A DNA stretch of 64,000 nt from Halomonas salipaludis. GTDB taxonomy: Bacteria; Pseudomonadota; Gammaproteobacteria; Pseudomonadales; Halomonadaceae. Within the stretch, counting starts at the first letter, position 1, and every line of letters starts with the position of its first letter. The position numbers and the translations under genes are program-made. The stretch is from the NCBI RefSeq assembly GCF_002286975.1, contig NZ_NSKB01000002.1, positions 186,001 through 250,000 of the forward strand, in the 5' to 3' direction. Shown one piece after another: positions 1 through 64,000 of this stretch. Under the pieces are notes generated by a model. That model worked only from the letters and a program-made list of their open reading frames with translations, was not told where the DNA came from and did not search any database.

Positions 1-2349
1 CGCCCCGGTCAACCAGGCCACCAGCGCCTCGCGGAAGCTGGCCAGGAAGTCCGCCCGCTCCTCAGTCTCGCCCATGAAGAACGAGAAGCCGGTGTAGAGG
101 CCTCGCGCATAGGCCGACCAGCCGCCGTAGTGCTCGCCGGCCAGCCGCATGGCACGCTCCAGCGCGGCGGCGAAGGCCGCCTCGTCGAGCCAGTTCAACT
201 GGCGTGCGGCGATCGCCAGATCCACCGCCTGGGCAACGTCCCAGGCGGTCATGTCGATGTCGTTGCAGCCATCCTCGTTGTCGCGCACCCGGGCCAGCCG
301 CAGCAGATGGTTGCGCTCCTCCTCGCCGCAGTCGTCGGATTCCAGGGTGGCGATCTCGGAGGCCAGCCGCGCAGCATTGAGGGTATAGGGAGCGTAGTTG
401 ATCTGATACTCCTGGCGGTCGCCGGAACCGAGCAGAAAATCAAGAAACTCGGCCACGCTTTCGGGGCCATGCAGACCGTAGTGGCCGTCGAGCCACTCGC
501 GGATCGCCTCGCACTCGCGGGGGCTCTCGGGCAGCGGATCGCTCCAGGCGCTGGTATTGAGCGGACCGACCAGGGCCAGTGCGGTGAAGCGCGGCAGGCT
601 GGGGCGATCGCCGGGCTCATGCCAGGCGCCCGGCGTCCAGTCCAGCCAGTGGAAGGGGCTGCCGGGATCGTCGCGGTGCCAGCAGATCTCATGGCTCAGC
701 AGCGGTCCGTCGCCGTCGGGCAGTACGCTTTCCCAGGCGGCCCAGGCGCTCAGCAAGCGTCGCGCATCGGGGTAGAAGCGGCACAGCACGCCGCGCAGCG
801 ACTCGGCCTGGTCGGCAAGCGCCGCGGCGTCGAATTCGTCGCTATCCAGCGTCATCTGCAGGTAGAAGGCGTATTTCTCGGCCATATGAATGGTCGCCGC
901 GTGACGGCTGCAGGCGGCCAGCGCGTTGCGCTGAGCCACTGCCGCTGGCTGCGGTTCGCCGAACGGGGTATGGGTCCTGGGCAGCGCCGAGTGGCTAGCA
1001 TCGGCGGCCAACTGATTGAGGTGATGGGCCTGGGCCGGCAACCAGTAGCGGCGCAGCCCGTCGGCGCCGTCATCGGGAAACAGCCCCAGGGTCTCGCGCA
1101 GGTAGCCGCGGGCATCGTCGCGTCGTGCAGCACTCGGCGGCAGTGCGATGCCCTGGCGGAAGAGCAGGTCCGGCTCGCGGATCGAGGCCAGTGCCAACAC
1201 CCAATGACGCGGCCCGCTGCGCCAGGCGCGCATCGCCGCCCGGCTACGCTCGCGCAGCGGCTCTTCGAGCAGGCCGGCCAGCGGCTCGCGCCAGGGACTC
1301 GCCGGCGACTGCAGCAGCAGCGCCCAGTCATGCGCCACTTCACCGCTCAAGTCACGCCCGTCGAACAGGCTGCGACCGCGCTGGTAGGCGTTGACCAGCG
1401 CCAGCCAGTCACTATAGCGCCGCGACAGCAGATCCAGGGCATGGCCGGCAAAGTCCTCGGCCTCCTGCTGGCTGAGCCACTCCAGGCACCAGCCGGCATA
1501 GGCCAGCTCGACCAGTCGCAACCAGTCCCAGGCCGCCCACTCCAACGGCTCGCCACGCGCCACGAAGGTCAATAGCACATGCCCGTAGGGCTTGGCATCC
1601 TGCAGACCGGCCAGCCACGCCTGGCGCTGGTCGGCGTCCTGCTCGAGCAAGCGGCTGGCATCGAGGTCCCAGCCATAGCGGTCGCCCTGCCCGGCCAGCC
1701 ACAGCATCAGGCGGATCAGCTCATCGCGGTCATGCACCTGCCATACCTCGCCGAGCCAGGCGGCGACATCGGGCCAGTCGAGCCCCGGGCTCGGCGGCAG
1801 CGCCAGGGTCGGGGCGAAGGCCGCACGCAACCGCCATACCGACTCCCCCGGGGCGCTCGGCCACAGTGCAGCCAGCGGCTCGCGACGCGCCAGGCGGGCG
1901 ACAAGCATTTCCCAGGTCACGCCATCGCCGTCCTGCTCGAGGCGCGCCAGGGCCTCGCAGGCCTCATAGAAGCCATCGTCGCCGCGCACCCAGCCCTCGC
2001 CGCTGCGCACCGCCAGCAGCGCCTTGAGCCAGTCGTCGAGGTCGCGATGGTGAGCACAGATCTCCTCCCCCAGCCGCTTGACCCAGGCGTGCACCTGCTC
2101 GCCGGGCAGCCAGCCCGCCGCTGACGCCAGCGCCAGCAGCTCCAGGGCGTCGAGCTGGCACAGCGGATTGGGCTGGCCCGGGGCGAACGCCTCGAGCAAC
2201 CGCCAACCCAGCTCGCTGCGCTCCTCGACCCCGAGGTGCACCAGTCGCTCGCCGGCCAGCTCCGCCGACACCGCCGTCGGGTCAGGCTCGAAGGCCCAGC
2301 CACACAGCACCAGTTGTTGCGCCCACCAGGCATTCAGGGGATCGACCAA
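1..2349 (-). CDS. DUF1266 domain-containing protein, C-terminus beyond window
   Basis: An open frame of 783 codons runs off the left edge, so the C-terminus is missing. The start is TTG at 2349-2347 (LVDPLNAWW): an in-frame TGA lies just upstream, and GAGGTGAG sits a few bases before the TTG. Two stretches look like the DUF1266 signature, which pairs a WD..R/A pattern with a following helix: one around WDLVRLVELAYAGW in the middle, and one near the cut end (TAWDVAQAVDLAIAAR followed by a Tyr/Trp-rich GGWSAYARGL segment). No signal peptide or membrane segment is seen, so a cytoplasmic protein is likely. The function of the family (E. coli YbeR/YbeU-like) is unknown to me. The dense Arg/Trp/Ser-rich readings on the opposite strand are shadows. 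The family call is moderately sure; the frame and start are well supported. Confidence 0.75.
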   Translation of the reverse strand, partial: MVDPLNAWWAQQLVLCGWAFEPDPTAVSAELAGERLVHLGVEERSELGWRLLEAFAPGQPNPLCQLDALELLALASAAGWLPGEQVHAWVKRLGEEICAHHRDLDDWLKALLAVRSGEGWVRGDDGFYEACEALARLEQDGDGVTWEMLVARLARREPLAALWPSAPGESVWRLRAAFAPTLALPPSPGLDWPDVAAWLGEVWQVHDRDELIRLMLWLAGQGDRYGWDLDASRLLEQDADQRQAWLAGLQDAKPYGHVLLTFVARGEPLEWAAWDWLRLVELAYAGWCLEWLSQQEAEDFAGHALDLLSRRYSDWLALVNAYQRGRSLFDGRDLSGEVAHDWALLLQSPASPWREPLAGLLEEPLRERSRAAMRAWRSGPRHWVLALASIREPDLLFRQGIALPPSAARRDDARGYLRETLGLFPDDGADGLRRYWLPAQAHHLNQLAADASHSALPRTHTPFGEPQPAAVAQRNALAACSRHAATIHMAEKYAFYLQMTLDSDEFDAAALADQAESLRGVLCRFYPDARRLLSAWAAWESVLPDGDGPLLSHEICWHRDDPGSPFHWLDWTPGAWHEPGDRPSLPRFTALALVGPLNTSAWSDPLPESPRECEAIREWLDGHYGLHGPESVAEFLDFLLGSGDRQEYQINYAPYTLNAARLASEIATLESDDCGEEERNHLLRLARVRDNEDGCNDIDMTAWDVAQAVDLAIAARQLNWLDEAAFAAALERAMRLAGEHYGGWSAYARGLYTGFSFFMGETEERADFLASFREALVAWLTGA

Positions 2350-2519
2350 GACTCACCTCGATATGACGAAAGACGGCAATGCATAAATCGGCGCCTAGTG
2401 TAGCCGAAAGCGTACAGGGCGCCGATGGTTCGGGGTCAATTGAATATTGAGCGTTTTATATATTGCACACCTCGTCAATTATGATAACAATCGTCGACAT
2501 CGTTCCCTCAGGAGGCCCC

Positions 2520-3971
2520 ATGCCCATATCCTCTCTTCCCGATCTGATGATCGACAAGGCGTTCATCGCCGGCGCCTGGCGCGACGCCGAGCGACGCTTC
2601 GCCGTGACCAACCCGGCCAGCGGTGAGGTGCTTGCCGAGGTGCCCGACCTCGATGCCGAGGCCGCACGCGACGCGGTGGCCGCGGCCGAGGCGGCCTGGC
2701 CGGTGTGGCGCAAGACCCCGGCCAAGCAGCGCAGTGCGCTGCTGCGCGCTTGGTTCGAGGCGATCATGGCCCACCAGGAGGACCTGGCGCGGTTGATGAC
2801 CCTGGAGCAGGGCAAACCGCTCGCCGAGTCCCGCGGCGAAGTCGCCTACGGCGCCAGCTTCATCGAGTTCTACGCCGAACAGGCCAAGCGCATGGCCGGC
2901 GAGACCCTGCCCAGCCACGGCGCCGACAAGCGCCTGCTGGTGCTGCGCGAGCCGGTCGGCGTGGTCGCCGCCATCACCCCGTGGAACTTCCCGCTGGCGA
3001 TGATCACCCGCAAGTGCGCCCCAGCACTGGCCGCCGGCTGCCCGGTGGTGATCAAGCCCGCCGAGGCCACCCCGCTGACCGCCCTGGCCCTGGCACGCCT
3101 CGCCGAGCAAGTCGGCTTTCCTGCCGGCCTGCTCAACGTGGTCACTGCTGAGAAACCAGCTGCCATCGGCGAGGTACTGACCAGCGACCCGCGAGTGCGC
3201 AAGGTCTCCTTCACCGGTTCCACCCCGGTGGGCAAGAGACTGCTGGCACAGTGCGCCAGCACGGTCAAGAAGGTCTCCATGGAGCTGGGCGGCAATGCGC
3301 CGTTCATCGTCTTCGATGACGCCGACCTCGACGCCGCGGTGGAGGGCGCCATCGCCTCCAAGTTTCGCAACGCCGGCCAGACCTGCGTATGTACCAACCG
3401 CTTCCTGGTCCAGGACGGCGTCTATGACGCCTTCCTCGAAAAGCTCGCTGCCCGGGTCGCCGAGCTCCAGGTCGGCGACGGCCTCGACGAGGGCGTGATG
3501 CAGGGCCCGCTGATCAATGCCGCGGCGGTGGACAAGGTCCAGTCGCATATCCACGATGCCCTGGAGAAAGGCGCGCGGCTGGTATGTGGCGGCGAACCGC
3601 ATGCCCTCGGCGGCACCTTCTTCCAGCCCACCGTGGTCGCCGACGTCACCGCCGAGATGCGCGTGGCCCGCGAGGAGACCTTCGGCCCGCTGGCTCCGGT
3701 GTTTCGCTTCGACACCGACGAGCAGGCCATCGCCATGGCCAACGCCACCGAGTTCGGGCTTGCCGCCTACTTTTATGCCCGCGACTATCGGCGCATTTGG
3801 CATGTCATGGAGAGCCTGGAATATGGCATGGTAGCGGTCAATGAAGGTCTGCTTTCCACCGAACTTGCGCCATTCGGTGGCGTCAAGGAGTCAGGCCTGG
3901 GCCGTGAAGGGTCGCACCACGGCCTGGATGACTTCACTGAACTAAAATACGTATGCATCGGCGGCCTTTGA
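2520..3971 (+). CDS. gabD: succinate-semialdehyde dehydrogenase (NADP+)
   Basis: Oxidises succinate semialdehyde to succinate, the last step of GABA degradation; glutarate semialdehyde is a possible second substrate. It is a 483-residue aldehyde dehydrogenase, about the length of E. coli GabD. Visible motifs are PWNFP near residue 160, the catalytic Glu in ELGGNAPF and the nucleophile Cys289 in GQTCVC. The second Cys (291) matches the redox-switch cysteine known in some SSADH enzymes. The start at MPISSLPD is chosen because AGGAGG stands just before it; an in-frame upstream ATG at 2463 lacks such a site. gabT follows after 34 bases, so the two form an operon. The 170 bases upstream are AT-rich from about 2440 and probably hold the promoter, but I cannot assign clear -35/-10 boxes. 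Confidence 0.95.
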   Translation: MPISSLPDLMIDKAFIAGAWRDAERRFAVTNPASGEVLAEVPDLDAEAARDAVAAAEAAWPVWRKTPAKQRSALLRAWFEAIMAHQEDLARLMTLEQGKPLAESRGEVAYGASFIEFYAEQAKRMAGETLPSHGADKRLLVLREPVGVVAAITPWNFPLAMITRKCAPALAAGCPVVIKPAEATPLTALALARLAEQVGFPAGLLNVVTAEKPAAIGEVLTSDPRVRKVSFTGSTPVGKRLLAQCASTVKKVSMELGGNAPFIVFDDADLDAAVEGAIASKFRNAGQTCVCTNRFLVQDGVYDAFLEKLAARVAELQVGDGLDEGVMQGPLINAAAVDKVQSHIHDALEKGARLVCGGEPHALGGTFFQPTVVADVTAEMRVAREETFGPLAPVFRFDTDEQAIAMANATEFGLAAYFYARDYRRIWHVMESLEYGMVAVNEGLLSTELAPFGGVKESGLGREGSHHGLDDFTELKYVCIGGL

Positions 3972-4005
3972 TCGCCCACGACGCCTTTCCAAGGAGACAG
4001 GTTTG

Positions 4006-5304
4006 ATGAATAACGCACAGCTCAACGACCTCAAGCAACGCTATGTCGCCAATGGCGCCGCCAGCCCAGCGACCCAGTTCGCCGATCGCGCCGAGAATGC
4101 GCTGATCTGGGATGCCGACGGCAACCGCATCATCGACTTCGCCGGCGGCATTGGCGTACTCAATATCGGCCACCGCCACCCCAAGGTGGTCGAGGCAGTC
4201 AAGGCGCAACTGGACAAGGTAATGCACACCTGCCAGACCGTGATGCCCTACGAGGGCTATGTGAAGGTGGCCGAGAAGCTCAGCCAGATCACCCCGGTGC
4301 GCGGTCACGCCAAGGTGATGCTGGCCAACTCCGGTGCCGAGGCGCTGGAGAACGCCGTCAAGGTTGCCCGCGCCGCTACCGGCAAGAACAACGTGATCTG
4401 CTTCGACGGCGGCTACCACGGCCGTACCTTCATGACCATGGCCATGAACGGCAAGGTCGCGCCCTACCAGACAGACTTCGGCAGCATGCCGGGCAATGTC
4501 TTTCGCGCGCCCTTCCCGGTGCCCTACCACGGTGTCAGTGAAGACGAAGCCCTGCGTGGCTTGAAGATGGCGCTCAAGACCGACGCCAATCCCAAGGACA
4601 CCGCAGCCATCGTGCTCGAGCCGGTACTCGGCGAAGGCGGTTTCTACCCGGCGCCGACCAGCTTCCTCAAGGCGATCCGCGAGATATGCGACGAGCACGG
4701 CATCCTGATGATCATCGACGAAGTACAGTCCGGCTTCGGTCGCACCGGCAAGATGTTCGCCATCGAGCATAGCGGCGTCGAACCGGACATCATGACCATG
4801 GCCAAGAGCATGGCCGATGGCATGCCAATCTCTGCGGTAGTGGGTACCGACAAGGTAATGGACGCCTCCGGCGGCAACTCGCTGGGCGGCACCTACACCG
4901 GTAGTCCGGTCTCCTGCGCCGCGACCCTGGCGGTACTCGAGGTCTTCGAAGAGGAGAACATCCTCGCCAAGAGCAACGCCCTGGGCGACAAGCTGGCCAA
5001 GCGCTTCGCCACCTGGCAGCAGGATTTCGACTGCATCGACAACGCGCGCAACATGGGCGCCATGGCGGCCTTCGACCTGGTATCCGACAAGGCCAACCAC
5101 ACTCCGGACGCCGACCTGGCCGCGGCGCTGTGCAAAAAAGCCCGCGAGAACGGCTTGATCCTGCTCTCCTGCGGCATGTACGGCAACACCATCCGCTTCC
5201 TGATGCCGGTGACCATCGAAGACGAGATCCTGGAAGAGGGATTGTCGATCATCGAATCCTGCCTCAAGGAACTGGTCGGCCAAAAGGCCGGCGCCACCGC
5301 CTAA
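4006..5304 (+). CDS. gabT: 4-aminobutyrate--2-oxoglutarate aminotransferase
   Basis: PLP enzyme that moves the amino group of GABA to 2-oxoglutarate, making succinate semialdehyde for the GabD encoded just upstream. At 432 residues it has the usual length of class III omega-aminotransferases. The PLP lysine is Lys267 in MAKSMADG, and the conserved IIDEVQSGFGRTG block precedes it. The ATG at 4006 is preferred over the TTG one codon earlier because AAGGAG at 3991 is better spaced from it. A strong terminator closes the two-gene unit at 5331. Use of GABA as carbon and nitrogen source, or of GABA formed from polyamines, is the likely role. Close relatives also act on 5-aminovalerate, and sequence alone does not separate these. 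Confidence 0.94.
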   Translation: MNNAQLNDLKQRYVANGAASPATQFADRAENALIWDADGNRIIDFAGGIGVLNIGHRHPKVVEAVKAQLDKVMHTCQTVMPYEGYVKVAEKLSQITPVRGHAKVMLANSGAEALENAVKVARAATGKNNVICFDGGYHGRTFMTMAMNGKVAPYQTDFGSMPGNVFRAPFPVPYHGVSEDEALRGLKMALKTDANPKDTAAIVLEPVLGEGGFYPAPTSFLKAIREICDEHGILMIIDEVQSGFGRTGKMFAIEHSGVEPDIMTMAKSMADGMPISAVVGTDKVMDASGGNSLGGTYTGSPVSCAATLAVLEVFEEENILAKSNALGDKLAKRFATWQQDFDCIDNARNMGAMAAFDLVSDKANHTPDADLAAALCKKARENGLILLSCGMYGNTIRFLMPVTIEDEILEEGLSIIESCLKELVGQKAGATA

Positions 5305-5330
5305 GCCCATTCTGGCGTCGCCACTACCCG

Positions 5331-5363
5331 CCGCCCGGCTGATCGCAGCCGGGCGGTTTTTTT
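5331..5363 (+). terminator. rho-independent terminator of gabD-gabT
   Basis: A perfect 10-bp GC-rich stem (CCGCCCGGCT with AGCCGGGCGG) around the loop GATCGC is followed at once by seven T. It lies 26 bases after the gabT stop. Confidence 0.93.
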
Positions 5364-5417
5364 GGTGATATCCTTGCCCTGGCTTTGCACGACACTGCCT
5401 GCACCCAAGGACATCCG

Positions 5418-6011
5418 ATGCTTCGCACCCTCTCGCTGCTGCGCTCGCTGCACGGCGCCCATCACTCGCTGGCGGACGCCCGCGCCACCGTTCAGCGCGC
5501 CTGCGACTACCGCTGGCTGCGCGGGGCCATGGCCGGCGGCCATGTCAGCGAGTCGTCGCAACCGCTAGCCGATGGTACGCCCTGCATGACCCTCACCCAG
5601 CTGTTTTCGGCCACCGCAGGGCGACTCAGCGGAGGTAACTGGCCGGCTGACGCCGAGGCTCGTGAGCGCTGCCGGGTCGAGGGCGCCCACGCCTGCCGCG
5701 CCGCCGGCGCGCCGGCCTATCGTACCCTGGAGAGCCTCTCCCAGGGGCTGGTACACGGTGCCATGTCGGTGCTCAAGGATGCCGCCCGGTTCGATTATCT
5801 GCTCGAACAGCAGGCGCTACGGCTGACCTGGCGCCGCCCCCAGCGCCTCGAGGGCGCACTCGCAGCGCTGGCCGCCCGCCGGCTTGGCCAGGCGCCCCAG
5901 GGCGTCTTCGTGCTCGCCTTGAGAGTGCCCGGGCGCGAGCTGAACCACGCCGCTGACGGCGAATGGCTCGACCAGCAGCTGGATCGCTATCGCAAGCTGC
6001 TACGCCGCTGA
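5418..6011 (+). CDS. hypothetical protein
   Basis: A 197-residue protein I do not recognise. It is rich in Ala, Leu and Arg, lacks a signal peptide or clear membrane helix, and reads as a compact helical cytoplasmic protein. The start at MLRTLSLLRSLHGAH is chosen for the AAGG a few bases before it; an in-frame ATG 11 codons upstream (MHDTACTQ) would sit close to the gabT terminator. No catalytic motif is apparent. It stands alone between the gab terminator and a convergent stress-protein gene. Codon use matches its neighbours, so I take it as a real, probably lineage-specific gene. No function is proposed. Confidence 0.6.
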   Translation: MLRTLSLLRSLHGAHHSLADARATVQRACDYRWLRGAMAGGHVSESSQPLADGTPCMTLTQLFSATAGRLSGGNWPADAEARERCRVEGAHACRAAGAPAYRTLESLSQGLVHGAMSVLKDAARFDYLLEQQALRLTWRRPQRLEGALAALAARRLGQAPQGVFVLALRVPGRELNHAADGEWLDQQLDRYRKLLRR

Positions 6012-6054
6012 CCCCTTGCCGGACATAGCACCAATCTCCCAAGCCTGAACGCAC

Positions 6055-6078
6055 ACCGCCCGGCACGGGCCGGGCGGT
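6055..6078. terminator. hairpin between convergent genes
   Basis: A perfect 10-bp stem (ACCGCCCGGC / GCCGGGCGGT) with loop ACGG lies between the plus-strand gene ending at 6011 and the minus-strand gene ending at 6102. It has no T run on either side, so it may only slow polymerase or protect 3' ends. Confidence 0.5.
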
Positions 6079-6101
6079 GATTAGCTACTAGCGCGGCTAT
6101 C

Positions 6102-6344
6102 TCAGCCGCTGCGCACCTTGGAGATCACCCATAGCAGCAACACCGCACCCACCGTGGCGGTCACCAACGAGCCGATGAAGCCACCGGACTGCAGCCCCAG
6201 CAGGCTGAACAAGAAACCACCGATTACCGCCCCGACGATCCCCACACCGATGTTACCGAGGATACCGAAGCCACCGCCACGCATGATGTTGCCGGCAATC
6301 CAGCCCGCCAGACCACCAATGATCAACCACAGAATCAATCCCAT
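6102..6344 (-). CDS. GlsB/YeaQ/YmgE family stress-response membrane protein
   Basis: An 80-residue inner-membrane protein of the family once called transglycosylase-associated proteins. The sequence is almost wholly hydrophobic and glycine-rich, with three predicted helices: residues 3-20, 27-48 and 55-75. The family signature W-I-A-G-N-I-M-R-G-G-G near residue 15 and the G-x-x-G-x-x-x-G repeats are plain. A good AGGAG precedes the ATG at 6344. Members are induced by general stress in several bacteria, but their mechanism is not known. It is convergent with the unknown gene upstream and about 60 bases downstream of the DUF924 gene on the same strand, so weak co-transcription is possible. Confidence 0.88.
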   Translation of the reverse strand: MGLILWLIIGGLAGWIAGNIMRGGGFGILGNIGVGIVGAVIGGFLFSLLGLQSGGFIGSLVTATVGAVLLLWVISKVRSG

Positions 6345-6403
6345 CGTGTGTCTCCTTCATCCATTGAATCATGCCGCATGCGCTCGCCCGCGGCGTGAGT
6401 GCC

Positions 6404-6946
6404 TCAGAACGACGAGCCAGGCTGTTCGAGAAAGGCCAGCTCCGCCGCCGTGGAGTCGCGCCCCAGTATGGCATTGCGATGGGGGTAGCGGCCAAATCGC
6501 GCAATGATATCGCGATGCTGGTGCTCGAAGCGCAGGTTCTCCTCGAGGCCCGGCTGGTCGAACAACCGCAGCGCCTGGTCGTGCACCTTGAGCGACTCGC
6601 TGTGCATATAGGGCATGTACAGGAAGGCGCGCCAGGCGACATCAAGGTGGCGGTCGCTGCCCTGGGCCACGGCTTCCTGGGCCAGCACCAGGGCCATGCC
6701 GTCATTGGCGAAGGCCGCTGGCGTATCGCGATGCACATTGCGCGAGAACTGGTCGAGCACGATGATCTCGGCCAGCCGACCGCGCGCCGACAGCCGCCAC
6801 TCCCACAGCTCCCCGCGGCCCGTCGCCTCGAGCAGTGCGCCAAAGCGCCCGGCGATGGCCGCGTCGAGCGCGGTATCCTTGCGGAACCACTGTGCGGGGG
6901 TCAGTTCGTCGAACCAGAACACCAGTACGTCATCTGCATCGGCCAT
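6404..6946 (-). CDS. DUF924 family protein
   Basis: A 180-residue soluble alpha-helical protein of the DUF924 family (TPR-like fold). Hallmarks visible are VLVFWFDEL near the N-terminus, WFRKDTALD, the IIVLDQFSRNVHRDTPAAFAND block around residues 60-80, and RYPHRNAILGR near the C-terminus. The start MADADDVL at 6946 has AAGGAG at good spacing; an in-frame start 23 codons upstream would add an unconserved leader. The biochemical role of the family is not established. The gene lies back to back with the small membrane-protein gene at 7068, so the roughly 120 bases between them should hold both promoters. Confidence 0.9.
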   Translation of the reverse strand: MADADDVLVFWFDELTPAQWFRKDTALDAAIAGRFGALLEATGRGELWEWRLSARGRLAEIIVLDQFSRNVHRDTPAAFANDGMALVLAQEAVAQGSDRHLDVAWRAFLYMPYMHSESLKVHDQALRLFDQPGLEENLRFEHQHRDIIARFGRYPHRNAILGRDSTAAELAFLEQPGSSF

Positions 6947-7067
6947 GCCATCTCCTTTATCGCCGTGGCCCCGCTGCAGCTGCAGGAGGCAGTTGCTATC
7001 ATCAGAGCCCGCCACTCACCGGGGGTTCCCCCGCGCTCATAGCCCAAGCTTACGTCAAGGAGTCACG

Positions 7068-7253
7068 ATGGCCACCCAGGAGCTGCTGGAAATGTCGCTG
7101 TTCGTCTTCAACCTGGTCGGACTGGTGGTATGTCTCGTCGGCCTCAGCCTGGCGCGACGGCGCCGACGCCGCCCGCTGGGCTACGGCATCGCCGTGCTCG
7201 GCTTCCTGATTGCTGCGATACCCATGCTGGCACAGCTCTTCGGCAATCCCTAA
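7068..7253 (+). CDS. small two-helix membrane protein
   Basis: A 61-residue protein with two hydrophobic helices (about residues 9-29 and 39-58) joined by an Arg-rich turn (ARRRRRRP), which suggests a helical hairpin with the basic loop in the cytoplasm. AAGGAG stands seven bases before the ATG. I do not recognise a family. The ribosome site, the clean membrane pattern and the ending exactly before an AT-rich regulatory stretch make it a believable small gene. It is not clearly part of an operon, as the symporter gene starts 185 bases later behind its own leader. Confidence 0.6.
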   Translation: MATQELLEMSLFVFNLVGLVVCLVGLSLARRRRRRPLGYGIAVLGFLIAAIPMLAQLFGNP

Positions 7254-7275
7254 GCCAACAGCGTAGACGCAAATA

Positions 7276-7299
7276 TTTCGTAAACTTACCGAATAAAAT
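7276..7299. promoter_or_regulatory. possible operator shared with the zwf leader
   Basis: A 24-base AT-rich element 140 bases before the symporter gene. It matches the element at 59130-59152 in front of zwf in 21 of 24 aligned positions, with the common core AACTTACCG followed by ATAAAAT. Repetition of so long a motif in two leaders of sugar-related genes suggests a common regulator; which one is unknown. Confidence 0.4.
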
Positions 7300-7438
7300 C
7301 GCCAACATACGACCAAAGGCGAATGTGAGAATCGTGTCACCTAACTAAAATCACGTCACCGGAAATGTCTCGCATTTACTTCGGTGATCTCGACGAGAAA
7401 GCGTCGCAACATTCACGCCAACCGCAAGGTGACCCATC

Positions 7439-9037
7439 ATGCATGCCCTGACCCTGGCCTCCTTCCTGTTCTTCACGGGACTGGTCGCCTTCATCACCTG
7501 GCGCATCACGCGTCGCGATGACCACAAGAGCACCAGCGGCTACTTCCTCGCCGGCCGCACCCTGACCTTCCCGCTGATCGCCGGGTCGCTGCTGATGACC
7601 AACCTCTCCACCGAGCAGATGGTGGGACTCAACGGCGCCGCCTTCAGCGACGGCCTGAGCGTGATGGCCTGGGAAGTGGTGGCGGTGATTGCGCTGGTGG
7701 CGCTGGCGCTGTTCTTCCTGCCGCGCTTTCTGCGCAGCGGTATCGCTACCCTACCGCAGCTACTATCGATCCGCTTCGACGCCGGCACCCAGCTGATCAC
7801 CAACGTGATCTTCCTGATCGCCTATGCAGTGATCCTGCTGCCAATCATTCTCTATTCAGGCGCCATGGGCCTGCAGGGCATGCTCGACCTGCAGGGCCTG
7901 ACCGGCATCCAGTCGCCGACCACCCTGCTGTGGCTGACGGTATGGATCGTCGGCATCATCGGCGCCATCTATGCCCTGTTCGGCGGGCTGCGTACCGTCG
8001 CCGTGTCCGACACCCTCAACGGCGTCGGCCTGCTGATCGGCGGCTTCGTGATCGTCTACTTCGGCCTGCAGGCGGTCAGCGGCGGTGACGGCATCTTCGA
8101 AGGCTGGAGCATCCTCAAGGAGAGCGACCCCGAGAAGCTCAACTCGATCGGCGGCTCCGACCAACAGGTGCCGTTCTTCACCCTGTTTACCGGGGTGTTC
8201 CTGATCAACCTGTTCTACTGGACCACCAACCAGCAGATCATCCAGCGTACCTTCGCCGCCAAGAACCTCGCCGAGGGCCAGAAGGGCGTGCTGCTGACCG
8301 GCTTCTTCAAACTGCTAGGGCCGCTCTACCTGGTGCTGCCGGGCATCATCGCCTACCACCTCTACGCCGAGCAGGGGGTGCGCGCCGACGAGGCCTACGG
8401 CCACCTGGTATTCAACGTGCTGCCGCCCTACCTCACCGGCTTCTTCGCCGCGGTGATGGTCGGCGCCATCCTGTCGTCGTTCAACTCGGCGCTCAACAGC
8501 ACCACCACCATCTTTAGCCTGGGCATCTACAAGGGCGTGCTCAACAAGGACGCCAGCGAAGAGCAGGTGGTCAAGTCGGGCAAGGTGTTCGGCTGGATCA
8601 TGGCCTTTGCCACCATGACCATCGCCCCGCTGCTGGCCGGCCAGGAGAGCCTGTTCGGCTACCTGCAGCGCATGAACGCCATTTACTTCATCCCTATCCT
8701 GGCGGTGGTCATCGTCGGCCTGCTGACCAAGCGGGTGCCTCCGATGGCGGCCAAGATCGCCCTGGTAGGTGGCTGCCTGCTGATCGCCGCCGGCTACTTC
8801 GTGCCGCCGTTCAACCAGCTGCCGGTGGTGATGCACGAGTTCCACTTCGTGGCCAGCGTGTTCGTGCTGCTGGTGGTGGTGATGCTGGTGATCGGCAAGC
8901 TGCGCCCGCGGGAGACCGATTGGGTCCACGAGCACAGCGGCGACGTCGACCTGACGCCGTGGAAGGGCGCCGTGCCCACCGGCATCGTGCTGATCGTGCT
9001 GGTGGTGATCATGTACGCCGCCTTCGCCGGCGTCTGA
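7439..9037 (+). CDS. solute:sodium symporter family (SLC5/SSS) transporter
   Basis: A 532-residue integral membrane protein of the sodium:solute symporter family, nearest in style to the SglT/YidK sugar branch. About 14 hydrophobic helices are visible. Family marks include the N-terminal S-G-Y-F-L-A-G-R-T segment after helix 1, the TNLSTEQMVGLNG helix with its broken sodium/substrate region, and the conserved SSFNSALNSTTTIF block near residues 345-360. AAGGTG precedes the ATG. It is monocistronic, ending in a hairpin at 9067. The substrate is not fixed by sequence. The branch transports sugars or polyols with Na+, which would suit a halophile, and the leader element shared with zwf points to a hexose. 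Confidence 0.88.
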   Translation: MHALTLASFLFFTGLVAFITWRITRRDDHKSTSGYFLAGRTLTFPLIAGSLLMTNLSTEQMVGLNGAAFSDGLSVMAWEVVAVIALVALALFFLPRFLRSGIATLPQLLSIRFDAGTQLITNVIFLIAYAVILLPIILYSGAMGLQGMLDLQGLTGIQSPTTLLWLTVWIVGIIGAIYALFGGLRTVAVSDTLNGVGLLIGGFVIVYFGLQAVSGGDGIFEGWSILKESDPEKLNSIGGSDQQVPFFTLFTGVFLINLFYWTTNQQIIQRTFAAKNLAEGQKGVLLTGFFKLLGPLYLVLPGIIAYHLYAEQGVRADEAYGHLVFNVLPPYLTGFFAAVMVGAILSSFNSALNSTTTIFSLGIYKGVLNKDASEEQVVKSGKVFGWIMAFATMTIAPLLAGQESLFGYLQRMNAIYFIPILAVVIVGLLTKRVPPMAAKIALVGGCLLIAAGYFVPPFNQLPVVMHEFHFVASVFVLLVVVMLVIGKLRPRETDWVHEHSGDVDLTPWKGAVPTGIVLIVLVVIMYAAFAGV

Positions 9038-9066
9038 GCGACCCGCGACACGAGGTAGACACCTAT

Positions 9067-9091
9067 GCAGCCCCGCCCCGTGCGGGGCTGC
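9067..9091 (+). terminator. terminator-like hairpin after the symporter gene
   Basis: A 10-bp stem (GCAGCCCCGC / GCGGGGCTGC) with a 5-base loop, followed by the weakly T-rich GTGGTTTC. It lies 30 bases after the stop codon at 9037. Confidence 0.65.
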
Positions 9092-9193
9092 GTGGTTTCG
9101 AGCCCATCATGTCCGAATCGGTGGTCAAGCGGTCCTTGCCGACATCACCGCCAGCGCCGACACTGCAGGGGTCAAGTCGCCGGAGATTGCCCC

Positions 9194-10174
9194 GTGACCC
9201 GCCGCATCGCCCTGTTCGCCTACCCCGACTGCCAGCTGCTCGACGTCAGCGGTCCCTGGCAGGTGTTCGCCAGCGCCAATGCCCTCAGCGCGACACCGCT
9301 GTATCAGCTGCATCTGGTGGCGCCCGCAGCGGGTAGCGTGATGACCAACGGCGGCCTGGCGGTGCAGGCCACCCACGGTCAGGCCGAGCTTGCGGCCCTG
9401 GCGCCCCTCGATACCCTGCTGGTAGCCGGTGGACACGGCGTCATGCCGCTGCGCCAGGACGCCGCCCTGCTGACCACCCTGCGCGGCCTGGCACCGGCGG
9501 TTCGGCGGCTCGGCTCGATCTGCACCGGGGCCTTCCTGCTCGCCTCGACAGGACTGCTCGACGGCTGCCGGGTCACCACCCATTGGCGTCACGCCGCGGC
9601 GCTGGCCGAGGCGTATCCGGCACTCAGGGTCGAGCCCGATGCGCTCTACGTCGAGAGCCGCGGCCGCTATACCAGCGCCGGCGTCACCGCCGGCATCGAC
9701 CTGGCGCTGGCCATGCTGGAAGCCGATCACGGCGCCGCCCTGGCCGGCCGGGTGGCCCGCGAGCTGGTGGTCTTCCTGCACCGCCCCGGCGGCCAGTCGC
9801 AGTTCAGTGAGGTGCTGCGCCAGCAGCAGGACGCCGGCCCGCTGCGGCGCCTGCTCGACCACCTGCACGGCGACCCCGGCGGCGACCATCACGTCGAGGC
9901 CATGGCCGCGCAGATGGCCGTCTCGCCGCGCCACCTGACCCGGCTGTTTCGCCGCCACCTGAACACCACGCCCGGCGCCTACCTGACCCGGCTGCGCCTC
10001 GAGCAGGCGCGCCTGGCACTGCTCGACACCAGCCAGCCGGTATCGCTGCCGCGCCTTGCCGCGCGCTGGCGACTGGGCGGCGCCGAACAGCTACGCCGCC
10101 AGTTTCAGCGCCACTACGGCGTCTCACCCAGCGTCTACCGCCAGCGCTTCGCCTCCACCGACAGCACCAGTTAG
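9194..10174 (+). CDS. GlxA family AraC-type transcriptional regulator
   Basis: A 326-residue regulator with an N-terminal DJ-1/PfpI-like domain (about residues 1-190, with the elbow G-S-I-C-T-G-A-F-L-L) and a C-terminal AraC double helix-turn-helix (about 220-320, with MAAQMAVSPRHLTRLFRRH and the closing Y-G-V-S-P-S-V-Y-R-Q-R-F). Regulators of this build (GlxA, GbdR, CdhR, ArgR) usually respond to amines or amino acids. The start is GTG at 9194 with GGAG eight bases upstream; the longer frame back to 9065 overlaps the hairpin before it. The MFS carrier gene follows after 17 bases on the same strand, so the regulator may control that exporter or importer. Confidence 0.88.
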   Translation: MTRRIALFAYPDCQLLDVSGPWQVFASANALSATPLYQLHLVAPAAGSVMTNGGLAVQATHGQAELAALAPLDTLLVAGGHGVMPLRQDAALLTTLRGLAPAVRRLGSICTGAFLLASTGLLDGCRVTTHWRHAAALAEAYPALRVEPDALYVESRGRYTSAGVTAGIDLALAMLEADHGAALAGRVARELVVFLHRPGGQSQFSEVLRQQQDAGPLRRLLDHLHGDPGGDHHVEAMAAQMAVSPRHLTRLFRRHLNTTPGAYLTRLRLEQARLALLDTSQPVSLPRLAARWRLGGAEQLRRQFQRHYGVSPSVYRQRFASTDSTS

Positions 10175-10191
10175 CCACCGGAGAACCCCGC

Positions 10192-11370
10192 ATGCCCATT
10201 ACCGTCACCCTGCTATCGCTGTGCCAGGCCCTGCTGGTCAGCGGCAATATCCTGCTGATCGCGGTATCGCCGTTGATCGGCGCCAGCCTGGCGCCCAGCG
10301 CCAACTGGTCCACTGCGCCGGTGGCCACCCAGTGGCTGGGGCTGATGTGCGCCACCATCCCCGCTTCGCTGATCATGGCCCGGCTGGGCCGCAAGCGCGG
10401 CTTCGTGCTCGGCAACCTGCTGGGGCTGGTGGGCGTGGTAGTGGCGGTGCAGGCGCTGCGCAGCCAGCACTTCGCGCTGTTCCTGCTGGCCACCTGGCTG
10501 ATCGGCATCGGCATCGGCTTCGGTCAGCTGTACCGTTTCGCCGCGGTGGAGGCCGCCCCGGCGCCACTGCGTGACCGCGCCATCGGCCTGGTGATGGGCG
10601 GCGGCGTGCTGGCCGCCTTCTTCGGTCCATGGCTGGCCCGGGTCAGCCGCGAGCTCGGCGAGGTGCCCTTCCTGGGCAGCTTCGTCGGGCTCGGCGCGCT
10701 CTACCTGGTGGCTCTGCTGATCCTCGCCGTCACACGGCTGCCACCGGCGACCCGCACCCATGGCGAGGGCACGCCGCGGCCGCTGGGCGAGATCCTGCGC
10801 CAGCCGACCTTTATCGTCGCCGTCAGTGCCGCGCTGATCGGCTACGGGGTGATGAACCTGGCGATGACCGCCACGCCGCTGGCGATGGCTAGCGTCGGGC
10901 ACCACTTCGACCACGTTGCCGCGACCATTCAGTGGCACGTGGTGGCGATGTTCCTGCCGTCGTTCTTCACCGGCCACCTGACCGCCCGCTTCGGCGCCAG
11001 GCGCATGATCGTCGCCGGCTGCGTGCTGCTGGTGGCCAGCGCCTTGGCTGCGCAGATCGAGGCCGGGGTGATGGGCTTTCACTTTGCCCTGGTGCTGCTC
11101 GGGCTGGGCTGGAACTTCACCTTCCTGCCCGCCACCGGGCTGCTCACCGAGACCTATCGGCCGGTAGAGAAGGCCCGTACCCAGGCCGCCAACGAGTTCC
11201 TGGTGTTCTCCACCGTGGCACTCACCGCGCTGCTCGCCGGGCCGCTGGTCAGCCAGCTCGGCTGGGCCACGCTCAATGCCCTGCTGATCCCGCTGGCGCT
11301 GCTGCCGGTGGCATTACTGGCCTGGCAGCGACTTGCCAAGGCGCCCACTGGCCCGCACATTAGTGGCTGA
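10192..11370 (+). CDS. MFS transporter
   Basis: A 392-residue major facilitator with about 12 hydrophobic helices. The loop 2-3 motif appears as MARLGRKRGF, near residues 62-71, which is typical of the superfamily, and a second copy occurs as TARFGARRM. CCGGAGAA stands before the ATG. It is 17 bases downstream of the GlxA-type regulator and likely co-transcribed with it. Substrate is not deducible; small drug-like efflux or amino-acid-related transport are both possible. No signal of transfer or truncation is seen. Confidence 0.87.
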   Translation: MPITVTLLSLCQALLVSGNILLIAVSPLIGASLAPSANWSTAPVATQWLGLMCATIPASLIMARLGRKRGFVLGNLLGLVGVVVAVQALRSQHFALFLLATWLIGIGIGFGQLYRFAAVEAAPAPLRDRAIGLVMGGGVLAAFFGPWLARVSRELGEVPFLGSFVGLGALYLVALLILAVTRLPPATRTHGEGTPRPLGEILRQPTFIVAVSAALIGYGVMNLAMTATPLAMASVGHHFDHVAATIQWHVVAMFLPSFFTGHLTARFGARRMIVAGCVLLVASALAAQIEAGVMGFHFALVLLGLGWNFTFLPATGLLTETYRPVEKARTQAANEFLVFSTVALTALLAGPLVSQLGWATLNALLIPLALLPVALLAWQRLAKAPTGPHISG

Positions 11371-11393
11371 ATTCACACCACGAGTGGTCATGC

Positions 11394-12791
11394 ATGCCGC
11401 AACCCCTGGCACGCGAACTGGTTAACCTCATCGAACGCGGGCGCGACCGCCAGCTGCGGCTGGCGGTCACCGGCCTGTCGCGGTCCGGCAAGACCGCGTT
11501 TCTCACCTCGCTGGTCCACCAACTGCGCCACGCCGGCCTCGAGGCGCGCCTCGACCTGCTGCCGGCGGCCCGCGACGGCCGCCTGCTCGGCGCCAGCCGG
11601 GTCAGCCAGCGCGACCTCGGCGTGCCGCGCTTCCCCTACGACCAGGCACTGGCGGCGCTCGACGAGACTCCGCCGCGCTGGCCGGCACCGACCCGCGGCA
11701 TCAGCGAACTGCGCCTGGTGATTCGCTACCGCCCGGCCAAGCGCGGCCTGTTCGGCGGCGAGAGCCGCGAGTTGACCCTCGACCTGTTCGACTACCCCGG
11801 CGAGTGGCTGCTCGACCTGCCGCTGCTCGACCACGACTACCTGAGCTGGAGCGCGGCCCAGGATGCGCGACTCAGCGTGGGCCAGGCGCGCCACGCCATG
11901 TTCGCCGAGTGGCGCGCAGCGGTGACCGACCTCGACCCCGCCGCTGACGCCGACGAGGCCCAGCTGGCGGCAATTGCCGAACGCTATGCCGCAGGGCTGC
12001 GCGCCGCCCGCGAGGCCGGCTTCGCCGACCTGCAGCCGGGGCGTTTCCTGCTCCCGGGCGATCTCGACGGCGCGCCGGTGCTGCAGTTCTTCCCGCTGCC
12101 GGGGCTCGTCGAAGCCCAGCGCAAGTCCCTCGAGGCGCTGCCCGAGGGCAGCGTCTATCGTACCCTGGCGGCACGCTACGCCCACTATCGTCGACACATC
12201 GTCAAGCCCTTCTACCAGCAGTATTTCCGGCGCTTCGACCGGCAGATCGTGCTGGTCGACGTGCTCGGTGCCCTCAACGCCGGCCCCGAGCGCTTCGAGG
12301 ACCTTTCCCGGGCGCTCTCCACGCTGATGCAGAGCTTCGCCTACGGCAAGCGCAGCCTTGCCTCGCGGCTGTTCGCACCGCGCATCGACCGCCTGGCGAT
12401 CGCCGCCACCAAGGCCGACCACGTAACCCCCGAGCAGCACGGCCATCTGGTCAGCCTGCTCGAGGCGTTGCTGGCCGAGCCGCTCAAGGACCTGCGTTTC
12501 GCCGACGTGCCGGTACGCGCGCTGTCGCTGGCATCGATCCGCGCCACTCGCCCGCGCGAGGTCGAGCAACGCGGCAAGCGCACCCCGGCGCTGGCCGGTA
12601 CCACCCTCGACGGCGACGAGGTGCTGCTGTTTCCCGGCGAGGTGCCACCGCGACTGCCCGATGCCGGCTTCTGGGACCGCCAGGGGTTCGACTTCCACGC
12701 CTTTCGGCCGCTGCCCCGCAACGCCGGCGCCCTGCCCCACATCCGCCTCGACGCGGCCCTCGACTGGCTGATCGGAGACAAGCTGCAATGA
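11394..12791 (+). CDS. ycjX: YcjX family P-loop protein (DUF463)
   Basis: A 465-residue protein of the YcjX family, predicted GTPases linked to envelope stress in enterobacteria. The Walker A loop is residues 27-34 (GLSRSGKT). A D-L-F-D-Y-P-G-E-W segment near residue 130 resembles a switch/Walker B region, and the conserved ATKADHVTPEQ block sits near 335-345. It overlaps ycjF by the four bases ATGA, so the two are translationally coupled, as in other gammaproteobacteria. In E. coli the pair belongs to the phage-shock (Psp) neighbourhood; no psp genes are visible here. The cellular role is still poorly defined. Confidence 0.93.
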   Translation: MPQPLARELVNLIERGRDRQLRLAVTGLSRSGKTAFLTSLVHQLRHAGLEARLDLLPAARDGRLLGASRVSQRDLGVPRFPYDQALAALDETPPRWPAPTRGISELRLVIRYRPAKRGLFGGESRELTLDLFDYPGEWLLDLPLLDHDYLSWSAAQDARLSVGQARHAMFAEWRAAVTDLDPAADADEAQLAAIAERYAAGLRAAREAGFADLQPGRFLLPGDLDGAPVLQFFPLPGLVEAQRKSLEALPEGSVYRTLAARYAHYRRHIVKPFYQQYFRRFDRQIVLVDVLGALNAGPERFEDLSRALSTLMQSFAYGKRSLASRLFAPRIDRLAIAATKADHVTPEQHGHLVSLLEALLAEPLKDLRFADVPVRALSLASIRATRPREVEQRGKRTPALAGTTLDGDEVLLFPGEVPPRLPDAGFWDRQGFDFHAFRPLPRNAGALPHIRLDAALDWLIGDKLQ

Positions 12792-13810
12792 ACGACCCTC
12801 GCCCCGGCCAGCGCTTTACTGCAGAAGAGATACCGCTAGCCCCCAGCGACCCGCGCCCCGCCCAGACCTTCGACCCGGCCACCGAGAGCCGCGACTGGCA
12901 GCCCGAGGCCGAGCCGCAGGCCCCCGGCGAGGCGGCACTGGTGGCGAGCCTGGCGCGCCCGCGCAAGCGCCGCTGGGGGCTGTTGACGCTGCTCGGCGGC
13001 GCCCTCGGCCTCGGCGCCGTGGAAGCCGGCCAGACACTGTATGCGGCGAGCCTCGGCGGCGACTGGCTGGCCGGGGCCTGGAGCGTGCTGCTGCTGCTGG
13101 CGCTGGGCCTGGGTGGCCGCGCCCTGCTGCGCGAGCTGTGGCGACTTCGGCGACTGCGCCGTCATGGCCGCCTGCGCGAGGCGCTGGCCGGCCTCGACCA
13201 GGCCAACCCGCGTGAGGCACTGGCGCTGGCGGAGCGGCTGCGCGAGCAGCTCGGCCTGGATGCCGACCACCCCCACTGGCAGGGCTTCGTCACCGCCCAC
13301 CAGCCGCACCACGACGGCGGCGAGACCCGTGCCCTGCTGGCTCATCACCTGCTCGCGCCCCGTGATCGCGAGGCGCGCCGGCTGATCTCGCGGATGTCCG
13401 GTGACACCGCGGTGCTGGTGGCGGTCAGCCCGCTGACGCTGGTCGACATGGCGCTGGTGGCGTGGCGCAACCTGGCGCTGATCGACCGCCTGGCGCGCCT
13501 CTACGGGCTCGAGCTCGGCTACGCCAGCCGCCTGCGGCTGTTTCGCGCGGTGCTCTACAACATGGCCTTCGCCGGCGCCAGCGAGATTGCCAGCGAGGCG
13601 AGCATGGAGATCCTGTCGATGAACCTCGCCGGACGCCTCTCGACCCGCGCCGGCCAGGGACTCGGCGTAGGCCTGCTCAGCGCGCGCCTGGGGCTGCGTA
13701 CCGCCCGCTTGACCCGGCCGCTGCCCTTCGCCACCGACGAGGCGCCGCGCATGAAGGACCTGCGCGGCGAGGTGTGGCAGCGGCTGCGCCGCCTCGAGGA
13801 AGAGCGCTGA
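12788..13810 (+). CDS. ycjF: YcjF family inner-membrane protein (DUF697)
   Basis: A 340-residue membrane protein of the TIGR01620/YcjF family. The first 60 residues are polar and Pro/Glu-rich. They are followed by two hydrophobic helices (about 66-88 and 92-115), a long charged linker, and the DUF697 region (about 200-320) with TAVLVAVSPLTLVDMALVAWRN and the small-residue-rich helix that ends in LGVGLLSARLGLRTARL. Its start overlaps the end of ycjX (ATGA). It is expected to sit in the inner membrane with YcjX as partner. Function is inferred from the conserved pairing only. Confidence 0.92.
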   Translation: MNDPRPGQRFTAEEIPLAPSDPRPAQTFDPATESRDWQPEAEPQAPGEAALVASLARPRKRRWGLLTLLGGALGLGAVEAGQTLYAASLGGDWLAGAWSVLLLLALGLGGRALLRELWRLRRLRRHGRLREALAGLDQANPREALALAERLREQLGLDADHPHWQGFVTAHQPHHDGGETRALLAHHLLAPRDREARRLISRMSGDTAVLVAVSPLTLVDMALVAWRNLALIDRLARLYGLELGYASRLRLFRAVLYNMAFAGASEIASEASMEILSMNLAGRLSTRAGQGLGVGLLSARLGLRTARLTRPLPFATDEAPRMKDLRGEVWQRLRRLEEER

Positions 13811-13817
13811 GACTTGC

Positions 13818-13858
13818 TTGACCGGGATCAATGCAGCGCCGCCATGATCGGCTAGGCT
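13818..13858 (+). promoter_or_regulatory. FNR/Anr-like box and promoter of the universal stress gene
   Basis: TTGACCGGGATCAA at 13818-13831 matches the FNR/Anr consensus TTGAT-N4-ATCAA with one mismatch. A weak -10 (TAGGCT, 13853-13858) lies at the distance expected if the box were centred near -41.5, the class II activator position. This suggests oxygen-limited expression of the usp gene at 13889. Confidence 0.55.
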
Positions 13859-13888
13859 GAGGGGGAAACATCCCTGACGGAGACAACC

Positions 13889-14329
13889 ATGTTCAATTCA
13901 GTACTCATCGCCGTGGACGGCTCGGAGCACGCCAAGAAGGCCCTCGAAGTCGCCTGTCAGCTGGTCAGCAAGGAAGATGCGACCCTGCATATCCTGCACA
14001 TCCCCGAAGCGTTGACCCATGAGACCACGCTGGTGTGGGGGATCGGCGCCATTGCCCTCGAATCCTCCCGCGAGGTGCTCGAGGAGGCCGGCAAGTCGGT
14101 CATCGAACGTGCCAGCGAGGCGGCACGCGGCATGGGCGCGAGCCACGTCGAGACGCACCTCAGCAAGGGCGACCCGGCGCGCAACATCCTGCGCCATGCC
14201 GAAAAGCTCGGCGTCGACGCCATCGTGATGGGCAGCCGCGGCCTGGGCGACTTCGCCGGGCTGATGATGGGCAGCGTCTCGCACAAGGTCACCCACAGCG
14301 CCAAGTGCACGGTAATCAGCGTGCGCTGA
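13889..14329 (+). CDS. universal stress protein, UspA family, ATP-binding type
   Basis: A 146-residue cytoplasmic UspA-fold protein. The N-terminal VLIAVDGSEHAKKAL and the C-terminal nucleotide motif G-x2-G-x9-G-S (in GSRGLGDF.., residues about 112-126) are intact, so it should belong to the ATP-binding class. GGAGA precedes the ATG. It is monocistronic, with an FNR/Anr-like box 60-70 bases upstream and a hairpin downstream. Usp proteins of this kind are induced by anaerobiosis or energy stress in Pseudomonas under Anr control, and the upstream box suggests the same here. The partner or client is unknown. Confidence 0.92.
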   Translation: MFNSVLIAVDGSEHAKKALEVACQLVSKEDATLHILHIPEALTHETTLVWGIGAIALESSREVLEEAGKSVIERASEAARGMGASHVETHLSKGDPARNILRHAEKLGVDAIVMGSRGLGDFAGLMMGSVSHKVTHSAKCTVISVR

Positions 14330-14342
14330 CCCTTGCCCCATA

Positions 14343-14369
14343 CCCGGCCGCCTATTGGCCGCGGCCGGG
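14343..14369. terminator. hairpin between convergent usp and gtsD
   Basis: A 9-bp GC-only stem (CCCGGCCGC / GCGGCCGGG) with a 9-base loop lies between the two convergent genes. There is no T run, so it may act in both directions as a weak terminator. Confidence 0.5.
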
Positions 14370-14380
14370 GCCCTGACGGG

Positions 14381-15502
14381 TCAGGCCAGGCGGCGCTCGG
14401 TCTCGGGGTCGAATAACACCGCACGGCCCATGTCGACGCGCAGCACGAGTCGCTCGCCCGCCATTACCCGGCACTTGGGGCCGACCCGTGCAGTGGCCTC
14501 ACCCTCACCCAGCTTGAGCTTCAGCAGAATATCCGCACCAGTGGGTTCCACCACGCTGATTTGCGGCGTGAACGCCACGCCCTCCGCGTGTTCGCCAAGC
14601 CGTGCATCGTCCTCGGCGAAGTGCTCCGGGCGCAGCCCCAGAATGACCGACTGGCCGAGCCACTCACCCATGGCCGGGGTTTCTCGTTCACGCGGCCAGG
14701 GGAGCCACAGAGGTTCCTCTTGCGGCGTCTCCACGCGCAGCCGGTATTGGCCGGCGTCTTCCTCCAGCGTGGCGGTGAGAAAGTTCATTGACGGCGAGCC
14801 CATGAAGCCGGCAACGAACAGGTCCACCGGATCGTTATAGACCTCATCGGGCGAGCCGAGCTGGAGGATACGGCCGTCGCGCATCACCGCGATGCAGTCG
14901 GCCAGCGTCATGGCCTCGATCTGGTCGTGGGTGACGTAGACGATGGTGGTGCCCAATCGCTGATGCAGCTTCTTGATCTCGGTGCGCATGTCGACGCGCA
15001 GCTTGGCATCCAGGTTGGAGAGCGGCTCGTCGAACAGATAGACCTTGGGCTCGCGGGCCAGCGCCCGCCCCATCGCCACCCGCTGGCGCTGGCCGCCGGA
15101 GAGCTGCGACGGCTTGCGCTCGAGCAGGTGCGACATCTGCAGCAGGTCGGCGACCCGCTCCACGGCAGCATCGCGCTCGGCCTTGGGCACCTTACGCATC
15201 TCCAGGCCGAAGCTGATGTTCTGGCGCACCGTCATGCTGGGATAGAGCGCGTAGGACTGGAACACCATGGCGATATCACGCTCCGCCGGGGTCTGCCAGG
15301 TGACATCCTCGCCGGCAATGCAGATCTCGCCAGAGGTGACCGGCTCGAGTCCGGCGATGGCGTTCATCAGCGTCGACTTGCCGCAGCCGGAAGGCCCTAC
15401 CAGGATCAGGAACTCTCCCGAGTCGATCGCCAGGCTCACGTCCTTGAGCACCTGCTCGCTGCCGAAGTCCTTGCACACCTTGTTGATTTCAAGCGCTGCC
15501 AT
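14381..15502 (-). CDS. gtsD: sugar ABC transporter ATP-binding protein (GtsD/MalK/UgpC type)
   Basis: A 373-residue ATPase that powers the sugar importer encoded upstream on the same strand. It has Walker A GPSGCGKS (about residues 37-44), Q-loop, signature LSGGQRQRVA (about 134-143), Walker B VYLFDEPLSNLD and the switch His in YVTHDQ. A C-terminal TOBE/regulatory domain (about 240-373) marks the CUT1 MalK/UgpC/MsmK class. AGAGG precedes the ATG. It is the last gene of a gtsA-gtsB-gtsC-gtsD run and sits 38 bases after gtsC. ATPases of this class can serve more than one importer, but the location makes a glucose/mannose system most likely. Confidence 0.92.
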   Translation of the reverse strand: MAALEINKVCKDFGSEQVLKDVSLAIDSGEFLILVGPSGCGKSTLMNAIAGLEPVTSGEICIAGEDVTWQTPAERDIAMVFQSYALYPSMTVRQNISFGLEMRKVPKAERDAAVERVADLLQMSHLLERKPSQLSGGQRQRVAMGRALAREPKVYLFDEPLSNLDAKLRVDMRTEIKKLHQRLGTTIVYVTHDQIEAMTLADCIAVMRDGRILQLGSPDEVYNDPVDLFVAGFMGSPSMNFLTATLEEDAGQYRLRVETPQEEPLWLPWPRERETPAMGEWLGQSVILGLRPEHFAEDDARLGEHAEGVAFTPQISVVEPTGADILLKLKLGEGEATARVGPKCRVMAGERLVLRVDMGRAVLFDPETERRLA

Positions 15503-15540
15503 GTCGGTAACCTCTTTGTTGTTCGGTGGCTCAGAGGGTC

Positions 15541-16419
15541 TCAGCCTTTGACCGAGCCAGCCGTGAGCCCACGCACGAAGTACTTGCCGGCCAGGACGTA
15601 GACGATCAGCGTGGGCAGCGCGGCGATCATCGCCGCCGCCATGTCGACGTTGTACTCGCGCGCCCCGGTCGAGGTGTTGACCAGATTATTGAGCGCCACG
15701 GTAACCGGCTGACTGTTGTGGGCCGAGAACGCCACGCCGAACAGGAAGTCGTTCCAGATCTGGGTGAACTGCCAGATCACCGAGACCACGATGATCGGCG
15801 CCGAAACCGGCAGCAGGATGCGCCAGAAGATACGCAAGAAGCCGGCACCGTCGAGCTTTGCCGCGGATACCAACTCGGTTGGCACCGCGACGTAGAAGTT
15901 GCGGAAGAACAGCGTGGTGAAGGCGATGCCGAACACCACATGAACCAGGATCAACCCCGCCCGCGAGGTCGACAGCCCCAGCCAGCCGAGGGTCTGCGCC
16001 ATGGGCAGCAGCACCACCTGGAACGGGATGAAACAGCCGAACAGCATCAGCGCGAAGACCAGCTCCGAGCCCTTGAAGCGCCACTTGGTCAAGACATAGC
16101 CATTGAGCGCGCCGATCAGCGTGGAGATCAGCACCGCCGGTACCACGATGGCGATGGAGTTGAAGAAGTAGACCCCCACGCCCTCGCAGCGCATGCCGGT
16201 GCAGGCTTCGCCCCAGGCCTTGGCCCAGGGCGCCAGGGTCGGGTCACGAGGCAACGAGAGCAGCGTGCCGGGGGTGATCTCGGCCAGCGGCTTGACCGAG
16301 GTCATCAGCATCACCGCCAGTGGCAGCAGGTAGAACAGCGCAGCCAGCAGCAGCGTGGCATAGAGCGCAGCACGCCCCAGTCGCGCGCCCAGGGTGCGAC
16401 GGCGAATGACGTTATCCAT
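15541..16419 (-). CDS. gtsC: sugar ABC transporter permease GtsC
   Basis: A 292-residue CUT1 inner-membrane permease (MalG type) with six expected helices and the cytoplasmic EAA-loop seen as ELVSAAKLDGAGFLRIFWRILLP near residues 190-212. It pairs with GtsB to form the channel. It overlaps gtsB by 8 bases, so translation is coupled. Overall character and gene order match the Pseudomonas glucose transporter (GtsABCD). Mannose or other hexoses are possible additional substrates. Confidence 0.92.
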   Translation of the reverse strand: MDNVIRRRTLGARLGRAALYATLLLAALFYLLPLAVMLMTSVKPLAEITPGTLLSLPRDPTLAPWAKAWGEACTGMRCEGVGVYFFNSIAIVVPAVLISTLIGALNGYVLTKWRFKGSELVFALMLFGCFIPFQVVLLPMAQTLGWLGLSTSRAGLILVHVVFGIAFTTLFFRNFYVAVPTELVSAAKLDGAGFLRIFWRILLPVSAPIIVVSVIWQFTQIWNDFLFGVAFSAHNSQPVTVALNNLVNTSTGAREYNVDMAAAMIAALPTLIVYVLAGKYFVRGLTAGSVKG

Positions 16420-17344
16420 GGCGGCGGTTCCTCAACTCGGAGTAGAGATAGGGAATCAGGATCGCCAGCACGCCGCCCAGCATCAGCATGGCACTGGCCG
16501 AGCCCAGGCCGATCTGCGCGCGGGTGAAGGCGTGGGCGTACATAAAGGTGGCCGGCAGGTCGGAGGCGTAGCCGGGCCCGCCACCGGTGAGCGCCACCAC
16601 CAGATCGAAGCTCTTGATGGCGATGTGCGAGAGGATCATCACCGCACTGAACACCACCGGGCGCAGGCAGGGAATCACCACCCGCCAGTAGATGCTCGGC
16701 AGGCTGGCGCCATCGAGCTGGGCGGCCTTGAGGATGCTGTCGTCGATGCCGCGCAGCCCGGCCAGGAACAGCGCCATGACGAAGCCGGAGGCCTGCCACA
16801 CGGCGGCGATCACCAGGGTATAGACAGCCATGTCGGGGTCGACCAGCCAGTCGAAGCGGAAATTCTCGAAGCCCCAGCCGCGCACCATGGCCTGGATGCC
16901 GAGGCCTGGGTTGAGCAACCACTTCCAGACCACACCGGTGACGATGAACGACAGTGCCATGGGATACAGGTAGACGGTGCGCAGCGCCCCCTCCTGGCGG
17001 ATGCGCTGATCGAGCAGGATCGCCAGCAGCAGTCCCAGCGCCAGGCAGATCGCCACGAACAGGCCACCGAATATCACCAGGTTGGAGGAAGCCACCCACC
17101 AGCGGTCGTTGGCCATCAGACGCGCGTACTGAGCGAAGCCGACGAAGTCGTAGCTGGGCAGCATGCGCGAGCCGGTCAGCGAGAGGATGAAGGTCCACAG
17201 CATGAAGCCGTAGACGAAGAACAGCGAGATGGCGATCGACGGCGCCAGCACCAGCTTGGGCAGCCAGGCCTGGAGCAGGCCGGACGGACTGCGCCGTGAG
17301 CCGCTAGCGGCGGCCGGCTTGGCCGCCCAACGCGACAGGGACAT
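16412..17344 (-). CDS. gtsB: sugar ABC transporter permease GtsB
   Basis: A 310-residue CUT1 permease (MalF type) with six helices after an N-terminal cytoplasmic segment; the EAA loop appears as DDSILKAAQLDGASLPSIYWRVVIP near residues 195-220. It forms the membrane channel with GtsC, whose gene it overlaps. The start at 17344 (MSLSRWAAKP) has GAGG about 11 bases upstream. A hairpin in the 75-base gap to gtsA probably lowers expression of the permeases relative to the binding protein. Confidence 0.92.
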   Translation of the reverse strand: MSLSRWAAKPAAASGSRRSPSGLLQAWLPKLVLAPSIAISLFFVYGFMLWTFILSLTGSRMLPSYDFVGFAQYARLMANDRWWVASSNLVIFGGLFVAICLALGLLLAILLDQRIRQEGALRTVYLYPMALSFIVTGVVWKWLLNPGLGIQAMVRGWGFENFRFDWLVDPDMAVYTLVIAAVWQASGFVMALFLAGLRGIDDSILKAAQLDGASLPSIYWRVVIPCLRPVVFSAVMILSHIAIKSFDLVVALTGGGPGYASDLPATFMYAHAFTRAQIGLGSASAMLMLGGVLAILIPYLYSELRNRRHG

Positions 17345-17374
17345 AGCGAAATACCTCGGAGGTGAGCGACGTGC

Positions 17375-17400
17375 AACGGGCCCGCTACGTCAGGCCCGTT
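17375..17400 (-). terminator. intercistronic hairpin between gtsA and gtsB
   Basis: An 8-bp stem (AACGGGCC / GGCCCGTT) around a 10-base loop, without a T run, lies between gtsA and gtsB. Such hairpins after binding-protein genes usually protect the upstream message and partly attenuate the downstream genes. Confidence 0.6.
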
Positions 17401-17419
17401 GCCGTTCGGCAGCGACGGC

Positions 17420-18685
17420 TTACAGTGCGGCCTGGGCGGCGTTCACCATGCGCCGGGCGGCCTCCTCGGCGGCCATGTCACGCGCGTTGAAGTAGTTGGT
17501 CACCACGTCGAAGATGGCGCCCTGGACATCGGCGCGCACGGCCATGCCGTGGGCCATGCTGGGCACCAGGCCGCCCTCGTCGGCGGTGCGCTGGAAGTCG
17601 TCGAGGGACTGCTGGGCACACTGGTCGAACTCGCTCATGTCGAGGTCGGGGCGGGCGGGAATCGACCCTTTGGCCAGGTTGAAGGCCTCCTGGAAGGTCG
17701 GCTCCAGCGCCAGGCGCGCCAGGGCGTGCTGGGCATCGCGCTCCTCGCCTTCGACGCGGAACATGGCCAGGCTGTCGATATTGAAAGTGAAGGCGTCCTG
17801 GGTGCCGGGCGCGGCGGCGCACAGATAGTCCTCGCCGGCGGTCAACTCGGCGGCGGTGAACTCGCCCTTGGCCCAGTCACCCATCAGCTGCATGCCGGCA
17901 TCGCCGTTGATGACCATCGAGGTGGCGATATTCCAGTCGCGGCCGGACATGTCGTCGTCCATCAGTTCGCGCAGGCGCTTGAAGGTTTCCAGCGCCTCGA
18001 CCATCCGTTCGCTGCCCAGCGCCTCGGGGTCGAGATCGACCAGCGCCTGCTGATAGAACTCGCTGCCGCCGGTGGCCAGCAGTACGCTCTCGAAGATGGT
18101 GGCGTCCTGCCACGCCTGGCCGCCGTGGGCCAGCGGGATGAAGCCCGCCTCGCGAATCGCCTCGCCGGCACTGAACAGCTCGTCCAGGGTGGTCGGCATC
18201 TCCACGCCGGCCGCCTCGAGCACCTCGGGATTGGCCCACAGCCAGTTGACCCGGTGCACATTGACCGGCACCGCCACATAGCTGCCGTCGTGACGCATGA
18301 TCTCGGCCACCGTGGGCGGCAGCAGATCGTCCCAGCCCTCGGCCTCGGCCACCTCGTCGAGCTCGCCGAGCAGCCCAAGCTCGCCCCACTCCTGGATCTC
18401 GGGCCCCTTGATCTGAGCCGCCGACGGCGGGTTGCCGGACATGGCGCGGGACTTGAGCACGGTCATGGCGGTCTCGCCACCGCCACCGGCCACGGCAAAG
18501 TCTTCCCAGCCGTAGCCCTCGGCTTCCATCAGCTCCTTGAGCACGTTGGCCGCGCGGGCCTCGCCGCCGGAGGTCCACCAGTGCAGCACCTCCACCTCGG
18601 CGGCCTGGGCCGCGGAAAGCGTCAACGAGGCCGCCAGCGTCGTGGCCAGGGCCGTCTTGGGGAAAGAGATATTGAATGACATCAT
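17420..18685 (-). CDS. gtsA: glucose/sugar ABC transporter substrate-binding protein
   Basis: A 421-residue periplasmic binding protein of the CUT1 family, secreted by an N-terminal signal peptide (hydrophobic [17 protein letters not shown], cleavage after AQA near residue 28). The mature start [18 protein letters not shown] is the hallmark of glucose/mannose binding proteins such as GtsA. GGAG lies before the paired ATG ATG. It is the first gene of the transporter operon and is preceded by the sensor and regulator genes that should control it. Glucose is the best guess from family and context. Confidence 0.92.
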
Positions 18686-18735
18686 TGGCGTGCTCCTGCT
18701 GTTGTTATTGATCCCGGTCGTCGCCGGAGTGCCAG

Positions 18736-18811
18736 TAACGTTAGTCGAGAGCGGGCACGCGTAGGGTTACCTAGTCCTGCAAAGTATTGCGCCACCATTA
18801 CAAGCTCGTAA
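18736..18811 (-). promoter_or_regulatory. gtsA leader with three small inverted repeats
   Basis: The 112 bases between the kinase and gtsA hold TAACGTTA (18736-18743), TAGG-gtta-CCTA (18762-18773) and an imperfect palindrome reading TTAC on one side and GTAA on the other (18798-18811, overlapping the kinase stop). One or more may bind the response regulator encoded upstream. No clear -35/-10 pair was found. Confidence 0.3.
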
Positions 18812-20285
18812 TATTCTGCGGCCGCGGCAGGACGACGGCGACCTCCAGGCCCCCTGCTGGATGATTGCCGAGCGAGATATCGCCGCCCAAGGCGCGGGCG
18901 ATATGCCGGGCGATGCCCAGCCCCAGGCCGCTGCCGCCAGTATTGCGGCTGCGCGAGGGCTCGAGGCGCACGAAGGGCGCAAACACCCGCTCGCGCTGAG
19001 CCTCGGGGATGCCCGGGCCGTGGTCACGGATGACGATCGAGAGTTGCTCGGGAGAGTCAGCCAGCGTTACCTCGGCGCGCCGGCCGTAGAACACCGCATT
19101 CTCGAGCAGGTTCGCCAGACAGCGCTTGAAGGCCAGCGGCTTCACCGCTAGTGGGGCGGCGCGCCCCGTGAGGGTTACCTCACCGCCCTGCAACGCCAGC
19201 TCGGCGGCCAGCTCCTCGAGCACCGCCCGTGGCTCGACCTCCTCCACCGCCTCGTGCAGGTCGAAGCCCTTGACCGAGGCCAGGGCTCCCTTGACCAGCA
19301 GGTCGAGCTCGTCCAGCGAGGCGCAGAAGCGCTCGCGCTGCAGCGGGTCATCGAGCATCTCGGCACGCAGCCGCAGTCGGGTAATCGGCGTCTTGAGGTC
19401 GTGAGAGATCGCCGAGAACAACCGTTCGCGCTCGTCGACCTGGTCGCGGATGCGCTCCTGCATGCGGTTGAACGCCATTGCCGTGGCGGCCACCTCGCGC
19501 GGCCCGCTTTCACGCAGCGGCGGCGCGTCGAGATCGTCGCCGAGCTGGCGCGCCGCCCGCGACAGCCGTGCCAGCGGCCGAGTCACGCTGCGGATGCCGA
19601 GCAGCGCCAGGCCGATCACCGTGAGCAGCACCATCAGGCTCGCCAGCAGCCGCTCGCCGGAGAGCCAGCGGTATTCGTTGAACAGGTCGGGCACCGGCAG
19701 CAAGGTGGCGACATAGAGCCAGGTGTCGGGGCCGAGTTCCATCTGCACCACCAGGATCGGCGGCGACAGCGGCTCCATCAGCAGGCTGTGCTGGCCCCAA
19801 CGCGGCGGCAGATCGTGCAGCAGCACCTGGTTGTTGTAGACACGCAGCGTCTCGGCGCGCGAAAACTCCACCAGCACGTCGTCGATGTTCAACTCGGCGG
19901 TGAGGATCTCGCGGAAGTTGTCGACCACCAGCACCTTCTCCGGCCCCGAGCCAATATCCTCGACCGGGATGCGCCGCTCATTGACGCTGACGAAGAAGCG
20001 CGTACCGCCCATGTTGCGCAATTGGTCGAGCACGATGTGGCGGTACTCGACGGGCAGCGAGCGAAAGAAGCGCATCGACGAGGCCACGCTAAAGGCAACA
20101 TTGCGCGACAGTTCATCGAGCTGCTCGAGCTGGCTCGAGCGCACCTGGGAGGTCCACACGGCATAGCTGGCCAGCTGGGCGCTGAGCACGCCGACGAGCA
20201 TGATCAGCACGAAGCGTCCGCGTAGGGTTCGCGGCAGCCAGCGCGACAAGCGTCGGCGCCAGTGCTTCACGCGTCCAGCGTTCAC
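18798..20285 (-). CDS. sensor histidine kinase of the sugar-uptake two-component system
   Basis: A 495-residue inner-membrane kinase. Order: cytoplasmic basic N-terminus, helix 1 (about 22-44), periplasmic sensor (about 45-205), helix 2 (about 208-230), HAMP, His box FSAISHDLKTPITRLRLRAEML (about 290-310), and an ATPase domain with N box (LANLLENAVFYG), DHGPGIP and GSGLGLGIARHI. The start is GTG, overlapping the regulator's stop as GTGA. Its place next to gtsABCD matches GtrS/GltR of Pseudomonas, which senses Entner-Doudoroff intermediates and controls glucose uptake. Substrate sensing here is inferred from that context. Confidence 0.9.
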   Translation of the reverse strand: MNAGRVKHWRRRLSRWLPRTLRGRFVLIMLVGVLSAQLASYAVWTSQVRSSQLEQLDELSRNVAFSVASSMRFFRSLPVEYRHIVLDQLRNMGGTRFFVSVNERRIPVEDIGSGPEKVLVVDNFREILTAELNIDDVLVEFSRAETLRVYNNQVLLHDLPPRWGQHSLLMEPLSPPILVVQMELGPDTWLYVATLLPVPDLFNEYRWLSGERLLASLMVLLTVIGLALLGIRSVTRPLARLSRAARQLGDDLDAPPLRESGPREVAATAMAFNRMQERIRDQVDERERLFSAISHDLKTPITRLRLRAEMLDDPLQRERFCASLDELDLLVKGALASVKGFDLHEAVEEVEPRAVLEELAAELALQGGEVTLTGRAAPLAVKPLAFKRCLANLLENAVFYGRRAEVTLADSPEQLSIVIRDHGPGIPEAQRERVFAPFVRLEPSRSRNTGGSGLGLGIARHIARALGGDISLGNHPAGGLEVAVVLPRPQNITSL

Positions 20286-21004
20286 GTCAGCGCGGCGACC
20301 CGGGCGGTGAAGACGTAGCCGGCCCCGCGCACGGTGCGGATCAGTTGGGGGGAGTGGGTATCCTCATCCAGGCGTTGGCGCAGCCGGCACACGTGCACAT
20401 CCATGGAGCGATCCAGCGGCGGCGCCGGGCGGCCCCGGGTCAGCTCATACAGCGCTTCCCGCGAGAGCACCTGCTCAGGGCGTTCGAGAAACACCTGAAG
20501 CAGTTGGAAGTCGGCCCCCGATAGCGGTGTGCGGGCTTCATGCTCATCGATCAACTCACGGGTCATGCGATCCAGCCGCCAGGCGCCGAAAGCCACCATC
20601 CGGGCCTGGGCCAGGTCGGCGGGCGAACCAACCCGGGCCCGCCTCAGCACCGCCTTGATACGCGCCAGCAGTTCTCGCGGGTTGAACGGCTTGCTCAGGT
20701 AGTCGTCGGCGCCAAGTTCCAGGCCGAGGATACGGTCGGTCTCGTCGGCGCTGGCGGTGAGCATGATGATCGGCACGTCGCTGCCGCGGCGAATGTCACG
20801 GCAGATGGTGAAGCCGTCGTCGCCGGGCAGCATGATATCGACGATCAACAGGTCGGGGGTTTGGGTTGCCAGCAGGCCATGCAGCGCCTCGGCATCCTCG
20901 GCGGCCAGGGCCCGGTAGCCGTGGCGTCCCAGGTAGTCGACGAGCAGTTCGCGGATCTCAGGATCGTCGTCGACCACGATCAGGGTAGCGGGCGGTGTGG
21001 TCAT
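20282..21004 (-). CDS. OmpR-family response regulator of the sugar-uptake two-component system
   Basis: A 240-residue regulator with receiver domain (acidic DDD at 12-14, phosphoacceptor Asp56 in LIVDIMLPG, Lys in YLSKPFN) and a C-terminal winged helix (DRSMDVHVCRLRQRLDED, RTVRGAGYVF). The start at MTTPPATLIVVDDD is preferred, since the upstream extension to 21064 is unconserved in style. The gene overlaps the kinase gene (GTGA). By position it should play the GltR role and govern gtsABCD. Direct repeats 50-70 bases upstream may be its own binding site. Confidence 0.9.
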   Translation of the reverse strand: MTTPPATLIVVDDDPEIRELLVDYLGRHGYRALAAEDAEALHGLLATQTPDLLIVDIMLPGDDGFTICRDIRRGSDVPIIMLTASADETDRILGLELGADDYLSKPFNPRELLARIKAVLRRARVGSPADLAQARMVAFGAWRLDRMTRELIDEHEARTPLSGADFQLLQVFLERPEQVLSREALYELTRGRPAPPLDRSMDVHVCRLRQRLDEDTHSPQLIRTVRGAGYVFTARVAALT

Positions 21005-21052
21005 CGTCGTCCGATGGCAGGGGCGTTGCCTCGGCAGCGCCGGTGGGTCATT

Positions 21053-21071
21053 ACCAGATGACACCAGATGA
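21053..21071 (-). promoter_or_regulatory. direct repeats before the response-regulator gene
   Basis: ACCAGATGA occurs at 21053 and again at 21063. A 10-bp tandem spacing is the usual layout of OmpR-family operators, so self-regulation is possible. Confidence 0.3.
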
Positions 21072-21123
21072 TGGGCAAGCCCGGCGGGTACGACAAGGGC
21101 TCCTAGACCATGGTCGACATGCG

Positions 21124-21921
21124 CTAGAGCGCGAAGCGGTCTCGCAAGAGCCTGGCCACGGCGGTATCGGCATGGTGGCCGATCACCCTGGCAGCGTGGA
21201 CACGCCCGGCGAGTGCAGGATGGGCATTGGCCATGACGTGGGCCTCGCCGGCCACCGACAGCATTTCGGTGTCGTTGAGGTTGTCACCGAAGGCCAGGCA
21301 GGCCTCGGGGGCCACGTCCAGGCGCTCGAGCAGTGCCAGAAGCGCCTGGCCCTTGTTGACCCCGCCGGCCATCACCTCCAGGGAGTTGGCCATCGAGTAG
21401 GTGACGTGCAGCTGTTCGCCAGTTCGCGCGACGATGCCGGCCTCGAGCTCGGCCAGATGCGCTGGATCGCCGATATACAGCACCTTGCCCACCCCCTGCC
21501 CATCGAGCAGGGCCGGCTCCACCACCCGGTAGCCGAAGCCGGTATGCGCGTGCAGCGCCAGCAACTCCGGCGCCGGGGCGTCGATCAGCCACTCGTCGTC
21601 TTGATAGAGGTTGAGGCGCACCTCGGCCGGGCGCTCCAGGGCGATCAGCTCGCGGGCGTGCTCCGCCGCCAGATGTCGAGCATGCAACAGCTGATCGTCC
21701 GGGGCGTGCAGATAGGCGCCGTTGGTGCTGATCAGATGTACCGGCACCCCCAGCCGCTCGCGGAACGCCAGCATGTCGCGATAGTGGCGCCCCGAGGCGA
21801 AAGCCAGGTGGTGGCCCCGCTCGGCCAGCGCGCGCAGAGTGTCGACGGTGTCGGGGTGAAGGTCATGGTCGGCGCCCAGCAGGGTACCGTCGAGATCGGA
21901 AACGATCAGATGTGGCGGCAT
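21124..21921 (-). CDS. Cof-type HAD phosphatase
   Basis: A 265-residue cytoplasmic haloacid-dehalogenase phosphatase of the Cof/YbiV subfamily (type IIB cap). Motif I is SDLDGTLLGAD at residues 7-17, motif II is FASGRH, motif III Lys is in GGVNKGQALL, and motif IV is FGDNLNDTEML. The start at MPPHLIVSDLDG has GAGGA six bases upstream; the open frame extends 31 codons further but without a ribosome site. Such enzymes hydrolyse sugar phosphates or flavin/PLP-type phosphates with broad specificity. The nearby sugar genes fit a sugar-phosphate role, but that is inference. Confidence 0.9.
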   Translation of the reverse strand: MPPHLIVSDLDGTLLGADHDLHPDTVDTLRALAERGHHLAFASGRHYRDMLAFRERLGVPVHLISTNGAYLHAPDDQLLHARHLAAEHARELIALERPAEVRLNLYQDDEWLIDAPAPELLALHAHTGFGYRVVEPALLDGQGVGKVLYIGDPAHLAELEAGIVARTGEQLHVTYSMANSLEVMAGGVNKGQALLALLERLDVAPEACLAFGDNLNDTEMLSVAGEAHVMANAHPALAGRVHAARVIGHHADTAVARLLRDRFAL

Positions 21922-22034
21922 GCAGCGTCCTCGATGGAATCGTGTCACCCCGACTAACGTATAGCCGAACGGCCTGCGACCACAAGCGTCGAACGCGTAT
22001 GCTGGACGCATCATACCGTGTCACAGGAGACGCC

Positions 22035-22664
22035 ATGAAGACGCTCGTGATCGGTGCCAACGGCCAGATTGGCCGCCAGTACTGCGAACTCGCCAGCCGC
22101 GGCGGCATGTCGCTGCGCGCCATGATCCGTCACTCCGACCAGCAACCGTGGTTTCACGAACGCGGCATCGACACCGTGATCGGCGACCTGGAAGGCGACT
22201 TCCACCAGGCCTTCAACGGCTGCGACCAGGTCGTCTTCAGCGCCGGTTCGGGCCCGCATACCGGCCCCGACAAAACGCTGTTGATCGACCTCTACGGCGC
22301 GATTCGAGCCGTCGACCTGGCGGTCGAGCGTGGCCTGGAGCGCTTCCTCATGGTCAGCGCACTGCGCGCCAGCGACCCCATGGCCGCTCCCGCCAAGCTG
22401 CGCCCCTATATGGCGGCCAAGTTTGCCGCCGACGCCTATCTACGCAGCGCACGTATCCCCCACGTGATCCTCAAGCCCGGCAAGCTCACCGATGCCCCCG
22501 CCAGCCGACTGGTCAGTGCCACCGCCGCGCACGCCGACGGGCTCGAGGTCTCGCGCGGCAACGTCGCATACGCGTTACTGCACCTGAGCCAGGCGCGCAT
22601 GCTCAAGAACCGCGAGTTCGACCTGCTCGACGGCGACTCGAGCATTGCCATGGCCCTGCTGTAG
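22035..22664 (+). CDS. NAD(P)-binding SDR-like protein (NmrA/YwnB type)
   Basis: A 209-residue atypical short-chain dehydrogenase with the nucleotide-binding loop GANGQIGRQ at residues 7-15. A YMAAK segment resembles the YxxxK pair, and it ends ..SSIAMALL. AGGAG precedes the ATG. Proteins of this build (YwnB, BVR-B-like) bind NADPH and reduce or sense small molecules; the substrate is unknown. Its TAG stop abuts the 66-bp repeat that originally separated it from rnb, so it was the direct upstream neighbour of rnb before the nag segment arrived. Confidence 0.85.
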   Translation: MKTLVIGANGQIGRQYCELASRGGMSLRAMIRHSDQQPWFHERGIDTVIGDLEGDFHQAFNGCDQVVFSAGSGPHTGPDKTLLIDLYGAIRAVDLAVERGLERFLMVSALRASDPMAAPAKLRPYMAAKFAADAYLRSARIPHVILKPGKLTDAPASRLVSATAAHADGLEVSRGNVAYALLHLSQARMLKNREFDLLDGDSSIAMALL

Positions 22665-22729
22665 ATTGGCGGGGCCGACGGGAATCCGTATAGTGGCTGC
22701 TTACCCCCGCCAAGCTAAAGTGTCCGATG
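22664..22729. repeat. 66-bp direct repeat, left copy (rnb promoter and start codon)
   Basis: Identical over 66 bases to 30490-30555. It contains a complete promoter reading rightward (TTGGCG at 22666, 17-base spacer, TATAGT at 22689) and ends in an ATG. This copy now drives transcription into the rnb remnant and against the nagE gene. Confidence 0.95.
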
Positions 22730-22762
22730 AAGTAGGTCATCCTCGGTGATCGCGTCGCAGCC
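22727..22762 (+). pseudogene. rnb (RNase II) 5' remnant with internal deletion
   Basis: After the duplicated rnb promoter, the ATG continues into a sequence that matches rnb codons 51-62 (30703-30738) at 32 of 36 bases, not codons 2 onward. An exact 150-base (50-codon) deletion thus joined the start codon to an internal ATG. The second codon after the ATG is now TAG, so nothing useful can be made. Homology fades after 22762. Confidence 0.75.
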
Positions 22763-22843
22763 TGCTCCTCACCCTGGAAAAAGTACTGCCCTGCCCTCCT
22801 CGCCCCTCAGCGATAGCCTTAGCAGCGCTGGAGGCAAGGCGGC

Positions 22844-24547
22844 TCAGGCTTCGCCCAGCCCCCTAGCCACAGCGGTGGCCCGTTCTCCCAGCAGCACATG
22901 GATCACGCCCTGCTCCAGGCGCTGGACCGCCTGGGCGCCGAGGTCGGCCAGGGCCGCCTCATCCAGGGCCTGGGTATCGGCCAGCTCCAGGCGCAGCCGG
23001 GTGGCGGCCACCGCCGTGGCGCTGCGCAGATTGCCCTCGCCGCCCAGGGCCCGATGCCAGGCCTGACGCACCTGGGTGTCAATGGCCTGGGTCGCCTCCC
23101 CCACCTCGGGCGTCGGCGTCGGTGCGGAGGCGGCCACGGGCGCCGTGCCCTGGGCGGCCATGGCGGCGCGGATCTCGTCCGCCACCCCATCCGCGATAGG
23201 ACCGAGGATCACCTGGAGGCCGCCGCCCTGCAGGCGCAGGATGCCCCGGGAGCCCAGGGCCTTGAGGGCCGCCTCGTCAATCGCCTCGGGCTGCTCCAGT
23301 ACCAGGCGCAGCCGGGTGGTGCAGGCGCCGACGCTGGTGAGGTTGCCCGCCCCGCCCAGGGCGGCGACGAAGGCCGGGCCACGCTCGCCGCTCGCCTGGG
23401 TGGCAACGAGCGCCACGCTCTCCGGCTCGCGGCCCGGGGTGGGCAGGTCGAAGCGCACGATGGCCCAGCGGAACACCGTGTAGTAGAGGGCGAAGTAGGC
23501 CAGGCCCACCGGCAGCATCAGCCAGCCATTGGTGGAGAGACCATAGGAGAGTGCGAAGTCGAAGGCGCCGGCGGAGAAGGTGAAGCCGAGTTTGACGTCG
23601 AGCCAGTGCAGCAGCGCCATGGAGACGCCGGTGAGCACCGCATGCAGGCCGTAGAGCAGCGGCGCCAGGAACATGAAGGTGAACTCGATGGGCTCGGTGA
23701 CCCCGGTGAGGAAGGCGGTCAGCGCCAGCGACAGCAGCAGGCCACCCACCTGGGCACGCCGCCCCTTGGGCGCGGCGTGATACATGGCCAGGGCTGCCGC
23801 CGGCAGGCCGAACATCATCACCGGGAAGAAGCCCGCCATGAAACGCCCCGCGGCGGGGTCGCCGGCGAAGAAGCGGTTGAGGTCGCCGCTGGCCACCACC
23901 CCGGAGGCCGCCTCGAAGCTGCCGAAGACGAACCACACCAGGCTGTTGAGCACATGGTGCAGGCCGGTGACGATCAGCAGGCGATTGAGCATGCCGTAGA
24001 CGAACAGGCCCAGCTCGCCGGCATCGATCAGCCACTGGCCGAGGGCATCGATACCGTGCTGGATAGGCGGCCAGATCACTCCGAAGGCGACCCCCAGGGC
24101 CACCGCGGCCAGGCCGGTGGCGATGGGCACGAAGCGCCGCCCACCGAAGAAGGCCAGGTATTCCGGCAGCTGGATCGCGTGGTAGCGGTTATAGAGCAGG
24201 CCCGCCACGCTGCCGATGATGATGCCCGCCAGCACCCCCATGTCGATCTCGGGGTTGAGGGCGGTAAGCACGGCGTCCAGCACCAGGTAGCCGATCACCC
24301 CGGCCAGGCCGGCGGCGCCGTTGTTGTCATTGGCGAAGCCCACCGCCAGGCCGATGGCGAAGATCAGCGCCAGGTTGGCGAAGATCGCCTCGCCGGCACT
24401 GGCGATAAAGGCGATATCCAGCAGGTCGGGCTGGCCCAGGCGCAGCAGCAGGCCGGCGATAGGCAGCACCGCGATGGGCAGCATCAGGGAGCGGCCGAGC
24501 CGCTGTAGTCCGCCCATCAGACGGGATCCCAGGGTCATGGAAGTCAT
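22844..24547 (-). CDS. nagE: N-acetylglucosamine PTS permease EIICB with a second, degenerate IIB domain
   Basis: A 567-residue permease that imports and phosphorylates GlcNAc. The IIC domain (about residues 1-370) has ten or so helices and the GlcNAc/glucose-class signatures HHVLNSLVWF and GVTEPIEFTFMFLAPLLYG. A first IIB domain (about 385-460) has the phosphorylated Cys409 in GACTTRLRL. A second IIB-like domain (about 490-567) shows TRLRLEL but Val/Ala in place of the Cys, so it cannot carry phosphate. The ATG at 24547 is two bases after the nagF stop, so translation is coupled. It should receive phosphate from the EIIA-HPr-EI fusion encoded upstream. Its terminator is not evident. Confidence 0.93.
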   Translation of the reverse strand: MTSMTLGSRLMGGLQRLGRSLMLPIAVLPIAGLLLRLGQPDLLDIAFIASAGEAIFANLALIFAIGLAVGFANDNNGAAGLAGVIGYLVLDAVLTALNPEIDMGVLAGIIIGSVAGLLYNRYHAIQLPEYLAFFGGRRFVPIATGLAAVALGVAFGVIWPPIQHGIDALGQWLIDAGELGLFVYGMLNRLLIVTGLHHVLNSLVWFVFGSFEAASGVVASGDLNRFFAGDPAAGRFMAGFFPVMMFGLPAAALAMYHAAPKGRRAQVGGLLLSLALTAFLTGVTEPIEFTFMFLAPLLYGLHAVLTGVSMALLHWLDVKLGFTFSAGAFDFALSYGLSTNGWLMLPVGLAYFALYYTVFRWAIVRFDLPTPGREPESVALVATQASGERGPAFVAALGGAGNLTSVGACTTRLRLVLEQPEAIDEAALKALGSRGILRLQGGGLQVILGPIADGVADEIRAAMAAQGTAPVAASAPTPTPEVGEATQAIDTQVRQAWHRALGGEGNLRSATAVAATRLRLELADTQALDEAALADLGAQAVQRLEQGVIHVLLGERATAVARGLGEA

Positions 24548-24549
24548 TC

Positions 24550-27159
24550 TCAGCACCTCTCGAGGGTCGTTGTCGTTGTTGTGTCGGGGGTCGCGTCGGC
24601 CCGGGCCAGCCAGGCGGTGAGGCGCTCGCGCACCGCGGCCGCATCGTCCAGGGCCAGCAGCTCGGGCAGCTCGGCGGCCAGGGCGGCGGCATCCAGGCGC
24701 CGCAGGGCCGCCTTCACCGCCGGCACCCGGGCCGGTTCCACGGAGAGTTCGTCGACGCCCAGCGCCACCAGCAGCGGCGCGGCCAGGTCGTCGCCAGCGG
24801 CGGCGCCGCACACCCCTACCGGGCAACGCCCCTTGGCGCCCTCCACCGTGGCCTGGATCAGCCACAGCACCGCCGGGTGCAACACATCGGCCCGGGCGGT
24901 CAGCGCCGGGTCCTCGCGATCCATGGCCAGGGTGTACTGGGTCAGGTCGTTGGTGCCGATGGAGAGGAAGTCCGCCTCGGCGGCGAGGCTGGCGGCACAC
25001 AGGGCGGCGCTGGGCACCTCGATCATGGCGCCCAGCCGCGGCCGCACCTCGAGCCCCATCTCGGAGGCGATGGCCTCCAGGCGCTGGCGCACCTGGCGCA
25101 GTTCACCGGCCTCGCTGACCATCGGCAGCATGATATGCAGGGCGTCGAGTCGCGTGACGCCGAGCAGGGCCCGCAGTTGGGTCTCCAGCAGCTCGGGATG
25201 ACTGGCCCAGAGGCGAGCACCACGCACACCCAGCGCCGGGTTGGGCACCGCCGGCAGGCGCAGGTAGGGCAACTGCTTGTCGGCGCCGATATCCAGGGTG
25301 CGGATGATCACCGGCTTGCCGCCCAGGGCCGCCAGGGCAGCCTGGTATTCGCCGCGCTGGGTGGCCTCGTCGGGGGCGCTATCGCGCTCCAGGAAGAGGA
25401 ATTCGCTGCGCAACAGGCCCACGCCATCGGCGCCGGCCTCCGCGGCCAGGCGCGCCTCCTCGGCGCCGCCGATATTGGCGCACACCTCGACCTCGCGGCC
25501 GTCCCGGGTGATGGCGGGCTCGAAGGCCGCCGCCCGCGCCGCCTCGGCCTCGCGGCGGCGGGCCGCGATCCGCGCCGCCACCTCGGCGACCCGGGCCTCG
25601 CTCGGCGCCGGCACCAGGCGGCCGCGCTCGGCATCCAGGATGGCCGCCTCGCTCGGGACGTCATCGAGGGCCGCCAGCAGGGCCGGCCCCATGGCCACCA
25701 GGCAGGGAATGCCCCGGGCCCGGGCCAGGATGGCCACATGGGAGGTGGTGCCGCCGCCGGCCAGGCAGAGCCCGGCGGGACGCCGGGCGGCTACCGCCAC
25801 CAGCTCCGAGGGGGTCAGCTCCTCGGCCACCAACAGGGCGCCCTCGGGGAATTCGGGCAGCGCAGCCTCCGCCGCGTCGCTCAGCTCCGCCATCACCCGC
25901 CGCTGCAGATCGCGCAGGTCGGCGACCCGGGCGGCCAGCAGGGCGTTGCCGGTGGCCTCGAGGCGCTCGGCCTCGGCGTCCAGGGCCTCCCGCCAGGCCT
26001 GGCCGGCACCGCGCCCGGCGCGAAGGCGCTCGCCGGCCGCCGCCACCAGGTCCGGGTCCGCCAGCCAGGCGCCATGGGCGGCGAAGATCTCCGCCTCGGC
26101 GGTCTGCCCGCTGCGGGTCGCCTCGGCTTCGTCCCGGGCCAGGGCCTCGCCGACCCGGGCCAACGCCTGGGTCAGCCGCGGCGCCTCCACGACCTCGCCC
26201 TCGCCGTCATGGGACACGGTGGGCAGCGGCGGCCGATAGTGCACCAGCGGCCCCAGGGCCAGGCCGGGGCTGGCCACCAGGCCGGCCAGCTCGCCCTCCT
26301 CTAATACCTCCCCCAGTGCCTCGCCCAGCGCCTCGTTCGGTGTCGCTTGAGGCTTAGGAGCGGGATGCGGTTCGGCCTCGGGGGTGGTCAGCAGCGCCTC
26401 GGCGTCGTCCAGGGCCGCCTCGGCGTGTTCGCCCCGGGCGGTCAACCGCAGCGCCGCACCCTCGGTGAGCCCCAGGTTCATCAAGGCGCTTAGGCTATCG
26501 GCGCTGGCGCTGGCGCTGGGGCTATCGGCGCCCTCGTGATCCAGTGTCAGACTAACGCCATGCTCCCGGGCGATGGCCCGCAACCGCGCCGCGGGGCGGG
26601 CATGCAGGCCCGCCGCCAGGGCCAGGGTCAGGCGCCGCTCGGCCTCGGGTCCACCGGCCACCGTCTTATGGCATTCCGCCACCGCCGCCTCCAGCACCAG
26701 CAGCGGCTCGCCCAGGGCGACCCGGACGCCGGCCGCGAGGCTCGGCTCGCGCAGTCGCCAGCCGGCGGCCTCGGTGATCACCAAGGGGGTAATCAGGGCA
26801 CTGGCGCCCCGGGCCAGGGCGTCGGCATCGAAGCGGCACAGCGGATCGCCGGCACGTACCCGGTCGCCCACGGCCACCAGGGGTTCGATACCCTGCCCCT
26901 GCAGTTCCACGGTATCCAGGCCCAGGTGGAGCAGCAGCTCCACCCCGGCGGCGGTTTTCAGGGTCAGGGCGTGGTGGGTACGGGCGCACTGCACCACCTC
27001 GCCATCGCAGGGCGCATGCAGGCACTCGCCGAGGGGGTCGAGGGCGATGCCCTCGCCCAGGGCCTGGCCGGCGAAGACCGGGTCGGGCACCGCGCTGAGG
27101 GGCACCACCACCCCGGCCACGGGGGCCAGCAGGGTCAGGGTTTGGCTGGAATCGGACAT
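24550..27159 (-). CDS. nagF: PTS multiphosphoryl transfer protein EIIA-HPr-EI
   Basis: An 869-residue fusion that carries phosphate from PEP to NagE. EIIA(Glc-type) covers about 1-150 with active His78 (LLLHLGLDT). HPr covers about 170-260 with His186 (GLHARPAA). Enzyme I covers about 300-865 with His474 (GGTTSHVAILARARG), the PEP-binding R-S-E-F-L-F block and the Cys of PVGVCG near the C-terminus. The start MSDSSQTL has GGGAG before it; the in-frame extension to 27399 runs back into the deaminase gene. Short Ala/Glu/Pro-rich linkers join the domains. A complete dedicated relay means the cluster does not depend on host PTS proteins, which eases transfer. Confidence 0.94.
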   Translation of the reverse strand: MSDSSQTLTLLAPVAGVVVPLSAVPDPVFAGQALGEGIALDPLGECLHAPCDGEVVQCARTHHALTLKTAAGVELLLHLGLDTVELQGQGIEPLVAVGDRVRAGDPLCRFDADALARGASALITPLVITEAAGWRLREPSLAAGVRVALGEPLLVLEAAVAECHKTVAGGPEAERRLTLALAAGLHARPAARLRAIAREHGVSLTLDHEGADSPSASASADSLSALMNLGLTEGAALRLTARGEHAEAALDDAEALLTTPEAEPHPAPKPQATPNEALGEALGEVLEEGELAGLVASPGLALGPLVHYRPPLPTVSHDGEGEVVEAPRLTQALARVGEALARDEAEATRSGQTAEAEIFAAHGAWLADPDLVAAAGERLRAGRGAGQAWREALDAEAERLEATGNALLAARVADLRDLQRRVMAELSDAAEAALPEFPEGALLVAEELTPSELVAVAARRPAGLCLAGGGTTSHVAILARARGIPCLVAMGPALLAALDDVPSEAAILDAERGRLVPAPSEARVAEVAARIAARRREAEAARAAAFEPAITRDGREVEVCANIGGAEEARLAAEAGADGVGLLRSEFLFLERDSAPDEATQRGEYQAALAALGGKPVIIRTLDIGADKQLPYLRLPAVPNPALGVRGARLWASHPELLETQLRALLGVTRLDALHIMLPMVSEAGELRQVRQRLEAIASEMGLEVRPRLGAMIEVPSAALCAASLAAEADFLSIGTNDLTQYTLAMDREDPALTARADVLHPAVLWLIQATVEGAKGRCPVGVCGAAAGDDLAAPLLVALGVDELSVEPARVPAVKAALRRLDAAALAAELPELLALDDAAAVRERLTAWLARADATPDTTTTTTLERC

Positions 27160-27188
27160 GGGAAGACTCCCGATATTATTGTTAGCTG

Positions 27189-28198
27189 TTACAGGGTGCA
27201 GGTGACCTTGTTGAGATGCCGGGGGCGGTCCGGGTCGCTGCCCCGGGCCGCCGCCAGGCCGGCCACCATGACGTAGAAGCTCTGGATCACCGACAGCGGC
27301 TGCAGGGCCTCGTGGCCGGCATCCACCAAGGTCAGCTGGCGCTGGGTCACGCCCTCGTCGGCGGCCAGCAACACCCGGGCGCCGACGCCCTCGAGCCACT
27401 CGGCCAGCTCCAGCAGCCCGGCCTGCTCCGGTCCCGGCGGGGCGAACACCAGCACCGGGTAGCCGGGGCCGATCAGCGCCATGGGGCCGTGACGCACCTC
27501 GGCGCCGCTAAAGGGCTCGGCCTGGATGGCGCAGGTCTCCTTGAACTTCAGCGCCGCCTCCTGGGCCACGGCGAGGCCGGCGCCACGGCCGATCACCATC
27601 AGCTTGTCGGCACCCGTCAGGGCCTCGATGGCGGTCGACCAGTTCATCGCCAGGGCCCGGGTCAGGCGCTCGGGCAGGCCGTCCAGGGCATAGAGCAGGC
27701 CGCGATCCTCCTGCCAGTGGCCGATCAGTTGGGCCATGGCGGAGAGCGTGGCCAGGTAGCTCTTGGTGGCGGCCACGCTCTTCTCCTCCCCGGCATAGAG
27801 GGGAATCTCAGTGTCGCTGGCCGCCCCCAGGGGCGACTGGGGAGTATTGACCAGCGCCAGGGTGCGGGCGCCGGCGGCGGCCAGCGCGTGCTGGGTGGCC
27901 ACCAGGTCGGGGCTCTGGCCCGACTGGGAGACCGCCAGGGCCAGTTGGCCGGTGAGGCGCCAAGGGGCCTTGGCCAGGGTGGTCAGCGAGGGCGGCAAGG
28001 AGGCCACCGGGATGCCGCGGCGCTTCATGCACTGGTAGGCGAAGTAGCCGGCGGCGTGATCGGAACTGCCCCGGGCCACGGTGACCACGGCGGTGGGCTC
28101 GGCGAGACGCAGGCGCTCGCCCAGGTCGGCGAGCAGGGCCTGGTTGCGTTGCAGCTGGCCGCGGATGCGCTCCGGGGCGTTACGGGCTTCTTCGAGCA

Positions 28199-28208
<10 letters not shown>
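27189..28208 (-). CDS. SIS-domain glucosamine-6-phosphate deaminase (NagB-II type)
   Basis: A 339-residue protein of two SIS domains related to the isomerase half of GlmS but lacking its glutaminase domain. This form replaces the classical NagB in several Proteobacteria and turns glucosamine-6-phosphate into fructose-6-phosphate and ammonia. Visible marks: VARGSSDHAAGYF (about 43-55), SQSGQSPDLV (about 96-105), EEKSVAATKSYLATL and the closing NKVTCTL. AAGGAG precedes the ATG. It overlaps nagA by 10 bases. The annotation deaminase rather than aminotransferase rests on its place in the nag cluster. Confidence 0.9.
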
Positions 28209-29323
<1,115 letters not shown>

Positions 29324-29331
29324 GGAGCCTC

Positions 29332-30066
29332 CTAACGAGTCAGCTCGACCATAAAGTCGTAGTAGTCGGTGCGGCAGTAGGTGACGGTGAGCTCCGCCGG
29401 GGTGCCGTCGGCGAGATAACCCAGGCGCGTCACCTTGAGCAGCGCCTGGCCCTCCGGTACCTCGGCCAGGGCCGCCAGCTCGGCGTCGGCATTGATAGCG
29501 GTGACGTGCTGCAGGGCCCGGGCCACCCGCTTGCCGCTGGCCTCCAGCACCGCATAGAGGGAGGTCTCCACCGCTCGGGGATCGGGCAGCACCGCCTCGG
29601 GCAGGCAGCTCTCCTCCACCGCCATCACCACCTCGTCGGCCAGGCGCAGGCGTTTGAGGCGTGCCACCCGGGCATCGGCGCCCAGCCCCAGGCGCATGCC
29701 CTCCTCCACGCTGGGGGTGGCCAGGCCGCGCGCCAGCCAATGGGAGCTGGGGGTGAAGCCGCGCTGGGTGAGCAGCTCGGTAAAGCTGGAGAGCCGCGAC
29801 AGGGACTGATTGAGGCGCGGGGTAATAAAGGTGCCTGAACCGCGGCTGCGGCGGATCAGCCCCAGCTCGGCCAGGCGATCCAGGGCCTTGCGGGCGGTGA
29901 TCCGCGACACCTCCAGGCTCTCGGCCAGATTGCGCTCCGAGGGCAGTGCCTCGCCGGCCTGCCAGGCGCCGGTCTCGATGGCCTGCTCCAGCTGGCGGGC
30001 CAGTTGCTGGTAGAGGGGCGTCGCGCCCTGGGGGTCGAGGCGCAGCTGGGGGAAGCGTGGATCCAT
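29332..30066 (-). CDS. GntR/HutC-family regulator of the nag operon (NagQ/NagR type)
   Basis: A 244-residue repressor with an N-terminal winged helix (about 15-80: GATPLYQQLARQLEQAI, LPSERNLAESLEVSRITARKAL) and a C-terminal UTRA effector domain (about 100-240). Relatives bind GlcNAc-6-phosphate or glucosamine-6-phosphate and release DNA. The ATG at 30066 with GGGAG upstream is chosen over an in-frame ATG at 30096 that lacks a ribosome site and lies in the operator. It is the first gene of the operon, so it should regulate itself and nagA-deaminase-nagF-nagE through the paired sites at 30094-30144. Confidence 0.9.
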   Translation of the reverse strand: MDPRFPQLRLDPQGATPLYQQLARQLEQAIETGAWQAGEALPSERNLAESLEVSRITARKALDRLAELGLIRRSRGSGTFITPRLNQSLSRLSSFTELLTQRGFTPSSHWLARGLATPSVEEGMRLGLGADARVARLKRLRLADEVVMAVEESCLPEAVLPDPRAVETSLYAVLEASGKRVARALQHVTAINADAELAALAEVPEGQALLKVTRLGYLADGTPAELTVTYCRTDYYDFMVELTR

Positions 30067-30093
30067 GGATCTCTCCCTGTCTGGAGTAGTAGA

Positions 30094-30144
30094 CATACCA
30101 ATCTAATACCACTATAGCCCCATATTGATACCAGTCAAATACCA
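30094..30144 (-). promoter_or_regulatory. nag promoter with two NagQ-like operators
   Basis: On the minus strand the promoter is TTGACT (30138-30133), a 16-base spacer and TATAGT (30116-30111). Two tandem elements of the form TGGTATT-N4-TGGTAT overlap it: 30144-30127 covers the -35, and 30111-30094 starts at the -10 edge. They are 33 bp apart, on the same helix face. As I recall, NagQ boxes in Xanthomonas have this same tandem TGGTATT-N4 layout. A bound regulator would block the polymerase. Confidence 0.8.
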
Positions 30145-30209
30145 CTCCACTACAACCTTGGTGGAACAAGATTCCTTGCCGATAGAAGACCAGCGCTTTC
30201 TCTCTGGAG

Positions 30210-30398
30210 CAGGGACACTGGAGGCAGACCGGAGCGAGGCGACTTTTTCAGGGGTGAAGAGGACTCCTCAGGACGGGTTGGCCATGGATGACCTACCCCG
30301 CCCTGCAAGCGAAGTAGGATTGCGTAGCAACGCAGGAAAAAACCGAGCGCCCAGGGAGGGGGGGGGACCGCGTCTTCGCGCGGGGCCGGCCTACCGGA
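30210..30398. repeat. dispersed intergenic repeat, copy A
   Basis: Similar, with many mismatches and small gaps, to 32588-32766. Shared anchors in the same order are a GAGG-rich start, ACGGGyTGGCCATGGATG, CCTGCAAGCGrAG.AGGAT, and AGCGCCCAGGGA. It lies at the right end of the inserted segment and holds no credible gene. The rest of 30145-30489 shows nothing else I can assign. Confidence 0.6.
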
Positions 30399-30489
30399 GT
30401 ATCTGCCCCCAGGGTAACCCCGGGACTTAGCGCTGAGACGATGCAGGTTCTTGAGACACCGGGGCCAAAGCGAACTTCAGGAAGCGCGC

Positions 30490-30555
30490 GATTGGCGGGG
30501 CCGACGGGAATCCGTATAGTGGCTGCTTACCCCCGCCAAGCTAAAGTGTCCGATG
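30490..30555 (+). repeat. 66-bp direct repeat, right copy, containing the rnb promoter
   Basis: Perfect copy of 22664-22729. The promoter TTGGCG (30492) - 17 bases - TATAGT (30515) lies 33 bases before the rnb ATG, which is included in the repeat. The promoter is framed by a 9-base inverted repeat, TTGGCGGGG at 30492 and CCCCGCCAA at 30531. Confidence 0.95.
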
Positions 30556-32493
30556 CTGCAGAATAACGCCCTGCTTGCCCAGCTCAAGCAACAGATTCGC
30601 TCTACCACGCCTCGCGTAGAGGGCGTGATCAAGGCCACCGACAAGGGATTCGGCTTTCTCGAGACCGACGACGGCGAGTCCTACTTCGTGCCGCCGCCGG
30701 CCATGAAGCAGGTCATCCACGGCGATCGCGTCGCCGCCGTTGTCCACGAGGACGGCGACAAGCGCTCCGTCGAGCCGGACACCCTCATCGAGCAGGGCCT
30801 GACGCGCTTCGTCGCCCGCGTGCAGAAGCGCGAGGGACGCCTGGCCGTGGTGCCCGACCACCCGTCGGTCAAGAATGTCCTCAAGTCGCGGATCAAGAAC
30901 AGCCTCGACGAGGAGAGCATCAGCGACGGCGACTGGGTCGTGGCGCGCCTGGTACGCCATCCGCTCAAGGAGAACGACCGCGGTTTCTTCGCCCAGATCG
31001 ATGAGCTGGTGGTCAAGGCCGACGACCCGGCAGTGCCGTGGCGCGTGACCCTGGCCCGCCATGCCCTCGAGCAGGCCTCCCCCGAAGCCGGTGACGAGTG
31101 GCCGCTGCGCGACGAGGGCCTCGAGCGCGAGGACCTCACCGCCGAGCCGTTCTTCACCATCGACGGCGAGAAGACCCGCGACATGGACGATGCGCTGCGC
31201 GTCGAACCCCGCGACGGCGGCGGCTGGCGGCTCAGCGTGGCCATCGCCGACCCCACCGCCTACGTCGACGAACAGCATGCCGCCGACCTCGAGGCGCGCA
31301 CCCGGGCCTTCACCGTCTATCTGCCGGGACAGAATGTCACCATGCTGCCGGAAGTGCTGGCCGACGACCTGTGCTCGCTGTGGGAAGGCCGTGAGCGGCC
31401 GGTGCTGACCTGCACCCTGGAGATCAACGCCGACGGCAGCCTCGGCGACTACCGCTTCTTCGCCGCCACCGCCAAGTCGCATGCCAAGCTCGTCTATGAC
31501 CGGGTCTCCGACTGGCTCGAGGGCCAAGGCGAGTGGGCGCCTGACGCGGCGATCGCCCCTCAGCTCGAGGCGCTGCGCGACCTGACCGAGGCGCGCAGCG
31601 CCTGGCGCGCCGAGCATGCGCTGGTGTTCAAGGATCGTCCCGACTACGAGTTCGACCTCGACGAGGCGGGCAATGTACTCGGCATCCGCACCGAGCAGCG
31701 GCGCATCGCCAATCGCATGATCGAAGAGTCGATGATCGCCGCCAACGCCTGCTGCGCCGACCTGCTCGCCGACAAGGTCGGCCACGGCATCTTCAACGTG
31801 CACCGCGCCTTCGATCCGGACAAGGCCGAGGCCGCTCACGAGTTCCTCAGCGCCCAGCAGATCGAGGTCGAGCGCGAGGCGCTCACCGAGCTGCCGCGCT
31901 ACCGTGAGCTCAAGCGTGCCCTGGAGAGCCGCGAGGACGCCTGGCTGGATATCCGCCTGCGGCGTTTCCAGGGCTTCACCAGCATGTCGGCGCTGCCCGG
32001 GCCGCACTTCGGCTTGGGGCTTGCCGCCTACGCCACCTGGACCTCGCCGATCCGCAAGTATGGCGATATGGTCAATCACCGCCTGATCAAGCAGGTGCTC
32101 AAGGGCGAGAGCGCCTCGGCGGAGGCCAGCCAGCAGCTCACCGAGCAGCTCACCGAGCGCCGCCGCCTCAACCGCATGGCCGAGCGCGACGTCAAGGACT
32201 GGCTCTACGTGCGCTTCCTGACACCGGCCGCCAAGGCCCAGGAAACCTTCGAGGCGGAGATCATGGCCATCAACCGTGGCGGCATGCGCGTACGCCTGAC
32301 CGCCAACGGTGCCACCGCCTTCGTTCCCGCGCCGATGATGCACAGCGACCGCGACAAGGTCGTCATCGACGACAAGGAAGGCCGCATCCAGGTGGAAGGC
32401 GAAGAGCGCTACAAGCTCGGCGATGCGCTTCGCGTGGCGCTCACCGAGGCCCGGGAGGAGACTCGCTCGCTGGTGGCCCGCCCCGCCGAGTGA
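30553..32493 (+). CDS. rnb: exoribonuclease II (RNase II)
   Basis: A 646-residue 3'-to-5' processive exoribonuclease, the length of E. coli RNase II (644) and far shorter than RNase R. Order: two cold-shock domains (about 1-170, starting LLAQLKQQI and KATDKGFGFLE), the RNB catalytic domain (about 190-550, with the metal-binding D-x-D-D run in KTRDMDDALRV and SIRKYGDM-like TSPIRKYGDMVNHRL), and an S1 domain at the C-terminus (FEAEIMAINRGGMRVRL). It degrades mRNA ends in the cytoplasm. Its promoter lies in the 66-bp repeat, so the upstream insertion left it expressed. A strong hairpin follows. Confidence 0.95.
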   Translation: MLQNNALLAQLKQQIRSTTPRVEGVIKATDKGFGFLETDDGESYFVPPPAMKQVIHGDRVAAVVHEDGDKRSVEPDTLIEQGLTRFVARVQKREGRLAVVPDHPSVKNVLKSRIKNSLDEESISDGDWVVARLVRHPLKENDRGFFAQIDELVVKADDPAVPWRVTLARHALEQASPEAGDEWPLRDEGLEREDLTAEPFFTIDGEKTRDMDDALRVEPRDGGGWRLSVAIADPTAYVDEQHAADLEARTRAFTVYLPGQNVTMLPEVLADDLCSLWEGRERPVLTCTLEINADGSLGDYRFFAATAKSHAKLVYDRVSDWLEGQGEWAPDAAIAPQLEALRDLTEARSAWRAEHALVFKDRPDYEFDLDEAGNVLGIRTEQRRIANRMIEESMIAANACCADLLADKVGHGIFNVHRAFDPDKAEAAHEFLSAQQIEVEREALTELPRYRELKRALESREDAWLDIRLRRFQGFTSMSALPGPHFGLGLAAYATWTSPIRKYGDMVNHRLIKQVLKGESASAEASQQLTEQLTERRRLNRMAERDVKDWLYVRFLTPAAKAQETFEAEIMAINRGGMRVRLTANGATAFVPAPMMHSDRDKVVIDDKEGRIQVEGEERYKLGDALRVALTEAREETRSLVARPAE

Positions 32494-32511
32494 GTTCTAC
32501 CCAGCCCACGA

Positions 32512-32546
32512 CACGGCCCCGCCAGGTTCGCCCTGGCGGGGCCGTG
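32512..32546 (+). terminator. terminator hairpin of rnb
   Basis: A 15-bp stem from CACGGCCCC to GGGGCCGTG with loop TTCGC, 18 bases after the stop. No T run follows, but the stem is very stable. Confidence 0.75.
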
Positions 32547-32587
32547 CTATGTGAGCAAGGTGATCGTAGTTGCCTCTAAGCGAAGAA

Positions 32588-32766
32588 CGCCGGGGGCAGG
32601 CCGAAGAGTAGGTTTGCGCCATGGGTGAGGAGCATGCCTCCGAACGGGCTGGCCATGGATGGCCAGCACCGGTCCTGCAAGCGGAGCAGGATGCGAGAGC
32701 GCAGCAGGGCGCAAGATAGCGCCCAGGGATGGGTTTATAGCGCCTCCTCGCAGGCCTGTCGACGGA
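32588..32766. repeat. dispersed intergenic repeat, copy B
   Basis: Diverged copy of the element at 30210-30398, here between rnb and siaA. It contains CCATGGATGGCC-type small palindromes and GCAGG/CCTGC arms, as expected of a structured intergenic repeat. The short open frames across it are not convincing. The remaining stretch to 32905 is AT-richer and should carry the siaA promoter, which I could not define. Confidence 0.6.
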
Positions 32767-32905
32767 TCAGTTCCGAGCGGTACTACCTATCTGCGATAGC
32801 CCTGGCTATGTGGAGGAGTAACTCGCGTGTAAGAAAGGTTTATGCCAAGGTAACGCAAAAGGACGACAATGGTGGGTGAGTTGATCCATCAAGGAAGCTG
32901 ACGCG

Positions 32906-34951
32906 ATGGCAACACACCTCGGACTACGTGGTAAGTCGATCGCGACCTTGCTGCTGGCCTTCCTGCTGGCACTGGTCCCGGCGGTGCTGATCGGCTGGAT
33001 GGCCGTCGAGGAAGTGCGTCGTCACTTCGCTACCGCCTATGCCGAACAGTACACCCTGCTGCAGATGCAGCGGATTACCGCACCGGTGTCGAGGGAGTTG
33101 GCACTATCGCGGCGTTTTGCCAACTCGGTCGTTACCCGCGAGTGGCTTCGCCAGCCCGAGGATCCCGAGCGCCGAGCCAGGTTCTTGGCCGAGGCCGAAG
33201 GCTTCCGCCAGCAGTTCGGCAGCAATGCCTACTTCACCATCGATCACGCCACCCAAGACTACTACTTCGCCGATCAACGTAGCGAGGCGCTGACGCCACA
33301 CTATCGCCTCGACGCTGAAGAGCCGCAAGATGCCTGGTACTTCTCCACCATGGCCAGCACCTCGACCTACAACATCAAGGTCAGTCATGATCGTGTGCTG
33401 GAGCGCACCATGTTGTGGGTCAACGTCAAGGTACGTGATAGCGGTGAGCTGCTTGGCCTGGCTGGCGGCGCCCTGGATCTCGAGGAATTCCTCGCCAGCG
33501 TCATCCGCACCGAGGCGCCCGGGCTGACCTCCATGATCGTCGACCCACGCGGCATCCTCCAGGCCCACCCCGATCAATCTCGCCTGGCACTGGGCGCGAT
33601 CAGCAACCCTCTGGATGCCGATAGCCAACAGCGCATCCAGTCGTCGATTGACGATGCCCAACAGCGTGAAGCGCTCAGGCAGGCGATGCAGGCAGTGATA
33701 CGACGTCCAGGCGATATCCGCGCCATCGATGTCGAGATCGATGGCGCACCGAGGCTGCTGTCGGTGGGTTACATCCCGGAGCTCCAGTGGCTGCTGGTCA
33801 CCACCCTGGACATGCAGTCCGCCCCCATTGTCGAGGGCCGCTGGTTCTGGCCACTACTGGGCGCGCTGATCCTGGTGCTGGGCAGTCTCACGGCGGCCTT
33901 TGCCTTCGCTACCCATCGCCTGATACTGGCCCCGCTCCAGCACCTGACGCTGTCGGCCCGCACCATCGCGAGCGGCGACTATCGTCCTCGGCTCCCCACC
34001 CAACGCCACGATGAGATCGGCGAGCTGTCCCAGGCCTTCTCGCACATGGCACGCCAGGTCGCCGATCACACGCGCAACCTCGAAGCGCAAGTCCACGAGC
34101 GCACTCGCGAACTGGAGAACGCCAATGCGGCAATGGCCGCCGCGCACCAGCAGCTCGACGACTCCATCCAGTACGCCAGCATCATCCAGCGCGCCATCCT
34201 GCCCGACATGCAGCTCTGCGAGCATCTGGTCGCGCATCACGCCGTGCTATGGAAACCGCGGGACACCGTCGGTGGCGACTTCTATGTCTTCCGTGCCACC
34301 CAGCACGGCTATCTGATCGGCGTGGTCGACTGTGCCGGCCACGGCGTTCCCGGTGCCATGATGACCATGCTGGCGCGTGCCATCATCGACCACGCCATCG
34401 CCCAGCAGGGTGCCGACGACCCCGCCGCTCTTCTCAACGAGATCGATCGCCAGTCGCGCCAGCTGCTTCCCGAAGCGCAGTTGCCCTCGTCCATCGCCAC
34501 CAATATGGATATCGGCCTCGCCTGGGTCGAGACAGCATGCCAGCAGCTCACCTATGCCGGAGCCAAGCTCGACCTCTATGCCAGCGACGGTAACCAGCTC
34601 GAGCACCTCAAGGGACACAAGCGTGCCCTGGGGCATCGACGCCAGGCCCGTTACACCAACCAACAGCTGCCGCTTCACCCCGGTTGGCGCTATTATCTAT
34701 GTAGCGACGGCTTTCTCGATCAGGCCGGTGGCAGACACGGCTTCGGCTTCGGCAACCGCCGCTTCGAGGCACTGATACGAAGCCAGGCGGCGGCGCCACT
34801 CGATGCCCAGCTTGCCGCCTTCGAGCAGGCGCTCAACGAGTATCAAGGCCCACACAGTCAGCGTGACGACATCACCCTGTTGATCTTCTGCACGGAATCG
34901 GACGTCACCGAGCCCGTTCCCCATCGTCCACCCAGCCCCTCTCAGGGCTGA
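32906..34951 (+). CDS. siaA: SiaA: membrane PP2C-type phosphatase of biofilm control
   Basis: A 681-residue inner-membrane protein. Helix 1 (about 12-34), a periplasmic dCache-like sensor (about 35-305), helix 2 (about 312-335), HAMP (about 336-390), a short coiled coil (VHERTRELENANAAMAAAHQQ), then a SpoIIE/PP2C phosphatase (about 430-665) with KPRDTVGGDFYVF, VVDCAGHGVPGAMMTM and SQRDDITLLIF carrying the metal-binding Asp residues. In P. aeruginosa SiaA dephosphorylates SiaC and thereby lets it activate the diguanylate cyclase SiaD in response to surface or detergent cues. It is the first gene of siaA-B-C-D. AAGGAAG precedes the ATG. Confidence 0.93.
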   Translation: MATHLGLRGKSIATLLLAFLLALVPAVLIGWMAVEEVRRHFATAYAEQYTLLQMQRITAPVSRELALSRRFANSVVTREWLRQPEDPERRARFLAEAEGFRQQFGSNAYFTIDHATQDYYFADQRSEALTPHYRLDAEEPQDAWYFSTMASTSTYNIKVSHDRVLERTMLWVNVKVRDSGELLGLAGGALDLEEFLASVIRTEAPGLTSMIVDPRGILQAHPDQSRLALGAISNPLDADSQQRIQSSIDDAQQREALRQAMQAVIRRPGDIRAIDVEIDGAPRLLSVGYIPELQWLLVTTLDMQSAPIVEGRWFWPLLGALILVLGSLTAAFAFATHRLILAPLQHLTLSARTIASGDYRPRLPTQRHDEIGELSQAFSHMARQVADHTRNLEAQVHERTRELENANAAMAAAHQQLDDSIQYASIIQRAILPDMQLCEHLVAHHAVLWKPRDTVGGDFYVFRATQHGYLIGVVDCAGHGVPGAMMTMLARAIIDHAIAQQGADDPAALLNEIDRQSRQLLPEAQLPSSIATNMDIGLAWVETACQQLTYAGAKLDLYASDGNQLEHLKGHKRALGHRRQARYTNQQLPLHPGWRYYLCSDGFLDQAGGRHGFGFGNRRFEALIRSQAAAPLDAQLAAFEQALNEYQGPHSQRDDITLLIFCTESDVTEPVPHRPPSPSQG

Positions 34952-34975
34952 ATCATTGCCAGCCAAGGAATTGCC

Positions 34976-35509
34976 ATGGATCTACTGAGCATGCGAGAGA
35001 GCTATCTACATGATCGCATCATGCTGTGCTTCAATGGCCCCATATCACGCAGCCTGATCGAGGAGATCGGCAAGGCGCTACGCAACTACCTGGACACTCA
35101 GCAAGCTGCACCTTCCGCGGCCATGGATGTCTTTGCCGTCTATATCGAGATGACCCAGAACATCCGCCACTACGCCCGCCGCCAGGGCTATGACGATGAG
35201 CTCGCCGCAGCCACGGTGGCCGTGGCGCGCAGCGACCAGGGCCACTATCAGGTGAGCGCAGGCAACCTGGTCGAGCAGGCCGACGGTGAGCGGCTGGTGG
35301 CCGCCGTCGAGGCGCTCTCTCTGCTCGACAAGCCAGCCCTGAAGCAGGCCTACAAGCAGCAGCTGCGCCGGCCTCGCGATGCCGAGACGCCCAGCGGAGC
35401 CGGCCTGGGCCTGATCGACATGGCCCGCAAGTCCAGCCGTCCCCTGCACGCCTCACTGCAGCCATTGTCGAATCAGCGAAGTTTCTTTAGCCTTACAGCC
35501 ACGATTTGA
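34976..35509 (+). CDS. siaB: SiaB family protein kinase
   Basis: A 177-residue cytoplasmic protein of the SiaB family (GHKL-like fold; kinase toward SiaC in P. aeruginosa). Visible family traits: an N-terminal ISRSLIEEIGKALRNYL helix, an asparagine-bearing YIEMTQNIRHYARRQGY segment (residues about 50-67) resembling the ATP-binding N box, and a GAGLGLIDMARKS glycine loop near 143-155. AAGGAAT lies before the ATG. It stands 24 bases after siaA. It should oppose SiaA by phosphorylating SiaC. Confidence 0.92.
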   Translation: MDLLSMRESYLHDRIMLCFNGPISRSLIEEIGKALRNYLDTQQAAPSAAMDVFAVYIEMTQNIRHYARRQGYDDELAAATVAVARSDQGHYQVSAGNLVEQADGERLVAAVEALSLLDKPALKQAYKQQLRRPRDAETPSGAGLGLIDMARKSSRPLHASLQPLSNQRSFFSLTATI

Positions 35510-35516
35510 GCTGACC

Positions 35517-35915
35517 ATGACAACCATGATTTCCGATCTCGACATTCCCGGCAGCCAGTCCGCGCCGGCGATTCAAAGCGACTGGCAGGCGGGACGACTG
35601 GCCATGCAGGGCGACTCCTATCCGGAGAACTCCTACGAGCTCTTCGACCAGGTGATCCATTGGGTACGCCTCTTCCTTGCCAACGAGCAGCGGCCACTGC
35701 ATCTCGAGCTGGCCCTGGTGTACCTCAACACCAGTTCGGTGAAGGCAATGATGGATATCTTCGACCTGCTCGAGGAGGCTTTCGAGACGGGGCGCGAGGT
35801 ATCGGTGACCTGGCAGTACGACGTGCGCAACGAACGCATCGCCGAGCTGGCCGATGAATTTCGCGAGGACTGCAGCTACCCTTTCGCTATCACTCCTATT
35901 GCGGGCGAGTCATGA
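35517..35915 (+). CDS. siaC: SiaC: phospho-switch protein (DUF1987)
   Basis: A 132-residue STAS-like protein of the DUF1987 family. The switch threonine is Thr72 in YLNTSSVKAMMDI, matching the Thr phosphorylated by SiaB in P. aeruginosa. Unphosphorylated SiaC binds and activates SiaD. The ATG lies 8 bases after siaB but with a poor ribosome site, so coupling to siaB translation is likely. It overlaps siaD by ATGA. Confidence 0.92.
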   Translation: MTTMISDLDIPGSQSAPAIQSDWQAGRLAMQGDSYPENSYELFDQVIHWVRLFLANEQRPLHLELALVYLNTSSVKAMMDIFDLLEEAFETGREVSVTWQYDVRNERIAELADEFREDCSYPFAITPIAGES

Positions 35916-36694
35916 AAGACCATGACGAAGAGACGTTACTGGCAGAGGTTGCCGCCCTGCTCGACCTGCCCGAGCACGTCGGCCATCCGCTGCATGGCGC
36001 CCTGCAACGCCTCTATCGTCAGCACTGCGATCAACGCCTGCAGGTCGAGCGCTTGATCAATATTTCCGACCGCTACCAGCTGTTGGCCATGGAGGCCCGA
36101 CAAGTGACACAGCAGCGCTACGAACGCACCCTACGGCGCCAGCGCAAGTTGTCACGCATCTCCGACGGCTACCAGGCGCTGATGCGCGAGCGCAATCAGG
36201 TATTGCAGCAGGCCTCGACCCACGACCCGCTCACCGAACTCCCCAACCGCCGGCTGATCGGCGAGCGCCTGGAACAGCTCATCAGCGAACGGCGTCGCTT
36301 CACGCTGGCACTGCTGGATATCGATCACTTCAAGCTGATCAATGACCGCCATGGCCACGACATCGGCGACCGGCTGCTGGTGGCCATCACCCGGGAGCTG
36401 AGCGCGACGCTGCGCCACTATGACCTCTGCGGTCGCTGGGGCGGTGAAGAGTTTCTGCTGCTATTGGCCGACACCGATCTCGACGAGGCGCAGACCATCG
36501 TCGAACGCCTGCGTCACCGCCTTGCCGCCGTGACGATCCACGACAACGGTCAGCCGCTGTCGGTCACCGTCAGCGCCGGCTTGAGCCAGCACCGTCGCGG
36601 CGAGCCTCATCAGCACACCCTGAAGCGCGCCGATGAGGCACTACTCAAGGCCAAACGCAACGGTCGCAACTGCAGCCTGAGCAGCGCTGGCTGA
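35912..36694 (+). CDS. siaD: SiaD: diguanylate cyclase
   Basis: A 260-residue cytoplasmic cyclase making c-di-GMP. The N-terminal third (about 1-105) is helical and is the expected SiaC-binding region. The GGDEF domain (about 110-258) has the active loop GGEEF near residues 176-180 and an intact inhibitory I-site, RHYD exactly five residues before it, so product feedback is expected. It overlaps siaC. Expression with SiaA, SiaB and SiaC indicates control of aggregation and biofilm formation. No terminator is obvious before the convergent gene that ends at 36698. Confidence 0.94.
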   Translation: MKDHDEETLLAEVAALLDLPEHVGHPLHGALQRLYRQHCDQRLQVERLINISDRYQLLAMEARQVTQQRYERTLRRQRKLSRISDGYQALMRERNQVLQQASTHDPLTELPNRRLIGERLEQLISERRRFTLALLDIDHFKLINDRHGHDIGDRLLVAITRELSATLRHYDLCGRWGGEEFLLLLADTDLDEAQTIVERLRHRLAAVTIHDNGQPLSVTVSAGLSQHRRGEPHQHTLKRADEALLKAKRNGRNCSLSSAG

Positions 36695-36697
36695 GCA

Positions 36698-37570
36698 TCA
36701 ACCACCCTTCTGCGCCTTACGCTTTTCTGCCGCCCAGTCGATGCCGGGACCGCGCATGCCGTGGCTGCCGCGATAGGGCGCATAGCCTGGCGACTCCCAC
36801 CCGGCGAGCCGTTCGGGCATCAGGCGAAACACTTCGACACCGATCGGCTGGCAGGTAGACAGAGGATCTTTTGCATCGGGCCCCCACAGGTCGAGCGACA
36901 GGTCGCCGCCAGGGCAGCACGATAGCGCGCAGAGCAGATCGATCTCGGCGAAGAACTCGATGTAGTCGCCTTCTCGGGCCGGGCAGGCCTTCATGAAGTA
37001 CTGGTCGTCCTCGTTGAGGCCGGTGCACTGGAAGACATTGAGCACGTCGTGAACGTCGAACTCGGTGAGCCCGAACGGCGCCACCGCCCGCACCAGATTG
37101 GAGTGGCAGTGATGGTCGAAGTCTTCGCCAGTGAGCAGCTTGTTGACGTAGGGGTCGCAGCGCGTGCCGAGCAGGTCGTGAACGCGGCCGCCGTCGACAT
37201 CCACGCCGTATCCCTCCAGCGTATCGGCGATGATGGTCGCCATCGGCCGCAGATAGGGCAAGGTCGACCACAGCCGGTCGAAGGTCGAGACATGGGCGCG
37301 CTGCAGCTGGCGCGTGCGCGAGGCCCAGAAGCGCTCGCGGGGGTTGTGCAGGCTCCAGAGATTGAAATCACCGACCTGCGGGCCATGCAGCGTCGATAGG
37401 CGCAGCACGTGCCCAGCCGGCACCGCCCAGGCCAGGCCGTCGCGCAGCGGCACCACGTGCTGTGCAATGCGTTCACGGTCGGCGGGATCGCGCAGCCGCG
37501 AGTAGAAGTCGCGATCCACGTCGAGCACCGACCCCCGGCTTGCCTGATAGGCGGCGGGTACCTTGGCCAT
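36698..37570 (-). CDS. DUF1989 (urea carboxylase-associated family) protein
   Basis: A 290-residue cytoplasmic protein of the DUF1989 family. It shows HGPQVGDFNLW near residues 62-72, a central TRCDPYVNKLL and HHCHSNLVRA, and the Cys-rich CALSCCPGGDLS near 215, consistent with a metal-binding cupin-like fold. Relatives sit next to urea carboxylase or act in amine degradation; none of those enzymes is nearby. GGAG precedes the ATG. It starts 26 bases after the BCCT carrier on the same strand, so the two likely form an operon, and the protein may act on the imported quaternary amine. That link is inference. Confidence 0.87.
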   Translation of the reverse strand: MAKVPAAYQASRGSVLDVDRDFYSRLRDPADRERIAQHVVPLRDGLAWAVPAGHVLRLSTLHGPQVGDFNLWSLHNPRERFWASRTRQLQRAHVSTFDRLWSTLPYLRPMATIIADTLEGYGVDVDGGRVHDLLGTRCDPYVNKLLTGEDFDHHCHSNLVRAVAPFGLTEFDVHDVLNVFQCTGLNEDDQYFMKACPAREGDYIEFFAEIDLLCALSCCPGGDLSLDLWGPDAKDPLSTCQPIGVEVFRLMPERLAGWESPGYAPYRGSHGMRGPGIDWAAEKRKAQKGG

Positions 37571-37596
37571 GCGTTTTCTCCAGATCGGGTATATGG

Positions 37597-39207
37597 CTAC
37601 ATCTGATCGGGGTGTGGTGGCGTGCCGACCTTGATCTTGCTGATGCGCTCGGCGGAGAGTCCACGAAACAGCGCAAAAATCATGGCGAACACCATGATGA
37701 AGATCGGCAAGCCGATCACCGTGATCACCTGCTGCAGGGCTTCGAGCCCCGCCTCACCGGCGAGCACGATCAGCATCGCCGCCACGGCCCCCTCGGACAC
37801 CCCCCAGAACACCCGCTGGCGCACCGGCCCCTGGCCCGCATCGCCGGTACACAGCATGTCGACCACCAGCGACGCCGAATCCGACGAAGTGGCAAAGAAG
37901 ATCGCCACGATCACCACCGCCAGCCCCTGGATCAGGGTCGTGGCCGGGAAGTGCTCGAAGAAGGCGAACATCGCCAGCGGCACGCTCTCGGCCACCGCCG
38001 CTGACATTACCCCGGCCTGGTCGCCCAGCGCCTCGCGGGCGGCGCTGCCGATACCGTCGATCTCCATCGCCGACCAGCCGAAGATGGCGAACCACACCAG
38101 GGTGAACAACGACGGCGCGAACAGCACGCCGAGCACGAACTCGCGAATGGTACGACCACGCGAGATACGCGCCACGAAGATGCCGATGAACGGCGACCAG
38201 GTGACCGTCCAGGCCCAGTAGAACACCGTCCAGTTGCCCTGCCAGCCCCAGCTGCCACCCTCGCGGGTGTACTGGGCCAGGGTATCGTTCCAGAACGCCA
38301 TGGGCACGATGTTCGAGACGTAGATGCCCAGCGTCTCGATGATGCCGCGCAGCAGGAATACCGTGGAGCCGGTCACCAGCACGAACAGCATCAGGCCGGT
38401 GGCCATGCCGATATTGATGTTGGAGAGCACCTTCACGCCCTTGTCGAGACCTGCCACGATCGAGGCCACGGCTACCGCGGTCAATGCGATGATGATCAGG
38501 ACCTTGACGGTGACGTTGTCCGGCACCCCCATCAGTTCGGACAGGCCGGCGTTGATCTGCGAGGTACCCAGGCCGATCGACACCGCCACGCCGAACAGGG
38601 TGCCGAGCACCGCGAAGATGTCGATGGTCTTGCCGATCGGCCCGTAGACCCGCTCCTTGAGCAGCGGGTAGAACACCGAGCTGACCCGCATCGGCAGGCC
38701 GTGGCGATGGATGAAATAGGCAAAGGCCAGCCCCGGCAGGGTGAAGATGGTCCAGGTATGCAGGCCCAGGTGGTAGAGCGAGAAGCCGATCGCCTCTTGG
38801 GAGGCCGCCACCGAGTGCGGCTCGATATCGCCATGGGGCGGATTGGAGAAGTGGAAGATCGGCTCGGCCACGCCCCAGAACATCAGCACCGTGCCGATAC
38901 CGCCGGCGAACAGCATGGTGAACCAGGAGATGTTGCCATATTCGGGCTTTTCATCCTCGCGCCCGAGGCGAATCTGACCGTAGCGGCTGATCGCCACCCA
39001 CAGCAGAAACAGCAGCCAGGCGTTGACGCCCATGATGAAGAACCAGCCGAGATTGGTGACGACCCACTCGCGGCCGTTGGCGAACACGTCCCTGATCGTC
39101 TCCGGGGCGATCAACAGCGCGATCAGAAACGCCACCATCAAGCCTGCCGAGGTAAAGAAGATGGTCGGTTCGGTGCGCAATCCGAGTCGTCTGGCCAGCT
39201 CGTCCAT
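37597..39207 (-). CDS. BCCT family betaine/carnitine/choline transporter
   Basis: A 536-residue secondary transporter with about 12 helices. The BCCT signature near residues 320-340 reads WTVFYWAWTVTWSPFIGIF, with the usual aromatic cluster (one Trp replaced by Ala), followed by RISRGRTIREF. The earlier GGIGTVLMFWGVAEP block is also typical. The start at MDELARRLG is chosen for the GGGAG..AGG region before it; the 13 extra upstream residues are not family-like. In a halophile it is expected to take up compatible solutes or their precursors with Na+ or H+. The exact substrate cannot be read from sequence. Confidence 0.92.
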   Translation of the reverse strand: MDELARRLGLRTEPTIFFTSAGLMVAFLIALLIAPETIRDVFANGREWVVTNLGWFFIMGVNAWLLFLLWVAISRYGQIRLGREDEKPEYGNISWFTMLFAGGIGTVLMFWGVAEPIFHFSNPPHGDIEPHSVAASQEAIGFSLYHLGLHTWTIFTLPGLAFAYFIHRHGLPMRVSSVFYPLLKERVYGPIGKTIDIFAVLGTLFGVAVSIGLGTSQINAGLSELMGVPDNVTVKVLIIIALTAVAVASIVAGLDKGVKVLSNINIGMATGLMLFVLVTGSTVFLLRGIIETLGIYVSNIVPMAFWNDTLAQYTREGGSWGWQGNWTVFYWAWTVTWSPFIGIFVARISRGRTIREFVLGVLFAPSLFTLVWFAIFGWSAMEIDGIGSAAREALGDQAGVMSAAVAESVPLAMFAFFEHFPATTLIQGLAVVIVAIFFATSSDSASLVVDMLCTGDAGQGPVRQRVFWGVSEGAVAAMLIVLAGEAGLEALQQVITVIGLPIFIMVFAMIFALFRGLSAERISKIKVGTPPHPDQM

Positions 39208-39315
39208 ATCGCCCCCTGCTCCCTGCTGTGGCGGGATGACGCGCATCCCGATGGCTTTATGCCATTCAGCCTAGCAGCTCCTCGCCATCTCACCGATACG
39301 GGTCGGTAAACGAAT

Positions 39316-39344
39316 ATCAAAAAGGGCACCCGAAGGTGCCCTTT
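39316..39344 (-). terminator. rho-independent terminator of the suc operon
   Basis: Read on the minus strand, a 10-bp stem (AAAGGGCACC / GGTGCCCTTT) with loop TTCG is followed by a T run. It lies about 30 bases after the sucD stop and separates suc from the BCCT gene. Confidence 0.92.
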
Positions 39345-39373
39345 GACGTCTTACGACTGAAACGGTCGGCGAC

Positions 39374-40246
39374 TTACCAGCCGGTTACCTGCTTCAGGGC
39401 GTCGCCGATCTCGGCCAGCGAACGCACGGTCTTGACGCCGGCGTCTTCGAGGGCGCCGAACTTCTCGTCCGCAGTGCCCTTGCCACCGGAGATGATCGCA
39501 CCGGCATGGCCCATGCGCTTGCCCGGAGGGGCAGTAACACCGGCGATGTAGGAGACTACCGGCTTGGAGACGTTGGCCTTGATATAGGCCGCGGCCTCTT
39601 CCTCGGCGGTGCCACCGATCTCACCGATCATCACGATCGCCTCGGTCTGCGGGTCCTTCTCGAACATTTCCAGGATGTCGATGAAGTTGGAGCCCGGGAT
39701 CGGGTCGCCGCCGATGCCCACGCAGGTCGACTGGCCGAAGCCGTGGTCGGTGGTCTGCTTGACCGCTTCATAGGTCAGGGTGCCGGAGCGCGACACGATA
39801 CCGACACGGCCAGGCTTGTGGATATGGCCCGGCATGATGCCGATCTTGCACTCGCCCGGAGTGATCACGCCAGGGCAGTTGGGGCCGATCAGGCGCACAC
39901 CCAGCTCGTCACACTTGACCTTGGCGTCGAGCATATCGAGGGTCGGGATACCTTCGGTGATGCACACGATCAGCTTGATGCCGGCGTTGGCGGCTTCGAG
40001 GATCGAGTCCTTGCAGAACGGCGCCGGCACGTAAATCACGCTGGCCTCGGCACCGGTCTGCTCGACCGCTTCCTTGACGGTGTTGAACACCGGCAGGCCG
40101 AGATGCTCCTGGCCGCCCTTGCCCGGGGTCACGCCGCCGACCATCTGAGTGCCGTAGGCGATCGCCTGCTCGGAGTGGAAGGTCCCCTGGCCGCCGGTGA
40201 AGCCCTGGCAGATGACCTTGGTGTTCTTGTCGATCAGGATGCTCAT
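39374..40246 (-). CDS. sucD: succinyl-CoA synthetase alpha subunit
   Basis: A 290-residue subunit that binds CoA and carries the phospho-histidine (in [17 protein letters not shown], near residue 247). The N-terminal [17 protein letters not shown] nucleotide/CoA loop is typical. With SucC it converts succinyl-CoA to succinate with formation of ATP or GTP. Its ATG shares one base with the sucC TAA stop, so the subunits are translated in step. It is the last gene of the TCA block and is followed by a strong terminator. Confidence 0.97.
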
Positions 40247-41412
40247 TACTTGCCCTCCGCCGCGTTGACGACCTGCTGAGCCGCATCGGTCAGACTGGTA
40301 GCAGCGATGATGTTGAGACCGCTGGAGGCCAGCTTCTCGGCACCCAGCTCGGCGTTGTTACCCTCGAGACGCACCACTACCGGCACGTTGACGCCGACCT
40401 GCTCGACCGCGCCGATGATGCCTTCGGCAATCATGTCGCAGCGCACGATGCCGCCGAAGATGTTGACCAGTACCGCCTTGACGTTATCGTCGGAGAGGAT
40501 GATCTTGAACGCCTCGGCCACGCGCTCCTTGGTGGCGCCGCCGCCGACGTCGAGGAAGTTGGCCGGCTTGCCGCCGTTGAGGTTGACGATGTCCATGGTG
40601 CCCATCGCCAGGCCAGCGCCGTTGACCATGCAACCGATGTTGCCGTCCAGCGCCACGTAGTTGAGTTCCCACTTGGCGGCGTCGGCTTCGCGCTCGTCTT
40701 CCTGGGACGGGTCGCGCATCGCCTGCAGGTCGGGGTGACGATACAGCGCGTTGCTGTCCAGCCCCAGTTTGGCGTCGAGGCAGTGCAGGTTACCTTCGTC
40801 GGTGATCACCAGCGGGTTGATCTCGAGCAGCGCCAGATCCTTCTCGTGGAACAGGCGCGACAGACCCAGGAAGATCTTGGTGAACTGCTTGATCTGGTCG
40901 CCCTTGAGGCCCAGCGCAAAGGCCAGCTCGCGGGCCTGGTACGGCTGCGCACCGACCAGCGGATCGATCTCGGTCTTGAGGATCTTCTCGGGGGTCTCCT
41001 CGGCAACCTTCTCGATCTCCACACCGCCTTCGGTGGAAGCCATGAACACCACGCGACGGGTGGTACGGTCGACCACCGCGCCCAGATATAGCTCGTCGGC
41101 GATATCGGTGCAGGTCTCGACCAGGATCTTGGCCACCGGCTGACCGTGTTCATCGGTCTGGAAGGTGACCAGGTTCTTGCCCAGCCACTGCTCGGCGAAG
41201 GCCTTGGCCTCTGCGGGGTCCTTGATCAACTTGACGCCGCCGGCCTTGCCGCGACCACCAGCGTGGACCTGGGCCTTGACGACCCACATGTCGCCGCCGA
41301 TCTTTTTACATGCTTCAGCGGCTTCTTCGGGCGTGTCCACGGCGAAACCCTTGGACACCGGCAGACCATAGTCGGCAAACAGCTGCTTGCCTTGATATTC
41401 GTGAAGGTTCAT
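40246..41412 (-). CDS. sucC: succinyl-CoA synthetase beta subunit
   Basis: A 388-residue ATP-grasp subunit, identical in length to E. coli SucC. It begins [18 protein letters not shown] and has the [11 protein letters not shown] loop near residues 53-63. The open frame extends 16 codons upstream, but family conservation fixes the start at 41412. The ribosome site is weak. The 130-base gap to lpd contains a hairpin, so some independent expression is possible. Confidence 0.97.
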
Positions 41413-41514
41413 CGATTCATGCCATTGGTTGCATGTGACTCGAACGATGACCGCGGACACTTAGTGCGTTCCCGGGTCACCCCCGTCTGCTTCCGGTACG
41501 TCGCCGGAAGCACT

Positions 41515-41534
41515 GCGCCGCCCGCAGGCGGCGC
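41515..41534 (-). terminator. intercistronic hairpin between lpd and sucC
   Basis: An 8-bp GC stem (GCGCCGCC / GGCGGCGC) with loop CGCA and no T run, just after the lpd stop. It is probably an RNA-stability or attenuation element rather than a full stop. Confidence 0.45.
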
Positions 41535-41542
41535 TTGTTGTC

Positions 41543-43006
<1,464 letters not shown>

Positions 43007-43025
43007 TTAGTCGTTGGCAGTCGCG

Positions 43026-44579
43026 TTATACGTCCAGCAGCAGGCGTGCCGGATCCTCGAGCAGTTCCTTGATGGTGACCAGGAACTGCACCGCGTCCTT
43101 GCCATCGATCATGCGGTGGTCGTAGGAGACCGCCAGATACATCATCGGGCGGATCTCGACCTTGCCATTGACCGCCATGGGGCGCTCCTGGATCTTGTGC
43201 ATGCCCAGGATGGCGGTCTGCGGCGGGTTGATGATCGGCGTCGACATCAGCGAGCCGAAGATGCCACCGTTGGTGATGGTGAAGGTGCCGCCCTGCATCT
43301 CGTCGATGCCCAGCTTGCCGTCGCGGGCGCGCTTGCCGAAGTCGACGATGGTCTTCTCGACGTCGGCGATCTTCATGCTGTCGGTATCACGCAGCACCGG
43401 CACCACCAGGCCACGGTCGGTGGACACCGCCACGCCGATGTCCTGGTAGCCGTGATAGACGATATCGCTGCCGTCGATGGAGGCATTGACGTCGGGGAAG
43501 CGCTTGAGGGCCTCGGAAGCCGCCTTGACGAAGAAGCCCATGAAGCCGAGCTTGGTGTCGTGGGCCTTGAGGAAGGTCTCCTTGTACTGGGCGCGCAGCG
43601 CCATCACCGCGCCCATGTCGACCTCATTATAGGTGGTCAGCATGGCGGCGGTCTGCTGGGCCTGGACCAGGCGCTTGGCGATGGTCTGGCGCAGACGGCT
43701 CATCGGCACGCGCTTCTCGGGGCGCTCGCCCTCGACGACCGGTGCTGCGGCGGCGGCCTGCTTGGGCGCGCTGGCCGGCTTGGCGGCCTTCTTCGCGGAG
43801 CCCTCCTTCACGGCCTTCTGGACGTCCTCCTTGAGGATACGGCCGCCCTTGCCGGTGCCCTCGATCTTGCTGACGTCGAGGTCATGCTCGGCGACCAGCT
43901 TGCGCGCCGCCGGGGCGAGGATCTTGTCGCCGACTTTCTCGTCGTCGCCGGCATCGGACTTGGCGCTTTCGGCGGGAGCCGCCTCGCTGCCAGCGCTATC
44001 GCCGCCGGCGCCTTCACTGAAGATCGCCAGTACCTCTTCGGAGGCGACCTGGCTACCCTCTTTCGCCTTGATCTCGGCGAGTGCGCCGTCGGCCGGTGCC
44101 ACGACTTCGAGCACCACCTTGTCGGTTTCGATCTCGGCCAGCACTTCGTCACGCTTGACCGCCTCGCCAACCTGCTTGTTCCAGCTGGCCACAGTGCCTT
44201 CCTGAATCGACTCGGGGAAGGTCGGCGCCTTGACGTCGTGCTGCTTGCCGCCAGCGGCGGCGGGCTTGGCATCAGACTTGGGCGCCTCGGCCTTGGCGTC
44301 CTCGGCCTTGCCCCCCTTGTCGGCAGCCTTGGCCTTGTCGCCCGCCGCGCCGAGAATGCCCAGCACCTGCTCGGACTGCACGGTATCGCCTTCCTCGGCG
44401 TTGATTTCGCTCAGGGTGCCGGCTTCCGGCGCCACCACTTCGAGCACCACCTTGTCGGTCTCGATTTCGACGATCAATTCGTCGCGCTCAACGCTATCGC
44501 CGGGCTTCTTGTGCCAGGCCGCCACGCTGCCTTCGGCAACGGACTCTGGAAAGGTTGGCGCTTTGATCTCGGTAGCCAT
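43026..44579 (-). CDS. sucB: dihydrolipoamide succinyltransferase (E2) with two lipoyl domains
   Basis: A 517-residue E2 core of 2-oxoglutarate dehydrogenase. Unlike the single-lipoyl E. coli SucB (about 405 residues), it has two lipoyl domains with lysines at residue 43 and residue 154, each in ETDKVVLEV, joined by Ala/Lys/Asp-rich linkers. The peripheral-subunit binding domain ([29 protein letters not shown]) is near 218-247, and the catalytic domain ends with [16 protein letters not shown]. The start [13 protein letters not shown] has AAGGAAA upstream. It lies 40 bases after sucA. Sequence around the active site and context support succinyl specificity. Confidence 0.96.
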
Positions 44580-44619
44580 GTCGTTTCCTTGTGTGTTCTC
44601 TCTCGTCCGGCAGGACGCC

Positions 44620-47454
44620 TCATGCATTGAAGGCGTCGTCTACCAGTTGGCGCTGCTGTTCGACGTGTACGGACATATAGCCCGCGGCGGGGGCAGCCGA
44701 TGCCGGGCGGCCAGCGAATTTGAGCTCGCGACCCAGGCCGTTGTGCAGCATGTCGGCAACTACCCGCATATGGTGCTGGCTCTGGTACCAGGCGCCCTGG
44801 TTGAGCGGTTCTTCCTGACACCACACAATCTGTTCGAGGTTGGTATAGCCCTTGAGCGCTTCGTAGAGCTCCTCCTTGGGGAAGGGATAGAGCTGCTCGA
44901 GACGCACCACCGCGGTGTCTTCGCGCTCATGCTCGCTGCGATAAGCGGCCAGGTCGTAGTAGACCTTGCCGGCGCACAGCACCACGCGTTTGACCTTCTC
45001 GGCGTCGAGCTTGCCCTGGTCCGCCAGCACCATGTGGAACTTGCCGTGGGCCAGCTCCTCGAGGGTCGAGGTCGCCTCCTTGTGGCGCAGCAGGCTCTTG
45101 GGCGACATCACCACCAGCGGCTTGCGTAGCGGCCGGATGACCTGGCGACGCAGCAGATGATAGATCTGTGCCGGTGTCGTCGGCACGCAGACCTGCATGT
45201 TGTGCTCGGCGCACATCTGCAGGAAGCGCTCCAGGCGCGCCGAGGAGTGCTCGGGGCCCTGCCCTTCGTAGCCGTGGGGCAGCAGCATGGTCAGACCGCA
45301 CAGCCGGCCCCACTTGGTCTCGCCAGAGGAGATGAACTGGTCGACCACCACCTGGGCACCGTTGAAGAAGTCGCCGAACTGCGCCTCCCAGACCACCAGG
45401 TGGTTGGGTGCCGTCGTCGAATAGCCGTACTCGAACGCCAGCACCGCCTCTTCCGAAAGGAAGGAGTCGTGAATGGTGAAGCGCGGCTGGCCGTCGGCCA
45501 TATGCTGCAGCGGCACATAGGTGCTGCCGTCCTTCTGGTTGTGCACCACCGCATGGCGGTGGGAGAAGGTGCCGCGCCCAGAGTCCTGACCGGTGATGCG
45601 GATCGGGTGTCCCTGGTCGAGCAGAGTGGCGTAGGCCAGGGTCTCGGCAAAGCCCCAGTTGAGTCCCATGCCGCCGGCCTGCATCTTGCGACGATCTTCG
45701 TAAATCTTGGCCACCTGACGCTGCACCTGAACGCCGTCGGGCACCTCGCACATCTTGGCGGCGAGCTGCTGCATGCGCTTCATGTCGAAGGTGGTATCGG
45801 CATCGCCGGTCCACTCATGGCCCAGGTAAGGTCCCCAGTCGACGAATAGCTCGGTGTTGGGCTCCTTGACCAGGGCGTTGGCCACATGGTTGCCGGCCAT
45901 CAGGTCTTCGCGATAGGTCTCGCCCATCGCCTTGGCGTCATCCTCGGAGAGCACCCCCTCCTCGACCAGTCGCTTGGCATACAGCGCCCGCGCCGAAGGG
46001 TGGTTCTTGATCTTCGAGTACATCATCGGCTGGGTGCCGGACGGCTCGTCGGCCTCGTTGTGGCCACGACGGCGGTAGCAGACCAGGTCGATGACCACGT
46101 CACGCTTGAACTGCTGACGATAGTCGATGGCCACCTGGGTGGCGTGCAGTACCGCATCCGGGTCGTCGCCGTTGACGTGGAAGATCGGCGCCTGAACCAT
46201 CTTGGCGATATCGGTGCAGTACTCGGTGGAGCGGGTGTCGTCGGGATGCGAGGTGGTGAAACCGACCTGGTTGTTGATCACGATGTGCAGCGTGCCGCCG
46301 GTCTTGTAGGCACGGGTCTGGGACATCTGGAAGGTCTCCATGACCACGCCCTGGCCGGCGAACGCCGCGTCACCGTGAACGTTGATCGGCAGTACCTTGT
46401 CCCCCGCCGGGTCGTCGCGACGATCCTGACGGGCGCGCACCGAGCCCTCCACCACCGGCGCCACGATCTCCAGGTGCGACGGGTTGAAGGCCAGTGCCAG
46501 GTGGACTTCGCCCCCCGGGGTCATGACGTTGGAGCTGAAGCCCTGGTGATATTTGACGTCGCCGGAGCCGCGTTCGATGACCTTCTTGCCGTCGAACTCC
46601 TCGATCAGCTCGGAGGGGCTCTTGCCGAGGATATTGACCAGCAGGTTGAGGCGGCCGCGGTGGGCCATGCCGATCACCACTTCCTTGGTGCCATAGCCAC
46701 CGGCGCGCTGGATGATCTCGTCCATCATGGGAATGAAGGACTCGCCGCCCTCGAGACCGAAACGCTTGGTGCCCGGGTACTTCGAGGCCAGGTAGTTCTC
46801 GAGCCCTTCCGCGGCGCTGAGCCGTTCCAGCACGTGCTTGCGCACCTCGGGGCTGAACTTGGGCTTCGAACGCACCGACTCGAAGCGCTGCTGCAGCCAG
46901 CGCTTCTCTTCGGTGTCGACGATATGCATGATCTCGCAGCCGATCGACCGGCAGTAGGTCTCGTCCAGCGCCTGGACGATCTCCTTGAGCGGCGCCTTGT
47001 CCTTGCCCAGGAAGAACGAGCCGGTCTGGAATTCGGTGTCCAGGTCGGCATTGGTCAACTGGTGGAAGGAGAGGTCGAGGTCGGGAACCGGAACCGGGCT
47101 ACGCAGGTCGAGCGGATCGATATCGGCCTTCTGGTGCCCGCGGAAGCGGTAGGCGTTGATCAGCTGCAGCACCTTGACCTGTTTCTTGTTCTCGCCGCTG
47201 TCGGCGGCGCTGACGGCCTGGGTGCTGCGGCGTGACTTGCCGAGCTGATAGAACTGGTCGCGAATCGGGCTTAGCGGAACATCGTGGGAGGTACTGCCTT
47301 CAGGACGCGGCAACTGGTCGAAGTAGTTGCGCCATTCGTCGGGGACAGCATTGGGATCAACGAGGTACTGCTCGTAGAGCGCTTCTACGTAGTGGGCATT
47401 GCCACCACTCACGTGAGAAGTACGCCACATCAACTCCATTATGCCTTCTTGCAT
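44620..47454 (-). CDS. sucA: 2-oxoglutarate dehydrogenase E1
   Basis: A 944-residue thiamine-diphosphate enzyme that decarboxylates 2-oxoglutarate and passes succinyl to SucB. Landmarks: [12 protein letters not shown], the active-site [25 protein letters not shown] and [16 protein letters not shown], and the C-terminal [15 protein letters not shown]. The start at [21 protein letters not shown] is chosen because Pseudomonas SucA begins in the same way (MQES-MQRMW); an ATG five codons later (47439) has a better AGAAGG and is the alternative. It is preceded by a terminator-like hairpin after sdhB, so a separate suc promoter is likely. Confidence 0.96.
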
Positions 47455-47608
47455 CTCTCGGTCACCCTGCACTGATGGGGTGTTGTCGGCGCCTGATACG
47501 ACGTCGCCGCATCGGCGTTTCTGGTGCCCTGCCGGCGGGGCAGTCATGCTGTCCGGCATGCCTGGACAGGCTGCGTTGCCTGAGCCTCGGCCTGGCCAAT
47601 GATCGTCG

Positions 47609-47632
47609 AAAGCCGGTGCCACGGGCACCGGC
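47609..47632 (-). terminator. terminator-like hairpin between sdhB and sucA
   Basis: A 9-bp stem (GCCGGTGCC / GGCACCGGC) with a 3-base loop, followed on the minus strand by TTTC. It probably ends part of the sdh transcript. Confidence 0.55.
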
Positions 47633-47717
47633 TCTCTGCGATCAGGGCCGTGATGGACTGCGACACTCGGTCACAGCCCAAAACCGGGCTACATGATAGC
47701 AAGCCTGGGGCCGCGAT

Positions 47718-48428
47718 TTAAGTGGCATTGGCCAACAGCATCTCGCGGATCTTGCCGATCGCCCGGGTCGGATTGAGGCCCTTGGGACATACCGACACGC
47801 AATTCATGATCCCGCGGCAGCGGAATACGCTGAACGGATCCTCGAGATCGGCCAGGCGCGCCTGGGTCGCTTCGTCACGCGAATCGGCCAGGAAGCGGTA
47901 GGACTGCAGCAGGCCGGCAGGGCCAACGAACTTGTCCGGGTTCCACCAGAACGACGGACACGCGGTCGAACAGCAAGCGCACAGGATACACTCGTAGAGG
48001 CCGTCGAGCTTGTCGCGCTCTTCCGGCGACTGCAGGCGCTCGATGGCCGGTGCCGGGGTGTCGTTCTGCAGATACGGCTGGATGCGCTCGTACTGCTTGT
48101 AGAAGATCCCCATGTCGACCACCAGGTCGCGGATCACCGGCAGACCGGGCAGCGGGCGCAGCACCAGCTTGTTGTTCTTGACCACTTCCGACAGCGGCGT
48201 AATGCAGGCCAGGCCGTTCTTGCCGTTCATGTTCATGCCGTCGGAGCCGCAAACTCCCTCGCGGCAGCTGCGGCGATAGGCCATGGAGCTGTCCTGCTCC
48301 TTGGTCAGGTGCAGCACGTCGAGCACCATCAGGTCGCGCCCCTTGGTGTCGACCTGGAACTCCTGCATATACGGCGCGGAGTCGGTTTCCGGGTTGTAGC
48401 GGTATACGGATACCTGAAGCGTGGACAT
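47718..48428 (-). CDS. sdhB: succinate dehydrogenase iron-sulfur subunit
   Basis: A 236-residue electron-transfer subunit. The [2Fe-2S] cysteines are in SCREGVCGSDGMNMNGKNGLAC (about residues 55-75), and the [4Fe-4S] and [3Fe-4S] cysteines in CILCACCSTACP (about 146-157) and CRGIMNCVSVCPKGLNP (about 203-219). It passes electrons from SdhA to quinone in the membrane anchor. It lies 10 bases after sdhA as the last gene of sdhCDAB. Confidence 0.97.
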   Translation of the reverse strand: MSTLQVSVYRYNPETDSAPYMQEFQVDTKGRDLMVLDVLHLTKEQDSSMAYRRSCREGVCGSDGMNMNGKNGLACITPLSEVVKNNKLVLRPLPGLPVIRDLVVDMGIFYKQYERIQPYLQNDTPAPAIERLQSPEERDKLDGLYECILCACCSTACPSFWWNPDKFVGPAGLLQSYRFLADSRDEATQARLADLEDPFSVFRCRGIMNCVSVCPKGLNPTRAIGKIREMLLANAT

Positions 48429-48438
48429 CGTGACCCCC

Positions 48439-50211
48439 TTAATAAGTACGGACTTTCGGCTCGAAGGTATCGACGGTCTTCGGCGTGAAGTTGACGTCGC
48501 GCTTGCCCAGTGTCTTGTCAGCGGGGAAGTAGAGCGAGTGCTTCAGCCAGTTGACGTCGTCACGATCCGGATAGTCGTAGCGGGAGTGCGCGCCGCGACT
48601 CTCCTTGCGCTCCAGTGCCGAGATTGCGGTGGCCTCGGCCACTTCCATCAGGTTATCGAGTTCCAGCGCTTCGACACGCGCGGTGTTGAAGGCGTTGGAC
48701 TTGTCACCCATGCTGGCATTGGCGATTCGCTCGCGCAGGTCGGCGAGCTTCTTGACGCCCTCCTGCATGTTGTCTTCCTGGCGGAACACGCCGAAGGCGT
48801 TCTGCATGATGTCCTGCAGCTCGGCCTTGAGCTCCGGCACGCTCTCGCCGCCGCTGGACTCGTTCCAACGGCTCATGCGCTTCATCGCCGCATCGACGTC
48901 GGATTCAGAGGCGTCGAGGTAATCGATGCCCTCGTTGAGCGCACCCTCGATGAACATCCCGGCCGCACGGCCGAACACCACCAGATCGAGCAGCGAGTTG
49001 CCACCCAGGCGGTTGGCGCCGTGCACCGACACGCAGGCCGCCTCGCCGCAGGCGAACAGGCCGTTGACGATCTGGTCGTTGCCGTCGGCGTCCTGCATGA
49101 TCGCCTGGCCGTGCACGTTGGTGGGGATCCCGCCCATCATGTAGTGACAGGTCGGCACCACCGGGATCGGCTCCTTGGCCGGGTCGGCGTGAGCAAAGGT
49201 CTTGGACAGCTCGACGATGCCCGGCAGACGCTTGCCCAGCACCTCTTCGCCGAGATGGTCGAGCTTGAGGAAGACGTGGTCGCCCTTCTCGCCGCAGCCG
49301 CGCCCCTCGAGGATCTCCATGACCATCGAGCGCGCTACCACATCGCGGCCGGCCAGATCCTTGGCGTTGGGCGCATAGCGCTCCATGAAACGCTCGCCGT
49401 CCTTGTTGACCAGGTAGCCGCCCTCACCGCGACAGCCCTCGGTGACCAGGGTACCGGCGCCGTAGATACCGGTGGGGTGGAACTGCCACATCTCCATGTC
49501 CTGCATCGGGAAGCCGGCACGCAGCGCCATGCCGATGCCGTCCCCGGTGTTGATCAGGGCATTGGTGGTCGAGGCGTAGATGCGCCCGGCACCGCCGGTG
49601 GCCAGCACCGTGGCCTTGGACTTGACGTGCACCACTTCGCCGGTCTCGATGTCCAGCGCGATGCAGCCGACCACGTCGCCGTTGGCATTCTTGACCAGAT
49701 CCACCGCATACCACTCGTTGAGGAAGGTGGTATTGTTCTTCAGGTTGTTCTGGTAAAGGGTGTGCAGCAGGGCATGGCCGGTGCGGTCGGCCGCGGCACA
49801 GGTGCGCGCCGCCTGGCCGCCCTCGCCGAAGTTCTTGGACTGGCCGCCGAACGGACGCTGATAGATGCGGCCGTTATCGAAACGCGAGAACGGCAGCCCC
49901 ATGTGCTCGAGCTCGAAGACCGCCTTGGGGCCCTCGGAGCACATGTACTCGGCGGCGTCCTGGTCGGCGATATAGTCGCCGCCCTTGACGGTGTCATACA
50001 TGTGCCAGCGCCAGTCGTCGTTGGGATCGGCCGAGGCGATGGCACAGGTGATACCGCCCTGGGCAGAGACGGTGTGCGAGCGGGTCGGGAAGACCTTGGA
50101 GAGCACCGCGGTCTTCTTGCCGGACTTGGCCAGCTCGAGCGCGGCACGCAGGCCGGAGCCACCCCCGCCGATGATGATGGCGTCGAAGGACAGGCTACGC
50201 ATGTTGGACAT
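48439..50211 (-). CDS. sdhA: succinate dehydrogenase flavoprotein subunit
   Basis: A 590-residue catalytic subunit oxidising succinate to fumarate. FAD-binding [15 protein letters not shown] (residues 11-25), the covalent-FAD histidine in [11 protein letters not shown] (about 46-56), and the substrate-binding [11 protein letters not shown] and [19 protein letters not shown] blocks are complete. GGGAG precedes the ATG, which is three bases after the sdhD stop. It is cytoplasmic, bound to the membrane through SdhB, SdhC and SdhD. Confidence 0.97.
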
Positions 50212-50214
50212 GGA

Positions 50215-50562
50215 TCAGGCTCCCCACAGAATTTGAATGCCCCAGACCAGGAACACGAAGATGGCCAGGATGATGGCGCTCTGCACCGCCAGGCGAATGC
50301 CGGTCGGCTTGAGATAGTCGGTGGTCACGGTCCATAGCCCGATCCAGGCGTGGGCAGCAATCGAGACGAACGCCAGCAGCGAGAAGATGCGCATCCAGGT
50401 CTGGGCGAACAGGCCGCTCCAGGTGGCGTAGTCGAGGCCCGGGTTAAGCAGCAGGTAGGCAACGATGAAGAGCGTGTAGAGTGCCAGGATGACCGCCGAG
50501 AAGCGCTGGATCAGCCAGTCGGATAGGCCGCTGCGACCGAAGTTCGTAATATTGGTTACCAT
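50215..50562 (-). CDS. sdhD: succinate dehydrogenase membrane anchor subunit D
   Basis: A 115-residue anchor with three helices (about 17-40, 55-77, 89-112), the same length as E. coli SdhD. The heme-ligand histidine is in SIAAHAWIGLWTVTTDY (about residues 66-82), and the quinone-site Tyr/Asp are in the same segment. GGAG lies before the ATG. It overlaps sdhC by 7 bases. Confidence 0.94.
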   Translation of the reverse strand: MVTNITNFGRSGLSDWLIQRFSAVILALYTLFIVAYLLLNPGLDYATWSGLFAQTWMRIFSLLAFVSIAAHAWIGLWTVTTDYLKPTGIRLAVQSAIILAIFVFLVWGIQILWGA

Positions 50563-50933
50563 ACCCAGACTCCTGCGAGAATCACCAGAACCGCACTGAC
50601 CACCACGGTGATCTGTGCCTTGCGCATGCCGCTTTCGAGGGTCACGCCGATGTTGAGATCCATCAGCAGGTGCTTGATGCCGGCCACGAAGTGGAAGGCC
50701 AATGCCGACAGCAGCCCCCAAGCAACCAGCTTGGCCAGCAGGTTGTTGGCCAGGGCGTCCTGCACCGCATAGAAGCCCGCCGGGGACGACAGCGACTTGT
50801 CCAGCGCCCAGAAGGCAAAAATCAGGCCGACGAACAGGATAATGCCGGTGATGCGGTGAGTGATCGACGTCAGGGCGGGTAGCGGTAGCTTGATGGTGGA
50901 GATATCGAGATTAACGGGTCGTTTGCTATTCAC
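50556..50933 (-). CDS. sdhC: succinate dehydrogenase cytochrome b556 subunit
   Basis: A 125-residue anchor with three helices. The family opening KRPVNLDISTIKLPLPALTSITHRITG contains the conserved S-x-x-H-R-x-[ST]-G, and the heme histidine is in FHFVAGIKHLLMD (about 80-92). The start is probably the GTG at 50933 (VNSKRPVN), with a GTG four codons earlier at 50945 as the alternative; neither has a strong ribosome site. It is the first gene of sdhCDAB, with its promoter at 51064-51092. Confidence 0.93.
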   Translation of the reverse strand: MNSKRPVNLDISTIKLPLPALTSITHRITGIILFVGLIFAFWALDKSLSSPAGFYAVQDALANNLLAKLVAWGLLSALAFHFVAGIKHLLMDLNIGVTLESGMRKAQITVVVSAVLVILAGVWVW

Positions 50934-51063
50934 GGCTCTATACACACTCTCTTGGCCCGCTCTGTGCTTCGGGCATGGCCCGAGCGGGCGGTGGTTTTGA
51001 GGAAGGGCTCGGCCGGCTGCCAAGTCGGCACGACCTCCAGTTCCTGCCAGTCGCGCGGGGTGG

Positions 51064-51092
51064 ATTATAGGGACTGGGGCCCACCATGACAA
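51064..51092 (-). promoter_or_regulatory. sigma-70 promoter of sdhCDAB
   Basis: On the minus strand TTGTCA (51092-51087), a 17-base spacer and a perfect TATAAT (51069-51064) stand about 130 bases before sdhC. Confidence 0.82.
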
Positions 51093-51173
51093 ATTGTCGA
51101 CGACCGCTTGCGACCATGGTGTAGGCCTTGACCCTTCGCCGCCAGCGCGGACAATGGTGCAAAGCACCAATAA

Positions 51174-51192
51174 CTATACAAGGCCTGTATAG
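51174..51192. promoter_or_regulatory. inverted repeat in the sdhC-gltA divergent region
   Basis: CTATACA-N5-TGTATAG forms a perfect 7-5-7 palindrome. It lies between the two promoters, 41 bases upstream of the gltA -35. Smaller palindromes flank it: TGGTGC-AAA-GCACCA at 51155-51169 and CCCGC-N6-GCGGG at about 51203-51218. It may be an operator for coordinated TCA-cycle control; the regulator is unknown. The rest of 50946-51337 is leader sequence. Confidence 0.45.
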
Positions 51193-51232
51193 AAACAGAA
51201 AGCCCGCACAACAGCGGGTCGCCATGGGCTAA

Positions 51233-51260
51233 TTGACAATCCCCGGCACGCTTCTATAGT
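51233..51260 (+). promoter_or_regulatory. sigma-70 promoter of gltA
   Basis: A perfect TTGACA (51233), 16-base spacer and TATAGT (51255) lie 78 bases before the gltA start, on the strand of gltA. Confidence 0.85.
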
Positions 51261-51337
51261 GGGCGAACCTTTTTCGCCGGCTTGGCAAGCGGGACAACGA
51301 CTTATCGTCTGACGACAAAACTGGAGAGGAGGCCGAC

Positions 51338-52624
51338 ATGGCTGACAGAAAAGCAAGATTGACCGTAGACGGGCTCGACAAGACGATCGAATTTCCGGTC
51401 TATTCTGGCAGCATGGGCCCGGACGTCATCGACGTGCGCACTCTGAGCGCCGAGGGGCTGTTCACCCACGACCCGGGCTTCATGGCCACCTCTTCCACCG
51501 AGTCGGCGATCACCTTCATCGACGGCGGCAAGGGCGTACTGCTGCACCGCGGCTATCCCATCGGCCAACTGGCTGAGAACTCCAACTTCGTCGAGCTGAG
51601 CTACGCCCTGCTGTTTGGCGAGCTGCCCAACGACGAGGAGTTCAACAAGTTCGAGCGCACCATCCGCAATCACACCATGGTGCACGAGCAGCTAGCCAAT
51701 TTTTTCAAGGGCTTCCGCCGTGACGCCCACCCCATGTCGATCCTGTGCGGCGTGGTCGGCGGCCTGGCGGCCTTCTACCACGACCATCTCGACATCACCA
51801 AGGAGGAGGATCGGACCATCAGCGCGATCCGCCTGATCGCCAAGATGCCGACCCTGGCGTCGATGTGCTACAAGTACAACATCGGCCAGCCGTTCAACTA
51901 TCCCCGCAACGACCTGAGCTACGCCGAGAACTTCCTCTACATGATGTTCAGCAACCCCTGCGAGGAGTTCAAGGTCAACCCGGTGTTCGCCAAGGCCATG
52001 GATCGCATCTTCATGCTCCACGCCGACCACGAGCAGAACGCCTCCACCTCCACGGTGCGCCTGGCCGGCTCCACCGGCGCCAACCCCTTCGCCTGTATCA
52101 GCGCCGGCATTGCAGCGCTGTGGGGGCCGGCCCACGGTGGCGCCAACGAGGCCGTGCTGAACATGCTCGACGAGATCGGCGACGAGTCCGAGGAGAACAT
52201 CCAGCGCTTCGTCGACCGCGCCAAGGACAAGAGCGACCCGTTCAAGCTGATGGGCTTCGGCCACCGGGTATATCGCAACTTCGACCCGCGCGCCAAGGTC
52301 ATGAAGGAGACCTGCGACGAAGTGCTGGCCGAACTGGGCATGGCCGACGACCCACAGCTCAAGATCGCCAAGCGCCTCGAGCAGATTGCCCTCGAAGACG
52401 AGTACTTCATCGAGCGCAAGCTCTATCCCAACGTCGACTTCTACTCCGGCATCATCCTCAAGGCGATCGGTATTCCCACCAATATGTTCACCGTGGTGTT
52501 CGCCGTGTCGCGCACCATCGGCTGGATCTCGCACTGGAACGAGATGATCAGCAGCAACTACAAGATCAGTCGCCCGCGCCAGCTCTACACCGGCCACACC
52601 GAGCGCGACTACCCGGCCAAGTAG
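51338..52624 (+). CDS. gltA: citrate synthase (type II, NADH-sensitive class)
   Basis: A 428-residue enzyme condensing acetyl-CoA and oxaloacetate to citrate, the entry step of the TCA cycle. Catalytic residues lie in [25 protein letters not shown] (His near residue 229), [12 protein letters not shown] (His near 266), [13 protein letters not shown] (His near 307) and the Asp in the DFYSGIIL block near 366. The N-terminal small domain typical of the hexameric Gram-negative type is present. GGAGAGGAGG precedes the ATG. It is divergent from sdhC and followed by a hairpin terminator. Confidence 0.97.
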
Positions 52625-52666
52625 CCCCACCGTCACCACCCGACAGGCACCACCGTCTGTCACTGC

Positions 52667-52691
52667 GCGGGCCACCCTGAGGGTGGCCCGC
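52667..52691 (+). terminator. terminator hairpin of gltA
   Basis: An 11-bp stem (GCGGGCCACCC / GGGTGGCCCGC) with loop TGA, followed by the T-rich TGCGTTTCTT. It lies 42 bases after the stop. Confidence 0.75.
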
Positions 52692-53155
52692 TGCGTTTCT
52701 TGCCGGCATCCCGCCACCGATTACAGGCCTTGTACAAGCCCCTCCCGCCGCTGGCAGCAGCAAGCTGCGCCTGTGCGCAGCATGCTGCACCACGGCGAAC
52801 CCCGACGACTCCTCGCCTCCCGAGGGACTGTCATGGGTTTTCCACACAATCTGTGGATAACACTGTGAGCAACCTCGAGATAAGCCGCACAAGTTACCAT
52901 GACAAGCGGGCTACAGTTAGATTGCTCAAATTTTGAGCAATTCTATGTCATTGATTTATAACGATTAAACGGAATTTTTCCGAACAGCCCCAGCTTACAT
53001 CAGGGTTGTGCACAAGCCGTCAACGCCGCATAGCGCCCGTGGACAACTCAGGGGATATGTCAAGCCTGAAAGGCCGATTTATGGCTCATACGTAAGGGGC
53101 AGAAAAGCAGACAACGCCATGTGCTTGCGCGTCATATCGCCGTGCGGGTGCACTA
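52692..53155. other. gene-free AT-rich region with DnaA boxes and a palindrome
   Basis: No credible gene. Two inverted DnaA boxes, TTTTCCACA (52838-52846) and TGTGGATAA (52852-52860, exact consensus), are five bases apart. A perfect 21-bp palindrome (10-bp arms ATTGCTCAAA / TTTGAGCAAT around one T) occupies 52921-52941. An AT-rich run continues to about 52980. TTGTGCACAA, a near-box palindrome, is at 53006-53015. The set resembles a DnaA-binding or origin-like site. Confidence 0.5.
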
Positions 53156-53185
53156 ACGAAAAGAGACGCCGCAAGGGCGTCTCTT
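53156..53185 (-). terminator. terminator after the tRNA genes
   Basis: A 10-bp stem (AAGAGACGCC / GGCGTCTCTT) with a 5-base loop, ending in TTTT on the minus strand, 12 bases beyond the tRNA-Glu 3' end. Confidence 0.85.
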
Positions 53186-53196
53186 GGTAAAGTAGG

Positions 53197-53272
53197 TGGC
53201 GTCCCATAGGGGGTTCGAACCCCTGTTACCGCCGTGAAAGGGCGGTGTCCTGGACCACTAGACGAATGGGAC
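53197..53272 (-). tRNA. tRNA-Glu (anticodon TTC)
   Basis: 76 bases including an encoded CCA. Acceptor GTCCCAT/ATGGGAC, anticodon loop CCTTTCA with TTC, T loop GGTTCGAACC. It lies after tRNA-Ala and gltX on the same strand, an arrangement also found in Pseudomonas, and puts the tRNA beside its own synthetase gene. Confidence 0.96.
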
Positions 53273-53286
53273 GCAGCGTTCCGAGA

Positions 53287-53362
53287 TGGTGGAGCCTAGC
53301 GGGATCGAACCGCTGACCTCAACACTGCCAGTGTTGCGCTCTCCCAGCTGAGCTAAGGCCCC
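53287..53362 (-). tRNA. tRNA-Ala (anticodon GGC)
   Basis: 76 bases including CCA. The anticodon stem CAACACTGGCAGTGTTG presents GGC. The acceptor stem keeps the G3-U70 wobble pair that identifies alanine tRNAs. It is 14 bases upstream of tRNA-Glu. Confidence 0.96.
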
Positions 53363-53430
53363 GTCCCTCAAGAACGAGGCGTATACTACCCGGCGCCTCA
53401 TTCTTCGTCAACCGCTTTTCGCGCCTCGCC

Positions 53431-54909
53431 TCACAGCTCGCGGAATTCCTTCTCGAAACGCTTGGCCTGCTTCTTGGACACGCCGCCGAGCACCTCGATG
53501 GCATGGCGCAGCCGTGCGCGGGTCATGTCGGAGCCGAGGATCACCATCGCATCCATCACCGAGGTGGAGGTGGCCGAGCCGGTCACGGCGATGAATACCG
53601 GCGCCAGCAAGGCCTTCATCTTGAGCTCGAAGTGTTCGCCCAGCACCTTGACCTCGGCCAACAGCACCTCCTTGTCCCAGCGCGACACGCCTTCCAGGCG
53701 CCAGACCAGGAACTGCAGCAGCTTGAGCAGCGTCTCGCGCTCAAGCTTGACGTCGGCGAAGCTCGCTTCGTCGATGGCCGGCAAGCCGGAGAAGAAGTGC
53801 CCGGCCAGCGGCGCGACCTGGGACAGGGTATCCACCCGCGGGCGTACCTGGGGCAGGATCTGGTTGACGTAGGCTTCGTTGAAGGCCCAGTCGCGCAGCG
53901 CCTGGAGAAACGCCGCATCGTCGAGATCCTCGCGGATATAGACGCCGTTGAGCCAGGTCAGCTTGTCCAGGTCGAACACCGGCCCGCCCAGCGACACGCG
54001 CTGGATATCGAAACTGGCCATCATCTCGTCGAGGGAGAACTTCTCGCGGTCGTCGGGCATCGACCAGCCCATGCGGCCCAGGTAGTTGGTCACCGCCTGG
54101 GGCAGGAACCCCATGCGCCGGTAGTAGTTGATCGAGGTCGGGTTCTTGCGCTTGGAGAGCTTGGACTTGTCCGGGTTGCGCAGCAGCGGCATATGGCAGA
54201 GTTGCGGCATCTGCCAGCCGAAGTACTCGTAGAGCAGCTGGTGCTTGGGCGCCGAGTTGATCCACTCCTCGCCACGCAGCACGTGGCTGATGCCCATCAG
54301 GTGGTCGTCGACCACGTTGGCCAGGTGGTAGGTGGGCATGCCGTCGGACTTGAGCAGAATCTGCGCATCGACTTGGGCCCAATCGACCTCGATCTCGCCA
54401 CGCAGCATGTCGTTGACCACACAGGTGCCTTCGCTGGGTACCTGCATGCGCACCACGTAGGGCCAGCCCTCCTGCTCGCGACGCGCCTGCTCGTCGTCGG
54501 GCAGCGCCAGGTCGACGGGCTTGAGTGCCATCTGCAGGCCAGCGGCCTTGCGCGCCTCGCGCAGCTCGTCGAGCTCCTCGCTGGTGCGGTAGCACTTGAA
54601 GGCGTGGCCGGCATCGAGCAGCCGCTGGGCATGCTCGGCGTAGATCTCGCCGCGCTCGCTCTGGCGATAGGGCCCGTGAGGGCCGCCCACGTCAGGCCCT
54701 TCGTCCCAGTCGAGGCCCAGCCAGCGCAGCGAGTCGAGGATCATCTGCTCGGACTCCGGCGTCGAGCGCACCCGGTCGGTGTCCTCGATGCGCAGCACGA
54801 ACTGGCCGCCGTGCTGGCGAGCGAAGCACAGGTTGAACAGCGCGATATAGGCGGTGCCGACATGGGGGTCGCCGGTCGGCGACGGGGCGATGCGCGTGCG
54901 TACGGTCAT
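53431..54909 (-). CDS. gltX: glutamyl-tRNA synthetase
   Basis: A 492-residue class I synthetase charging tRNA-Glu. The HIGH motif is HVGT in [13 protein letters not shown] (residues 9-21) and the KMSKS motif is KLSKRK near 240; the VLRIEDTDR and [13 protein letters not shown] blocks are standard. The start at [10 protein letters not shown] has AAGG upstream; the frame extends 49 codons further back without family similarity. tRNA-Ala and tRNA-Glu genes follow on the same strand. Canonical enzyme, as opposed to the short Glu-Q-RS form. Confidence 0.97.
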
Positions 54910-55012
54910 CTGCTGCAATCCTTGGGTCGAGAAGCTTGCCGGCATTATACGCACTCCCCCGCCGCCCATCAGCCGGGGAATCACCGCCAGCCCCCCAGCG
55001 TCCACTAGCGGA

Positions 55013-55909
55013 TTACAACGCCAGGTGCTCGCGAAACCAGTCGGTAATGAAGTCAAGATAGGCGCGGGTCTTGTCGGGCAGGTACTTGCGCGAGCGAAAC
55101 AGCACCAGCATGCTGCCGTGCTCGTTCCAGTAGGGCTGCAGCAGCGGTACCAGCAGCCCCTCGGCTACCGCCTGGCGGGCGGCGAAGGTTGGCAGGTAGG
55201 CCAGCCCGAAGCCGGCCTTGGCGGCCTCCACCACCCCCAGCAGATTGTTGATCACCAGCCGTGAGCTGGGCTCGATATCCAACGGCTGGCCGTTGAGTGA
55301 GAAGCGCCAGTGGGCGCCGAGGTCGTAGTTGCCGTAGAACACGCTGTCGTGCTCGCGGATGTCGCGGGGATGCTGGGGACGGTTGACGCGAGCCAGGTAC
55401 TCCGGTGCCGCGTAGAGCCCGTAGACCACCTTGCACAGCGGCCGCGACACCAGGCTCGAGGGCGGCAGCGGCCCCATGCGGATCGCCAAGTCGACGGCGT
55501 CGTCGATGGGCTCGAAGCGCTGGTCCTCGAGCAGAATCTCCACGGCCACGTCGGGATAGCGACGCATGAAGGCGGTGGTCGGCGCGGCCAGGTACATGAA
55601 GCCGAAGCTGACCTGGGCACTGACCTTGAGCTGGCCGCGGGGCCGCGCCGTCACCGACTGCACCTGGGCCTCGGCGGAGGCCAGCTCCTCGCGAATGCGC
55701 AGACCGTGCTCGTAGTAGATCTGCCCCGACTCGGTGAGCCGCAGCGAGCGCGTCGAGCGGTTTAGCAGGCTCACGCCCAGCTCATCCTCCAGCGCCGCGA
55801 CGCGCTTGGACGCCAGCGACTTGGAGATGCCCAGGCGCCGCGCCGCAGCGGTGAAGCTGCCGCTGCGCACCACCTCGACGAAGACCTTGAGCGCATCCAG
55901 GGTCGCCAT
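55013..55909 (-). CDS. LysR-family transcriptional regulator
   Basis: A 298-residue regulator with an N-terminal winged helix-turn-helix ([38 protein letters not shown], about 4-42) and a periplasmic-binding-like effector domain (about 88-295). The subtype resembles the DhcR/AaeR-like group with [12 protein letters not shown] after the linker. MATLDAL at 55909 is preferred as the start because GAGG lies six bases before it; an ATG four codons earlier is possible. Neighbours give no target. A palindrome 40-56 bases upstream may be its own operator. Confidence 0.9.
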
Positions 55910-55948
55910 GTCATGCCTCATAGCGGTTGTGTGATGGATCGAGCAAAG

Positions 55949-55965
55949 GTTTCCATTTTGGAAAC
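55949..55965. promoter_or_regulatory. inverted repeat upstream of the LysR gene
   Basis: GTTTCC-ATTTT-GGAAAC, a perfect 6-5-6 palindrome centred about 48 bases before the LysR start. It has the size of a LysR self-regulatory site, although the usual T-N11-A core is not evident. Confidence 0.4.
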
Positions 55966-56010
55966 ACTAGTTTTCGATTGTACCCACTTATTCCGCAAAG
56001 ACCGAGCCCC

Positions 56011-56168
56011 TATACTGCCTCGGTCTTCACCAGCACCGGCCCCGCCGGACGCGGGTGAGACCAACGCCATCAGGCAACGGGCAATGGTGCCCACGCCTGG
56101 ATGACGCCTTCAGTGCAACTCGCTTGTGCGCGGCCGGCTATCTCCCGATGACCGGCGCGCTTTCTTTT
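56011..56168 (+). ncRNA. candidate small RNA
   Basis: No protein gene lies on the plus strand between 54909 and 59360, yet a good rightward intrinsic terminator stands at 56128-56168. A possible -10 (TATACT, 56011) with a weak -35 (TTATTC, 55988) would start an RNA near 56022 of about 145 bases. The segment can fold: a 9-bp hairpin AAGACCGAG/CTCGGTCTT (55998-56027) at its start and GGGCA/TGCCC arms near 56078-56092. Promoter strength is poor, so this is a prediction. Confidence 0.35.
56128..56168 (+). terminator. orphan rightward terminator
   Basis: A 9-bp stem with one bulged G (GCGC-G-GCCGG with CCGGC-GCGC), 14-base loop, followed by TTTCTTTT. No plus-strand gene precedes it, which is the main argument for a small RNA. 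Confidence 0.6.
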
Positions 56169-56193
56169 GTCCGTCACCTGCCCCCCTGGTTAC

Positions 56194-56223
56194 AAAAAAA
56201 GACCCGCTCACGGGGAACGGGTC
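56194..56223 (-). terminator. terminator of zwf-pgl-eda
   Basis: On the minus strand GACCCG and CGGGTC form a stem over an 11-base loop, followed by seven T, 46 bases after the eda stop. Confidence 0.8.
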
Positions 56224-56268
56224 GAACAACAGCACGGGCTGTCGAGAGAGATCGTATTCAGGGCCGCC

Positions 56269-56931
56269 TCAGTGGTGGAAGCGCTCCGCCGCCTGGCGCG
56301 CCAGCTCGCGGATGGCATCCCAGTCCTCGGCCTCGACCAGCGCCTTGGGGGTCAACCAGGAGCCCCCCACGCACATCACATTGGGCAGCGCCAGGTACTC
56401 GTCGGCGTTGTCAACGCTGATCCCACCGGTGGGGCAGAAGCGCGCCTCGGGAATCGGCGCGCCGAAGGCCTTGATCGCCTTGGCACCACCGCTCGACTCG
56501 GCGGGGAAGAACTTGAAACGCCGGTAGCCATATTGCCAGCCGGTCATCAGTTCGGAGATGGTCGATACACCGGGCAGCATTGGCACCGGGCTCTCGACAC
56601 CGTAGCGGTAGAGCGCCTCGGTAGCCCCCGGGGTGACCACGAAGTCGGCACCGACCTCCTCGGCCTGACGGTACTGGGCCGGGGTCAATACCGTACCAAC
56701 CCCGATGCTGGCACCCGGCAAGGCGTCGCGCATGCGCTTGATCGCCTCCAGGGCACAGTCGGTGCGCAGCGTCACCTCGAGCACGCTCAGGCCACCCTCG
56801 ACCAGGGCACGGCCCATCGGCACCGCGTCCTCGAGCCTTTCGATGGTAATCACCGGGATCACTTCGGCCTTGAGGCAGATGCTGTCGAGCTCAGTGGTGC
56901 GCGTGGATGGCAGCTGCTTGTCGATAGTCAT
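56269..56931 (-). CDS. eda: 2-keto-3-deoxy-6-phosphogluconate aldolase
   Basis: A 220-residue class I aldolase splitting KDPG into pyruvate and glyceraldehyde-3-phosphate, the last step of the Entner-Doudoroff route. The Schiff-base lysine is in RFKFFPAE (about residue 142). EVTLRTD, IGVGTVLT and CPTGGI blocks complete the active site. It is the third gene of zwf-pgl-eda, 21 bases after pgl. The gene for the intervening dehydratase (edd) is not in this window. Confidence 0.96.
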   Translation of the reverse strand: MTIDKQLPSTRTTELDSICLKAEVIPVITIERLEDAVPMGRALVEGGLSVLEVTLRTDCALEAIKRMRDALPGASIGVGTVLTPAQYRQAEEVGADFVVTPGATEALYRYGVESPVPMLPGVSTISELMTGWQYGYRRFKFFPAESSGGAKAIKAFGAPIPEARFCPTGGISVDNADEYLALPNVMCVGGSWLTPKALVEAEDWDAIRELARQAAERFHH

Positions 56932-56952
56932 GATCAGAGTCTCCAGAAAAGG

Positions 56953-57618
56953 TCAGGGCGCCCAGTAGATCGCCAGCGGACAGGCCAGAAAAGCGCGGAT
57001 AGGCAGCGCACGCACGTCGTCGCCCCCCAGCGCCGCGGCCAGTACGCTGCGCTTGTCGTCGCCGTTGATATGCAGCATATGGCGGCGCGCCTGATGCAGA
57101 CGGCCGGCGCTGAAGGTGATCCGCGGCTGCGGCTGGCTGGGCGTGCGCACCGCCACCAGCGGCTCGTCGCTGGACAGCGCCAGATCGAGCTCGCGGCTGT
57201 CGGGAAACAGCGAAGCGGTATGCCCGTCGCCACCCATGCCGAGGATGACCACGCTGGCCGGCCAGGCCAGCGACTCAACCCGTTCACTGACATCGGCAAC
57301 GCCCTGCTCGGGGGTTCCCGCGGCACTGGTCAGCGCCACGAAATTGGCCGCCGCGGCCGGCCCCTGCAGCAGATGCTCGCGCACCAGCCGGGCATTGCTG
57401 TCGGGACTGTCGTCGGCCACCCAGCGCTCGTCGGCGAGGGTCACGTCGATCCGCGACCACGGCAGGTCATAGGCGGCCAGGGCTTGAAAGAACGGCACCG
57501 GGGTCGAGCCGCCGGACACCACCAGCAGCACTCTCTGCTGCGCGTCGAGGTCGCTGCGCAGCGCTTCGGCGACCGCCTCGGCGAGCTGCACGGCGAGTTG
57601 TTGGCGAGCCTGGCTCAT
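56953..57618 (-). CDS. pgl: 6-phosphogluconolactonase
   Basis: A 221-residue NagB-fold (DevB-type) lactonase that hydrolyses the product of Zwf. Markers: VVSGGSTPVPFFQAL near residues 40-54, DVTLADERWV near 70, and VILGMGGDGHTASLFP near 130-145 with the catalytic His. The start MSQARQQLA lies one base after the zwf stop, so translation is coupled. It is an ordinary middle gene of the ED operon. Confidence 0.95.
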   Translation of the reverse strand: MSQARQQLAVQLAEAVAEALRSDLDAQQRVLLVVSGGSTPVPFFQALAAYDLPWSRIDVTLADERWVADDSPDSNARLVREHLLQGPAAAANFVALTSAAGTPEQGVADVSERVESLAWPASVVILGMGGDGHTASLFPDSRELDLALSSDEPLVAVRTPSQPQPRITFSAGRLHQARRHMLHINGDDKRSVLAAALGGDDVRALPIRAFLACPLAIYWAP

Positions 57619-57619
57619 G

Positions 57620-59113
57620 TCAGTAGTCCTCATACCAGCTGCGACCGTCCTGGGTGATCATGGCTATCGATGCGACCGGCCCCCAGGAGCCGGCCGGGTA
57701 GCGCCGCGGCGGCATCTCGCGCGCTTCCCAGCCGGCGATCAGCTGATCGCACCAGCGCCAGGCGTGCTCGACCTCGTCGCGACGTACGAACAGGTACTGC
57801 TGGCCCTTCATGACCTCCAGCAACAGCCGCTCGTAGGCATCGGGAATCCGCGACTTGGGGAAGGCGTTGTTGAAATCCAGGTGCAGCGGCCCGGGGCGCA
57901 GGCGCATGCCCTTGTCGAGCCCGCTATCCTTGGTCAGCACCTGCAGCGCAATGCCCTCCTCCGGCTGCAGGCGAATGATCAGCTTGTTGGCAGCCAGGCT
58001 GCGCTGGTCCGGGTCGAAGATATAGTGCGGCTGCTGGCGGAAGTGGATGACGATCTGCGACAGCTTCTCGGGCATGCGCTTGCCGGTACGCAGGTAGAAT
58101 GGCACCCCCGCCCAGCGCCAGTTGGCGACCTCGGTCTTCATGGCGACGAAGGTCTCAGTGTGGCTATCGGTGTTGGCGCCCTCCTCCTCGAGATAGCCGG
58201 GCACGCTGTTGCCCTCGCTGGTGCCGGCGGTGTACTGGCCGCGCACCACGTCGCGCCCCAACGCCTCGCCGACGAACGGCTTGAGCGCCTTGAGCACCTT
58301 GACCTTCTCGTCGCGAATGGCGTCGGCGTCGAGGTTCGACGGTGGGTCCATGGCGATCAGGCACAGCAGCTGCAGCAGGTGGTTCTGCACCATGTCGCGC
58401 AGCTGGCCGGCCTGGTCGAAGTAGCCCCAGCGGCCCTCGATGCCGACCTGCTCGGCGACGGTGATCTCGACGTGGGAGATATGGTTCTGGTTCCACTGGG
58501 TACCAAACAGCGGGTTGGCGAAGCGCAGCGCGATCAGGTTCTGCACCGTCTCCTTGCCCAGATAGTGGTCGATGCGGTAGATCCGCGACTCGGGGAACAC
58601 CTCGCCGATCACGTCGTTGATCTGCTGCGATGACTCGAGGTCGTAGCCGATCGGTTTCTCCACCACCACCCGGGCGCTGTCGTCGAGGCTGCCGCTGGCC
58701 TGCAGGTTACGGCAGATATCTCCGTAGATGCTGGCCGGTACCGAGAGGTAGACCACCATCGGCCGCGGCGACCCTTCGCGCCAGGCGCGGATCGCCTCAT
58801 AGCCCTCGACGCTGGCGAAATCCAGCTTGAGGTAGTCGAGACGCGCCATGAAACGCTTGAGGCTGGTCTTGTCCTGCTCGCTACTCTTGACCCGCCGCTG
58901 CAGGGCATCGGCGACCTGCTGGCGGAACGCCTCACCGTCGAGATCCTGCCGCGCCAGGCCGACCAGCCGGGTCCCCTCGGGCAGCAGCCCCTCGCGGTCG
59001 AGGTGATAGAGCGCCGGAAACAGCTTGCGCAGCGCCAGATCGCCCAGCGCGCCGAACAGCGCCAGATCGATCTCGGTGTCGGCAACGCTCGGCATTGCGC
59101 TGTGCTGACTCAT
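57620..59113 (-). CDS. zwf: glucose-6-phosphate 1-dehydrogenase
   Basis: A 497-residue enzyme oxidising glucose-6-phosphate to the lactone with reduction of NADP+ (or NAD+). The nucleotide loop is [16 protein letters not shown] (residues 20-35), and the catalytic RIDHYLGKE is near 180-188. AGGGGG precedes the ATG; a second in-frame ATG six codons later is a minor alternative. The loop has Ala-Leu where GASGDL is common, which occurs in other Zwf proteins too. It heads zwf-pgl-eda, divergent from hexR. Confidence 0.96.
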
Positions 59114-59129
59114 GCCTTGCCCCCTGAAA

Positions 59130-59152
59130 TTTGGTTAACTTACCGATAAAAT
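59130..59152. promoter_or_regulatory. zwf leader element shared with the symporter leader
   Basis: A 23-base element that matches 7276-7299 (21 of 24 positions; one-base gap). It lies just upstream of the zwf ribosome site and overlaps the proposed zwf -10 (TATTTT at 59153-59148, with TTGCTT at 59177-59172 as the -35, spacer 18). Confidence 0.4.
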
Positions 59153-59185
59153 ACGTTTTCGCCGACGGATAAAGCAACATTTATC

Positions 59186-59200
59186 TGTAATTTTACTACC
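59186..59200. promoter_or_regulatory. HexR-like operator before zwf
   Basis: TGTAATTTTACTACC matches the HexR consensus TGTARTWWWAYTACA at 14 of 15 positions. It lies just upstream of the proposed zwf -35. HexR is encoded by the divergent gene, so repression relieved by KDPG is expected. Confidence 0.75.
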
Positions 59201-59267
59201 AAAGATGCAGCATCGTCGAGACGGATATGGTCATCCAGACAACCCCAGGCTAGGATAACCAACACCA

Positions 59268-59285
59268 TGTAGTTAAATCACTACA
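59268..59285. promoter_or_regulatory. TGTAGT-N6-ACTACA palindrome before hexR
   Basis: A perfect 6-6-6 inverted repeat 75 bases before the hexR start. Its half-sites equal those of HexR boxes but the centre is three bases longer, so it could be a HexR self-regulatory site of unusual spacing or a site for another factor. Confidence 0.5.
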
Positions 59286-59359
59286 TCATCGGCCGCCATG
59301 CATCAAGAGCCGGCGCCGCAACACGGCGACGGCCTCAGCTACCCAAGAGTCTAGCCCCC

Positions 59360-60223
59360 ATGTCCAGCCATGACCTGATCGAACGCATTCGCAACCGACT
59401 GGACGAGCTCAACCGCTCCGAGCGCAAGGTCGCCGACGTGATACTCGCCGACCCGGCCTCGGCTACCGGCATGAGCATCGCCACCCTGGCCCAGGCCTCC
59501 TCGGTCAGTGAACCCACGGTCAACCGCTTCTGCCGCAACTTCGATGCCAAGGGCTATCCCGACTTCAAGATCAAGCTGGCCCAGAGCCTGGCCGGCGGCA
59601 CGCCCTATGTCAGCCGCAGCGTAGAGCGTGACGACGACGCCGCCGGCTACGGCGACAAGATCTTTGGCGCCACCATCGCCGCCCTCGACGAGGCGCGCCG
59701 GGCGCTGGATGCCAAGCGCGTCGAGCGTGCCGTCGATTACCTGATCCAGGCCAAGCAGATCCACTTCTTCGGCCTTGGCGCCTCGGGGCCGGTAGCCCAG
59801 GACGCCCAACACAAGTTCTTCCGTTTCAACATGCCGGTGATGGCCTACGAGGACGTGCTGATGCAGCGCATGGTCGCCGCTGCCTGCCACACCGGCGACG
59901 TTGTGGTGATCATCTCCTACACCGGGCGCACCCGTGAACTGGTCGAGATCGCCCGTCTGGCGCGGGAGAACGGCGCGGTGGTGCTGGGCATCACCGCCCC
60001 CGGCTCACCGCTGGCCGGCGAGTGCACCGAGACCCTCGAGGTGACCACGCCGGAGGACACCGATGTCTACATGCCGATGACCTCGCGGATGATCCACCTG
60101 GCACTGATCGACGTACTGGCCACCGGCGTCACCCTGCGCCGCGGCGAGGATTTTCTGATCCATCTCAAGAAGATAAAGGATAGCCTCCAGGCGACGCGCT
60201 TCCCCGCTCCTGGGCAGCCTTGA
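59360..60223 (+). CDS. hexR: RpiR-family regulator HexR
   Basis: A 287-residue repressor of central sugar metabolism. The N-terminal RpiR helix-turn-helix (about 1-77, with [14 protein letters not shown] and [21 protein letters not shown]) is followed by a SIS domain (about 120-265, with [20 protein letters not shown] and [14 protein letters not shown]) that in HexR binds KDPG. It is divergent from zwf-pgl-eda, the classic Proteobacterial arrangement, with HexR-like boxes in between. Monocistronic, with a hairpin after it. Confidence 0.95.
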
Positions 60224-60236
60224 CGCAAACGAACTA

Positions 60237-60260
60237 CTGGCAGGCCAAACAGCCTGCCAG
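60237..60260 (+). terminator. terminator-like hairpin of hexR
   Basis: A 9-bp stem (CTGGCAGGC / GCCTGCCAG) with loop CAAACA, 14 bases after the stop. No T run. Confidence 0.55.
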
Positions 60261-60395
60261 CATTCATCAAACGGGCAATTATTCAGCTGACACTGGCGGA
60301 TAACGAAGTGCGAGCTGAAGAAAGGGGCCCCGAGGAAACCGTGAAAGGCATTTGATCGCTCTATTCACAATCGCTATGCGGCTACCATCCTATTA

Positions 60396-61055
60396 TCAGA
60401 GCAATTTCGGCACTTTCTTCATGACCTCATTACGATAGTCTTGCAGCGCCTTTTCAATTATCTCGATCCAGGCCCCATCGGTAGCCACTTGGCGACGCTC
60501 CTTCGCATGAATGGTCACTAACTCGTTGACGCCCCCCGAATTCAGCCTCAAATCAGTAGCAATCTTGGTATTCAGCGTAATCGCCCAGAATCCTGGATTG
60601 AACCATGCCCAGAACTCATCGATATAGACGTCCATGACAAGCGCATCACTTCCAGGATCAACTGGCTCGTGGTACACAACGTAGCCGGCCTCCTGTAGTG
60701 CAACGGTGAGGCTACTGCGTACAACCTCTTCTACTGTTAGCCCCCCTTCTAGCAGGACATCACCCATGGCTTTACCATATCCATTGCGCTTCCTGCCAAC
60801 AGCTCTCGCCTTCACCTCATCCGTGGCCTGGCTAACCCCACCGGATCCGAGCGAGGGAGTGCTTGGCTCACGCGGAGACTCCTCGAAGACACGCCGATCA
60901 ATCACTTCACCTATCACGACACCTTGCCCAGTACCACTATATTGGCCTGAACCCGCCTCTGGCAGCGATAACAATATCTCGCTTCGGCTAGTTGCACACC
61001 CCGAAAGCAAAATAAGCAAGGCAGCCACAAGTACCCCTGCGTATGTATGGCGCAT
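60396..61055 (-). CDS. putative lipoprotein of unknown function
   Basis: A 219-residue protein with a clear lipoprotein signal: short basic start, hydrophobic VLVAALLILL and lipobox LSGC (Cys near residue 20). The next residues Ala-Thr do not give an inner-membrane retention Asp, so outer-membrane sorting is expected. A disordered Ser/Gly/Glu-rich stretch (about 45-90) precedes a mixed domain that ends MKKVPKLL. The pattern ..VVRSSLTVALQEAGYVV.. recalls the YajG group, but I cannot assign it. ATG at 61055 with GGAGGT is chosen over the TTG one codon earlier. Base composition is visibly more AT-rich than its neighbours. Confidence 0.75.
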   Translation of the reverse strand: MRHTYAGVLVAALLILLSGCATSRSEILLSLPEAGSGQYSGTGQGVVIGEVIDRRVFEESPREPSTPSLGSGGVSQATDEVKARAVGRKRNGYGKAMGDVLLEGGLTVEEVVRSSLTVALQEAGYVVYHEPVDPGSDALVMDVYIDEFWAWFNPGFWAITLNTKIATDLRLNSGGVNELVTIHAKERRQVATDGAWIEIIEKALQDYRNEVMKKVPKLL

Positions 61056-61340
61056 CAAGATAAGACCTCCATTTTCTGGTTTATAATAATATTGGGCGCT
61101 TAAGGTTCATCCAGGCTCGTCACTCTTGGCAACTACCTACCCCCCCCTAGCGGCGACATCCGCAAAAGCGTTATATCAGATTTTACAGATTCATGCGTAT
61201 GTTTACCTGCTACCGACGCAGGAAATCAGAGGCCCACACCCTGTACATAAGCTATACGTAAACACAGGAAAGTATGACTTTTTATTAGCCATCCAACTAC
61301 GTTAACATTGCGTCCCTTTTACCCTGGCCGAGCGGCAATC

Positions 61341-62009
61341 ATGCCCTTCTCATTACATCTCGAAGATTGGCGAGGATGGCTTGCGAACGAGGGAATGCTC
61401 ACCTGCGACCCGAGATATCGTATCTCCTCCCCACCAGGCAACGCTTTGCCGGCCATGTTGCGACGGCGCCTCGACGATACCGGGCGCGCCACCTGCGAGA
61501 TCCTCAGCGCACTGGATCCTGAAGCGGACTTGCCGTTGGTACATGCTTCTCGCCATGGCGATACCACGCACACTCTGGGTATGCTCGAAGCCCTGGAGGG
61601 CGGCGAGCCCATCTCCCCAACGCGCTTCTCCATGTCGGTTCACAACGCGGTTCTGGGCGTTCACTCCATTGCGTGCACTCAACGTCGCCCCATGCAGGCT
61701 CTGGGGGCCTGTGGTGACGAATTCGATGCGATTCTTCACGAAGCTCAGGGGTATCTCATGGAAGGTCACAGAGCCGTCGTGGCAATTTTTTCGGAAGGAC
61801 CGCTTCCCTCGGCTTACCATGGGCACACAGAGCACCCTGGTACCGCCTGTGCCGTAGGTATGCGGTTAACGCTGGACCCGGGGCGAAGGCTCAAGGCCTC
61901 TGGTCCGGTGCGCAGCGGCCATCCGAGCCCTCTCGAGGTAATGGGTTGGCTCAGCGGAGACACCCCTTTTCTTGCTGGCCGACATCGGTGGCAACTGGGG
62001 GCTGAATGA
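61341..62009 (+). CDS. apeC: beta-ketoacyl synthase chain-length-factor-like protein (aryl polyene cluster)
   Basis: A 222-residue protein of the ketoacyl-synthase-like chain length factor family found at the head of aryl polyene (APE) gene clusters. It contains FSMSVHNAVLGVHSIACTQRRPM in the region where full ketosynthases carry their active His/Lys, but lacks a Cys-centred nucleophile motif, so it is a non-catalytic partner. In E. coli the ApeC protein pairs with ketosynthase ApeO to set polyene length; the symbol is used on that basis. The ATG at 61341 is chosen over an in-frame TTG at 61308. It overlaps the next gene by ATGA. Confidence 0.8.
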   Translation: MPFSLHLEDWRGWLANEGMLTCDPRYRISSPPGNALPAMLRRRLDDTGRATCEILSALDPEADLPLVHASRHGDTTHTLGMLEALEGGEPISPTRFSMSVHNAVLGVHSIACTQRRPMQALGACGDEFDAILHEAQGYLMEGHRAVVAIFSEGPLPSAYHGHTEHPGTACAVGMRLTLDPGRRLKASGPVRSGHPSPLEVMGWLSGDTPFLAGRHRWQLGAE

Positions 62010-62794
62010 GCCTGAACAGATGGTTGCGAGGACTGGGCACCGCTCTTTCCTTTATCGCCTTTGGCATCGGCGGCCTTTTCATCGGTCTGGTGGTCGCCCC
62101 ACTGTTGTCCATATGCGTGCGCGACAACGAGCGACGACATTGTCTGGCAAGACGCCTTATCCAACGCTGCTTCCGGGCTTTCATTCGCATGATGCGGGGC
62201 CTGGGCGTACTCGACTATCAATTCGATCACCAGGATCGACTGCAACGCTCCGGCTTGCTGGTCCTAGCCAACCATCCCTCGTTGATCGATGTCGTTTTTC
62301 TGCTGGCTCATATGCCCCATGCCAACTGCATCGTCAAGGGACGGCTGGCCAACAACCCGTTCACACGCGGCCCGATTCGCGCAGCAGGCTATATTACCAA
62401 CAACGAGCCCGAAGCGGTTTTGGAGGCCGCCGAGGATAGCCTCAGGAAAGGCCATTCGCTGATCCTCTTTCCAGAAGGCACCCGCACCAAGCCGCATCAA
62501 CCCATCAAGTTCAGGCGCGGTGGCGCCAACATCGCTTTGCGGACGGGAACGGCGATCACCCCCGTATTAATACGCTGCAATCCCACCACACTGACCAAGG
62601 GCGAGCCTTGGTACCATATCCCGGCGGGCAAGGTGCGTATGGAACTGCGTGTCCTCCACGACCTGCCCTTCAACGACGATAACCAACAGCCGACCGGGCA
62701 GCTCGCCAGACAACTGACAAAACGGCTGAGCGATCACTTCAACAGGGAACTGGAACGATTTGACCATGAACCAAACATGCGACCTGACGCTTGA
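62006..62794 (+). CDS. lysophospholipid acyltransferase-family protein (aryl polyene cluster)
   Basis: A 262-residue membrane-associated PlsC-type acyltransferase (ApeD position). One N-terminal helix (about 13-38) anchors it. The HX4D motif is NHPSLID (about 89-95) and the glycerophosphate-type block is FPEGTR (about 155-160). In APE clusters it is thought to move the polyene acyl chain from carrier protein to its lipid or glycan acceptor. It overlaps genes on both sides, in keeping with a tight operon. Confidence 0.88.
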   Translation: MSLNRWLRGLGTALSFIAFGIGGLFIGLVVAPLLSICVRDNERRHCLARRLIQRCFRAFIRMMRGLGVLDYQFDHQDRLQRSGLLVLANHPSLIDVVFLLAHMPHANCIVKGRLANNPFTRGPIRAAGYITNNEPEAVLEAAEDSLRKGHSLILFPEGTRTKPHQPIKFRRGGANIALRTGTAITPVLIRCNPTTLTKGEPWYHIPAGKVRMELRVLHDLPFNDDNQQPTGQLARQLTKRLSDHFNRELERFDHEPNMRPDA

Positions 62795-63035
62795 ACTCAA
62801 GCGCCTGATTATCGACACGCTGGAACTCGAGGACATCACTCCCAGCGACATCGATCCTGAAGCCCCGCTGTTCGGCGATGGACTCGGGCTCGATTCCATC
62901 GATGCCCTCGAGCTCGGCTTGGCACTGCAAAAGCACTACGGCATCAAGCTTGACGCCGAAGCCGAGGAAACCCGCCACCATTTTTCCAACTTGAATGCCC
63001 TGCATTCTCTCGTGGAGGCCCGCCGTGTCAACTGA
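62766..63035 (+). CDS. apeE: acyl carrier protein (aryl polyene cluster, first)
   Basis: An 89-residue carrier protein with the phosphopantetheine serine at Ser44 in GLGLDSIDALEL. It overlaps the acyltransferase gene by 29 bases and starts at ATG 62766, with an in-frame TTG two codons earlier as the alternative. Two adjacent carrier proteins are a hallmark of APE clusters, where ApeE and ApeF carry starter and extender acyl groups. Which of the two is which is taken from gene order. Confidence 0.88.
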   Translation: MNQTCDLTLELKRLIIDTLELEDITPSDIDPEAPLFGDGLGLDSIDALELGLALQKHYGIKLDAEAEETRHHFSNLNALHSLVEARRVN

Positions 63036-63291
63036 TACCGTCGCCGAGAATCGCCCCGAAATATTGGCTCACGTGCGCAAGACACTGGTTGAGTTGTTCG
63101 ACCTCGATACCGCTGACATCACCCCCGAAGCGCGACTCTACGAAGACCTGGATATCGACAGCATCGATGCCGTGGATCTAGTCGTCGAACTCAAGCAGTT
63201 TACCGGCCGGCGCATCAACCCCGACGACTTCAAATCGGTGCGCACTATCGATGACGTCGTCAATGCTGTCGAACGTTTGATGCACCGCTGA
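63025..63291 (+). CDS. apeF: acyl carrier protein (aryl polyene cluster, second)
   Basis: An 88-residue carrier protein with Ser46 in DLDIDSIDAVDL. The start is GTG at 63025 with GGAGG six bases upstream, inside the end of the previous gene. It has a stronger match to classical AcpP around the serine than the first carrier. It is expected to hold the growing polyene chain. Confidence 0.88.
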   Translation: MSTDTVAENRPEILAHVRKTLVELFDLDTADITPEARLYEDLDIDSIDAVDLVVELKQFTGRRINPDDFKSVRTIDDVVNAVERLMHR

Positions 63292-63294
63292 GAG

Positions 63295-63831
63295 ATGCCG
63301 AGACAAGCGCTCAAGTGGCTCGGCGTCTGCATGGCGCTAGCCTGGCCTGTACTGGTCTTCGTCCTGCATGACCGCCTGGGTAGCTGGCCTCTATTGGCGA
63401 TCGGCGCCTTGCTGCTCGCCTGGCGAATGCCACAGGCTCGATATCTGGCCACCTTGGCGGCGGCACTATTGCTGGCCCTGGGGGGCTTGGGGCATGCCGA
63501 ACTCGGCATGCGTGCCTACCCCGTCGCCGTCAGCATCGTCATGCTGGCCGTTTTTCTGTCCAGCCTGTGGCGGGGTATGCCGATCGTCGAGCGTCTGGCG
63601 CGCCTGCACGACCCCGATCTGCCACCGGCCGGAATACGCTATACCCGCCGGGTCACCTGGGCATGGTGCGGTTTCTTCGTCTTCAACGGAACCATCGCCT
63701 GCTGGACAGCGTTATATGCCGACCTGGCGACCTGGACGTTATACAACGGCGTTATCAGCTACGCCCTGATCGCCATGATGTTTGCCGGTGAATGGCTGCT
63801 GCGCCACCGGTTGCGAAGGAGCTTGTCGTGA
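63295..63831 (+). CDS. COG4648-type membrane protein (aryl polyene cluster)
   Basis: A 178-residue integral membrane protein with five or six hydrophobic helices (from about residue 8, 30, 54, 78, 118 and 145). Proteins of this kind stand between the carrier proteins and the acyl ligase in APE clusters (ApeG position); their function is unknown. Start ATG at 63295 is three bases after the second carrier gene, and its stop overlaps the ligase start as GTGA. Confidence 0.8.
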   Translation: MPRQALKWLGVCMALAWPVLVFVLHDRLGSWPLLAIGALLLAWRMPQARYLATLAAALLLALGGLGHAELGMRAYPVAVSIVMLAVFLSSLWRGMPIVERLARLHDPDLPPAGIRYTRRVTWAWCGFFVFNGTIACWTALYADLATWTLYNGVISYALIAMMFAGEWLLRHRLRRSLS

Positions 63832-64000
63832 CATTCGTTCCGCTAACTCGATTGCCCTGGCGTAGAGCAATCACGCATCAGCACTCACTCCCGCGGCACT
63901 GGGTCGATCCGTTCTCGCTTACCCAGCGTATCGATGCTTGGCGTCGTTGGCTGGCCGGCCAACCCGCTGGTCACTGGCTACTCTACCGACGTCACCCTGG
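63828..64000 (+). CDS. acyl/aryl-ACP ligase, N-terminal fragment
   Basis: Only 57 codons are in the window. The GTG start at 63828 follows AAGGAG and overlaps the previous stop. The visible residues (VTFVPLTRLPWRRAITHQHS... WRRWLAGQPAGHWLLYRRH) have no diagnostic motif. Position right after the COG4648 protein is where the AMP-forming ligase ApeH sits in known APE clusters, where it loads 4-hydroxybenzoate on the carrier protein. The identity rests on gene order alone. Confidence 0.5.
   Translation, partial: MTFVPLTRLPWRRAITHQHSLPRHWVDPFSLTQRIDAWRRWLAGQPAGHWLLYRRHP

What the first reader, a model, noticed from the sequence alone, without database searches (positions are those of the whole stretch)
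22664..30489. 7.8 kb GlcNAc cluster inserted at the rnb leader, bounded by a perfect 66-bp direct repeat
The segment 22664-22729 equals 30490-30555 base for base. Removing 7826 bases would restore a simple SDR-gene / 64-base leader / rnb arrangement. The cargo is a self-sufficient GlcNAc pathway with its own EI-HPr-EIIA relay, regulator and operators. No recombinase gene or terminal inverted repeat is present. The structure fits integration of a circle or donor fragment by homology with the rnb leader, a way of gaining a sugar pathway while leaving the essential-type gene rnb its promoter.
Basis: partly seen in the sequence, partly recalled or inferred. Interest (0 to 1): 0.72.

Follow-up and report, generated by a model that had tools for sequence, protein, structure and literature searches.

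The report
Regained sugar cluster beside rnb promoter
A salt-loving bacterium whose closest relatives seem to lack the pathway for the sugar GlcNAc appears to have picked it back up from another genus at nearly its ancestral chromosomal position, leaving a duplicated copy of a neighbouring gene's promoter as a scar; a clear but mechanistically ordinary case of gene transfer.

Summary
The 66-bp direct repeat is exact and the nag cluster is a real insertion. The 4 other genomes held of this genus (Franzmannia group) have HAD-SDR-rnb with one leader and no nagA or nagE match. The cluster is Bisbaumannia-like: four-fold-site identity is 85-91% for nag genes against 67-69% for rnb and HAD; nag and rnb/HAD trees conflict. 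Three points were missed. (1) Relatives carry nag in the same interval (HAD-nag-rnb or nag-SDR-rnb), so this is probably loss and regain; here nag lies right of SDR, an order in 0 of 80 named rnb loci. (2) The repeat is the rnb core promoter plus 5' UTR (exact pattern upstream of rnb in 77 of 80 loci). (3) The left copy carries a 33-nt shred of rnb (codons 52-62) of Franzmannia, not Bisbaumannia, type. Best reading: a crossover in the rnb -35 box on the right, and a non-homologous join inside rnb on the left, duplicating about 249 bp of recipient DNA, later trimmed. No recombinase needed. A plain circle carrying the donor's own rnb does not fit without later conversion.

The parts
21124..21921 (-). 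HAD-family hydrolase gene, left neighbour of the slot
   Evidence: Pfam Hydrolase_3 2.4e-55; left neighbour of nag, SDR or rnb in many relatives
22035..22664 (+). SDR/NAD(P)-binding gene, native Franzmannia type
   Evidence: Pfam NAD_binding_10; next to rnb in 4 of 4 congeners
22664..22729 (+). Left (orphan) copy of the rnb core promoter plus 5' UTR, up to and including ATG; points toward the 3' end of nagE
   Evidence: 66/66 identical to the right copy; TTGGCG-17-TATAGT at 22666-22694
22730..22762 (+). Scar: rnb codons 52-62 following the leader ATG, 150 bp of rnb missing between; codon 53 CAG is TAG here
   Evidence: With the ATG 32/36 to own rnb 30703-30738; 34, 32, 32 and 31 of 36 to G002, G001, G004 and G003; 24 and 25 of 36 to G008 and G007, 24-28 of 36 to G039, G078, G053; 29/33 against a maximum of 21 in 300 shuffles
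22763..22787 (.). Left junction zone, origin unassigned
   Evidence: G007 match begins at 22788
22844..24547 (-). nagE, PTS EIICB
   Evidence: Pfam PTS_EIIC 8.4e-70, PTS_EIIB; coordinates
24550..27159 (-). nagF, EIIA-HPr-EI fusion
   Evidence: Pfam PTS_EIIA_1, PTS-HPr, PEP-utilizers; coordinates
27189..28208 (-). SIS-domain sugar-phosphate deaminase (nagB-type, name by context)
   Evidence: Pfam SIS 5.7e-25
28199..29323 (-). nagA, GlcNAc-6-P deacetylase (amidohydrolase)
   Evidence: Pfam Amidohydro_1 6.3e-20
29332..30096 (-). GntR/UTRA (HutC-type) regulator, NagQ-like; 30096 is the mechanical ORF start, an inner ATG at 30066 with a purine-rich stretch before it is the likelier start (inference)
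   Evidence: Pfam GntR, UTRA; ORF; alignment
30095..30144 (-). nag promoter with two direct-repeat operator pairs (TGGTAT-N5-TGGTAT)
   Evidence: (TTGACT-16-TATAGT); tandem NagQ motif TGGTATT reported in PMC4494728 (passages)
30211..30423 (.). Dispersed intergenic repeat; among the 13 genomes searched its long form is best matched in the two Bisbaumannia-group genomes; not at this position in G007, G008, G039 or G078
30443..30489 (+). Donor-type stretch upstream of the rnb leader
   Evidence: 43/47 to G008; extended to 30497: 51/55 to G008, 50/55 to G007, 28/55 to G002 and to G003
30490..30555 (+). Right copy of rnb promoter and 5' UTR; donor-to-recipient switch inside its first 8 bases (GATTGGCG, holding the -35 box)
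30553..32493 (+). rnb (RNB-domain ribonuclease), native Franzmannia type
   Evidence: rnb tree groups it with the 4 congeners, 100*

Best explanation
The ancestor of this Franzmannia-group genome had HAD-SDR-leader-rnb and no GlcNAc pathway. A chromosomal fragment from a Bisbaumannia-like relative, in which nag lies directly upstream of the rnb leader, entered. Its right side crossed over into the recipient's rnb promoter at the shared GATTGGCG (-35) block. Its left end was joined non-homologously to recipient rnb at codon 62, on a sister copy or through a recircularised intermediate. This duplicated about 249 bp of recipient DNA (leader plus 62 rnb codons). The left duplicate then lost 150 bp between two ATGs and drifted, leaving promoter plus a 33-nt scar. 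Shown: repeat, scar, empty sites, tree conflict, donor-type and recipient-type boundaries. Inferred: order of events, non-homologous joining, the 150-bp deletion as a separate step, function of the promoters. The result is a regained NagQ-type GlcNAc PTS pathway, an intact rnb promoter on the right, and an orphan promoter facing the nagE 3' end.
For: Empty site in 4 of 4 congeners and no nagA or nagE match in those 4 at E 0.001. nag 85-91% at four-fold sites to G008/G007 against 67-69% for rnb and HAD, 64-65% for the response regulator and 54-57% for the histidine kinase and the gene after rnb. nag tree: own plus G007 and G008, 100*; rnb and HAD trees: own with the 4 congeners, 100* (quick trees); AU test rejects own+G007+G008 for rnb (p 2.7e-52) and HAD (p 2.7e-8). 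The Bisbaumannia-type block 30443-30489 ends at the promoter, and the spacer repeat is best matched in Bisbaumannia among the genomes searched. Both leader copies have T at 22701/30527 where 4 of 4 congeners have C, as expected from a duplication inside this lineage. Scar 31-34 of 36 to the four congeners against 24-25 of 36 to Bisbaumannia. Of 275 family genomes only the own one matched 22690-22860 over more than 45 bases (at most 3 candidates scored per genome). One-ended-homology integration giving 109-950-bp duplications is documented in E. coli (PMC3240628, passages).
Against: The scar differs from own rnb at 4 of 33 sites while the 66-bp leader pair differs at 0 (Fisher p 0.011), and two of the four are G002 alleles. 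A single simple duplication predicts even divergence unless conversion or later recombination occurred. Non-homologous joining at the left is inferred from absence of visible homology, with 25 nt unassigned and no exact donor in hand. Only 5 genomes of the genus are held. The window stretch 30214-30442 is not at this position in the donors fetched.
Confidence: 0.66

Rival explanations
1. A recircularised or naturally circular donor molecule (nag plus leader plus the first 62 or so rnb codons) integrated by one crossover; either gene conversion made both leader copies recipient type, or the molecule came from an unsampled Franzmannia strain that had already taken nag by ordinary homologous replacement.
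For: Gives the same geometry directly: leader plus rnb piece, nag, leader plus full rnb. The two G002-like alleles in the scar would be donor alleles. In E. coli 56 of 60 Lac-minus integrants gave the PCR product of a duplication, and 14 sequenced ones were explained this way (PMC3240628, passages).
Against: With a Bisbaumannia rnb piece the scar should be Bisbaumannia type; it is not (24-25 of 36 against 34 of 36 to G002). No nag-bearing Franzmannia other than the window was found among 5 genomes.
Confidence: 0.22
2. Reverse direction: this lineage always had HAD-nag-rnb, and an SDR-leader-rnb piece from a congener was inserted to its left.
For: The left copy (SDR end, leader, scar) is G002-like; explains why nag lies right of SDR.
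Against: Vertical nag should be as far from Bisbaumannia as rnb and HAD are; it is much closer. SDR is next to rnb in 4 of 4 congeners including the more distant ones. Both leaders share a base absent from those 4.
Confidence: 0.07
3. Mobile-element or site-specific integration (att-like 66-bp repeat).
For: Perfect direct repeat at both ends.
Against: The five cluster genes are metabolic or regulatory and the spacers are short; the repeat is the rnb promoter; no plasmid or phage record found covers more than 10% of the cluster; the four donor-type loci aligned hold the cluster beside rnb without a second leader on its far side.
Confidence: 0.02
4. Assembly artefact.
For: The genome is a 33-contig draft.
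Against: The repeat is 66 bp inside a 782,779-bp contig; completeness 100, contamination 0.05; both repeat copies carry a base not seen in the congeners, and the left one has a decayed scar.
Confidence: 0.03

Closest known systems
Homology-facilitated illegitimate recombination / one-ended-homology integration with duplication (E. coli, PMC3240628, passages read; Acinetobacter, Streptococcus and Pseudomonas work seen only as references in PMC5361080)
   Same: One junction in shared sequence, the other without visible homology; a short duplication of the recipient segment (here about 249 bp; 109-950 bp in 14 sequenced E. coli clones)
   Different: A natural event seen after the fact; both duplicates are recipient type; left copy later reduced
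Insertion of T6SS effector-immunity modules in Vibrio cholerae (PMC5361080, passages)
   Same: Cargo added beside a conserved anchor by a join proposed to be akin to homology-facilitated illegitimate recombination, leaving remnants beside it
   Different: Here a sugar pathway, the anchor is a promoter, and the cargo returns to its probable ancestral neighbourhood
NagQ-type GlcNAc PTS locus (Pseudomonas and Xanthomonas kind; gene order recalled, from no call; NagQ tandem TGGTATT motif in PMC4494728, passages)
   Same: GntR regulator, deacetylase, SIS deaminase, EIIA-HPr-EI and EIICB in one cluster; tandem TGGTAT operators
   Different: No difference in content noticed; placement only

Membership tests
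NagQ-type GlcNAc PTS catabolic cluster | EIICB, EIIA-HPr-EI, deacetylase, SIS deaminase, GntR/UTRA regulator together | tested here: met
   Pfam domains of all five genes
NagQ-type GlcNAc PTS catabolic cluster | Tandem TGGTATT operator at the promoter | tested here: met
   two TGGTAT-N5-TGGTAT pairs, the only ones with that spacing in the window; motif from PMC4494728 (passages)
NagQ-type GlcNAc PTS catabolic cluster | Growth on GlcNAc | not testable with these tools
   needs culture
Homology-facilitated illegitimate recombination product | Foreign DNA confirmed by empty site and tree conflict | tested here: met
Homology-facilitated illegitimate recombination product | One junction at shared sequence | tested here: met
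   GATTGGCG common to donor and recipient, donor type before it and recipient type after
Homology-facilitated illegitimate recombination product | Other junction without homology or with microhomology only | tested here: inconclusive
   25 nt at 22763-22787 unassigned; true donor not in hand
Single-crossover (circle) insertion with donor rnb | Hybrid repeats: donor type after the crossover in the left copy | tested here: not met
   left leader past GATTGGCG 57/58 to G002 (49-55/58 to the other three congeners; 32-35/58 ungapped to four donor-type genomes) and scar 34/36 to G002 against 24-25/36 to Bisbaumannia; met only if the donor was Franzmannia-like
Integrative element with att sites | Integrase or transposase gene | tested here: not met
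   none among the five cluster genes; spacers not searched separately

The most novel reading that the evidence does not exclude
The HAD-rnb interval is a recombinase-free exchange socket of the family: the almost invariant rnb promoter is a crossover anchor through which nag modules leave and re-enter genomes. In this strain the duplicated, still-identical promoter keeps the 7.8-kb module precisely excisable back to the empty allele, while the orphan copy is retained as an antisense promoter against nagE.
Probability: 0.15. Interest if true: 0.55.

Novelty: new member of a known kind. Interest (0 to 1): 0.36.

Why it matters
It is a readable natural record of how a whole catabolic pathway can be regained across genera without any visible mobile element: donor type, empty site, both junctions and a decaying scar can all be seen. 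It also suggests that nag in this family tends to sit in one chromosomal slot next to rnb, and that a conserved promoter can be both the anchor of the exchange and the thing preserved by it.

Tried and rejected
Integrase/att-site reading: no recombinase among the five cluster genes and the repeat is the rnb promoter. Plasmid or phage carrier: 18 plasmid and 2 phage records match only 1-10% of the cluster at 72-87% identity (near mode). Dispersed repeat at 30211-30423 as the recombination site: it lies inside the spacer, not at either junction, and related copies are scattered in Franzmannia, Bisbaumannia and other genomes searched. Simple Campbell circle with donor rnb: rejected in its plain form by the type of the scar. 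Vertical retention of nag: disfavoured by four-fold-site identity. A terminator between the orphan promoter and nagE: none found in 22550-22950; G008 has one downstream of nagE, G007 none by the same scan. Paper searches for a nag gain/loss account in Halomonas, for loss and regain at one locus and for gain by recombination of flanking core genes gave listings with no title on this case; I opened none of those papers. Papers of which I saw passages: PMC5361080, PMC3240628, PMC4494728, PMC5343134, PMC10690426.

Limits: one search left 52 of 275 genomes unscored; one search scored at most 3 candidates per genome; the match lists were cut; at most 40 candidates per genome were scored, so repeat counts are floors. 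The 20 nag regions were picked by me from the best matches, not strictly the top 20. In one search the nagF query was out of frame, so its nagF identities are not used; searches use the corrected frame. In the 80 named loci only up to 10 kb upstream of rnb were seen, less in several cut by contig ends. Trees are quick ones (SH-aLRT only; composition and long-branch warnings shown). Stretches L155-L160 were fetched and not analysed.
Full report
OBSERVATION. The repeat is exact: 22664-22729 and 30490-30555 agree at 66 of 66 bases, 7826 apart, and a search of the own genome gave only these two full copies plus one partial hit. So the left copy is leader + ATG + rnb codons 52-62, with the 150 bp between rnb's start ATG and Met51 missing, and codon 53 reading TAG instead of CAG. 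The match after the ATG (29 of 33) exceeds the best of 300 shuffles (21).

WHAT THE REPEAT IS. It contains TTGGCG-17-TATAGT. The exact pattern occurs within 120 nt upstream of rnb in 77 of 80 named relatives and a relaxed form in 80 of 80. I read the repeat as the rnb core promoter plus 5' UTR to the ATG; promoter activity itself is inferred.

THE CARGO. nagE, nagF (EIIA-HPr-EI), SIS deaminase, nagA and a GntR/UTRA regulator (gene names by domain and context). The promoter region has two tandem TGGTAT pairs, the form reported for NagQ (PMC4494728, passages; PMC5343134, passages, calls the NagQ motif a tandem repeat). GC is 71.4% in 22763-30489, 68.1% on the left flank (10000-22663) and 64.1% on the right (30556-45000).

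EMPTY SITE. Five genomes of the genus are held, own included. The 4 others have SDR-leader-rnb contiguous and none has a nagA or nagE match at E 0.001. One has a contig of the same length as that of Franzmannia pantelleriensis AAP and another as that of Halomonas sp. ML-15, so I call the genus the Franzmannia group (genus described in PMC10690426, passages). Joining the window's flanks at the repeat gives an allele that aligns with G002 with one difference in the 100 bases that span the joint.

WHERE NAG LIES ELSEWHERE. The 20 regions that I picked from the best DNA matches outside the genus all hold nag next to rnb with none of the marker genes between. In 80 named rnb loci the upstream order is HAD-rnb 45, rnb with none of the marker genes within reach 16, HAD-nag-rnb 9, nag-rnb with HAD not seen 5, HAD-SDR-rnb 4, HAD-nag-SDR-rnb 1, SDR-nag-rnb (the window's order) 0. 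Two of the 80 are congeners. In the more distant genera the nag tree partly follows the rnb tree, but a g14 nag row falls with g5, and the long branches carry warnings. I infer that nag-SDR-rnb is old, that Franzmannia lost nag, and that this genome regained it on the other side of SDR. The inference of an old state is by distribution only; the trees are unrooted.

SOURCE. Four-fold-site identity to G008/G007: nagE 88/87, nagF 89/88, nagB 90/89, nagA 89/85, nagQ 91/87, against rnb 67/68, HAD 69/69, response regulator 65/64, histidine kinase 54/56, gene after rnb 55/57. G007 has a contig of the same length as that of Bisbaumannia pacifica NBRC 102220, G008 is of the same genus code, and G039 matches Billgrantia campisalis A4 in the same way. 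nag tree: own with G007 and G008, 100*; rnb and HAD trees: own with the 4 congeners, 100*. AU tests reject own+G007+G008 on rnb (p 2.7e-52) and HAD (p 2.7e-8). Two non-coding marks agree: 30443-30497 is 51/55 to G008 and 28/55 to G002, and the spacer repeat has its best matches in G008 and G007 (82% over query 42-254), whereas congener copies mostly end near query position 192; 13 genomes were searched for it in all. G007 and G039 share nag plus rnb at 89% against 72-77% in the neighbouring pieces, which suggests another exchange at this slot; G008 and G039, however, align as one piece of 85% over 15.4 kb, so that contrast is less sharp.

JUNCTIONS. Right: Bisbaumannia-type to 30489, shared GATTGGCG, then Franzmannia-type leader and rnb. 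Left: Franzmannia-type SDR, leader and rnb scar to 22762; the G007 match starts at 22788. Scar counts: 34, 32, 32, 31 of 36 to G002, G001, G004, G003; 24, 25, 26, 24, 28 of 36 to G008, G007, G039, G078, G053. Both leader copies carry T at 22701/30527 where the 4 congeners have C. Thus a recipient segment of at least 249 bp (30490-30738) appears to have been duplicated around the insert. In 275 family genomes only the own one matched 22690-22860 over more than 45 bases (at most 3 candidates scored per genome). The E. coli work on one-ended homology found a duplication product in 56 of 60 atypical integrants, 14 sequenced ones of 109-950 bp, explained by shortened, recircularised molecules and a single crossover; the other 4 looked like homology-facilitated illegitimate events (PMC3240628, passages). 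A linear homology-facilitated join could give the same structure here. I cannot separate these.

UNEVEN DECAY. The leader pair differs at 0 of 66 sites, the scar and own rnb at 4 of 33 (Fisher p 0.011). Two of the four are alleles of G002 and two are seen in none of the 4 congeners. Own rnb is identical to G002 from 30556 to 30722 and then nearer to G003 over much of its length. Conversion between the leaders, later recombination in rnb, or a second Franzmannia source could each explain this.

CONSEQUENCES. The right promoter copy should serve rnb. The left copy points at the 3' end of nagE and no terminator-like site was found in 22550-22950, while G008 has one downstream of nagE; G007 has none by the same scan. 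Antisense transcription and precise excision by recombination between the repeats are predictions, not results.

VERDICT. Observation confirmed, interpretation right in outline, refined in slot history, donor, scar and mechanism. A new example of a known kind of event, unusually legible.

Noticed in passing
window 30211-30423: Dispersed intergenic repeat: 32 matches in own genome (itself included), 15-26 in each of 4 congeners, 26 and 33 in two Bisbaumannia-group genomes, all floors; a related copy lies downstream of rnb at about 32620.
   Followed up: partly
window 22664-22762: Orphan rnb promoter is unchanged while the attached rnb shred has decayed; conversion or selection possible.
   Followed up: partly
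L056 and L057 (G007, G039): nag plus rnb about 89% identical between two genera while neighbouring pieces are 72-77%: possibly a second cross-genus exchange at the same slot, this time including rnb.
   Followed up: no
L108/L192 (Litchfieldella qijiaojingensis): HAD-nag-SDR-rnb while two other Litchfieldella loci have HAD-SDR-rnb: another gain or loss at the slot.
   Followed up: partly
L193 (g14) against L191/L201 (g5): nag of one g14 genome groups with g5, unlike its rnb: possible further transfer.
   Followed up: no
window 22887-23004 and 23202-23319: 118-nt direct repeat at 70% within nagE, in line with the two EIIB stretches that Pfam counts.
   Followed up: no
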